Shown here one piece after another: positions 1 to 34,161 of a stretch of 34,161 bases of DNA. This DNA is from Gammaproteobacteria bacterium (GTDB taxonomy: Bacteria; Pseudomonadota; Gammaproteobacteria; Steroidobacterales; Steroidobacteraceae). The stretch covers positions 19,125 to 53,285 of the forward strand of contig PLET01000092.1 in the NCBI GenBank assembly GCA_003137095.1. Reading direction: 5' to 3'. Every line of letters begins with the position of its first letter. Within the stretch, counting starts at the first letter, position 1. The notes under the pieces are model-generated. The model was not told the origin of the DNA, did no database searches, and was given only the letters and a program-made list of their open reading frames with translations. Both the position numbers and the translations under genes were made by a program.

Positions 1-1484
1 ATGTGGATGAAGGCCTCGTAGCAATTGAACAGCCCGTGCCGCCCTGTCAGCAGATAGCCCTCCAGCCACCCTTCGCATTGATGTTCGCTCAACATCTCCA
101 TGACGCGCCCGTCGCGCGCCAGGAAGTCGTCGGTGGCCAGGATCGGCAGCTGCCACTGCCGGTTGGTGACCTCGAACACCGCCTCGAGGCCGTTCGAGAG
201 CGTCTCGTCCGGCCCGAATATCCGGAAATTGCGCCCCGCGGCGTTCATTTTCACCACGTCCCGCAGGAAGCGTCCGAGCACGTGAGTATCGCCGATGCCG
301 GCCGTACCCGGCGCCGGAACGTCGACCGCATACCCGGCATAGTCCGGCATGCGCAGATCCCGCAGCAGGATGCCGCCGTTGGCATGCGGATTCGCGCCCA
401 TGCGCCGCGCGCCGCGGGGCGCCAGGGCCGCGAGCTGCGGCTGGAGGCGTCCGGCGGCATCGAACAGTTCCTGCGGCCGGTAGCTTCGCAGCCACGCCTC
501 GAGCTGCAGCAGATGCTCCGGGTGCGCGGCCGGATCGGACAGCGGCACCTGATGCGATCGGAAGGTGCCCTCGTTCGGCTTGCCGTCGATGACCGCCGGG
601 CCGGTCCAGCCCTTCGGCGAGTCGAGCACGATCATGGGCCAGCGCGGACGCTCGGATTGGCTGCTGTCGCGCGCCAGCCTCTGGATGTCGAGAATGCTCC
701 CGACGGCGCTGTCGAGTGCGGCGGCCATCGCCTGGTGCATGGCGGCGTGCTCGTGTCCGCAGACGTACAACGGCGTCCAACCGTAACCGTGCAGAAGCTG
801 ATCCAGCTCCTCGCGCGTAATGCGCGCGAGCAGAGTGGGATTTGCTATCTTGTAGCCGTTCAGATGCAAAATCGGCAGCACCGCACCGTCTGTGACGGGA
901 TTGAGAAACTTGTTCGAATGCCACGCGGTCGCGAGCGGACCGGTTTCGGCCTCGCCGTCGCCGACGACGCAGGCGACGATCAGGCCCGGATTGTCGAATA
1001 CGGCGCCGAACGCGTGGCTCAGTGAATAGCCGAGCTCGCCACCCTCGTGGATCGACCCGGGGCACTCCGCCGACGCATGGCTGGGGATGCCCCCCGGAAA
1101 CGAGAACTGTGTGAACAGCCGCTTGAGCCCGGCCTCGTCCTGACTGATGTCCGGATACACCTCGCTGTAGGTGCCCTCCAGGTAGGTGCCGCTCACCACC
1201 GCCGGTCCGCCGTGACCGGGACCGGACATGTAGATCATGTCCAGGTCGAATTTACCGATGACCCGGTTCAAGTGAGTGTAGATGAAATTCTGGCCGGGAG
1301 TGGTGCCCCAATGGCCGAGCAGCATGCGTTTGATGTGCGCGAGATTGAGCGGTTCGCGCAGCAGCGGGTTGTCGCAGAGGTAGATCTGACCCACCGACAG
1401 ATAGTTGGCCGCGCGCCAATAGGCGTCGATGTTCTGCAACTGCTCCGCCCCGAGCACGGGCGCCTCCGGATCCGGTCGCGTCAT
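1..1484 (-). CDS. xfp: Phosphoketolase, N-terminal part (3' end beyond the window)
   Basis: Thiamine-diphosphate enzyme of the phosphoketolase family, which splits xylulose 5-phosphate (and often fructose 6-phosphate) with phosphate to acetyl phosphate and an aldose phosphate. About 494 residues are present, against roughly 790 in the full family, because the gene runs off the left edge. Visible signatures are SGPGHGGPA at residues 87-95 and the diphosphate-binding GDGEAETGP from residue 175, followed by the family stretch [12 protein letters not shown]. The ATG at 1484 gives [12 protein letters not shown] and is preceded by a strong GGAGG ribosome site. The start lies 53 bases downstream of the SDR stop on the same strand, so the two may be co-transcribed. 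Family assignment is secure; xylulose-only versus dual substrate use cannot be decided. Confidence 0.95.
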
Positions 1485-1537
1485 TCAATCCTCCGTGCCG
1501 CGCGGCGGCGTTCCATTCTCGACCGCCAACCAGGACA

Positions 1538-2299
1538 CTAGCCGCGTCCGACATACGGCATTTTCGTCGCCATGACGGTCATCGACAGCACGTTCGCGTC
1601 GAGCGGCAGGCTCGCCATGTAAGCCACGGCACGCGCGACACTGTCGAGATCCATGGTCGGTTCGACCATGCGGGTGCCGTTGGGCTGCAGATTTCCCCGA
1701 TCCGCGTGGGAGCGGATCGCGGTGGGCGCATTGCCGATGTCGATCTGGCCGCACGCGATGTCGTGGCGCCGCCCATCGAGGGCGGTCGACTTGGTTAGCC
1801 CCGATATGGCGTGTTTGGTGGCCGTGTAGGGCGCCGAGTTCGGCCGCGGCACGTGCGCAGATATCGATCCGTTGTTGATGATACGGCCGCCGCGCGGATC
1901 CTGGCCCTTCATGATCAATACGGCCTGTTGGGTGCAGAGAAACGCGCCCGTCAGGTTGACGTCCACCACCGCCTGCCATTCCTCGGGGGTCAGCTCCTCC
2001 ATCGGCACTGCGCGCGCGAGCGCTCCCGCATTGTTGAACAGCAGATCGAGGCGGCCGAATCGCTCGCGGACCGTCGCGAACAGATCGATCACCGATTTCG
2101 GATTGCGCAGGTCGGTCGGCACCGGGAGCGCCGTGCCGCCGACGCCGGCGATTTCGGCCGCCACGGCCGCGAGCGGCTCCGGCCGCCGGCCGGCGAGCAC
2201 CACGGCGAAATCGTCCCGCGCCAGCGCAAGGCTCGCGGCTCTGCCGATGCCCGTTCCGGCGCCGGTGACCAGCGCGATTTTTGCGGATGCCGATCTCAT
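1538..2299 (-). CDS. Short-chain dehydrogenase/reductase (SDR), classical type
   Basis: NAD(P)-dependent oxidoreductase of 253 residues, normal SDR length. The cofactor motif TGAGTGIG is at residues 12-19, NNAG at 89-92, a catalytic Ser at 145 or 147, and the YxxxK pair at Tyr158 and Lys162, so all catalytic residues are present. The C-terminal substrate-binding part is unremarkable and the substrate is not predictable. The ATG at 2299 has a GGGG-rich ribosome site a few bases upstream. It is divergent from the 2-hydroxyacid dehydrogenase, with only 28 bases between the two start codons, so at least one promoter must lie inside the opposite gene. Phosphoketolase follows on the same strand. 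Confidence 0.9.
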
Positions 2300-2327
2300 G
2301 TTCCCCCCATGCTACGATGATGTGCGC

Positions 2328-3260
2328 ATGACCATCGAGATTCTGCAGTTCAACGCCTTTGCGCCCTTCCTGGAAAACGGCCTGCGCGACAGGTTCCTGG
2401 TGCACCGCTGGTTCGAAATCGACGACCGGGAGGCGTGGCTGAATGGCCGCGGATCCGCCGTGCGCGGCATTGTAACCGGCGGAAATCTCGGAGTCCCGAC
2501 TGCCTTGATCGAGCGGCTGCCGGCCCTCGGCATCATCGCCATCAGCGGGGTGGGATTCGACAAGGTGGATCTTGAGCTTGCCGGGCGCCGCAGCATCCGC
2601 GTGACCAATACACCCGACGTATTGACCGACGATGTGGCCGACCTGACCCTGGGTCTGATTGTCAGCCAGTTCCGCAGCCTGGCCGCCTGCGACCGCTACG
2701 TGCGGGAGGGACGCTGGCCGGCGGCTCCCTATCCCCTCGGTCGCAAATTGACGGGCCGCCGCTTCGGCCTGGTGGGCTTCGGCCGCATCGGTGCCGCCAT
2801 CGCCGCACGCCTCGCGCCGATCGGACCGGTGGCGTACCACGCGACCGCCGACAAGAGAAATCAACTGCGCTATTTCAGTGACCCGGTGCAGCTGGCGCAG
2901 CACAGCGACGTGTTGATCGTGGCCACCTCCGCGAACCCGTCCACCGTGGGGCTGATCGGCCGTGAGGTGCTTGACGCCCTGGGTCCGGCCGGCGTCCTGG
3001 TCAATATCGCGCGCGGCTCCATCGTCATCGAGAAGGAATTGATCGCCGCGTTGGTCGAGAAGCGCATTGCCGGCGCCGCACTCGATGTATTCGCCGATGA
3101 ACCGACCGTGCCCGAGGCGCTGCGGGCGCTGCCGAATGTCGTGTTCACGCCCCACATCGGCAGCGCCACCCATGAGACCCGCGAGAACATGGCACGCATG
3201 GTGATGGCCAGTCTCGACGCCTATTTCGCCGGGACGCCGGTGCCGAATGCGGTGGTCTGA
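2328..3260 (+). CDS. D-isomer-specific 2-hydroxyacid dehydrogenase
   Basis: NAD(P)-dependent reductase/dehydrogenase of 2-oxo and D-2-hydroxy acids (glyoxylate, hydroxypyruvate or a sugar-acid-derived oxoacid are possible). It has 310 residues, normal for the family. The Rossmann motif GFGRIG is at 150-155. The catalytic triad is Arg229 (NIARGS), Glu258 (ADEP) and His276 (TPHIGS). An in-frame ATG at 2298 would add ten residues; 2328 was preferred because MTIEILQF begins the domain in the usual way, although the ribosome site there is weak. The gene is divergent from the SDR and convergent with the MFS transporter. Family is certain, substrate unknown. Confidence 0.92.
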   Translation: MTIEILQFNAFAPFLENGLRDRFLVHRWFEIDDREAWLNGRGSAVRGIVTGGNLGVPTALIERLPALGIIAISGVGFDKVDLELAGRRSIRVTNTPDVLTDDVADLTLGLIVSQFRSLAACDRYVREGRWPAAPYPLGRKLTGRRFGLVGFGRIGAAIAARLAPIGPVAYHATADKRNQLRYFSDPVQLAQHSDVLIVATSANPSTVGLIGREVLDALGPAGVLVNIARGSIVIEKELIAALVEKRIAGAALDVFADEPTVPEALRALPNVVFTPHIGSATHETRENMARMVMASLDAYFAGTPVPNAVV

Positions 3261-3287
3261 TTCGCGCCCGGCGCGGATCTCGCCGGA

Positions 3288-4484
3288 TCAGGCGGCTGCG
3301 CCTGCCGCGCGCCAGTTCAATTGTGCCAGCCTCGGCAGCATGAACACCCAGCCGACGAGCCCCAGCAGGCTGACGGCCGCCGCGAGCACGAACGCGCCCG
3401 TGAAATGTCCGGTGCGCTCGATGATGAGGCCGGTCAGGGCCGGTGCGAAAATGCCGGCCAGATTGCCCATGGTGTTTTGAATGCCCACCCAGCGCGCGGC
3501 GGCGCGCGGTCCGGCGAGAATCTGCGGGATCGCATACACGCCCGGCGAGGACGCGCCGCAAAGCGCCTGGTAGACGAACACGCTGGCGAGCGCGAGCATG
3601 CGCGGCCCGAGCGCCATGCACAGCATGCAGGCGACGGCGCCGGCATGGGCCGCGGCCATCACCGACTTGTAGGCGAAGTTCGCCGATCCGCCGCGCGCAA
3701 TGTGGCGGTCGATCGCCCATCCGCCCGCCAGCGCGCACAGCGCATTGACCGCGTAGGCGCTGCCGGCCAGTTCCGCCATGTCGGTGGTGGAGAAGCCGCG
3801 TTCGCGCACCAGATAGAACGGCAGCCATGACAGCATAAAATAAAACGTGTAATTGCTGGAGAAGTGGCCGAGGCCCGCGCCCCACAGCCCGGGCTGTCGC
3901 AGGATCATCCACAGCGACGGTGTTTCCTCGCGTGCGCGTCCGGCGGCGGCGGGCGGCTGCACCACCCTTGACCAGGGCCACAGCCAGAGCAGCGAGAGGG
4001 CGCCGAAGGTCAGAAACGCGCTGCGCCAGCCGAAGCGCGCCATCAGCAGGCCGCCGATGAGGGTGCCCACGGCGGGCCCGAACAGATATGCAAAGGCGAC
4101 AATGCCGTTGGCCGTTCCCAGACCCGTTGCAGGCACCGCTTCGGCCAGGATCTTCGAGGCGCAGGGAAAGGCCGCACTTTCGCCGAGGCCGAGCATCAGC
4201 CGCAGTCCGAGCAGCAGCGCAAAGCCGGAAGCCACCCCGGTGAGCATGGTGGCCGCCGCCCAGATCGCAAGCCCTGCCGCCAGCACGCGATGCGCGCCGT
4301 AGCGCTCGCCGAGCCAGCCCACCGGAATCTGCAGGCTGGCGTAGGTCCAGAAGAAGGCCGACAACAGGATGCCGAGCTGCGATTCGCTCAGATGCAGGTC
4401 GCTCTGTATGAGATGTGCGGCGGTCGGCAGCGCGCCGCGATCCACGTAATTGATGAACAGCGCCGCCGCCAGCAACAGGACCAC
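3288..4484 (-). CDS. MFS transporter, anion:cation symporter-like (ACS) family
   Basis: Inner-membrane transporter of 398 residues with the spread of hydrophobic segments expected for twelve helices. The first helix carries INYVDRGALPTAA, which resembles the N(Y/F)xDR signature of hexuronate, glucarate and related organic-anion symporters. The loop between helices 2 and 3 has GWLGERYGAHRV, the MFS motif A region. A role in uptake of a sugar acid or carboxylate is inferred from family and context. The start is uncertain: the GTG at 4484 is used, but homologues usually have a somewhat longer cytoplasmic N-terminus and the frame is open upstream without an obvious ATG. It lies 44 bases downstream of the aldolase stop and is probably translated from the same message. 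Confidence 0.85.
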   Translation of the reverse strand: MVLLLAAALFINYVDRGALPTAAHLIQSDLHLSESQLGILLSAFFWTYASLQIPVGWLGERYGAHRVLAAGLAIWAAATMLTGVASGFALLLGLRLMLGLGESAAFPCASKILAEAVPATGLGTANGIVAFAYLFGPAVGTLIGGLLMARFGWRSAFLTFGALSLLWLWPWSRVVQPPAAAGRAREETPSLWMILRQPGLWGAGLGHFSSNYTFYFMLSWLPFYLVRERGFSTTDMAELAGSAYAVNALCALAGGWAIDRHIARGGSANFAYKSVMAAAHAGAVACMLCMALGPRMLALASVFVYQALCGASSPGVYAIPQILAGPRAAARWVGIQNTMGNLAGIFAPALTGLIIERTGHFTGAFVLAAAVSLLGLVGWVFMLPRLAQLNWRAAGAAA

Positions 4485-4528
4485 CGGCCGCGCGCGCCGC
4501 GCCGGCTGCGACGCGTTGACGACTGCGT

Positions 4529-5302
4529 TCAGCTCGCGTAGTCCGCTTCGTGGCGGTCGAGAAGGCGCTTCAGGGCCGCGAAATGCAGATCCGCCCGCGG
4601 CTGACCGCCGATCATCGCGCAGGCCGCGAATTGCGCGGACGTCTTTTGCACGATCGATGCGGGGAGGATATTCAGGGCGCGGCCGGTGGACAGCGCAAGC
4701 ACCTGTGCCATGGCGGCGCGCTCCAGGAAATACAGTCGCTCGAAGGCCACCGGAACCGTGGCTCCCACCACCAGCGCGCCGTGGTTGCGCATGAGCAGCA
4801 CGGACTTGTCGCCCAGAGCGCGCGCCAGCCGTTCGCCTTCGGCCCAGTCCAGGGCCAGGCCGCCGTAATCGGCATCGTACGAGATATCGCCGTGGAAGCC
4901 GAGCGCGCTTTGCACCGCCATCGCCAGATGCGGATCCGCGAGCATGCCGAGCGCAGTGGCATATGGCATATGGGTGTGCAGCACGCAGCGCCCCTGCGGC
5001 GACGCACGATGCACCGATGCGTGAATGTAAAGCGCTGTGTCCTCGAGCGGACCCCGGCCGCTGATGATTCGCCCGGCGAGGTCAACCACCATGAAATCGG
5101 CTGCCCGGATCTCCGACCAGTGCAGGCCGAACGGCGGCACCAGGAACCAGTCCGTCTGTCCGGGCAGCAGCAGGGTGAAGTGATTGTCGATGCCTTCGTT
5201 CAGTCCGAAGCGGGCGGCGAGCCGGTAACAGGCGGCGAGATCCACCCTCGCCTGCCGCTCCGCTTCGTTCTGCCCGGGCATGGATTTCAGACTCGCGCTC
5301 AT
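4529..5302 (-). CDS. Class II aldolase/adducin family protein
   Basis: Zn-dependent aldolase or decarboxylase of the fuculose-phosphate aldolase/adducin fold, 257 residues. The expected metal and catalytic residues are visible: Glu87 in GPLEDTALYIH, His109 and His111 in LHTHMPYA, and His174 in RNHGAL. A longer reading exists, but MSASLKSMPG at 5302 is chosen because the family domain (DLAACYRLAARFG) begins soon after; no convincing ribosome site was found there. A TATACT hexamer lies only a few bases upstream, so a leaderless start is possible. Members without a phosphosugar partner act on varied hydroxy or oxo acids. The following MFS gene suggests uptake and cleavage of the same compound. 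Confidence 0.87.
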   Translation of the reverse strand: MSASLKSMPGQNEAERQARVDLAACYRLAARFGLNEGIDNHFTLLLPGQTDWFLVPPFGLHWSEIRAADFMVVDLAGRIISGRGPLEDTALYIHASVHRASPQGRCVLHTHMPYATALGMLADPHLAMAVQSALGFHGDISYDADYGGLALDWAEGERLARALGDKSVLLMRNHGALVVGATVPVAFERLYFLERAAMAQVLALSTGRALNILPASIVQKTSAQFAACAMIGGQPRADLHFAALKRLLDRHEADYAS

Positions 5303-5422
5303 TGGGCACAGTATAGCGGTGGCGTCACGCACCGTGCACACGCGAAATGTATTGCGCGGCACATCCCGTTGGGGCATCGTTACGCCGGCATGGGATCCAG
5401 GATGAGACTAAAGGGGCGCCGG

Positions 5423-5809
5423 ATGAGGCCGCGATGGCCGGCTCTGTTGGTGCTCACCATGGTGGTGGTGCGGGCCTTCGTGCCGGCCGGATTCATGCTG
5501 GCGCCGGTCGACGGCGACCTCACGCTGGTGCTGTGCGATGCGGAACTGGGGATGGCCATGGGGATGGGGATGCACCAGGGTGCGCACCATCCGGGCATGC
5601 ATCATGACCATCACGGCATGCACCCCGATCCGACTTGCCCGTATGCCCAAAGCGCCGGACCGGCGCCGCTGCCGGCGCTGGCCGTGCTGCCGGCCGCCGC
5701 AGATGTCGGGCCGGCCCTGCTGCCGGTGCAATTCTCCCAGACCTTCCTGAATTTCGGACCCGTCCGCCGACAGATCGCACGCGCGCCGCCGCTACCCCTC
5801 CTGCTCTGA
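5423..5809 (+). CDS. DUF2946-type small His/Met-rich protein, probably exported
   Basis: A 128-residue protein beginning MRPRWPALLVLTMVVVRAF, an N-terminal hydrophobic segment (signal anchor or signal peptide), then VPAGFMLAP and LVLCD, which match the opening of DUF2946 proteins. The middle is a His/Met-rich stretch (MGMGMHQGAHH, then HHDHHGMHPD) followed by CPYA, and the C-terminus is Pro-rich. His and Met clusters suggest binding of copper or another soft metal, but the family has no settled function. The ATG at 5423 has AAGGGG about eight bases upstream; an ATG at 5402 is the alternative. It is divergent from the aldolase and lies 92 bases before the outer-membrane protein gene on the same strand. 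Confidence 0.75.
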   Translation: MRPRWPALLVLTMVVVRAFVPAGFMLAPVDGDLTLVLCDAELGMAMGMGMHQGAHHPGMHHDHHGMHPDPTCPYAQSAGPAPLPALAVLPAAADVGPALLPVQFSQTFLNFGPVRRQIARAPPLPLLL

Positions 5810-5901
5810 CCACGATCGCCGGCGCCCGCCTGCGCGGAGCGTCGCGGTTCCCATGATTCGGGCGCCCGATCACCCCGGGCCTCCCCTGTGACGAGGGCAT
5901 C

Positions 5902-6876
5902 ATGACAATCAATTTCCCGTTGCGTGGCCTGGCCACGCTTTGGTTCGTTTCCTGCGGTGCGTGCGTGCCGGGCTTTGCGCTCGCCTGCGCCTGCGGCTGC
6001 GGCGTGTTCGATGTCGGCAGCTTCGCGATGATTCCGACCCATCCCGGCGCCATGATCGATGTCGAGGACGACTATCAGGACCAGAGCCAAAACTGGGTCG
6101 GATCGAGCGCCGCGCCGGCCGCCAACAACACCGACAAGGAGATCGAGACGCATTTTGCGGGCGTCGGGCTTCAGTACAATTTCAACGGCGACTGGGGCAT
6201 GTCGATCAAGGTGCCCTACTGGTTTCGCACCTTTCGCACCGACATCGGCGTACCGGGCGCCCCGGATGTCGAGACCTACCGGCACTCCGCCTTGGGGGAC
6301 ATCCGCGTGCTCGGCACCTACACCGGATTCTCGGCCGACATGTCGAGCGGACTATCGGTGGGCTTGAAGCTGCCCACCGGCGATTGGACTTATCCGAACT
6401 TCGACCGCGACACCTCGATCGGCACCGGCACCACCGATCTGCTGCTCGCGGGCTACCACGTCGGCACGGTGAGTGAGGAGAATCACCTGAAATGGTTCGT
6501 CGAGGGAATCTTCCAACGCGCCTTCGATTCGCGCGAAGGCTATCGCCCCGGCAACGAGACCGACGCCGCGGCCGGCCTCGCCTACGACGGCTTCGACATC
6601 GGCAGGAACAATGCGCTGAGCGCCGTGCTGCAGCTCATCGGTTCGGACCGCCTGCATGACAGCGGCGTGAATGCCGATCCGCCGAACAGCGGCTACCACC
6701 GGCTCCTGCTGTCGCCGGGCCTGGAGGCGAATGTCGGCCGATGGAAGTTTTACGGGGATATCGAATTCAAGCTCTATCACTATGCCAATGCAGCGCCCTC
6801 GGTGGCCTACGAGGGCACCCAGGGTCAGCTGGTCGCCGGCAAACTGGTGAAGGTCATCGTCGCCTACAACTTTTAG
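5902..6876 (+). CDS. Predicted outer-membrane beta-barrel protein with Cys-rich N-terminus
   Basis: 324 residues with an N-terminal signal sequence (hydrophobic stretch ending near PGFALA) followed at once by CACGCGVFDVG, an unusual run of Cys residues. The rest alternates polar and hydrophobic residues in short strands with Gly/Tyr/Trp-rich turns, for example LQYNFNGDWGMSIKVPYWF and VGLKLPTGDW, and ends in VIVAYNF. A terminal Phe is typical of BAM-assembled barrels. It resembles proteins annotated loosely as 'transporter' or MetA-pathway-like outer-membrane proteins; I do not assign a function. Placement after the DUF2946 gene suggests a shared role, perhaps in metal handling, which is inference only. 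Confidence 0.7.
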   Translation: MTINFPLRGLATLWFVSCGACVPGFALACACGCGVFDVGSFAMIPTHPGAMIDVEDDYQDQSQNWVGSSAAPAANNTDKEIETHFAGVGLQYNFNGDWGMSIKVPYWFRTFRTDIGVPGAPDVETYRHSALGDIRVLGTYTGFSADMSSGLSVGLKLPTGDWTYPNFDRDTSIGTGTTDLLLAGYHVGTVSEENHLKWFVEGIFQRAFDSREGYRPGNETDAAAGLAYDGFDIGRNNALSAVLQLIGSDRLHDSGVNADPPNSGYHRLLLSPGLEANVGRWKFYGDIEFKLYHYANAAPSVAYEGTQGQLVAGKLVKVIVAYNF

Positions 6877-6934
6877 GCAGCCGTCCGCACGCCGCGACGG
6901 GGCTCGGCGGTGCGTGGTGCGCGCCTCCGGGCGC

Positions 6935-6963
6935 GGCGGCGGCCGTTGATCACGGCCGCCGCC
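6935..6963. terminator. Strong hairpin between convergent gene ends
   Basis: A perfect 12-bp inverted repeat (GGCGGCGGCCGT / ACGGCCGCCGCC) with a five-base loop TGATC. The loop contains the start of the stop codon of the last permease gene (minus strand, 6950-6952). It sits just after the outer-membrane protein stop on the plus strand. No T tract follows on either strand, so it is not a canonical intrinsic terminator. It could still protect 3' ends or limit read-through between the convergent transcripts. Confidence 0.4.
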
Positions 6964-7714
6964 ACCGCAGGAAGCGCGCCTCGAGAAAGGACAGCACCAG
7001 GTTGCTGGTCAGGCCGATCATCCCGAGGACGATCACCCCGGCGAACAAATCCGGCGAGCGGTACGCCCTGGAGGCCTCGAGGATGTGCGATCCGAGTCCG
7101 CCCTGGAAGGCCAGGATTTCCCCGACCACGGACAATATCAGCGCCGTGATCAGCCCGAGGCGCATGGCCGCGAATATGTCCGGCATTGCATTCGGGAAGG
7201 CGATCTTGAAGGCCATTTGCAGGCGCGACAGCTTGAGCACCCGGCCGACCTCGATGAGCCGCGGCTCGACCGCCGAAAAGCCGTGGATGGTCGCGAGCAG
7301 CATGGGCCAGATGCTGCCGAAAGCAACCACGCCGACGACCATGGATTTGGTCAAGCCGAAGAACGCAATGCCCACCGGAATCATCGCCGAGGACGGCAGC
7401 GGGCGGATGAACTCCAGGGTGGGTGCGATAAGCTCCCGCGCCCGGCGCGAGGAGCCGATCAGCGCGCCGAGGCCGGTGCCGAGCAGCGAGGCCAGCACCC
7501 ACCCGTAGATCATGCGCTCGACGGTCTCGAGCGTCTGCTCGCCGAGCATGCCGTTCTCGAAGCCATCCACCAGGGCGGCCCAGGTCTGATCGGGCCCGGG
7601 CAGGAACACGGGGGAGACGAGCTTGTGCCAGGCGATGAACTGCCAGATGCCGATCATGGCGATGCCCACCGCAATGCTCGCGGCCGCCCAGCCGGCGCGC
7701 TGCAGCCGGCTCAT
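6950..7714 (-). CDS. ABC transporter permease (SsuC/TauC/NrtB class), second permease
   Basis: Inner-membrane subunit of 254 residues with about six hydrophobic helices. The cytoplasmic EAA-type loop that docks on the ATPase is visible as AFPNAMPDIFAAMRLGL. The start ATG at 7714 overlaps the stop of the preceding permease as ATGA, so the two are translationally coupled. It is the last gene of the four-gene importer operon (binding protein, ATPase, two permeases). Having two distinct permeases next to each other means the membrane part is probably a heterodimer. The family imports nitrate, sulfonates, taurine, bicarbonate, pyrimidine precursors or aromatic acids; context favours an organic acid. 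Confidence 0.93.
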   Translation of the reverse strand: MSRLQRAGWAAASIAVGIAMIGIWQFIAWHKLVSPVFLPGPDQTWAALVDGFENGMLGEQTLETVERMIYGWVLASLLGTGLGALIGSSRRARELIAPTLEFIRPLPSSAMIPVGIAFFGLTKSMVVGVVAFGSIWPMLLATIHGFSAVEPRLIEVGRVLKLSRLQMAFKIAFPNAMPDIFAAMRLGLITALILSVVGEILAFQGGLGSHILEASRAYRSPDLFAGVIVLGMIGLTSNLVLSFLEARFLRWRRP

Positions 7715-8466
7715 CGCGGCACCTGCGCCGTGCCGGCCGCCCCGAACAGCCGCTGCTGCGCGAACAGCAGCAGCGCATTCAGGCCCCAGCCCAACAGGCC
7801 GATGTACAACAGGATGGCGAACATCACTTCCGGCCGCAGCGAATTTTGCGCCGCCATCAGCTCATAGCCGAGCCCCTGGGGATTCATCGCGATCTCCACG
7901 GTCACGGAGACGATGAGGGAAATGGCGGCGGCCAGGCGGAAAGCCAGGAACAGCCGCGGCAGCGCCGCCGGCAGCACGATCTTGGTCACCCGGCCGACGA
8001 ACCCGAGGCCGAGCACCCGGCTCACCTCGAGCAGGCGCGGCTCGATGCCGCTCACCGCTGCCTGGCCGATGATCAGATTCGGCCAGAAGCAGGCAAACGC
8101 GATGATCGCGATTTCCATGCGGTAGCCGAAGCCGTAGACCATCAGAAAAATCGGCAGCACCGCGATGGACGGGATGGGCCGCAGCGCCTCGATCGGATAG
8201 CGCAGCAGCCGGGTCAGCGTGGGAGACAGACCGAGCACGACCGCGAGCACGAGACCCGCGCAGCCGCCGAGCAGCAATCCCGCCACCGCCGACAGCAGCG
8301 TCTGGCCCGTCATCACGAACAGCGAGCCGTCGGCGAGCAGCATCCACGCCGCCTTCAATATCTGCGAGGGCGCGGCCAGCGAATCGCTGCTGATGCCGAA
8401 GATGCGCGCACACGCCTCGGCGGTCAGCACCAGCCCCGCCGGCAGGATGAATCCCTGCCATTTCAA
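7711..8466 (-). CDS. ABC transporter permease (SsuC/TauC/NrtB class), first permease
   Basis: Inner-membrane subunit of 251 residues, related to the permease that follows it. The EAA-like loop is VLPAALPRLFLAFRLA, and the segment before it, IEPRLLEVSRVLGLG, matches the same place in the sister gene. The start is a TTG at 8466, overlapping the ATPase stop as TTGA; no in-frame ATG is available near the start of the domain, so the rare start codon looks real. It forms the transmembrane channel with the second permease. Confidence 0.92.
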   Translation of the reverse strand: MKWQGFILPAGLVLTAEACARIFGISSDSLAAPSQILKAAWMLLADGSLFVMTGQTLLSAVAGLLLGGCAGLVLAVVLGLSPTLTRLLRYPIEALRPIPSIAVLPIFLMVYGFGYRMEIAIIAFACFWPNLIIGQAAVSGIEPRLLEVSRVLGLGFVGRVTKIVLPAALPRLFLAFRLAAAISLIVSVTVEIAMNPQGLGYELMAAQNSLRPEVMFAILLYIGLLGWGLNALLLFAQQRLFGAAGTAQVPR

Positions 8467-9248
8467 CTTTCTGTTTCCTGGATGAAATCGAACAGCACCC
8501 GCCTCAGTCGCATGAACTCCGGATCCTCCCGGGTGGACAGCTGGTCGCGCGGCCGCGGCAGGCGCACATCGAAGATCTCCGCGACCCGGCCCGGGTTCGG
8601 CCGCAATGCGACGACGCGATCACCGAGATAGATCGCCTCCTCGAGATCGTGGGTCACGAAGAACACGCTGGTATGGCCCGATTCGGCGATGCGCAGCACT
8701 TCGTCCTGCAGCACCTGGCGGGTCATTGCATCCAGCGCACCGAACGGCTCATCCATGAGCAGCACCGAGGGGCCCTGCGCGAGACAGCGGGCGATCTGCA
8801 GGCGCTGCTGCATGCCGCCCGAGAGCTGCGCCGGATACTTGTCGGCGTGATGCGCCAGTCCGACCTTGTCGAGCAGCGCGCGGATGCGCTGCGCCCGCTC
8901 CGGCTTTGGCGTGCCGCTCGCCTCGAGAGCCAGCGACACGTTGCCCGATGCCGTGCGCCAGGGCAGCAGCGCCTTGCTGTAATCCTGAAAGATCAGCGCA
9001 ACGTCGCTGGCCGGCTCGCCGACCACCTGGCCATCGTAGATGACCTCGCCGGCGTCCGGATGCACCAGGCCGGCGATCAGCCGCAACAGCGTGGTCTTGC
9101 CGCAGCCCGACGGGCCGACCACGCAGATGAATTCGCGGCGCCTGACCTTAAGGTTGATGTTCTCCAGTATCGGCCGCCCGCCGAGCGACAGCGACACGTT
9201 TCGGAATGCGATGAGTGCGTCATCGGCGTTGGATGTCGACCGGTCCAT
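8463..9248 (-). CDS. ABC transporter ATP-binding protein (SsuB/TauB/NrtD class)
   Basis: ATPase subunit of 261 residues. Walker A GPSGCGKT is at 45-52, the Q-loop Gln near 88, the signature LSGGMQQR at 142-149, Walker B LLMDEP at about 163-168 with the D-loop ALD following, and the switch His at 190. All nucleotide-binding elements are intact. The start ATG at 9248 comes one base after the stop codon of the binding-protein gene, consistent with tight coupling in one operon. It powers the permease pair encoded immediately downstream. Confidence 0.95.
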   Translation of the reverse strand: MDRSTSNADDALIAFRNVSLSLGGRPILENINLKVRRREFICVVGPSGCGKTTLLRLIAGLVHPDAGEVIYDGQVVGEPASDVALIFQDYSKALLPWRTASGNVSLALEASGTPKPERAQRIRALLDKVGLAHHADKYPAQLSGGMQQRLQIARCLAQGPSVLLMDEPFGALDAMTRQVLQDEVLRIAESGHTSVFFVTHDLEEAIYLGDRVVALRPNPGRVAEIFDVRLPRPRDQLSTREDPEFMRLRRVLFDFIQETES

Positions 9249-9249
9249 G

Positions 9250-10188
9250 TCAGTTGATGACCAGGTTGGCCGGGTCGGCGGGCACCTTGATCATGCCCTG
9301 CGCGAGCAGGGTGTCGGACCAGTATTTCACGTCGTTCAAGGGTACCTGAAGCCTGAGGGTCGGCAGGGTTACGGAGGCGATCACGTCGGGGGGCAATCTC
9401 GTGGCCTTGGCGAGGATCTGGCGGGCGCTTTCCGGATTCTTCTCGAGGTAGACGGCCGCATCGGCCAGGGCTTCGCGAAAAGCCTTGATGGTGGCCGCAT
9501 TGCTCCTCGCCCACGATCGGGTGGCCGAGTAATAGATCGCGAACAGGCCGTCCGGCATCTCGGTCACGAAGGGCGACACCAGGTGGCCGGTCCCGGCCTT
9601 GAGGATGCGGTCGAAGAATGGCTCGACCACCAGCACCGCGTCGACGTTGCCGGATTTCAGAATGTCGCTGCTCTGCGCCAGCGGCACCTCCACGAAATTG
9701 ACCTTCTTGTAGTCCACGCCATGCTCGGTCAGCCAGCGGCGAAACAGCACCTGCATGAAGGCGCCGATGCCCGGCACGCCGACGCGTTTGCCCTCGAAGT
9801 CCTTCGGCGTCCCGATGGTCACCCCGGTGCGCGCGACCACGCCGCCGCCATCCCGGGTGTGCACGTTGTTCACGGCTCCGCCGGCGATCACGACCACGTC
9901 AAGGCCGCCTCCGGACGCCTGCAGAAAGACGGGCGGCGTGGTGCCGCCGATCTGAATGCTGCCGCCGACCAGGGCGGAGGGGATGGTGGAATTCAACGCG
10001 ATCAGCACCAGCTTGACGTCGAGTCCGTGTCGGGCAAACAGGCCCTGATCCCTGGCGACGAACAATCCCGTGAAGCTGATGGTGTTGGTATAGCCGACGC
10101 TGAGCTGCGTGGCGGCTTGCGCCGCGACGCCGACACCGGCCAATGCCATCATGCCGGCCCAAGTCCAGGGCGAGAGAATACGTCTCAT
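9250..10188 (-). CDS. Periplasmic substrate-binding protein of the ABC importer (SsuA/TauA/NMT1-like), copy 1
   Basis: 312 residues with a signal peptide ending near GVAAQA, then the SsuA/NMT1-type fold starting LSVGYTNTISFTGLFVARDQG. Family landmarks are the RHGLDV strand and the hinge region KDFEGKRVGVPGIG. It is first in the four-gene importer operon and lies directly downstream of the 37-bp regulatory block at 10216-10252. The ATG at 10188 is preceded by a purine-rich ribosome site (AAAGGCAGGGTGGGG region). It is a close paralogue of the binding protein at 21111-22046, sharing VLIALNST, KDFEGKRVG and MQVLFRRWL among many strings. The ligand is unknown. Confidence 0.93.
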   Translation of the reverse strand: MRRILSPWTWAGMMALAGVGVAAQAATQLSVGYTNTISFTGLFVARDQGLFARHGLDVKLVLIALNSTIPSALVGGSIQIGGTTPPVFLQASGGGLDVVVIAGGAVNNVHTRDGGGVVARTGVTIGTPKDFEGKRVGVPGIGAFMQVLFRRWLTEHGVDYKKVNFVEVPLAQSSDILKSGNVDAVLVVEPFFDRILKAGTGHLVSPFVTEMPDGLFAIYYSATRSWARSNAATIKAFREALADAAVYLEKNPESARQILAKATRLPPDVIASVTLPTLRLQVPLNDVKYWSDTLLAQGMIKVPADPANLVIN

Positions 10189-10215
10189 GGGTCCCCACCC
10201 TGCCTTTCAAACGGC

Positions 10216-10252
10216 ACCATGCCGATTATCAACTTTTTTGTCAACAATATTG
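10216..10252 (-). promoter_or_regulatory. Conserved promoter/operator block, copy 1 (importer operon)
   Basis: First of three 37-bp copies. On the plus strand it contains GATTATCAAC, then TTTTTTG and TCAACAATATTG. The core TTGTCAACAA at 10238-10247 is a TTGT-N2-ACAA palindrome, a pattern typical of GntR/FCD-family operators. Read on the minus strand, the core contains TTGACA, a perfect -35. With a 17-bp spacer it is followed by CATGGT (10216-10221), a weak -10. That would put transcription start near 10209, about 20 bases before the binding-protein ATG. A second near-match, TTATCAACT, lies 12 bp from TTGTCAACA, so two regulator dimers may bind one face of the helix. The block lies between divergent genes and may also affect the cupin gene. 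Confidence 0.8.
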
Positions 10253-10317
10253 ATAAATCGAATTGAGACAGACACACTAGGATTGAATCATCGAATTCAT
10301 CCGGGGAGAGTTCAGAT

Positions 10318-10863
10318 ATGGGCGGCAATGTTCGACGCGTGGTCACGGGACACGACGCAGACGGCAAGGCGATCATCATTTCCGACGGCATCACGCCGGT
10401 GGTGTTCGAAATCCCGCAGCGGCCCGGATATTCCGCCAATGAGGTGTGGGTGACCAACAGCATGCCGGCGCAGATCAATCAGCCCGGCGAGCCCACCCAG
10501 CGTACCCGCACCCTCGAGCCGCCGCCCAACGGCACCTTGTGCCGTATCGTCGTCCATCCGCCCGAATCCACGTGGATTCACAAAGTGGATCGGGCCGCCG
10601 CGAAGGCTGCGTTCGCGGCCTACGGCTCCTCGCACGCCTCCACCGCCGAAGAGGACAACCCGCCGCATCCCTTCATGCATCGGACCAAGACCGTCGATTA
10701 CGGCATCGTCCTGTCGGGCGAGGTGTATCTGGTGCTCGACAAGCAGGAGACACTGCTCAAAGCCGGCGACGTGGTGGTTCAGCGCGGCACCAACCATGCC
10801 TGGTCGAACCGTTCCAACGAACCGTGCCGCATGGCGTTCATCCTGGTCGACGGCGCCTGGTGA
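10318..10863 (+). CDS. Cupin-domain protein
   Basis: Single-domain cupin of 181 residues with an extended N-terminal part. Cupin motif 1 is a variant: His121 in HRTKTVDYGIVLSGEV, with Asp127 in place of the usual second His. Motif 2 is GDVVVQRGTNHAWSN with His160 and Asn164. This form is found in small cupins beside aromatic- or organic-acid catabolic genes; the fold can act as a dioxygenase, isomerase or small-molecule sensor, and no specific activity is assigned. The ATG at 10318 has GGGGAGAG upstream. A possible promoter is TTGAGA at 10263-10268 with AATCAT at 10286-10291 (17-bp spacing). It is divergent from the importer operon across regulatory block 1. Confidence 0.85.
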   Translation: MGGNVRRVVTGHDADGKAIIISDGITPVVFEIPQRPGYSANEVWVTNSMPAQINQPGEPTQRTRTLEPPPNGTLCRIVVHPPESTWIHKVDRAAAKAAFAAYGSSHASTAEEDNPPHPFMHRTKTVDYGIVLSGEVYLVLDKQETLLKAGDVVVQRGTNHAWSNRSNEPCRMAFILVDGAW

Positions 10864-10876
10864 GTTCCCGGCGGCA

Positions 10877-12016
10877 TTATCGCTGATTGCTGAAGATGAT
10901 GGTGCCGGCGGCACCAAACATGTCGCCGTTGCCGTGGCATACCGAAATCCTGGCGCCGGACACCTGCGCGGGCGCGATGCCGCGCATCTGCCGAACGCTC
11001 TCCTGCAGCGCATACATGCCGTACATCCCCGAATGCATGTAGCTCAGGCCGCCGCCATTGGTATTGACGGGCAACTTGCCCCCGGGCGCGGTGTTGCGGT
11101 TGGCGATGAACTCGCCGGTTGCCTCAGGCGGCATGAAGCCGAGGTCGCACAGCCCGTACAGCGGCAAATGTGCGAATGCGTCGTAGATCATCAGATGATC
11201 AACGTCGCGCGGGGTGATGCCCGCCTCGCGGAACGCCTGCGCGCCGGACACGCGCCATGCGCGCGAGCTGTTGAAGGATTCCATCTGGCTGACCACCGGC
11301 GTCTCAACGCTCTCGCCGGTGCCGAGAACGTACACCGGCTTGTGCGGAAAATCCGCGGCCCGGTCGGCGCTGGTCAATATCAGCGCACCGCCGCCGTCGG
11401 TCACCAGGCAGCACTGCAGGATCCTCAACGGATAGGCGATCATGCGCGAATTGAGCACCGCTTCGACCGTGAGCTTGTCCTTGTAGCTGGCGCGCGGATT
11501 CTTCGCAGCCCACTCGCGCTGCACCACCGAGACCATCGCCAGCTGCTCCTGCGTGATGCCGTAGGTCTTCATGAAACGCAGCAGCGGTATCGGGAATTGA
11601 GTCGGCCTGCCGTTGGTTCCGTAGGGTGCCTCGAATTGGCCCTCGAAATTATCGGCGCGCACCGACCGCGGCGGCTTGCCGATCAGCGACCGGCCGCTCT
11701 CGCCATGCGTGATGAGCACGGTTTTGCACAGTCCGGTTTCGATCGCCGCCGCCGCGTGCCGCACGTGAATCATGAAGGAACAGCCGCCGACGTGCGTGCC
11801 ATCCACCCAGGTGGGCGTTATGCCGAGATAGTGCGCGAGCTGGGTCGGCGTCTCGGCGGCGCACGCCAGGCCGTCGATGTCGCCGGGCTTGAGGCCGGCA
11901 TCCGCCAGAGTGTTCAGGGCCGCATCGGCATGCAGCTGGATCTGCGACATGTCGGGAATGACCCCGAGGCGCGTGGTTTCCGCCGCCCCGACCACGGCCA
12001 CCTGGTTGCGGCGCAT
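10877..12016 (-). CDS. Thiolase-like protein (SCP-X/Ltp2-type lipid-transfer thiolase family)
   Basis: 379 residues of thiolase fold. It belongs to the branch annotated 'acetyl-CoA acetyltransferase' or 'lipid-transfer protein', whose members usually pair with a DUF35 Zn-ribbon protein; the DUF35 gene is immediately upstream with a one-base gap. The nucleophile region reads THVGGCSFMIHV (Cys79, then Ser), and the C-terminal catalytic loop reads CHGNGDMFGAAG rather than the classical thiolase CxGGG loop. It may therefore be a CoA-ester C-C lyase or retro-aldolase rather than a normal beta-ketothiolase. The ATG at 12016 is preferred over a GTG at 12025. It is last in the operon starting with the enolase-superfamily gene. 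Confidence 0.88.
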   Translation of the reverse strand: MRRNQVAVVGAAETTRLGVIPDMSQIQLHADAALNTLADAGLKPGDIDGLACAAETPTQLAHYLGITPTWVDGTHVGGCSFMIHVRHAAAAIETGLCKTVLITHGESGRSLIGKPPRSVRADNFEGQFEAPYGTNGRPTQFPIPLLRFMKTYGITQEQLAMVSVVQREWAAKNPRASYKDKLTVEAVLNSRMIAYPLRILQCCLVTDGGGALILTSADRAADFPHKPVYVLGTGESVETPVVSQMESFNSSRAWRVSGAQAFREAGITPRDVDHLMIYDAFAHLPLYGLCDLGFMPPEATGEFIANRNTAPGGKLPVNTNGGGLSYMHSGMYGMYALQESVRQMRGIAPAQVSGARISVCHGNGDMFGAAGTIIFSNQR

Positions 12017-12017
12017 G

Positions 12018-12428
12018 TCAGGCACCGGCCGGGCGAAACACCGGCAACGTGATCGTGTCGTCGAGCTTCTGGAACGCGACTTCGAGCGCCATGTCGAGCA
12101 CCAGAGCCTCCGGAGTCTGGGGACAATCGATGATGTTGGTCATCAGTCGCGGACCCTCCGCCAGTTGCACCACCGCAATCGCATAGGGGGCGGTGAACCC
12201 GGGGGCCGCGCGATGATTGATGATGTAGCTGTAGAGCGTCGCCTTGCCGCTCGCCGCGAACACTCTGACGCCGCGCGAACCGCAAGCCGGGCAGAAGGGT
12301 CGCGGCGGAAAGTACGCCTTGCTGCACGCCTGGCAGCGTTGCAGCCGCAGCTCGCCCGCGGCTGCGCCGTCCCAATAGTGCTGAGTTTCGGGTGTGGGCA
12401 GCGGTTTGGCGCGCGCCGAGTCGTTCAT
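12018..12428 (-). CDS. DUF35/OB-fold Zn-ribbon protein, partner of the thiolase-like protein
   Basis: 136 residues. The N-terminal rubredoxin-like zinc ribbon has two Cys pairs, in RCQACSKAYF and FCPACGSRG. The C-terminal half is the OB fold with the usual YSYIINHRAAPGF and PYAIAVVQL strands. Proteins of this type form complexes with Ltp2-like thiolases and are needed for their activity or substrate presentation, as in steroid side-chain aldolases. Start ATG at 12428, 11 bases after the aldehyde dehydrogenase stop. Confidence 0.92.
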   Translation of the reverse strand: MNDSARAKPLPTPETQHYWDGAAAGELRLQRCQACSKAYFPPRPFCPACGSRGVRVFAASGKATLYSYIINHRAAPGFTAPYAIAVVQLAEGPRLMTNIIDCPQTPEALVLDMALEVAFQKLDDTITLPVFRPAGA

Positions 12429-12439
12429 GGCCGGCCTCG

Positions 12440-13876
12440 CTAAGCCCGAACCCGATGCACGAATTTTTCGTTCAGGAAGTCGCGAATGCCCTCGATGCCG
12501 CCCTCGCGTCCGTAGCCGCTTTGCTTGATGCCGCCGAACGGAGCCTCCGGCGTGGCCACCGCCACGGTGTTCACGCCGATGACGCCGGCCTGAAGCTCGG
12601 ACGTGACCGCGTCGATGGCGTTCCCTGAACGCGAAAACACGTAGGCCGCAAGGCCGAATTCGACCTCGTTGGCGCGGGCCACGGCTTCCTCGGGACTCTT
12701 CACCGGCACGATGGCCGCGATCGGCGTGAACGGCTCCTCGTGCAGGATGGTTGCATCGGGCGACAGATTCGTGAGTATGGTCGGCTCGAAGAAATAGCCG
12801 TGATTCAAACCGCCGGGACGGCCGCCGCCGCACGCCACCTTGGCACCCTTGGCGCGCGCATCCGCGACCAGACGCTGCGCCCTTTGCAGCTGCCGGCCGG
12901 TGGCAAGCGGACCCATTTGCACGCCGTCCTCCATGCCGTTGCCGACCTTCATGGCGCTCGCCAGCTTGGTCATCTGATCGGTGAAGGCACCCGACACGGA
13001 TTCGAGCACGAAGAAGCGGCTGGGTGCGCTGCAGACCTGTCCGGCGCAGCGCATGCGCGCGGTGACCGCCGCAGCCGCCGCCTTGCCGATATCGGCATCC
13101 TCGAGCACGATGAACGGTGCGTGGCCGCCGAGTTCCATGGTCAGCCGCTTGACGGTCTGTGCGCTCTGTTGCACCAGCAGCTGCCCCACGCGTGTGGAGC
13201 CGGTGAAGCTCACCTGACGCACGATCGGATTGGCCATCAGCGGCTCAACCACGGCCTGCGGCGAACCGAACAGCAGATTGACGGCGCCCGGCGGCAGCCC
13301 CGCATCATGGCAGCAGCGCACCAGCGCGGCCACGCACGCGGGCCCCTCCTCGGCGGGCCGCACGATGACCGTGCAGCCGGCGGCGAGAGCCATGGAGATC
13401 TTGCGGGTGGCGAGAATCACCGGGTAATTCCAGGCCGCCAGCGCCAGCACCACGCCGACCGGTTCGTGCGAAACCTCGAAGCGGCTGCCGGGCAGGCGTC
13501 CTTCGCGGAAATATCCGCCGAGGCGCCGGGCCTCCTCGGCCGCCCATTCGAAATACTCGGCGCAGGCCGTCACCTCGAGGCGCGATTCGAGTCGCGTCTT
13601 GCCGATTTCCAGGGTGACCAGCGTCACCAGATCCTCCAGGCGCTCGCGGATCAATGCGCCGATGCGGCGCAATATGAGCGATCGATCCCAGGGCGTGGTC
13701 TTGCGCCAGATCTCGAAGGCACGCTGTGCGGCCTGCACGGCGGCGCTCACCTCCTCCGGTCCGCTCGACGGGGAGGAGCCGAGCACCTCCTCCGTGGCCG
13801 GATTGATGACATCGATGCGCGGCGCCGCGGTCTTCGGGATCTCGATGCCGTTGATGAAGAGATTGGCTTGGTACAT
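12440..13876 (-). CDS. NAD(P)-dependent aldehyde dehydrogenase (semialdehyde dehydrogenase-like)
   Basis: 478 residues, standard length for the ALDH superfamily. Catalytic Cys292 (GQVC), general-base Glu258 (MELGG) and Asn160 (AAWNYP) are in place with family spacing. Two departures stand out: the cofactor-binding Lys of the KPAE motif is Arg183 (VRPAEEGP), and the Asn before AGQVC is Cys287 (RCAGQVC). The C-terminal EAPFGGIKQSGYGREGG is canonical and resembles succinate-semialdehyde and other 2-oxo or semialdehyde dehydrogenases. In this operon it would plausibly oxidise the aldehyde released by the HpcH/HpaI aldolase, or a later semialdehyde. The next gene in the operon follows after 11 bases. 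Confidence 0.93.
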   Translation of the reverse strand: MYQANLFINGIEIPKTAAPRIDVINPATEEVLGSSPSSGPEEVSAAVQAAQRAFEIWRKTTPWDRSLILRRIGALIRERLEDLVTLVTLEIGKTRLESRLEVTACAEYFEWAAEEARRLGGYFREGRLPGSRFEVSHEPVGVVLALAAWNYPVILATRKISMALAAGCTVIVRPAEEGPACVAALVRCCHDAGLPPGAVNLLFGSPQAVVEPLMANPIVRQVSFTGSTRVGQLLVQQSAQTVKRLTMELGGHAPFIVLEDADIGKAAAAAVTARMRCAGQVCSAPSRFFVLESVSGAFTDQMTKLASAMKVGNGMEDGVQMGPLATGRQLQRAQRLVADARAKGAKVACGGGRPGGLNHGYFFEPTILTNLSPDATILHEEPFTPIAAIVPVKSPEEAVARANEVEFGLAAYVFSRSGNAIDAVTSELQAGVIGVNTVAVATPEAPFGGIKQSGYGREGGIEGIRDFLNEKFVHRVRA

Positions 13877-13905
13877 GGCTCAGCTCCGTTCGATTCGGGA
13901 AGCGT

Positions 13906-14685
13906 TCATGAGGTGCTCTTGACTTCCTGCAGCAAAGATTCGCTGCGCCGGGCGACGATGGCGCCATCGGCGCCGACGGCGATGAACGAGAACCCGGCCT
14001 GCAGCCAGGCGCGCGCATCCGCCGGCACGAAATTCAGCAGACCGGGCGCCTTGCCGGTCTTGAGTATCATGCCCAGCGCCTTGGTGATCATTTCCTTCAC
14101 CTGCGGCAGCGTGGCCTTGCCGACCAGACCCATGCTCGCCGACAGGTCGCTCGGTCCGATGAACAGTCCGTCGATTCCGTCCACCGCGGCGATCTCCCCG
14201 ATGGCCTCGACCCCCTTGAGCGTCTCGATCTGCACCACGATGCAGATGTTCTCGTGGGTGTTCTCGAAATAATTCGTGATGCGGTTGAAGTTGCTGGCGC
14301 GGGTGTTGCCGGCGGCGCCGCGCATGCCGAGCGGCGGATAGCGCGTGGCGGCGACCGCGGCGCGCGCCTCCTCGGCCGACTGCACCAGCGGCACCATGAA
14401 GGATCGCACGCCGAGATCCAGCAGACGCTTGAAGACGACCGGATCGTTCCACGGTAGCCGCACCATGACCTCCGCCGTGCCGCCCTTGGCGGCGCGCAGA
14501 TGGTGCACCACGCTGCTCAAGTCGATGCAGTTGTGCTCGAGGTCGAGCAGCAGCCAGTCGTAGCCCGTTCCAGCCACGATTTCCGTGGCCATGGGGCTGT
14601 CGAGCGACAGCCACAGGCCGTACTGTTTCTTGCGCTCGCGCAGGTTGTGCTTGAATACATTGGGAACGGCTTGTACTTCCGGCAT
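13906..14685 (-). CDS. HpcH/HpaI family aldolase (2-oxo-3-deoxy acid aldolase type)
   Basis: 259-residue class II pyruvate aldolase that reversibly cleaves 4-hydroxy-2-oxo acids or 2-keto-3-deoxy-sugar acids to pyruvate and an aldehyde. Catalytic His51 (LDLEHNC), Arg76 (MVRLPW), and metal ligands Glu154 (VQIE) and Asp180 (FIGPSD) are present, with the family strings YPPLGMRG and PSDLSASMG. The start ATG at 14685 directly follows the TAA of the enolase-superfamily gene. This tight pairing suggests the enolase-type dehydratase makes the 2-keto-3-deoxy acid that this enzyme cleaves. Specificity (for example 2-keto-3-deoxy-L-rhamnonate or 5-keto-4-deoxyglucarate) cannot be assigned. Confidence 0.93.
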   Translation of the reverse strand: MPEVQAVPNVFKHNLRERKKQYGLWLSLDSPMATEIVAGTGYDWLLLDLEHNCIDLSSVVHHLRAAKGGTAEVMVRLPWNDPVVFKRLLDLGVRSFMVPLVQSAEEARAAVAATRYPPLGMRGAAGNTRASNFNRITNYFENTHENICIVVQIETLKGVEAIGEIAAVDGIDGLFIGPSDLSASMGLVGKATLPQVKEMITKALGMILKTGKAPGLLNFVPADARAWLQAGFSFIAVGADGAIVARRSESLLQEVKSTS

Positions 14686-15807
14686 TTAGCCTCTCCAGGG
14701 CGACAGCGCGTAACGCTCCACCGCCTGATCGTTGAAATTGAAACCCAGGCCGGGCTCCTGCGGGAGCAGAATCCTACCCTCTTTTATCTGCACCTGCTTG
14801 TCGAGCAGGCGGCGGAAATTGAGCACCTGATCGTCCGCGAAGTACTCCACGTACCGCGCGTTCGGGATGGCCGCCACCAGGTGCGCATGCAGATCGTGGA
14901 ACCAATGCGGGCACAGGGTGACTCCGAAGCTCGCGGCCGTGGCGGCGATGCGCTTGAATTCCGTGACGCCGCCGCAAACCGCGGCATCGGTCTGCAGGAT
15001 GGCGGCGCCGCCGGCCTGCAGGAGCTGCTTGAAGCGCCAGCGCCCGACCTCGATCTCCCCGGTGGCCACCAGTACCGAGGTGCTGCCCGCGAGGCGGGCG
15101 TGGTTTTCGATGTCGTCCGGGCTGAAGGGCTCTTCGATGAAATACGGGTCGTACTTCTCGAACATCCGCACAAAACGCAGCGCAGTCGGCAGATCGGACC
15201 ACGCATTGTTGGCATCGAGCATGAGCAGGGGATCCGGCCCGATGCGCTCGCGCACCGCCGCGATGCGGGCCTCCTCGCCGCGCAGATCGAGCTTGCCGAC
15301 CTTCATCTTGACGGCCTGGAAGCCGCCGTTGACATACGCCTGCATTTCGTCCGCCAGCTTCGCCGGGGTCTTGCCGTCCAAATAATAGCCGCCGCTGGCA
15401 TAGGCGGGGACGCTGTCGCTGACGGCGCCGAGAAACCGATACAGCGGCAGTTTGGCGGCCCGGGAATTTCGGTCCCAGAGCGCGATGTCGAGGGCGCTGA
15501 TGGCCCGCATCACCGTGCCGGCGCGCCCCTGCAGCAGCGTCTCCTGATACATCTCGCCCCACAATCCTTCGACGCGATAGGGGTCCTGGCCCAGCAGCAC
15601 GGGGGCCAGCAGGCTCGTGACGATCTCCGGGAAAATGCTGCCGCCCGAGCTGCCGACGTAGCAGAAGCCGATGCCCTTGAAGCCGTCATCGCCAGAAACC
15701 TCGACGATCCCGTAATGCCGCTCCTTGACGAGACGACTGGCGAAGGAGGTCGCGGAATCCAGGGGTATGCTGATGGCGCGCGCACGAACCGCGGAAATCT
15801 TGGACAT
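14686..15807 (-). CDS. Mandelate racemase/muconate-lactonizing (enolase superfamily) protein, probable acid-sugar dehydratase
   Basis: 373 residues with the N-terminal capping domain and C-terminal TIM barrel. Base residues Lys167 and Lys169 form the KMK motif; metal ligands are Asp198 (LMLDANNAW), Glu225 (FIEEP) and Glu251 (ATGEIE). A His-rich strand, CPHWFHDLHAH (His301, 304, 307), supplies the acid partner, as in dehydratases of sugar acids. The ATG at 15807 has AGAAAGG about ten bases upstream; a longer GTG reading from 15870 was discarded because it lacks homologous sequence and would begin at the predicted transcription start. It is first in the five-gene operon behind regulatory block 2 and next to the GntR gene. 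Confidence 0.92.
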   Translation of the reverse strand: MSKISAVRARAISIPLDSATSFASRLVKERHYGIVEVSGDDGFKGIGFCYVGSSGGSIFPEIVTSLLAPVLLGQDPYRVEGLWGEMYQETLLQGRAGTVMRAISALDIALWDRNSRAAKLPLYRFLGAVSDSVPAYASGGYYLDGKTPAKLADEMQAYVNGGFQAVKMKVGKLDLRGEEARIAAVRERIGPDPLLMLDANNAWSDLPTALRFVRMFEKYDPYFIEEPFSPDDIENHARLAGSTSVLVATGEIEVGRWRFKQLLQAGGAAILQTDAAVCGGVTEFKRIAATAASFGVTLCPHWFHDLHAHLVAAIPNARYVEYFADDQVLNFRRLLDKQVQIKEGRILLPQEPGLGFNFNDQAVERYALSPWRG

Positions 15808-15875
15808 ATTGGTGCAGCCTTTCTTTTGATGTAACGTGGTGCGCTGCGGCAGTTGTCTGCCGAGGCCCACTTGCC

Positions 15876-15912
15876 ACCATGTAGATTATCAACTCTTTTG
15901 TCAACAATATTG
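15876..15912 (-). promoter_or_regulatory. Conserved promoter/operator block, copy 2 (enolase operon and gntR)
   Basis: Second copy of the 37-bp block. The palindromic core TTGTCAACAA is at 15898-15907. On the minus strand TTGACA is followed after 17 bp by CATGGT (15876-15881), predicting a start near 15869 and a leader of about 60 bases before the enolase-superfamily ATG. This is the only copy next to the regulator gene itself, so it offers both repression of the enolase operon and autoregulation. Confidence 0.82.
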
Positions 15913-15925
15913 GCAGAATGATCAT
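15898..15925 (+). promoter_or_regulatory. Possible gntR promoter overlapping the operator core
   Basis: TTGTCA (15898-15903) as -35 and GATCAT (15920-15925, four of six matches) as -10, separated by 16 bp. The -35 is the operator palindrome itself, so regulator binding would block its own promoter. A start near 15932 leaves about 34 bases of leader before the chosen ATG at 15966. Pattern match only. Confidence 0.35.
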
Positions 15926-15965
15926 CGGAGCTTATGATGGTCGGGGCGGAACCTTAGGATCTGCC

Positions 15966-16646
15966 ATGTCGAAAAACGAGAATACGATCGGCGCCGCGGA
16001 CATCGCGGCCACATTGGAGGAGGAAATCGCGCTCGGACATCTGGCGCCACGGGAGCGGCTGGTCGAGGAGGAACTCGCCGAACGCTTCCACGTCAAGCGC
16101 CACGTCATCCGCCAGGCGCTGCTCGATCTGGACGCCATGGGCATCGTGGTGCGCCAGCCCAATCGCGGCGCCGCCGTCAAGGACTTCTCCGCCTCCGAGG
16201 TCGAGAATCTGTATCTGGTGAGGACCCTGGTCGAGACCTGCGCAGGCAAGCTGATTCCGATGCCGGCTCCGCCGCGCCTGATCGAGGCCTTGCTGCAGAT
16301 CCACGAGCGGCATTGCGCGGCCGCGAATCGCGGCGACCTGCGCCAGGTGTTCAGGGAAAACCTGATTTTTCACAAGACGCTGTTCGCCGCCTGCGGCAAC
16401 ACAGCGCTCACCGAAGTCATCGAGCAGCTGCACTTCAAGACGCATGCCATCCGCTCCTACAGCGTCGGCGATCCGCAGATTCTGGCGAGCGTGCGCGCGC
16501 AGCACGAGCGCATGATCGCGCTGCTGCAAACCACGCAACGCGACGAATTCGTGGCCCTGCTGGACCAGCACATCCAGCCGGCCAAGAACGCGTATCTGCA
16601 ACAATCCCGCCATCAAGCATCGCGCACTACGACGAACCCGCGTTGA
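15966..16646 (+). CDS. GntR family transcriptional regulator, FCD (FadR) subfamily
   Basis: 226 residues. The N-terminal winged helix-turn-helix spans about residues 10-73 (RLVEEELAERFHVKRHVIRQAL) and the FCD ligand-binding domain about 77-210. FCD metal-site candidates are Asn122 and His126 (ENLIFHKTLF), His170 (AQHERM) and His192 (DQHIQPAK), so it probably senses a carboxylate through a bound metal. The ATG at 15966 is preferred over one at 15918: it has AGGA upstream and begins the family-typical helix, and the earlier one would sit at the predicted -10. It is divergent from the enolase operon, and its 3' end overlaps the convergent SDR gene by 20 bases. It is the obvious candidate to bind all three 37-bp blocks. 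Confidence 0.92.
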   Translation: MSKNENTIGAADIAATLEEEIALGHLAPRERLVEEELAERFHVKRHVIRQALLDLDAMGIVVRQPNRGAAVKDFSASEVENLYLVRTLVETCAGKLIPMPAPPRLIEALLQIHERHCAAANRGDLRQVFRENLIFHKTLFAACGNTALTEVIEQLHFKTHAIRSYSVGDPQILASVRAQHERMIALLQTTQRDEFVALLDQHIQPAKNAYLQQSRHQASRTTTNPR

Positions 16647-17379
16647 TCACGAAGCATTGTTTGGTGAGCATGCGGCCGGCATCCGAGCACAGGAACACAG
16701 CAAGATTCGCGACATCCTCCGGATTGACCGGATCCGGAATGCACTGCGCCGCGATGAGCGCCGTTTCGGCCGCCGCGTCGAACCACAAGCTGCGTTGACG
16801 CGGCGTCGACACGTAGCCCGGTGCGATGGCATTCACGCGGATGCGGTCCGGTCCGAGCCTGCGGGCGAGTGAATGGCTGAATCCGACGATAGCCGCCGTG
16901 GCGGCGCTGTAGAGCGGCAGATCTGCGACCCCGTTCATCCACGCGGTGGCGCTGGTGTTCACGATGCAGCCACCGCCCAGCGAGCGCATGTGCGGTATGA
17001 CCTTTTGTGCCGTGAAGATCACATGCCTCAGATTCAGGTCCATCATCCACTGAAAATCCACGAAGTCGACCGCGGTGATGTCCTTGCGCTGATCGACCGC
17101 GGCGTTGTTGATCAGGCCGGCGACGGGCCCCATGTCCCGCCGCACCTTGTCGACCGCGCCGGCAAGCGCGTCCAGGTCGGTCAGTTCGCAGGCCAGGAAC
17201 ACGGTGCCCGGCAATTCAGCCGCGAGCGCCCGCCCGGCCTCGTCCTGCCGGTCGAGAAACGCCACCCGTGCGCCGTTGTGCACGAAGGCGCGCACATGCG
17301 CCGCGCCGATCCCCGACGCGCCGCCGGTCACCAGGATGACCTTGCCGGCGAGATCCGGATAGACGGGAGGGGTCGCCAC
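16627..17379 (-). CDS. SDR-family protein with substituted catalytic lysine
   Basis: 250 residues with the SDR fold. The cofactor motif TGGASGIG is at 18-25, NNA at 91-93, Ser143 (NTSAT) and Tyr157 are present, and the later loop IRVNAIAPGYVSTP is typical. The catalytic Lys of YxxxK is Thr161 (YSAAT); the codon is ACG where AAG would encode Lys. It is therefore either an impaired or changed enzyme, or carries a one-base sequencing or assembly error. The start is GTG at 17379, four bases after the DUF1080 stop. It is the last of six genes in the operon led by the second binding protein, and would be expected to oxidise a sugar acid or hydroxy acid. Confidence 0.88.
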   Translation of the reverse strand: MATPPVYPDLAGKVILVTGGASGIGAAHVRAFVHNGARVAFLDRQDEAGRALAAELPGTVFLACELTDLDALAGAVDKVRRDMGPVAGLINNAAVDQRKDITAVDFVDFQWMMDLNLRHVIFTAQKVIPHMRSLGGGCIVNTSATAWMNGVADLPLYSAATAAIVGFSHSLARRLGPDRIRVNAIAPGYVSTPRQRSLWFDAAAETALIAAQCIPDPVNPEDVANLAVFLCSDAGRMLTKQCFVINAGSS

Positions 17380-17383
17380 CGCG

Positions 17384-17992
17384 CTAATGGATTATCGGCC
17401 GGACCTGCACCTTTCGCCATTTGACGATGCCGCCGCCATACTGCAGCGCGATCGGGCCGCTGGCATAGGTGCTGTCGTTGGTCTCGACGGTCTGCTTGCC
17501 GTCCATGAGCACCAGCAGATGCGCGCCGTCGGCCGTGATGTCGAAGGTGCTCCACTTGTAGCCCGCCTTGGGCACCGGATCGACCTTGGCGAACAGGGCG
17601 ATGGAGCCGGTGGCGTAATACTGGACCTTGTACGTGTCCCAGATGTTCATTTCGTAGCAATTCTTGGCACTGATCTTGTTCGGATCGGAGCAGCGGAAGA
17701 ACACGCCGCTGTTGGTGTCCGGGGTCACCCACACCTCGGCGCGGATCTCCACATTGGAATAGGAATTCTTGGATACCAGAAAGGTGCTGTCCTTGCCCGC
17801 CCGCGAATCGGCCATCACGGTGCCGTCCTCTACGCGCCAATTCGGCTCGGTGTTCTGGATCCAGTTGTCCATGGTCGACGGCTTCGAACCATCGAGCAGC
17901 GTGATCCAGCCCGCATCGTGCGGCGTGCTCGCGCAGCCGGCAACGGCGGCCAGCGCCGCCAGCAAGGCGCTGATGACGACAGAACGGATCAT
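17384..17992 (-). CDS. DUF1080 (3-keto-disaccharide hydrolase-like) lipoprotein
   Basis: 202 residues. The N-terminus MIRSVVISALLAALAAVAGC ends in a lipobox, so the mature protein should begin at that Cys (residue 20) and be membrane-anchored. The rest is one DUF1080 domain, a concanavalin-like beta-sandwich: ITLLDGSKPSTMDNW near the start, then WRVEDGTVMAD, VWVTPDTNSGVFFRC and a C-terminal GPIALQYGGG. Such domains bind or hydrolyse modified sugars outside the cytoplasm. It is the only clearly extracytoplasmic enzyme candidate within this operon and hints that the substrate may be carried on a glycoside. Confidence 0.88.
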   Translation of the reverse strand: MIRSVVISALLAALAAVAGCASTPHDAGWITLLDGSKPSTMDNWIQNTEPNWRVEDGTVMADSRAGKDSTFLVSKNSYSNVEIRAEVWVTPDTNSGVFFRCSDPNKISAKNCYEMNIWDTYKVQYYATGSIALFAKVDPVPKAGYKWSTFDITADGAHLLVLMDGKQTVETNDSTYASGPIALQYGGGIVKWRKVQVRPIIH

Positions 17993-18014
17993 TTTATTCT
18001 CCCCCTTTGCGAGT

Positions 18015-18680
18015 TCACGGCGGCGACAGCGTCCGCCAATCCGCGGCCAATTGCAATTTTGGCTCGGTGACCGCCTGCAGTCCGGCCAAATCCATACCCT
18101 GCACCATTTCCCGCACGATCAGGCCTTCCGCGGTGACGTCGATCACCGCCAGGTTGGTGTAGATGCGCTTCACCACGCCGGGCGCGGTCAGTGGCAGGGA
18201 GCAGCGCCGCTTGATGCGGGGCTCGCCCTTCTTGCTGGTATGTTCCATGAGCACGCGCACCTGCTTGGCGCCGGCCGCCAGATCCATCGCGCCGCCCACC
18301 CCGGGCGGAAAGGACGGATCTTCGGTGGTCCAATTGGCCAGATCACCCTGCTCCGAGACCTCGAAGGCGCCCATGAGACTGACGTCGAGATGTCCGCCGC
18401 GGATCATGACGAACGAATCGGCGTGATGCACGAACGCGCCGCCCGCGACCAGCGTGCACAGGCCCTTGCCGGCATCGATCAGGTCCTTGTCTTCCTCGCC
18501 CGGTTTGGGCGCGGGACCCATGCCGAGCACGCCGTTCTCGCTGTGGAAAATCACCTCGCGGCCGGCGGGTATGTGGCGCGCCGCCAGGGTGGGGATTCCG
18601 ATGCCGAGGTTCACGTAGTTTCCGTCCAGCAGATCCTGTGCGGCACGCCAGGCCATTTGTTGACGCGTCAGCACGGTCAT
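18015..18680 (-). CDS. 3-oxoacid CoA-transferase, subunit B
   Basis: 221 residues, class I CoA-transferase beta subunit. Catalytic Glu48 lies in SENGVLGMGP, followed by the family strings DAGKGLCTLVAGGAFV and GGHLDVSLMGAFEV. It resembles PcaJ/ScoB proteins, which with subunit A move CoA from succinyl-CoA to a 3-oxo acid such as acetoacetate or 3-oxoadipate. The ATG at 18680 overlaps the subunit A stop as ATGA. A role in activating a 3-oxo acid before thiolytic or retro-aldol cleavage is inferred from the nearby thiolase-like gene. Confidence 0.94.
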   Translation of the reverse strand: MTVLTRQQMAWRAAQDLLDGNYVNLGIGIPTLAARHIPAGREVIFHSENGVLGMGPAPKPGEEDKDLIDAGKGLCTLVAGGAFVHHADSFVMIRGGHLDVSLMGAFEVSEQGDLANWTTEDPSFPPGVGGAMDLAAGAKQVRVLMEHTSKKGEPRIKRRCSLPLTAPGVVKRIYTNLAVIDVTAEGLIVREMVQGMDLAGLQAVTEPKLQLAADWRTLSPP

Positions 18681-19348
18681 GGGTGGCTCCCGAGTACGAA
18701 CACGCGATCGACGAATATTCCCGGGGTCACGACGCATTCCGGGTCCAACTCGCCCAGTTCCACGAATTGGCTGGCTTCAACGATGGTCAGGTCGGCCGCC
18801 ATCGCCATGATCGGATTGAAATTGCGCGCCGACTTCCGGTAGGTGAGATTCCCCCAGCGATCGGCCTTGTGGGCCTTGACGATGGCGACATCTCCCTTCA
18901 GCGGCTTTTCGAACACGTATGGGCGCCCGTCGATCTCGCGGGTCTCCTTGCCCTGCGCCAGCCGCGTACCAGCCGACACCGGGCAGAAGAACCCGCCGAG
19001 TCCGGCGGCTGCGCAGCGCAGCCGTTCACTGATGGTGCCCTGCGGAACGAGCTCCAGCTCGATGCGACCGGCATTGTAGGCTTCGACGAAACCGCTGTAG
19101 TCGCCGGAGCGCGGAAAGGAGCAGATGACCTTGCGCACGTGGCCGGAGGTGATCAATCTGGCCAGCCCGTAATCGCCATTGCCGGTGTTGTTGGAGACGA
19201 TGGTCAGATCGCGCGCACCCTGCGCCTGCAGCGCCTCGATCGTGGAGTTGGCGATGCCGACATCGCCGAATCCCGCGACCAACACCGTCGATCCGTCGCG
19301 GATGCCCGCAACCGCGTCGTTCACCGTTTTCACCCGCTTGTCGATCAA
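18677..19348 (-). CDS. 3-oxoacid CoA-transferase, subunit A
   Basis: 223 residues, class I CoA-transferase alpha subunit, PcaI/ScoA-like. The glycine-rich CoA-site region is VLVAGFGDVGIANSTIEAL near the N-terminus, and further family strings are VPQGTISERLR and KADRWGNLTYRKSARNFNP. The start is a TTG at 19348 with a strong AAGGAG seven bases upstream; this is better supported than any ATG, since the frame upstream is just the antisense of the dehydratase gene. It lies 11 bases after the dehydratase stop and overlaps subunit B by four bases. Confidence 0.93.
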   Translation of the reverse strand: MIDKRVKTVNDAVAGIRDGSTVLVAGFGDVGIANSTIEALQAQGARDLTIVSNNTGNGDYGLARLITSGHVRKVICSFPRSGDYSGFVEAYNAGRIELELVPQGTISERLRCAAAGLGGFFCPVSAGTRLAQGKETREIDGRPYVFEKPLKGDVAIVKAHKADRWGNLTYRKSARNFNPIMAMAADLTIVEASQFVELGELDPECVVTPGIFVDRVFVLGSHP

Positions 19349-19359
19349 GAATGCGCTCC

Positions 19360-21108
19360 TTAAAAAATGGCCGGCTCGCCCGGTCCCGGACCGAAGGATG
19401 TCTGCAGGAAATCGAAGTCGCAGCCGTCCTGCGGGGGCCCGATGTGGCGCGTGAACATCCAGCCGTAGCCGCGTGCGAAACGCGGCGGCGGCGGCTGCCA
19501 GCGCGCGCGGCGCGCGGCCAGCTCGGCGTCCGACACCTCCAGGTGAAGCGTGCGCGCCTCGATGTCGATGGAAATCCGGTCGCCGTTTTGCACCAGCGCC
19601 AGCGGCCCCCCCAGGAACGCCTCCGGCGAGACGTGCAGCACGCAGGCACCGTAGCTGGTGCCGCTCATGCGCGCATCGGATATCCGCAGGAGGTCGCGCA
19701 CGCCCATTTTCAGCAGCTTCACGGGTATCGGCAGCAGCCCCCATTCGGGCATGCCGGGACCGCCCTGCGGCCCGGCATTGCGCAGAATCATGACGTGATC
19801 CGGCGTGATGTCCAGGTTCTCGTCGTTGACCGCCTTCATCATGGACGGATAATCGTCGAATACGATGGCCGGGCCGGAATGCTTGAGGAACTTCGGATCC
19901 AGGGCGCTCGGCTTGATCACGCAGCCGTCCGGCGAGAGATTTCCCCTGAGCACCGCCAGGGCGCCTTCCTTGTAGACGGGCTTGTCGAGCGGGCGGATCA
20001 CATCGTCATTGAACACCTGCGCACCGGCGATGTTTTCTCCGAGTGTTCTGCCGGTCACCGTCATCGCGTCCAGATGCAGGTATTGCTTCATGCGCATCAT
20101 CAGCGCGGGCAGTCCCCCGGCATAGTAGAAATCCTCCATGAGGTACGGCGAGCCGCTCGGCTTGACGTTGGCGATGACCGGCACCTTGCGGCTGGCCCGC
20201 TCGAAGTCGTCCAGCCCGATGGCGACCCCGGCACGCCGTCCCTGGGCGATCAGATGAATGATGGCATTGGTGGAGCAGCCGATGGCCATCGCGACGTTGA
20301 TGGCGTTCTCGAAGGCCTGGCGCGTCTGGATCCGTGCCGGCGTCAGATCCTCCCAGACCATCTCCACGATGCGCCTGCCGGCATCCGCGCACATGCGGAT
20401 GTGGTTGGAATCCGCGGCCGGAATGGAGGACGCCCCCGTCAGGGACATGCCGAGCGCCTCGGCCAGGCCGGTCATGGTGCTCGCCGTGCCCATGGTCATG
20501 CAGGTGCCGTAGCTGCGCGCCAGCCCTCTTTCGATGCCCGCCCAGTCCTCGGCGCTGACCTTGCCAACCTTGCGCTCCATCCACAGCCGGTAGGAATCCG
20601 AACCCGAGCCGAGCACCTGGCCGTGCCAATTGCCGCGCAGCATGGGGCCGGCCGGAATGTAGATGGCCGGATAGCCGGCGCTGGTGGCGCCGAGCAGCAG
20701 GGCCGGGGTGGTCTTGTCGCAACCGCCCATGAGCACCGCGCCGTCCACCGGGTGGGAGCGCAGCAGCTCTTCGGTATCCATCGCCAGCATGTTCCGATAG
20801 AGCATGGTGGTCGGCTTGACGAATATCTCCGCCAGCGACAGGGCGGGCAGTTCGATGGGAAATCCGCCGGCCTGCAGGATGCCGCGCTTCACATCGTCCA
20901 CGCGCGTCTTGAAATGCGCATGGCAGGGTTGGATGTCCGACCAGGTGTTCACAATGGCGATGATGGGCCGTCCCAGATAATCCTGCGGGGAATACCCCAT
21001 CTGCATGATGCGCTGGCGGTGGCTGGAGGTGCGCAGATCGTCCGGTTTGAACCAGCGCGCACTGCGTAGCGTATCCGGTGTCTTTCTGATGGTCATGTGG
21101 GTTCCCAT
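19360..21108 (-). CDS. IlvD/Edd family dehydratase, probably a sugar-acid (aldonate) dehydratase
   Basis: 582 residues (578 if the ATG at 21096 is used, which has GGGAA upstream). Iron-sulfur cluster ligands of the family are visible as Cys62 (IQPCHAH), Cys130 (MGGCDKTTP, with Lys132) and Cys203 (YGTCMTMGTAST). The N-terminal RSARWFKPDDLRTSSHR and MQMGY are closer to arabonate/xylonate-type dehydratases than to the IlvD of branched-chain biosynthesis. It would convert a sugar acid to a 2-keto-3-deoxy acid, the same kind of reaction as expected for the unrelated enolase-superfamily protein in the neighbouring operon. Second gene of its operon, just downstream of the binding protein. Confidence 0.92.
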   Translation of the reverse strand: MGTHMTIRKTPDTLRSARWFKPDDLRTSSHRQRIMQMGYSPQDYLGRPIIAIVNTWSDIQPCHAHFKTRVDDVKRGILQAGGFPIELPALSLAEIFVKPTTMLYRNMLAMDTEELLRSHPVDGAVLMGGCDKTTPALLLGATSAGYPAIYIPAGPMLRGNWHGQVLGSGSDSYRLWMERKVGKVSAEDWAGIERGLARSYGTCMTMGTASTMTGLAEALGMSLTGASSIPAADSNHIRMCADAGRRIVEMVWEDLTPARIQTRQAFENAINVAMAIGCSTNAIIHLIAQGRRAGVAIGLDDFERASRKVPVIANVKPSGSPYLMEDFYYAGGLPALMMRMKQYLHLDAMTVTGRTLGENIAGAQVFNDDVIRPLDKPVYKEGALAVLRGNLSPDGCVIKPSALDPKFLKHSGPAIVFDDYPSMMKAVNDENLDITPDHVMILRNAGPQGGPGMPEWGLLPIPVKLLKMGVRDLLRISDARMSGTSYGACVLHVSPEAFLGGPLALVQNGDRISIDIEARTLHLEVSDAELAARRARWQPPPPRFARGYGWMFTRHIGPPQDGCDFDFLQTSFGPGPGEPAIF

Positions 21109-21110
21109 TC

Positions 21111-22046
21111 TCAGTCGATGATGAGCGTCGCCGGGTCGGGGCGGGTCTTGGTGATGCCCTGCTGGACCAAGGTGTCGATCCAGTACTGAAGATCAGCGCG
21201 CGGCACCTCGACCTTGAGCTTCGGAATGATGATGTTCGCCATGTCGGATGCCGGCAGCTTCATGGAGCGGGCGAGTATCTCGCGCGACTTGACCGGCTCC
21301 CTCGCGAGGAAGGCGATGCCCTCCGCCAGGGCCGCGCGAAATGATTTGATCGCCGCCGCGTTGCGCCCCGCCCATTCCCGGGTCGATGCAAAATACAGCG
21401 AAAACAATCCCTCGGGCATTTCCACCAGGTAGTGCGAGACCAGATAGCCGGTCCTGGCTGCAATGATGCGGCTGTAGTAAGGATCGCTGGTGAGCAGCGC
21501 ATCGACGTTGCCGGACCGCAGGATGTCGTTGCCCTGGGCGAAGGGCACCTCCACGAAGGTGACCTTGCGATCGTCGGCGCCCTTGTTGCGCAGCCAGCGC
21601 CGGAACAGTACCTGCATATAGGAGCCGATGCCGGGCGCGCCGACGCGTTTGCCCTCGAAGTCCTTGGCATTGCGGATCACGACGCCGGTGCGCGCCACCA
21701 CGCCCTGCCCCGACTGGCTGGTGTCGTTGGAGGAGCAGCCGGAAATGACGACAATGTCGAGGCCGCCCTCGACGGCCTGCAGGAACACCGGCGGACTCGG
21801 CGAGGCGATCTGCAGACTGCCGCCGACCAGAGCGGCCGGCATGGTGGAGTTGAGCGCGATCAGCACCGGCTGCACGTCGAGGCCGTGGCGGGCGAACATG
21901 CCCTGATCGCGGGCCACCCACATGGCCGTGAAACCGGAAACGTTGGAATAGCCCAGCCGGATCACGGTGGGTGCCTGGGCGTGGGCCACGCTGGCGCCCA
22001 GCATCAGCCCAGTTGCCCACCATCCGGCCATCAACAGGTGTCGCAT
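21111..22046 (-). CDS. Periplasmic substrate-binding protein (SsuA/TauA/NMT1-like), copy 2 without its own transporter
   Basis: 311 residues with a signal peptide ending near SVAHAQA, then IRLGYSNVSGFTAMWVARDQG. By eye it is a close paralogue of the binding protein at 9250-10188 along the whole length: RHGLDV, VLIALNST, PPVFLQA, VVARTGV, KDFEGKRVG, MQVLFRRWL. No permease or ATPase gene adjoins it; instead a dehydratase and CoA-transferase genes follow. It probably delivers a related ligand to the importer encoded at 6.95-9.25 kb. The ATG at 22046 follows AAGG a few bases upstream, and regulatory block 3 lies 37-73 bases upstream. Confidence 0.93.
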   Translation of the reverse strand: MRHLLMAGWWATGLMLGASVAHAQAPTVIRLGYSNVSGFTAMWVARDQGMFARHGLDVQPVLIALNSTMPAALVGGSLQIASPSPPVFLQAVEGGLDIVVISGCSSNDTSQSGQGVVARTGVVIRNAKDFEGKRVGAPGIGSYMQVLFRRWLRNKGADDRKVTFVEVPFAQGNDILRSGNVDALLTSDPYYSRIIAARTGYLVSHYLVEMPEGLFSLYFASTREWAGRNAAAIKSFRAALAEGIAFLAREPVKSREILARSMKLPASDMANIIIPKLKVEVPRADLQYWIDTLVQQGITKTRPDPATLIID

Positions 22047-22082
22047 CGTTCCTCAAGGCCCCTTGGGGCATTCGTGGGCCGC

Positions 22083-22119
22083 ACAATGCAGATTATCAAC
22101 TATTTTGTCAACAATATTG
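22083..22119 (-). promoter_or_regulatory. Conserved promoter/operator block, copy 3 (binding protein 2 / dehydratase operon)
   Basis: Third copy of the 37-bp block. The core TTGTCAACAA is at 22105-22114. On the minus strand TTGACA is followed after 17 bp by CATTGT (22083-22088), predicting a start near 22076 and a leader of about 30 bases. Compared with the other copies it differs only at the third base of the -10 equivalent, the two bases after it, and one base inside the T-rich spacer. No gene diverges from this copy, so its conservation must serve the minus-strand operon. Confidence 0.82.
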
Positions 22120-22177
22120 GTGATTACATTCCACTCTATAAATAGGGTACCGGGTGAGGCTTCGAGGCTTGGCGCGC

Positions 22178-24406
22178 TCAGGGTGTGGCGTTGTCGCAGG
22201 CAAACCCATCGATCCCGGTCTTGGCCTGATGGCAGGGTGCGCTCGACGCCGGGAGGTCGTTCGAATAGAAGACCCGAAAAGCCTCGTTGCCGCCCGCGTT
22301 GTAGCCGTAGACCTGCAGCGGAATGCGCGGCTTGGTATCGCCGCCGGAGGTGCCATAGTTCATGGAAATCGCAGCCGGCGCGTAGCGGTTCATCGGCGTG
22401 ACGTCGAGCGGATCGAAGCGTGCATTGCGCACCACCGCGTGTTTGGACGTGGCCTGCGAGGGATCCGCAACCGCATAGGCGGTGCCGATGGCGACGCCCA
22501 CGTAATCGCGGAAATAGCCGCTCTCGATGATCGCCTCCCCCTTGCCGCGCCCGGGCTCGGACTGCGGCGACATGAAGAACGGGCTCTCGATACCCACCCG
22601 CATGCCGCGCACGTCGGCATCGCGAATCACGATGGTCTTGGAGGTGTAATCGCCGAACCAGATCCCGGTCGGGCTTTCGAATTCGTGAACGAGCGCGCGC
22701 GCGTCGCCGCGCACCGTGAGCCCCTGCACCGTGAGCCAGTCGGCCGGAAATGCCGTCACGGCATTCAACGTCGTGTGCCACAGGCGGGTATCCTCGAGGG
22801 TCGCGTTCCAACCGATCGCGACTCCGGTCTGCATCGCTCCATAGGCCTCGTTGTGCGCGAACTCGAGCACCGGCATGGCGGTGGTGTCGCGCATCACATA
22901 CTCCCCCTCCTGGCTCGGATCCGCACCCTGGAATTTCGGAATGCGGACTTCGCCGAGCGCACCGGCGGCGATTCCGAAGCCGAACACCTCGGTGTTGGCG
23001 GCGACGTTGTCGCGGATGATGTTGTTCGGCCCGCGGAACCAGAAGCCGGCGCCCTCGCCGCCGGGATCCGGCGCCGCGCCGGCATAGCCGCTGCTCGGTG
23101 CGAATTCGCCCGACCCCTGGGAACGCAGCGCGAAGTTGTGGGCGAACACATTGAAGCTCTCGGTGCCATCCTCGGTCACGATCGCCGCGCCGCGCGAGTC
23201 GTACACGACGTTGTCCTGAATGAGCCCGTAATGGCTGTTGTGCACCGTGATTCCCCACTTCGAGGCATCGTCGATGGCATTGCCGATCACCGTGAATTGA
23301 TAGCCGTCCTGCGGCGCCTTCACGGGACCGAACACGTGATGAAAGTGCAGCGAATATCGCCCGATCTGGTTGTCGCCCACGTGCGTGGCGTGGCCGTCGG
23401 CGCCGTATTGCACGTTGTCCAGAACGCCGAGCTGCGTGCGCCCTAGAGCCTGAAATTCGGCATAGCGGATGTCCACATCAGGCCGGCCCACGAAGATCAC
23501 GTGGCCGCGGGTGCCGTTCGGATTCTCGGACCGCACGATGACGTTGCGCGTGAGGTTGCCGACGTGCGGCAAGAACTCGGCCGGGCCGCGGTCGTGCGCG
23601 CCCAGATGATCGAACCTGAGCGGCGCGCTCAATGTGATGCTGCGCTCCGAGATGGCCGCGATTTGCGGCGCCTCCCATTCCGGTTTGTACTTGCTGCGGC
23701 TTTCGCCGGTCAGCAATTGACGCGTGTCCGGAATGGCCACCTTGTCGCCGACGCGCCAGCCGCTGACCGGCTCGGCGAGTGTGAGCTCGGTGGCACCCTG
23801 AACAGGCTCCTGCGCGAGGCGCACGAAGGTCGGCGACTTGACCGCACCGTGCAAGGTCACCTTGCCCAATCCAATGAGGCCGATGCCGAGCTGCTCCGGA
23901 TCGCGCTGCCTGTCGAGGGGCTGATCCGCGATGACCAGTTCGGCGGTGAGGGCGGCCGGCACCGGGGCGGCCTGCGTGCCGATTTCCAGCGTGCCGTTTG
24001 GCAACACCGTGAGCGTGCCGACCGTCAGGCGGGTGTTGCGCGTGGTATCGAAGCGCAGCGTGCCCTCGACGTCGACGCAGGGAATCTTTGCGTCGCTTTG
24101 CAGATCGTAGATCACGGTCGTGCCGGCGGCGATGAGCGTTGCATCGCCGGCCGCGGGAATCCTGCCCGAGGACCAGGTCGACGGCTTGCTCCAGCGGCCG
24201 CTGCGCACGGCCTTGACGCCCGGATCGGCGCACAGTCGCGGCACACCGTGCGGCAGACCGGATTGCAGGCTGCCGCCCGCGCCGTGATCATGCCCGGTGT
24301 CGGCGCCGCGCGCGGCCGCGAACCACGCCAATGTGCACACCAGGCCGAGCAGCGCCGGAACTGCCGTGCCGCGTGAGCAGGATCCGGTCGACGATGTCGT
24401 GTTCAC
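22178..24406 (-). CDS. Secreted G8-domain parallel beta-helix protein
   Basis: 742 residues. The N-terminus has a hydrophobic export segment (AVPALLGLVCTLAWFAAARG). A G8 domain follows at about residues 70-190: GRWSKPSTWSSGRIPAAGD, then GTTVIYDL, VEGTLRFD and PNGTLEIGT, with the regularly placed glycines that name it. The remainder, about 400 residues, looks like a right-handed beta-helix of repeated short strands with Asn/Gly turns. G8 plus beta-helix is the architecture of animal CEMIP/TMEM2, linked to hyaluronan breakdown, and of PKHD1; bacterial members are largely uncharacterised. The GTG at 24406 has GGGGG upstream and is preferred over a TTG at 24424. It follows the crotonase-fold gene by 19 bases and ends 131 bases upstream of the regulated operon. 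Confidence 0.85.
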   Translation of the reverse strand: MNTTSSTGSCSRGTAVPALLGLVCTLAWFAAARGADTGHDHGAGGSLQSGLPHGVPRLCADPGVKAVRSGRWSKPSTWSSGRIPAAGDATLIAAGTTVIYDLQSDAKIPCVDVEGTLRFDTTRNTRLTVGTLTVLPNGTLEIGTQAAPVPAALTAELVIADQPLDRQRDPEQLGIGLIGLGKVTLHGAVKSPTFVRLAQEPVQGATELTLAEPVSGWRVGDKVAIPDTRQLLTGESRSKYKPEWEAPQIAAISERSITLSAPLRFDHLGAHDRGPAEFLPHVGNLTRNVIVRSENPNGTRGHVIFVGRPDVDIRYAEFQALGRTQLGVLDNVQYGADGHATHVGDNQIGRYSLHFHHVFGPVKAPQDGYQFTVIGNAIDDASKWGITVHNSHYGLIQDNVVYDSRGAAIVTEDGTESFNVFAHNFALRSQGSGEFAPSSGYAGAAPDPGGEGAGFWFRGPNNIIRDNVAANTEVFGFGIAAGALGEVRIPKFQGADPSQEGEYVMRDTTAMPVLEFAHNEAYGAMQTGVAIGWNATLEDTRLWHTTLNAVTAFPADWLTVQGLTVRGDARALVHEFESPTGIWFGDYTSKTIVIRDADVRGMRVGIESPFFMSPQSEPGRGKGEAIIESGYFRDYVGVAIGTAYAVADPSQATSKHAVVRNARFDPLDVTPMNRYAPAAISMNYGTSGGDTKPRIPLQVYGYNAGGNEAFRVFYSNDLPASSAPCHQAKTGIDGFACDNATP

Positions 24407-24425
24407 TTGAATACCCCCGCCCAAA

Positions 24426-25205
24426 TCAAGTTTCAGTCCAGCGCGCCGGGCGCCGCTCGTTGAAGGCGGCCAGTCCCTCGGCCGCGTCTTCGGTCATTGC
24501 GGCGATCGAGATCTGCGCCTCGGCAAAAGCGAGCGCTTCCGGAAATGCCATCATTTGCATCGCGGCGATGGCCATCTTGCCGCGGCGAATCGCCACCGGT
24601 GAGGTGGCCGCTACCTGCTCGATCAGACGCTGCACTTCCGCATCAAGTTGTGCCGCGGGCACGACGCTGTTGACGAGGCCCATTTCCCGGGCGCGCCCGG
24701 CATCGATCAGATCGGCCGTGAGGCACAGCTCGTTGATGTGGCGGATGTGCAGCATGGCGCGCAGGTACACCAGCACCTGCATGGGAAACACGCCCACCTT
24801 GCCCTCCGGCAGGCCGAAGCGCGCATGCTCCGCCGCCACCGCCAGATCACACATTGCCATGAGCCCCATGCCCCCGGCCACGCAGGCGCCGTTGACGCGG
24901 GCGATCAGCGGCACACCGATGTCGCGGACAGTGCGTGCCAGCCGGCCGAAATCGGTCATCGGATCGTCGAGACCGCGCGTGAACACGCCCGTTCCGTCGC
25001 CGAGGTCGGCGCCGGCGCAAAAAGCCTTGTCGCCCGCACCCGTCAGGACGATGGCGCGCACCTGCGGGTCCTTGACCGCGCCCTGTATTGCGCCCTGCAT
25101 GGCGATGAGCACGGCCGCGTTCATGGCATTGCGCCGCGCCTCGCGGTTGATGATGATCCACAGCGCCGCTCCGCGGCGCTCCACCAGCACTTCAGCCGCC
25201 GTCAT
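24426..25205 (-). CDS. Enoyl-CoA hydratase/isomerase (crotonase) family protein with one catalytic Glu missing
   Basis: 259 residues. Oxyanion-hole segments are AFCAGADL (about 61-68) and ACVAGGMGLMAMCDL (about 107-121). Of the two glutamates needed for hydration, the one in FGLPE (Glu134) is present. The one that normally follows GGGC in the first segment is replaced by Gly114. It may therefore be an isomerase, a C-C hydrolase or decarboxylase of the crotonase fold rather than a hydratase. The ATG at 25205 overlaps the stop of the class III CoA-transferase as ATGA, so the two are translated together and probably act on the same CoA ester. Confidence 0.9.
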   Translation of the reverse strand: MTAAEVLVERRGAALWIIINREARRNAMNAAVLIAMQGAIQGAVKDPQVRAIVLTGAGDKAFCAGADLGDGTGVFTRGLDDPMTDFGRLARTVRDIGVPLIARVNGACVAGGMGLMAMCDLAVAAEHARFGLPEGKVGVFPMQVLVYLRAMLHIRHINELCLTADLIDAGRAREMGLVNSVVPAAQLDAEVQRLIEQVAATSPVAIRRGKMAIAAMQMMAFPEALAFAEAQISIAAMTEDAAEGLAAFNERRPARWTET

Positions 25206-26410
25206 TTGCGCCGCTCCCCGGCGGTCGCGGCGGTCGTGGCGGTGATGCCGCCATGCTCCCCCAGATTCGGAACGGGCCGGTGCACGGTGGCCGGCGAGCG
25301 GCTGAATTTCACCGGAAACCGCGTCGCGAGCAGCGCCCCTTCGGTCGGATGGCTCACCTCCTGGAAGAGGCCGACGGCGCGCAGATGCGGATCCTCGTAC
25401 AAATCGTCGATCGAATTGACCGGACAGGCCGGAATGTCCGCCGCATCGAGCGCCTCCAGCCACTGCGCGTTGGTGCGATGCTGCAGCTGCTGCGCGAGGT
25501 AGGCGCCGACTTCCTCGGCATGCACGGTCCGGGTCTGCTGGCTGTAGAAGATCGAACCGGGCGCGAGCAAGTCCTCGACGCCGAGGATGCGCGCAAAGGC
25601 GCGCCAATGTTTGTCCGTGTACACCACCACGGCCAGATAGCTGTCCTGGGTGCGGTACGGGCCGCGGGTCCTCGACAGCAGCCGCTTGTATCCCACCTCG
25701 CCGAGGGGCGGCACGAAGGCGTGTCCGCCGCTGTGGTCCGCCAGCACGAACTGCGCCATGGTTTCGAACATGGGCACCTCGATCGCCTGCCCCTCGCCGG
25801 TGCGGTTGCGATGCTGCACGGCCGCCATGATGGCGATGACCACGTACAGACCCACCACCCGATCGCAGAGGTTCACCGGCGCGTAGCGCGGCTGGCCATC
25901 GACCGCGGCGAATATACCGGCGATGCCGGAGGCGGCCTGCATGAGATCATCGTACACCGCCCGGCCGGCGCCGGGACCGCCCTCGCCGTAACCGACGGCG
26001 GAACAATAAATGATGGCCGGATTCGCCGCACGGATGGCCTCGTAGCCCAATCCCAGCCGCTCCATCGCGGCCGGACGCACGTTCGAGACCAGCACGTCGG
26101 CGTGCGCCGCCAGCGCCAACAGCGCGGCCAGCCCTTCGGGTGTTTTCAAGTCGATCGCCACGCTGCGCTTGTTGCGGTTGGCCTGCAGAAACAACGGGCC
26201 CATTCCCGCGTTCCGCCATGGGCCGATCAGCCGCACGGTGTCCCCGCCGCTGGTCTCAATCTTGACCACATCCGCGCCGAGATCACCAAGAATCTGGGTT
26301 GCCGAAGGGCCCATGACGACCGTGGTGAGATCAAGAACCTTAACGCCGCGAAGAGGCCCGGACGCCAGGATCGGCTCCTGCGGCCAAATGGCGGTTATTC
26401 CCGCTCCCAC
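25202..26410 (-). CDS. CaiB/BaiF (class III) CoA-transferase; N-terminal end uncertain
   Basis: Formyl-CoA-transferase/racemase fold, 402 residues in this reading. The N-terminal LRGVKVLDLTTVVMGPSATQ and LGDLGADVVKIE are canonical. The catalytic Asp is expected at residue 154 (AVYDDLMQA), and the C-terminal part has DIPACPVNSIDDLYEDPHL and RFPVKFSRSP. It would move CoA between a short acyl-CoA and an organic acid. The GTG at 26410 gives an odd N-terminus (MGAGITAIWPQEPILASGP) with no ribosome site. This is also where the sequence changes to the rne region, so the natural start and promoter may have been lost at a junction. First gene of the set with the crotonase-fold and G8 genes. Confidence 0.88.
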   Translation of the reverse strand: MGAGITAIWPQEPILASGPLRGVKVLDLTTVVMGPSATQILGDLGADVVKIETSGGDTVRLIGPWRNAGMGPLFLQANRNKRSVAIDLKTPEGLAALLALAAHADVLVSNVRPAAMERLGLGYEAIRAANPAIIYCSAVGYGEGGPGAGRAVYDDLMQAASGIAGIFAAVDGQPRYAPVNLCDRVVGLYVVIAIMAAVQHRNRTGEGQAIEVPMFETMAQFVLADHSGGHAFVPPLGEVGYKRLLSRTRGPYRTQDSYLAVVVYTDKHWRAFARILGVEDLLAPGSIFYSQQTRTVHAEEVGAYLAQQLQHRTNAQWLEALDAADIPACPVNSIDDLYEDPHLRAVGLFQEVSHPTEGALLATRFPVKFSRSPATVHRPVPNLGEHGGITATTAATAGERRK

Positions 26411-26860
26411 GCCCTGGTTTCCTCGTTTTCAAGGCCAGCTGAAGGCCAGGATTCTTGTGATAAAACGCCGCGACGAAATGTATTTCGCGGTGGCGAATAT
26501 GTGCCCCGCCCACCCGGATTCTGTCAAGGTGGAAGGGCCTGGGCCAAGGGCCGCCTTTTCTTTCGCACGGCTTTCCCCTACTGTACGAGAGCGAAACGCC
26601 AATATCGTCCTTTAGGGACGGCGTCGTGCGGCCCATATGATCGGGGCGTGCAGCTAAAGCGTTGACGCGTCACCCCTTTCGCGCCCCCGACCTTTCGAGC
26701 GCGACCTGAGCAAGAACCATGGGCTGCGCAGCCATCATAACGTCGACGAATCTCAAGAGCGCCGATCTATTCGGCGCCGGGATCGATGACGCCGTCCGCG
26801 CGCGCGCCCCCAGCCGGCGCTGGGCTTTCAAAGCCCCCGCGCGCCACGGAGCCTCTTTTT
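26411..26860. other. 450-bp gene-free region: junction and structured rne leader
   Basis: No coding sequence is supported here. Near the left end is a perfect palindrome, CGAAAT-GT-ATTTCG at 26474-26487, possibly an operator. Closer to rne are GC-rich inverted repeats: CGTCC/GGACG around TTTAG just after 26600, GGCTGCGCAGCC at 26722-26733, a 7-bp stem GCGCCGA/TCGGCGC with loop TCTAT at 26759-26777, and GGCTTT/AAAGCC just upstream of the start codon. A long folded 5' leader is usual for rne, because RNase E controls its own message through it. No clear promoter hexamers were recognised. Confidence 0.55.
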
Positions 26861-29476
26861 ATGTCGAAGAAAATGCTGATCGACGCCGCCCACGCCGAGG
26901 AGACGCGGGTGGTGGTCCTCAATGGAAACCAGATCGAGGATTTTGATTTCGAAAGCCGCGGCAAGAAACAGCTCCGCGGCAATATCTATCTGGCCAAGGT
27001 CACCCGGGTTGAGCCCAGCCTCCAGGCGGCCTTCGTGGAATATGGCGGCAACCGCCATGGATTCCTGGCCTTCAACGAAATCCATCCCGACTATTACCAG
27101 ATCCCCCACGCCGACCGCGAAGCCCTCATGCGCGAGGCGGACGAAGACGAGGATGAGGACGACCGCGCGCCGGAGCGGGCCTCTGGCGAAGAGGCCGCCG
27201 ACTCTCTGGGCGGCGATGACGACGATGAAATGGACGAAGAGGTCGCCCGCCGCCGACGCCGGCTGATGCGCCGCTACAAGATCCAGGAGGTCATCAAGCG
27301 CCGCCAGATCATGCTGATCCAGGTGGTGAAGGAGGAGCGCGGCAATAAGGGCGCGGCCCTGACGACCTATCTTTCCCTGGCCGGCCGCTATTGCGTGCTC
27401 ATGCCCAACACCGACCGCGGCGGCGGCATCAGCCGTAAGATCACGACGATCACCGACCGCAAGCGCCTTCGCACTATCGTTGCGGACCTGGATGTGCCCC
27501 AGGGCATGGGCCTTATCGTCCGGACGGCCGGGGCCAAGCGCACCAAGGCGGAGATCAAGCGGGACTATGAATATCTGTCCCGCGCCTGGGGGCAGATTCG
27601 CGACACCACCCTGCATTCCATCGCCCCGGCCCTGATCTATGAGGAGGAGGACCTGGTCAAACGGGCCATCCGCGACCTTTTTGATAAGGACCTGGACGCC
27701 ATCTGGGTAGAAGGCGAAGCCGGCTTCACCGAGGCGCGCGACTTCATGCGCATGCTGATGCCCTCCCAAGCCAAGAAGATTCAGCTTCACGAGGGTCCCG
27801 CGCCCCTCTTTGTGACGCACCGGGTCGAGGATCAGCTCTCGCAGATCTATTCGCCCACCGTACCCCTGCGCTCAGGCGGCTATCTGGTGATCAACCAGAC
27901 CGAGGCGCTGGTCGCCATCGACGTCAATTCCGGCCGCGCCACCCGCGAGCGGAATATCGAGGCGACGGCCCTGAAGACCAATATGGAAGCGGCCGAGGAA
28001 GCCGCCCGGCAACTGCGCCTGCGCGACCTGGCCGGGCTCGTTGTCATCGACTTCATCGATATGGACGAGGCCAAGAACAACCGCGCCGTGGAAAAGGTGC
28101 TGAAAGACCACCTGGCCGTGGATCGCGCGCGGATCCAGATGGGCAAGATTTCATCCTTCGGTCTGATGGAGATTAGCCGCCAGCGCCGCCGCTCGGGCAT
28201 TCTTGAAGGCACGACCCATGTCTGCGTCCACTGCAATGGCGCCGGCCGCGTCCGATCGGTGGAGTCCAGCGCTCTGTCGGTCCTAAGGGCGGTGGAAGTC
28301 GAAGCCCTGAATGGCGGTGGCGATCTGGTGATCAAGGCCCCGCAGGAGGTCGCCCTATATGTGCTCAACCACAAACGCGAGACTCTGACCCGCCTCGTGG
28401 AGAGCCATGGCGTTTTGGTCAGCGTGGGCATCGATGACAGTCTTGGGTCCGCCGAGCATCAGATCGAGCGTCTATCACACGTGCCCCACGAAATCGTCGC
28501 CGTGCGCCGCCCAGCCCTCGTCGAGGACCTGGCCGATGACGTGTTCGAGGACGAGGAGGAGGAGGATGAAGACGATATCGGCGATCAGACAGTCCTGGGC
28601 GAGGCTGATGAAGACGACGGGGACGAACTGGCTCGCCCGGCCTCTCGGGCATCTGGTGAAAGTCGGGTGGAAGCCCGCGCCGATGACGATGGCGCACGCC
28701 GCCGTGGCCGGGGCCGGCGTCGTCGGCGTGGAGGACGGCGGGAGGAAGGATCTGAACTTGAAGCGGGAGTCGCGGCGCACGCCCCGCCCCCCACCGGCGC
28801 GGATGCCGAGGGGGAACTGGACAGCCAGGGCCGCAGGCGCCGACGCGGACGCCGCGGTGGCCGGCGGATGCGCGATGAGACGGGCGCCCCCGACGCCTAT
28901 GGCTGGGCCTGGCCGGCGCGCCTGAGCGGCGAGGACCCCTATGAATGGCGGGGCCCATCCCAGCGCGCCGTGGCGATCGCCGAAGGCGTGGCCGGAGAGA
29001 CGGCGCAGCCGACGCTTGTGGAAACTCACCAGCCGCCGGCGGTTCTTTCGGCGGAAGTCCTGGGAGACGAAGCGCCACCTGCCCCGCCGGTCATTGCTGG
29101 CCAGGAAACCACTCTGGCCGCCAATGGCGATGAAATCTGGGTGGAATTGCCCCCCGTGACGGAAAAGCCCGCCAAGGGCAGACGCCCGCGTGGGAAGGCC
29201 AAGGCGGCCGCCGCCGATTTGGATACTGTCGAAACGATGGCGGAGGCGCAAATCGCTCCTCCCTCCTTGCCACACCCCGTCTCCGAACCCGTGGCGGAGG
29301 CGCCGGCGAAGAAGTCCCGCGCCAAGCCCGCGCCAAAGGTCGAACCGTCGGCCGAGGCGCCGGCCGTCTTGGCTTTTACGCCACCCCCGGCCCCGGCCGC
29401 TCCTGTCTTCGATCCCGCCGAAATCATTGAGCCGGCGCCGGCGCCTAAACGCGGATGGTGGCGGCGCGGGGCGTGA
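26861..29476 (+). CDS. rne: Ribonuclease E
   Basis: Essential endoribonuclease of RNA decay and processing, 871 residues. The S1 RNA-binding domain starts near residue 38 and is interrupted by an acidic insert (about 92-140, many Asp/Glu then RRRRRLMRR), a known feature of the alphaproteobacterial enzyme. Catalytic Asp354 (VAIDVNSG) and Asp397 (VIDFIDMD) are 43 residues apart, as in E. coli. The Zn-link is VCVHCNGAG near 455. The C-terminal half is disordered, with acidic runs, Arg-rich RNA-binding patches (RRRGRGRRRRRGGRR) and Pro/Ala-rich spacers. It ends in KRGWWRRGA, the GWW motif that docks polynucleotide phosphorylase in Caulobacter. The ATG at 26861 begins the conserved MSKKMLIDAAHAEETRV. 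Confidence 0.97.
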   Translation: MSKKMLIDAAHAEETRVVVLNGNQIEDFDFESRGKKQLRGNIYLAKVTRVEPSLQAAFVEYGGNRHGFLAFNEIHPDYYQIPHADREALMREADEDEDEDDRAPERASGEEAADSLGGDDDDEMDEEVARRRRRLMRRYKIQEVIKRRQIMLIQVVKEERGNKGAALTTYLSLAGRYCVLMPNTDRGGGISRKITTITDRKRLRTIVADLDVPQGMGLIVRTAGAKRTKAEIKRDYEYLSRAWGQIRDTTLHSIAPALIYEEEDLVKRAIRDLFDKDLDAIWVEGEAGFTEARDFMRMLMPSQAKKIQLHEGPAPLFVTHRVEDQLSQIYSPTVPLRSGGYLVINQTEALVAIDVNSGRATRERNIEATALKTNMEAAEEAARQLRLRDLAGLVVIDFIDMDEAKNNRAVEKVLKDHLAVDRARIQMGKISSFGLMEISRQRRRSGILEGTTHVCVHCNGAGRVRSVESSALSVLRAVEVEALNGGGDLVIKAPQEVALYVLNHKRETLTRLVESHGVLVSVGIDDSLGSAEHQIERLSHVPHEIVAVRRPALVEDLADDVFEDEEEEDEDDIGDQTVLGEADEDDGDELARPASRASGESRVEARADDDGARRRGRGRRRRRGGRREEGSELEAGVAAHAPPPTGADAEGELDSQGRRRRRGRRGGRRMRDETGAPDAYGWAWPARLSGEDPYEWRGPSQRAVAIAEGVAGETAQPTLVETHQPPAVLSAEVLGDEAPPAPPVIAGQETTLAANGDEIWVELPPVTEKPAKGRRPRGKAKAAAADLDTVETMAEAQIAPPSLPHPVSEPVAEAPAKKSRAKPAPKVEPSAEAPAVLAFTPPPAPAAPVFDPAEIIEPAPAPKRGWWRRGA

Positions 29477-29521
29477 CGCCTTAGGGTTCCTTGGGGCTGA
29501 GTGCGCGGGAGAGACGGTCGC

Positions 29522-30919
29522 GTGAGCTTGCGGAAAGCGCTCGGAGGCGTGCGCGCCGGTTGCGCGGCCCTGGCCCTGACGGGCCTCATCCTCGCGCCGA
29601 TCAGCGCCGCCCAAGCCGCGGATGACGATGAGAGCATCTCGATCATCCGCGACACGGAGATCGAGCATATTCTACATGAGGAGGCGGATCCGGTCTTTGT
29701 CGCCGCGGGGCTCGATCCCAAGGCGGTGCAGATTCACCTGGTCTCGAATGCCGAACTGAATTCCTTCGCCGCCGGCGGACAACAGATCTTCGTCTATAGC
29801 GGCATGATCCTTGAGACCAAGAATCCCAATGAATTGATTGGAGTGATCGCCCACGAGACCGGCCACGTCGCCGGCGGCCACCTGGCGCGGTCGGGCGACA
29901 TGATCCATCACGCCCTTGGACCCATGCTGATCTCGGTGGGTCTCGGCATCCTGGCCGCCCTGGCCGGAGCGCCCGGCGCTGGGGCGAGCCTGATCTTCTC
30001 GGCCGGCTATTTTGGCGAACTCTCGGCTCTTGGTTTCAACCGCGAGCAGGAATCCCGCGCCGATCAGGCCGCCGCCACGTTCCTGGACAAAGCGGGGATT
30101 TCGGGGCGCGGCCTCGTGCGGTTCTTCGACAACTTTCGCTACCAGGAAGTCTTCGACGATGAAAAGAAGTACCCCTATTTCCGCACCCATCCCCTGTCGG
30201 ATGAGCGGATCGAAGCCCTGCGCGTTCGGGTCACCAAGCAGGCCCATTATGATGATGTGGATTCCCCCCGAGCCCTGGCCCTGCACGCCATTATGAAAGC
30301 CAAGCTGGAGGGTTTTATCGACGGCGCTAGCAAGGTTCTGGCGGATTATCCGCTGACTGATCAGTCCTTCCCCGCCCGTTACGCGCGCGCCATCTCCCTC
30401 TATCGCGCGAACGACAGCGACGGCGCCACAAAGGCCATCGACGCCCTGATCGTGGACCAGCCTAAAAACCCCTACCTCTGGGAGATCAAGGGCCAGATCG
30501 CCTTCGATTCAGGACATACGAAGGAAGCCGAGGCCGCCCACAGGCGTTCGGTGGAGCTGGAGCCGGATGCGCCCTTGCTACGGATCAACCACGCCCAGGC
30601 CCTGGTGGCGCTGGGCGCGCCGGACCAACTGAACGAGGCCGTGCTCGATATCCGTCACGCCCTGGCCGTGGAACCGGAAAGCCCCCTCGCCTGGCGGCTC
30701 CTCTCCGAGGCCTATGACGCCAAGAAGGACCCCGGCATGGCGCGACTGGCGGCGGCGGAGCAGAACTTCTATCTGGGCCAACTCCTGGAGGCCCGGACCT
30801 TCGCCTATAACGCCCGTCAACTCTTACAAAAGGGAACGCCCGAGTGGCGCCGCGCGACCGACATTATCCTCGCCTCCAAGCCCACGCCGGATCAACTCAA
30901 GGCGCTAGGCGGCGGCTGA
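29522..30919 (+). CDS. Periplasmic M48 metalloprotease with TPR repeats (BepA-like)
   Basis: 465 residues. The signal peptide ends near AQA. The M48 peptidase domain has zinc ligands His111 and His115 in AHETGHVAGGH and the third ligand Glu177 in REQESRADQ. The C-terminal half is helical TPR-type repeat (YRANDSDGATKAIDAL, GHTKEAEAAHRRSVELEP). This is the architecture of BepA/YfgC, which supervises outer-membrane protein assembly and degrades failed products. The start is GTG at 29522 with GGGAG upstream; another GTG at 29501 would only lengthen the n-region. It is 45 bases downstream of rne and overlaps the DsbA-like gene, the same order as in Caulobacter relatives. Confidence 0.93.
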   Translation: MSLRKALGGVRAGCAALALTGLILAPISAAQAADDDESISIIRDTEIEHILHEEADPVFVAAGLDPKAVQIHLVSNAELNSFAAGGQQIFVYSGMILETKNPNELIGVIAHETGHVAGGHLARSGDMIHHALGPMLISVGLGILAALAGAPGAGASLIFSAGYFGELSALGFNREQESRADQAAATFLDKAGISGRGLVRFFDNFRYQEVFDDEKKYPYFRTHPLSDERIEALRVRVTKQAHYDDVDSPRALALHAIMKAKLEGFIDGASKVLADYPLTDQSFPARYARAISLYRANDSDGATKAIDALIVDQPKNPYLWEIKGQIAFDSGHTKEAEAAHRRSVELEPDAPLLRINHAQALVALGAPDQLNEAVLDIRHALAVEPESPLAWRLLSEAYDAKKDPGMARLAAAEQNFYLGQLLEARTFAYNARQLLQKGTPEWRRATDIILASKPTPDQLKALGGG

Positions 30920-31632
30920 CGGCAGCCCTGCTGGCCAGCCTGGCGCTGCTGGGCTGCGAGCGCGCGGCAAGTGGCGACGACGCCGCGTTCGGCGAGAAGG
31001 TTCGGGCCTATCTTCTGGCGCACCCCCAAGTCCTGCGCGAAGTCAGCCAAAAGCTCGACGCCAAGGACGCCGCCGATGAGGACACGGCCCACAGGCGGGC
31101 GGAGGCCAGTCTTCCGAGCGTTCGCGCCGCCCTCGAGCATGATCCCGCGGACTTCACGGCCAATCCCAAGGGCCGCATCACCGTTACGGAATTCTACGAC
31201 TATCGCTGTCCCCATTGCGTGAATGTCGCGCCCAAGGTGTTGGCCCTGATCCAGGCCCACCCGGACGTGCGTTTCGTCTTCAAGGAGATGCCGATCTTTG
31301 GGCCCGTTTCCGAGCACGCGGCCCAGGCGGCCTGGGCGGTGAAGAAATCCGGCGGCGATTATGTGGGCCTCTATCGGGCGCTGATGGCCGCACGCGGCCT
31401 CGACGACGCCGCCATCGACCGCATCGCCCTCGCCCACGGCGCCAAGCTAGCCGATCTCGGACCCTCCGGCGCGGGGGCGGTGAAGGTTCAGATCGCCCGC
31501 AACACCCGCCTCTTCAATCAACTTGACCTTGGAGGCACGCCAGCTTTCATCATCGGCGACCAGATCATAGCTGGTGAGGATATGGATAGCCTGAACGCGG
31601 CCGTGGCTAAGGCGGAAGCGAAGCGAGCGTGA
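30844..31632 (+). CDS. DsbA-family thiol:disulfide protein, probable lipoprotein
   Basis: Periplasmic thioredoxin-fold protein with active site CPHC (Cys122 and Cys125 in this reading) and cis-Pro loop GGTPAFIIG. Before the domain come a hydrophobic stretch and lipobox (LTAALLASLALLGCE) and a short helical region (KVRAYLLAHPQVLREVSQKL) common in DsbA-like/Com1 proteins. The start is unclear. The GTG at 30844 is the only ordinary start codon in frame and makes a 76-base overlap with the protease gene. A CTG at 30916, overlapping the protease stop, would give a more normal signal peptide. 262 residues as annotated. It probably oxidises or isomerises envelope disulfides. Confidence 0.88.
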   Translation: MAPRDRHYPRLQAHAGSTQGARRRLTAALLASLALLGCERAASGDDAAFGEKVRAYLLAHPQVLREVSQKLDAKDAADEDTAHRRAEASLPSVRAALEHDPADFTANPKGRITVTEFYDYRCPHCVNVAPKVLALIQAHPDVRFVFKEMPIFGPVSEHAAQAAWAVKKSGGDYVGLYRALMAARGLDDAAIDRIALAHGAKLADLGPSGAGAVKVQIARNTRLFNQLDLGGTPAFIIGDQIIAGEDMDSLNAAVAKAEAKRA

Positions 31633-31696
31633 CGCGGATCGAAACCGGACTCGCGACGTTGTGTGACTGTAGGTTCGCGCTGGAAGGATAGGGTTG

Positions 31697-32122
31697 ATGG
31701 ATAGCAAGTCCGCATTAATGCTTGGGGTCGCCGCCGCGGCGCTAGCCGCTGGCCCTGCGCTCTCCTCCCCGCCAACCGCTCAATCCAGCGCGGTGCCCGT
31801 CGCCGCCTCATATGCCGAGCTACTGGAGCCGATCCCCAATGCCGTCGAGCGCCTTCAACTCGCCGACGCCGAGGCCGCCGCGAGGCCGCCTCGGTTGATC
31901 GAGGTTCAGTTCGCTCCACACCATCACCACCACCATCACGATCACCACGACAGGGCCTGGTATCAGCAAAATGGATACATCTGGGCCAACGGCGCCTGGA
32001 TCTTACGGCCCCCGCCCCGGCCACACCATCACCACAATAGCTGGTGGTATCGGCATAACGGATACGTCTGGAACGGGAACGCCTGGGTGCATCCCCACCA
32101 CCATCACCACAATCACTACTGA
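31697..32122 (+). CDS. Small secreted His-rich protein with YxW repeats
   Basis: 141 residues. A signal peptide ends near GPALS or a few residues later. The C-terminal half holds a run of seven His then DHHD, and two copies of a motif: YQQNGYIWANGAW and YRHNGYVWNGNAW, each followed by Pro and a His run (RPHHHHN and HPHHHHHNHY). The repeats resemble those of small envelope proteins called 'YXWGXW repeat'. Clustered His suggests binding of Zn, Ni or Cu, which is inference. The ATG at 31697 has AAGGA upstream. The His runs mix CAT and CAC codons and sit within a repeat, so they are not a cloning-tag artefact. Confidence 0.8.
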   Translation: MDSKSALMLGVAAAALAAGPALSSPPTAQSSAVPVAASYAELLEPIPNAVERLQLADAEAAARPPRLIEVQFAPHHHHHHHDHHDRAWYQQNGYIWANGAWILRPPPRPHHHHNSWWYRHNGYVWNGNAWVHPHHHHHNHY

Positions 32123-32138
32123 GCTGTCGCGCTAGACG

Positions 32139-32864
32139 CTATCCGGCCCGGTCCCGCGCCTTAGCCGCGCGGAGCATCTGCCGGTAGGTCCCGTCGAAGA
32201 TTGTCCCGGTGGTTGAAAGCCAGCGAGTGCCCTCCGCCAGGGCGTCGCGATTGGCGGCCAGGCGCCGGGCGCGCATTTCCCGTTCGGCCGCCTCCTCATA
32301 AGACATCGGCTGCAGATCAAGCTGCGGCTCGGCCGGCAGAACGATGACGCTCATGAACGGCTCACCCTTGCGGAAGACATGGGTCACGCCCTTGGGCGGG
32401 GCCTTGAAAATGCAGAAGAACATCATCGGCCACCATTCGCTGCGGATCAGGGCCGGAACGGCCAGCGGCGTCGTATTGGTGGCGTCGGTAAAGTAGCGCG
32501 GGTGCGGCTCGGTGCGGATCGCCCAACCGCTTGGGACCTGGAGGTCGAGGGCGATCTGGTAGGAGTAGTAATCCTCGCCGAAGCTGCGGAATGGGGGCCA
32601 GTTCATGTCCGGGTCGACCGGCTCACCCCAGTTCGCCTCCAGCCTTACGCGACCTCGAAATGTCGTTACCGTGAGTTCCTCTTCGAACGGATAGAGCACT
32701 TCCACCCCATAGCGCGCGCTTTCAGACAGCGGCGTGCAATGCCAGGGTTGTTCGTGATTGCCGTCCGCGCGCGGCTGCTGCTCCCCGGCCCACCCGGGAA
32801 TGGCGAGCTGGATCGGCTGCGGCGGCGCGCGATGACCGTGGAGGCGATACTTCAATATGGGCAT
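32139..32864 (-). CDS. Conserved hypothetical protein (DUF6065-like)
   Basis: 241 residues, no signal peptide or membrane segment. The sequence is rich in aromatic residues (NWPPFRSFGEDYYSYQIAL, SEWWPMMFFCIFKAPPKG) and ends in a charged helical tail (SYEEAAEREMRARRLAANRDAL). It resembles the uncharacterised proteins grouped as DUF6065, but that match is from memory and the function is unknown. The ATG at 32864 is chosen because the ORF upstream is of low-complexity Arg-rich type and looks non-coding. It converges on the His-rich gene with 16 bases between stops. The 113 bases before it hold nothing recognised. Confidence 0.65.
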   Translation of the reverse strand: MPILKYRLHGHRAPPQPIQLAIPGWAGEQQPRADGNHEQPWHCTPLSESARYGVEVLYPFEEELTVTTFRGRVRLEANWGEPVDPDMNWPPFRSFGEDYYSYQIALDLQVPSGWAIRTEPHPRYFTDATNTTPLAVPALIRSEWWPMMFFCIFKAPPKGVTHVFRKGEPFMSVIVLPAEPQLDLQPMSYEEAAEREMRARRLAANRDALAEGTRWLSTTGTIFDGTYRQMLRAAKARDRAG

Positions 32865-32977
32865 AGAGGCGTTCCGTAAGCGTGGCCGGCGTCTGAGCAT
32901 GAACGCACTGGCGTGGATGCCGCTGCAACAGGTATCCCGGTGAGCGCTTTGACACGGCAAACGCAGCAGGCCGTTCG

Positions 32978-33919
32978 CTAGACGATCCTGTGTAGCAACG
33001 CCTCCCCCGCCGCCAGGCGGCGACAGTTTTCGTGGGCGACGGCGAGGCTGCGGGCGAGGGTTTCGGGGGTGAGCCAGGCCTGATGGGGTGAGAGGACGAC
33101 ATTGGGCAGGGCGAAGAGCGCGGTATCCGCGCCCAAGGGCTCGTTCGCGAATACGTCCAGCCCCGCGCCACGCAAGGCTCCACGCGAAAGAGCGTCAGCG
33201 AGCGCGGCCTCGTCCACCAACTCGCCTCGGGCAGTGTTGATCAAGATTGACCCGGGCTTCATGCGGGCGATGGCGCGCTCCCCGATCAGGCCAAATGTCA
33301 CTTCGGTGAGCGGCAGGTGCAAGCAAACGATGTCGGACTCGGCCAAGAGCTCATCCAGCAGCATGAACTCATAAGGCGCACCCGCCTTTCGAGATCTGGC
33401 CGTATAAACCACCCGCGCGCCCAATGCCGTCAGCACTGGCGCGAGCCGCGCGGCGGAGGCGCCAAAGCCTACCAGACCGACGGTGCGGCCGCCGATCTCG
33501 CCGGTCTGGTCGATAACCGCGGGATCAGGACGCCAGCCCTCCCCCGCCCGGGTCAGGGAGTCGAGATAGAGGGTGCGGCGGAGCACGGCGAGCATAAGGC
33601 AGAGCGCCATCTCGGCCACCGCGGCGCTGTTGATCCCGGGCATATTGGCGACGGCGACACCCCTGGCCTTGGCCGCGGCGAGATCGATGGTGTTTACACC
33701 GACGCCGAGCTTCTGCACGAGACGCAGGCGCGGGGCGCCGGCCATCACCTCGGCGGTGACCGGTTTGAGGACGTGGAGCAGGGCCGAGGCGTTGGCCATC
33801 TCCCGGGCGAACGCCTCCAGATGGTCTTCATCGATGATCGTGACCTCGCCGGGTCCAAAAATCCCATCGATCTGGGCGCGAAAGCCAGGGCTGGCGCGGT
33901 ACTGAAGGACGACCTTCAC
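32978..33919 (-). CDS. D-2-hydroxyacid dehydrogenase family protein
   Basis: 313 residues of the same superfamily as the gene at 2328 but not closely alike. The Rossmann motif is GLVGFGASA, with a small residue where the usual second Gly lies. The triad is Arg in NTARGELVD, Glu in FANEPLG and His in LSPHQAW. The first domain ends in GVGVNTIDLAAAKARGVAVAN, typical of phosphoglycerate/glycerate dehydrogenase-like members. The start is GTG at 33919, overlapping the upstream gene's stop as GTGA, so the two are coupled. Substrate unknown. Confidence 0.9.
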   Translation of the reverse strand: MKVVLQYRASPGFRAQIDGIFGPGEVTIIDEDHLEAFAREMANASALLHVLKPVTAEVMAGAPRLRLVQKLGVGVNTIDLAAAKARGVAVANMPGINSAAVAEMALCLMLAVLRRTLYLDSLTRAGEGWRPDPAVIDQTGEIGGRTVGLVGFGASAARLAPVLTALGARVVYTARSRKAGAPYEFMLLDELLAESDIVCLHLPLTEVTFGLIGERAIARMKPGSILINTARGELVDEAALADALSRGALRGAGLDVFANEPLGADTALFALPNVVLSPHQAWLTPETLARSLAVAHENCRRLAAGEALLHRIV

Positions 33920-34161
33920 TTGGGCGCCTCCGCCAAGCCTCGCGACCAGATGCGCGCGATATCGGCGAGCGACAGATCCGGCGCGCGCAGAAAGGCCTTC
34001 GCTTGGCGACGGACGAAATCCTGGTCGGCGGTCTCGGTGAGATAGGGCGCTGGGGATTTGCCATCCACGCGGGCCAGAAGCAGGGCGCTAAGAAGCGGCG
34101 CGGCGCGGGCTGAGAGGCCCGCTGGCGGCTCCCAGGCCACTGCGGTGAGATATGCGTCTCT
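33916..34161 (-). CDS. C-terminal part of a phosphotransferase (APH-like) family protein
   Basis: Only the last 81 residues are in the window; the gene continues past the right edge. The visible segment has LLLARVDGKSPAPYLTE followed by a charged helix (DFVRRQAKAF) and SLADIARIW. That is how I recall the C-terminus of aminoglycoside-phosphotransferase-fold proteins of the uncharacterised bacterial branch. The kinase motifs would lie outside the window, so the call is tentative. It is co-translated with the 2-hydroxyacid dehydrogenase through a GTGA overlap. Confidence 0.5.
   Translation of the reverse strand, partial: RDAYLTAVAWEPPAGLSARAAPLLSALLLARVDGKSPAPYLTETADQDFVRRQAKAFLRAPDLSLADIARIWSRGLAEAPK

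Follow-up and report, generated by a model that had tools for sequence, protein, structure and literature searches.

Organization of the gene cluster

The window, a stretch of 34,161 nucleotides from a gammaproteobacterial genome assembly, contains a gene cluster that seems to serve the uptake and breakdown of a sugar acid. Three 37-bp blocks of the same orientation, as described in an earlier note on this DNA, each lie upstream of a separate minus-strand operon according to the ORF and Pfam reading. These operons hold 4 + 5 + 6 = 15 genes, which agrees with the "about 15" first proposed:

6950-7714, minus strand: probable second ABC permease (ORF list); block 1 operon
7711-8466, minus strand: ABC permease (PF00528); block 1 operon
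8463-9248, minus strand: ABC ATPase; block 1 operon
9250-10188, minus strand: ABC substrate-binding protein 1 (NMT1/THI5-like); block 1 operon
10318-10863, plus strand: small protein, cupin-like by reading, possible divergent target of block 1
10877-12025, minus strand: thiolase-like protein; block 2 operon
12018-12833, minus strand: ChsH2-type Zn-ribbon/OB-fold protein, adjoining the thiolase (ORF; the true start is probably further downstream); block 2 operon
12440-13876, minus strand: aldehyde dehydrogenase; block 2 operon
13906-14685, minus strand: HpcH/HpaI aldolase; block 2 operon
14686-15807, minus strand: enolase-superfamily dehydratase, probable start 15807 (PF13378/PF02746); block 2 operon
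15966-16646, plus strand: GntR/FCD regulator (gntR), 226 residues from the probable start ATG 15966
16627-17379, minus strand: SDR dehydrogenase; block 3 operon
17384-17992, minus strand: 3-keto-disaccharide hydrolase family protein; block 3 operon
18015-18737, minus strand: 3-oxoacid CoA-transferase subunit B; block 3 operon
18677-19744, minus strand: 3-oxoacid CoA-transferase subunit A (ORF; domain from near residue 133); block 3 operon
19360-21108, minus strand: IlvD/Edd dehydratase, L-arabinonate dehydratase type; block 3 operon
21111-22046, minus strand: ABC substrate-binding protein 2, paralog of protein 1; block 3 operon

Ten of the proteins were compared with NCBIfam. The IlvD-type dehydratase (NF009559, 1031 bits, cut-off 882) and the two CoA-transferase subunits pass the cut-off, and the dehydratase also matches the PDB entries 9evv (L-arabinonate dehydratase, E 3.7e-176) and 5j83. 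The other seven, including the aldolase and the aldehyde dehydrogenase, are below the cut-off among the matches listed; the best match of the enolase-superfamily enzyme is talarate/galactarate dehydratase and that of the SDR enzyme D-xylose 1-dehydrogenase. Of an L-arabinonate-type oxidative sugar-acid pathway, the IlvD/Edd-family dehydratase is thus present by sequence, with the SDR enzyme, the aldolase and the aldehyde dehydrogenase as candidates for the sugar 1-dehydrogenase and keto-deoxy acid steps. The cupin-like protein gave no NCBIfam match; it is 84% identical to its counterpart in the syntenic locus (L006) of a sister genome of the same gammaproteobacterial genus (G018), which is a bog metagenome assembly. 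In that locus, the counterpart of the second permease (1005-1595) shows a 32% match to the first permease.

The regulator has both domains of the FadR (FCD) subfamily, an N-terminal GntR winged helix and a C-terminal FCD domain, over the Pfam cut-off (PF00392, 3e-15; PF07729, 1.4e-20). Its description as the sole GntR gene in the window is borne out by a genome search with the GntR HMM: of the nine genes found, this contig carries a single one (window 15996-16178). At the recognition helix the regulator has KRHVIRQAL; the SRTPVREAL type is common in the control set of FCD proteins described below. The ortholog in G018 is 73% identical.

Sequence and uniqueness of the three blocks

The blocks are located as follows:

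10216-10252, minus strand: block 1, putative promoter/operator of the ABC-uptake operon, which follows from 9250-10188 onward
15876-15912, minus strand: block 2, separating the dehydratase-aldolase operon (minus) from gntR (plus)
22083-22119, minus strand: block 3, preceding the operon 16627-22046

The three sequences agree in 33 of 37 columns, as first reported, and each pair matches at 34 of 37. The repeat finder extends the family to just 39 nt, so the remainder of the intergenic regions holds no repeat of that kind. With block 1 as the query, the best scores in the window are 37, 34 and 34, followed by 24, and the best match in 100 first-order Markov sequences is 23/37. The shorter motif TTGTNNACAA has three copies in the window, one per block, where 0.17 are expected; none of 100 shuffles reached three. 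These shuffle and Markov tests rule out chance similarity.

Many copies at unrelated genes would, in the terms of the earlier note, have made the block a dispersed repeat. In the genome assembly (4.74 Mb, about 92% complete), a scan with the 24-base inner part and up to three mismatches placed the extended block at these three positions only, and with that total a dispersed repeat is ruled out.

Block 2 lies, as had been noted, beside the GntR gene, within a divergon that is formed by the dehydratase operon, whose first gene (14686-15807) reads leftward on the minus strand, and gntR, which reads rightward on the plus strand from its probable start at 15966. The operator of an FCD protein is often, though not universally, found in the divergon of the regulator and a structural operon. 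Block 1 is also located between two divergent units, the minus-strand ABC operon and the plus-strand cupin-like gene 10318-10863; a promoter-like site for the latter (10263-10291) is outside the block.

Internal layout of the blocks

Each block can be read as three elements: a palindrome (site A, TTGTTGACAA) that holds a TTGACA -35, a weaker site B at a centre-to-centre distance of 12 bp, and what may be a weak -10. Its length of 37 bp is accounted for by the inclusion of this second site and the promoter. The elements are:

10216-10221, minus strand: candidate -10 CATGGT, block 1, 17 bp after the -35
10226-10235: putative operator site B, TTATCAACTT, block 1, centre 12 bp from site A
10238-10247: putative operator site A, TTGTCAACAA (palindrome), block 1
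10239-10244, minus strand: -35 TTGACA within site A, block 1, read from the sequence
15886-15895: putative operator site B, TTATCAACTC, block 2
15898-15907: putative operator site A, block 2
15910-15938, plus strand: promoter-like TTGGCA-N17-TATGAT for gntR, 10/12 matches
22093-22102: putative operator site B, TTATCAACTA, block 3
22105-22114: putative operator site A, block 3

The TTGT-N2-ACAA core, named at the outset as the form expected for a GntR/FCD operator, is present in all three blocks. It agrees with the operator described for the FadR subfamily, an A/T-rich palindrome with TKGT and ACMA boxes in which 2 or 3 nt separate GT from AC (PMC4494728).

On the minus strand the -10 is a poor one (CATGGT or CATTGT, 3/6), so a promoter scan of the blocks called no minus-strand promoter. 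On the plus strand, the -35 of the promoter-like site of gntR starts two bases past site A of block 2, and a weaker match (15898-15925, 9/12) has its -35 inside this site. The hexamer GATAAT inside the block was set aside as a -10: no good -35 was seen 16-18 bp upstream of it, and it is lost at the third site of L006, whereas TTGACA-N17-CATCGT persists there.

Conservation in related genomes

The cluster of G018 is syntenic and has the palindrome at all three places. Compared with the corresponding L006 sites, block 1 is identical at 36/37 positions (46/86 outside the block), block 2 at 32/37 (55/106 outside) and block 3 at 25/37 (35/85 outside). At the third of these sites, box B is gone on the side that it occupies in block 3, and a partner is found on the opposite side. 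Among 60 genomes, our own (G000) included, the extended block occurs in G000 and G018 only, and so does a gntR ortholog at E<=1e-30; this co-occurrence in 2/60 would also be expected if the whole cluster had travelled together.

More distant relatives carry the palindrome as well. In four Roseomonas/Pseudoroseomonas loci (L008-L011), with a GntR protein 43-46% identical, TTGTNNACAA is present once in each locus of 15-21 kb, immediately before gntR-ilvD, and at L009 it is again in a divergon, between TctC and gntR. The Palleronia locus (L007) has no exact core directly before gntR; of its two cores, one is located between ilvD and tctC, the other in front of a 2-hydroxyacid dehydrogenase gene.

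The homolog set comprised 35 loci, less L050, which is at a contig edge and has no DNA upstream, and the controls were segments of gene and downstream DNA from the same loci. For GntR homologs of at least 39% identity (39-51%) that have an upstream flank, a core with at least 7/8 matches was found within 300 bp upstream in 9/18 cases, against 3/114 control segments; with near-copies removed, the counts were 8/15 and 3/93. Homologs below 39% gave a weaker enrichment (5/16 against 7/107). A core of at least 9/10 is present in 21 of 30 dereplicated upstream regions, the other 9 having none in the part scanned. One of these nine, L072, has a core just beyond the scanned part. From the dereplicated sets, L049 and L066 were removed because they hold the genes of L008 and L007, and L069 and L074 because they nearly duplicate L068 and L073; related loci such as L075-L079 and L058-L061 were kept, so all these counts overstate the number of independent events.

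A second site at 12 bp

Three tests of the distance to a second site all gave 12 bp as the top offset, and the flank shuffles (single bases, within each flank) reached it in 0/2000, 0/3000 and 0/2000 cases. Offset 15 was the runner-up in all three. The spacing had been noticed in some sites before the first two tests, and the third, on 350-bp regions, used mostly sites that had no part in the noticing. The partner recurs at 24/27 sites, on the left at 12 and on the right at 13, and is single-sided in 23/27. The single-offset control leaves out offsets 15 and 24; a recount includes both.

Other FCD regulators were sampled as a control (30 loci out of 147 FCD matches, 440-bp upstream regions). 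A core of at least 7/8 was present in 8/30 of these regions, and no 12-bp partner was seen, with a usable core in only 5/30. The fourth WTTGTYRACAAW site of the genome is at another FCD gene, at its start. Given this site and the 8/30 control regions, the 10-bp core was rejected as specific to the regulator.

Proposed regulation and alternative explanations

The block is tied to this regulator because it is kept in the syntenic cluster and its palindrome stands before many homologous regulators. Very probably, the three blocks are the promoter/operators of one local regulon under the GntR/FCD repressor encoded at 15966-16646, and the scheme that follows shares this confidence. The protein would bind site A, with its TTGACA -35, and also the weaker site B in the promoter spacer, and occupancy of both would repress the three minus-strand operons. 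At block 2, where site A is two bases from the -35 of the likely gntR promoter, binding would result in autorepression. Release would be caused by an acid of the pathway, probably an aldonate or aldarate, or by its dehydration product. The computation itself shows the repeats, their restriction to the cluster in the assembly, their conservation at orthologous positions, and the return of the palindrome and of its 12-bp partner before homologous regulators, whereas binding by this regulator, repression over activation, simultaneous use of A and B and the nature of the inducer are inferred; a repressor of the GntR/FadR subfamily acting on a sugar-acid regulon of about 15-17 genes is the best explanation.

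Some FCD proteins are activators, and the sign of regulation is not readable from sequence. Activation of these operons is nevertheless unlikely, since the -35 and the spacer are covered by sites A and B, the position expected of a repressor, and DgoR is described as repressing from two inverted repeats that overlap its promoter (PMC12288454).

The blocks might instead be constitutive or sigma-specific core promoters, alike through their contacts with RNA polymerase (TTGACA, -10, AT-rich spacer). The perfect TTGACA 17 bp from CATNGT, a spacing that persists at the third L006 site despite the loss of much of the block, would fit this explanation. However, 33/37 shared bases would not be expected of three ordinary promoters, the 24-base inner part is unique to the cluster in the assembly, the palindrome recurs before homologous regulators, and a second site that may stand on either side of the core (12 left, 13 right) is more in keeping with a protein site than with a -10. 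We consider this very unlikely.

Slightly less probable again is that the blocks are true FCD operators used by another FCD/GntR protein, or shared by several, as nine GntR-family genes in the genome and the same 10-bp core at the start of another of them could suggest. Against this, the extended block is confined to the cluster and, among the 60 genomes, to the pair that encodes this regulator, and the core with its 12-bp partner goes with homologs of this regulator; the partner was not found at the other sampled FCD genes, where just 5/30 had a good enough core, nor at the C104 site.

The least probable account is a promoter copied with the substrate-binding-protein gene without selection for one regulator: blocks 1 and 3 do precede the paralogs sbp1 and sbp2 (71% identical over 258 nt), but the gene after block 2 is unrelated, the blocks (34/37) are more alike than this coding DNA with no similarity reported beside them, and orthologous blocks 1 and 2 are kept in L006 between diverged flanks; copying may explain how the blocks arose, not their retention.

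Relation to known regulators

Regulation by a GntR/FadR-subfamily repressor, as preferred here, resembles that by DgoR of E. coli, the repressor of D-galactonate metabolism, in family, in the sugar-acid pathway and in a dimer that represses from two close inverted repeats overlapping the promoter (PMC12288454), an arrangement that is predicted here. It differs in the centre between GT and AC, 3 nt in the DgoR operator (PMC4494728) and 2 nt in ours, and in the three operons of one cluster. PrpR (PA0797) of Pseudomonas aeruginosa is an FCD repressor whose gene is preceded by a predicted operator, ATTGTCGACAAT, with the same TTGT-N2-ACAA core; it controls the 2-methylcitrate cycle, and a single 12-nt palindrome is described (PMC9765439). 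A Pfam scan of 30 window ORFs, in which all but one of the 15 genes under the blocks were covered, recognised no 2-methylcitrate cycle genes. By its description, AraR2 of Halomonas is a predicted GntR regulator of L-arabinonate use that covers both catabolism and uptake, but with a TRAP transporter and a different gene set (PMC5507952). NanR, a GntR-type repressor of E. coli, is reported to bind close operator repeats cooperatively as several dimers, yet its repeats are of the GGTATA type and the cooperativity depends on a 32-residue N-terminal extension (PMC8012715).

Extra boxes near GntR-family sites are already in print: 13 groups of the FadR subfamily have weaker boxes that flank the site, on one side or on both, at 7-12 nt from its centre (PMC4494728). 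As described there, they are half-sites, whereas our partner looks whole, is fixed at 12 bp and is one-sided in 23/27; the two may be the same phenomenon. A tentative proposal, which we hold slightly more doubtful than probable, is that an "RH"-helix group of FCD regulators (recognition helix beginning with an RH motif; group defined by identity to the window protein and HTH alignment) reads a composite operator. This would consist of a strong TTGTYRACAA-like palindrome and a weaker full palindrome exactly 12 bp away, usually one-sided and sometimes with traces of a third site at 24 bp, on which a pair of dimers would lie next to each other at a distance of about 1.1 helical turns. It would then be this spacing, and not the 10-bp core common to other FCD proteins, that gives each regulator its private regulon.

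The regulation proposed is of an ordinary kind, but its switch is clearly built of two parts, a layout found again beside related regulators in other bacteria. The analysis assigns a regulator, an operator and a probable set of 15-17 target genes to a sugar-acid cluster of a gammaproteobacterial genus. With a fixed 12-bp second site in one regulator group, it also offers a clean, testable example of the extra boxes that have been loosely described for GntR-family operators, and it is relevant to how a genome with many FCD paralogs (18 to 41 FCD matches in each of five genomes searched) keeps similar core operators apart.

Three near-identical repeats upstream of the operons of one gene cluster

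The three 37-bp blocks share one orientation and are identical in 33 of 37 columns, as the earlier note had claimed, with 34/37 identity for every pair. The likeness among them stops no more than two bases beyond the block edges (a 39-nt repeat family), which bears out the claim that the remaining intergenic DNA is unrelated. The best non-block match of block 1 in the rest of the window is 24/37, and in 100 Markov sequences it never exceeds 23/37. Each block holds a single TTGTNNACAA, and these three are the only copies in the window, where 0.17 would be expected. The three-block repeat is real, and its first interpretation, as a local GntR regulon, is right in substance. The blocks and the genes beside them are as follows.

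10216-10252: block 1
9250-10188, minus strand: substrate-binding protein 1, first gene of the ABC operon under block 1
Minus strand: ATPase, permease and probable second permease, the rest of that operon
10318-10863, plus strand: cupin-like gene, divergent from the block 1 operon
15876-15912: block 2
Probable start 15807, minus strand: enolase-family dehydratase, first gene under block 2
Minus strand: HpcH/HpaI aldolase, aldehyde dehydrogenase, ChsH2-type protein and thiolase-like protein, the remaining block 2 genes
22083-22119: block 3
21111-22046, minus strand: second substrate-binding protein, first gene under block 3
Minus strand: IlvD/Edd dehydratase, two CoA-transferase subunits, 3-keto-disaccharide hydrolase family protein and SDR, the remaining block 3 genes

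The four, five and six genes under blocks 1, 2 and 3 add up to 15, the approximate number said to be controlled; adding gntR and the divergent cupin-like gene would make 17. The product of the latter reads as cupin-like from its translation, and NCBIfam, the sole library tried, yielded no name for it. The IlvD protein passes the NCBI L-arabinonate dehydratase family (1031 bits, cut-off 882), and a structure deposited as L-arabinonate dehydratase is among its best solved relatives. The cluster probably encodes an L-arabinonate-type sugar-acid pathway, a type given as probable because its remaining sugar-acid enzymes match NCBIfam below cut-off. The two substrate-binding proteins are paralogs, each under its own block copy, and there is only one ABC transporter core, the operon of the second containing no transporter genes. 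Just upstream of block 3, a 748-aa protein with a G8 domain and a CEMIP-type beta-helix is encoded on the minus strand (22178-24424); farther upstream, that strand also carries genes for enoyl-CoA hydratase and class III CoA-transferase. A 324-aa protein with no Pfam match, whose N-terminus reads as signal-like, is encoded at 5902-6876 (plus strand), with the ABC operon on one side and a class II aldolase gene on the other.

The extended block is private to the cluster

The genome (4,736,042 bases in 129 contigs, completeness 91.77) was searched with TTGTTGACAAAANAGTTGATAATC, allowing up to three mismatches. Only the three blocks were matched, and the reversed sequence gave 0 matches in the same search; a dispersed repeat, which the earlier note had raised as a possible refutation, is not what was found. 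Four copies of the bare core WTTGTYRACAAW are present in this genome. A same-genus genome (G018) has three, all of them on the cluster contig and spaced as the sites of its syntenic locus, L006. The fourth core of our genome (C104:7279), which has no 12-bp partner, lies where a different FCD gene starts. Since this core adjoins another FCD gene without the partner, and the extended block is at the cluster only, the core counts as an ordinary FCD operator; what the cluster has to itself is the extended block. At that place (C104:7280-7289; 4281-4290 of locus L083), TTGTCGACAA lies at the FCD gene start, between same-strand FAD-oxidoreductase and phosphodiesterase-family genes, and is possibly that regulator's own operator. 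When R is allowed at one position, a search of 60 genomes (our own among them) finds the block in ours and G018 only, the same two that hold a gntR ortholog at E<=1e-30. Of 369 genomes sampled across the class, our own was the sole one passing that threshold.

The regulator gene and its predicted autoregulation

Of the nine GntR genes in the genome, this contig carries one, in agreement with the single gene reported in the window. This gene is on the plus strand, and both PF00392 and PF07729 score above cut-off. Its longest reading frame opens at 15918 and crosses a promoter-like site (TTGGCA-N17-TATGAT, 15910-15938, plus strand, 10/12 matches), and the start was therefore taken as the ATG at 15966. 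Site A of block 2, the palindromic core (15898-15907), stops two bases short of the -35 of this promoter-like site, which provides a plausible mechanism for the predicted autoregulation through this site. The promoter-like site of the cupin-like gene (10263-10291, plus strand) lies outside block 1.

A predicted two-site operator with a 12-bp step

In minus-strand orientation, each block has the form CAATA-TTGTTGACAA-AANA-GTTGATAATC-N2-CATNGT, where N marks positions differing among the three copies. The 17 bp between TTGACA and CATNGT would suit a -35 and a weak -10. As this -10 matches at 3/6 only, no minus-strand promoter in the blocks was called by the promoter scan. The second conserved stretch holds an operator-like site centred 12 bp from the first. 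Across 20 exact-core sites in 14 sequences, offset 12 ranks highest (5.5/8; other offsets mean 2.6), a score reached by 0/2000 flank shuffles, and it stays best after a cut to 11 sites (0/3000).

The same spacing is found in homolog upstream regions (n=30, with the window and the sister genome left out); in 21 of them the scanned part holds a core scoring 9/10 or better. Offset 12 scores 7.67/10 at these cores, against a mean of 4.15 at other offsets (0/2000 shuffles), followed by 15 (5.9) and 24 (5.57). Offset 15 comes second in each of the three offset tests. A third site would produce a signal at offset 24, and a score of 8/10 is also seen there at L051, L053, L058, L059 and L061. Of the 21 cores, 19 have a partner scoring 7/10 or better, on one side or the other, at offset 12, eight at 24 and seven at 15; the 35 offsets other than 12 average 0.94, with 15 and 24 counted among them. 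When 27 sites are combined, 24 have the 12-bp partner (one side 23, both 1, none 3). Agreement with the consensus is seen in 18-27 of 27 sites at partner positions 3-8 and 10, and in 10-16 at positions 1, 2 and 9, counts inflated by use of the better side of each site. Because most positions follow the consensus, the partner looks like a full, weaker site.

As a control, five of the same genomes supplied 30 other FCD genes for scanning. A core of at least 7/8 to TTGTNNACAA is present in 8/30, so that other FCD genes share the core, and one of at least 9/10 in 5/30. At these five, offset 12 scores 4.2, no higher than other offsets; the 12-bp partner was not seen at other FCD genes in this small sample of five usable cores. 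The recognition helix, found in 24 of the 30 controls, starts with SR in 22 and with RH in none. In the homologs, a small sample picked by similarity, it starts with RH in 21/21 with a core; among the nine with no core in the scanned part, RH is missing in three (L064, L065, L068) and present in six.

Conservation in relatives

At L006, where the cluster is syntenic and the proteins are 62-84% identical (main tblastn matches), the scan of relatives proposed as a check found the palindrome kept at all three sites. Mismatches to the 37-bp consensus number one before sbp1, four before the dehydratase and 12 before sbp2. Pairwise alignments of blocks 1, 2 and 3 give 36/37, 32/37 and 25/37, against 46/86, 55/106 and 35/85 aligned positions outside. 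Four Roseomonas/Pseudoroseomonas loci (L008-L011; GntR 43-46% identical) have one TTGTCGACAA each, directly upstream of gntR-ilvD, with a TctC gene on the opposite side (shown for L009). Two exact cores are present in Palleronia (L007). One separates ilvD from tctC, with the operon running toward gntR, and the other precedes a 2-hydroxyacid dehydrogenase gene. Elsewhere in Palleronia (L085, 4606-4615), TTGTTGACAA is found where a TRAP solute-binding gene and a DHDPS-family gene diverge; this may be a further target or belong to a separate FCD regulon.

Over 34 homolog loci with upstream DNA, cores of at least 7/8 within 300 bp upstream were counted against control segments (gene and downstream DNA of the same loci), as tabulated.

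Cores upstream of gntR homologs, by GntR identity
Identity at least 39%: 9/18, controls 3/114; near-copies removed, 8/15, controls 3/93
Identity below 39%: 5/16, controls 7/107; near-copies removed, 4/15, controls 5/101

Comparison with published systems

For the FadR subfamily, Suvorova and colleagues describe TKGT/ACMA boxes as the consensus, sites in divergons and, in 13 groups, additional weaker boxes at 7-12 nt from the site centre (PMC4494728). Other papers describe PrpR of P. aeruginosa, a repressor with the predicted site ATTGTCGACAAT (PMC9765439), DgoR, whose repression works through two inverted repeats that lie close together over its promoter (PMC12288454), NanR dimers binding cooperatively to adjacent repeats (PMC8012715), and AraR2, a GntR regulator predicted for L-arabinonate use in Halomonas (PMC5507952). 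In the open-licence literature searched, neither this regulator nor a fixed 12-bp partner in such a regulator group was found described. The three-block system is an already known kind of regulation of which this instance is new, and the part worth keeping is the predicted two-site operator with its 12-bp step.
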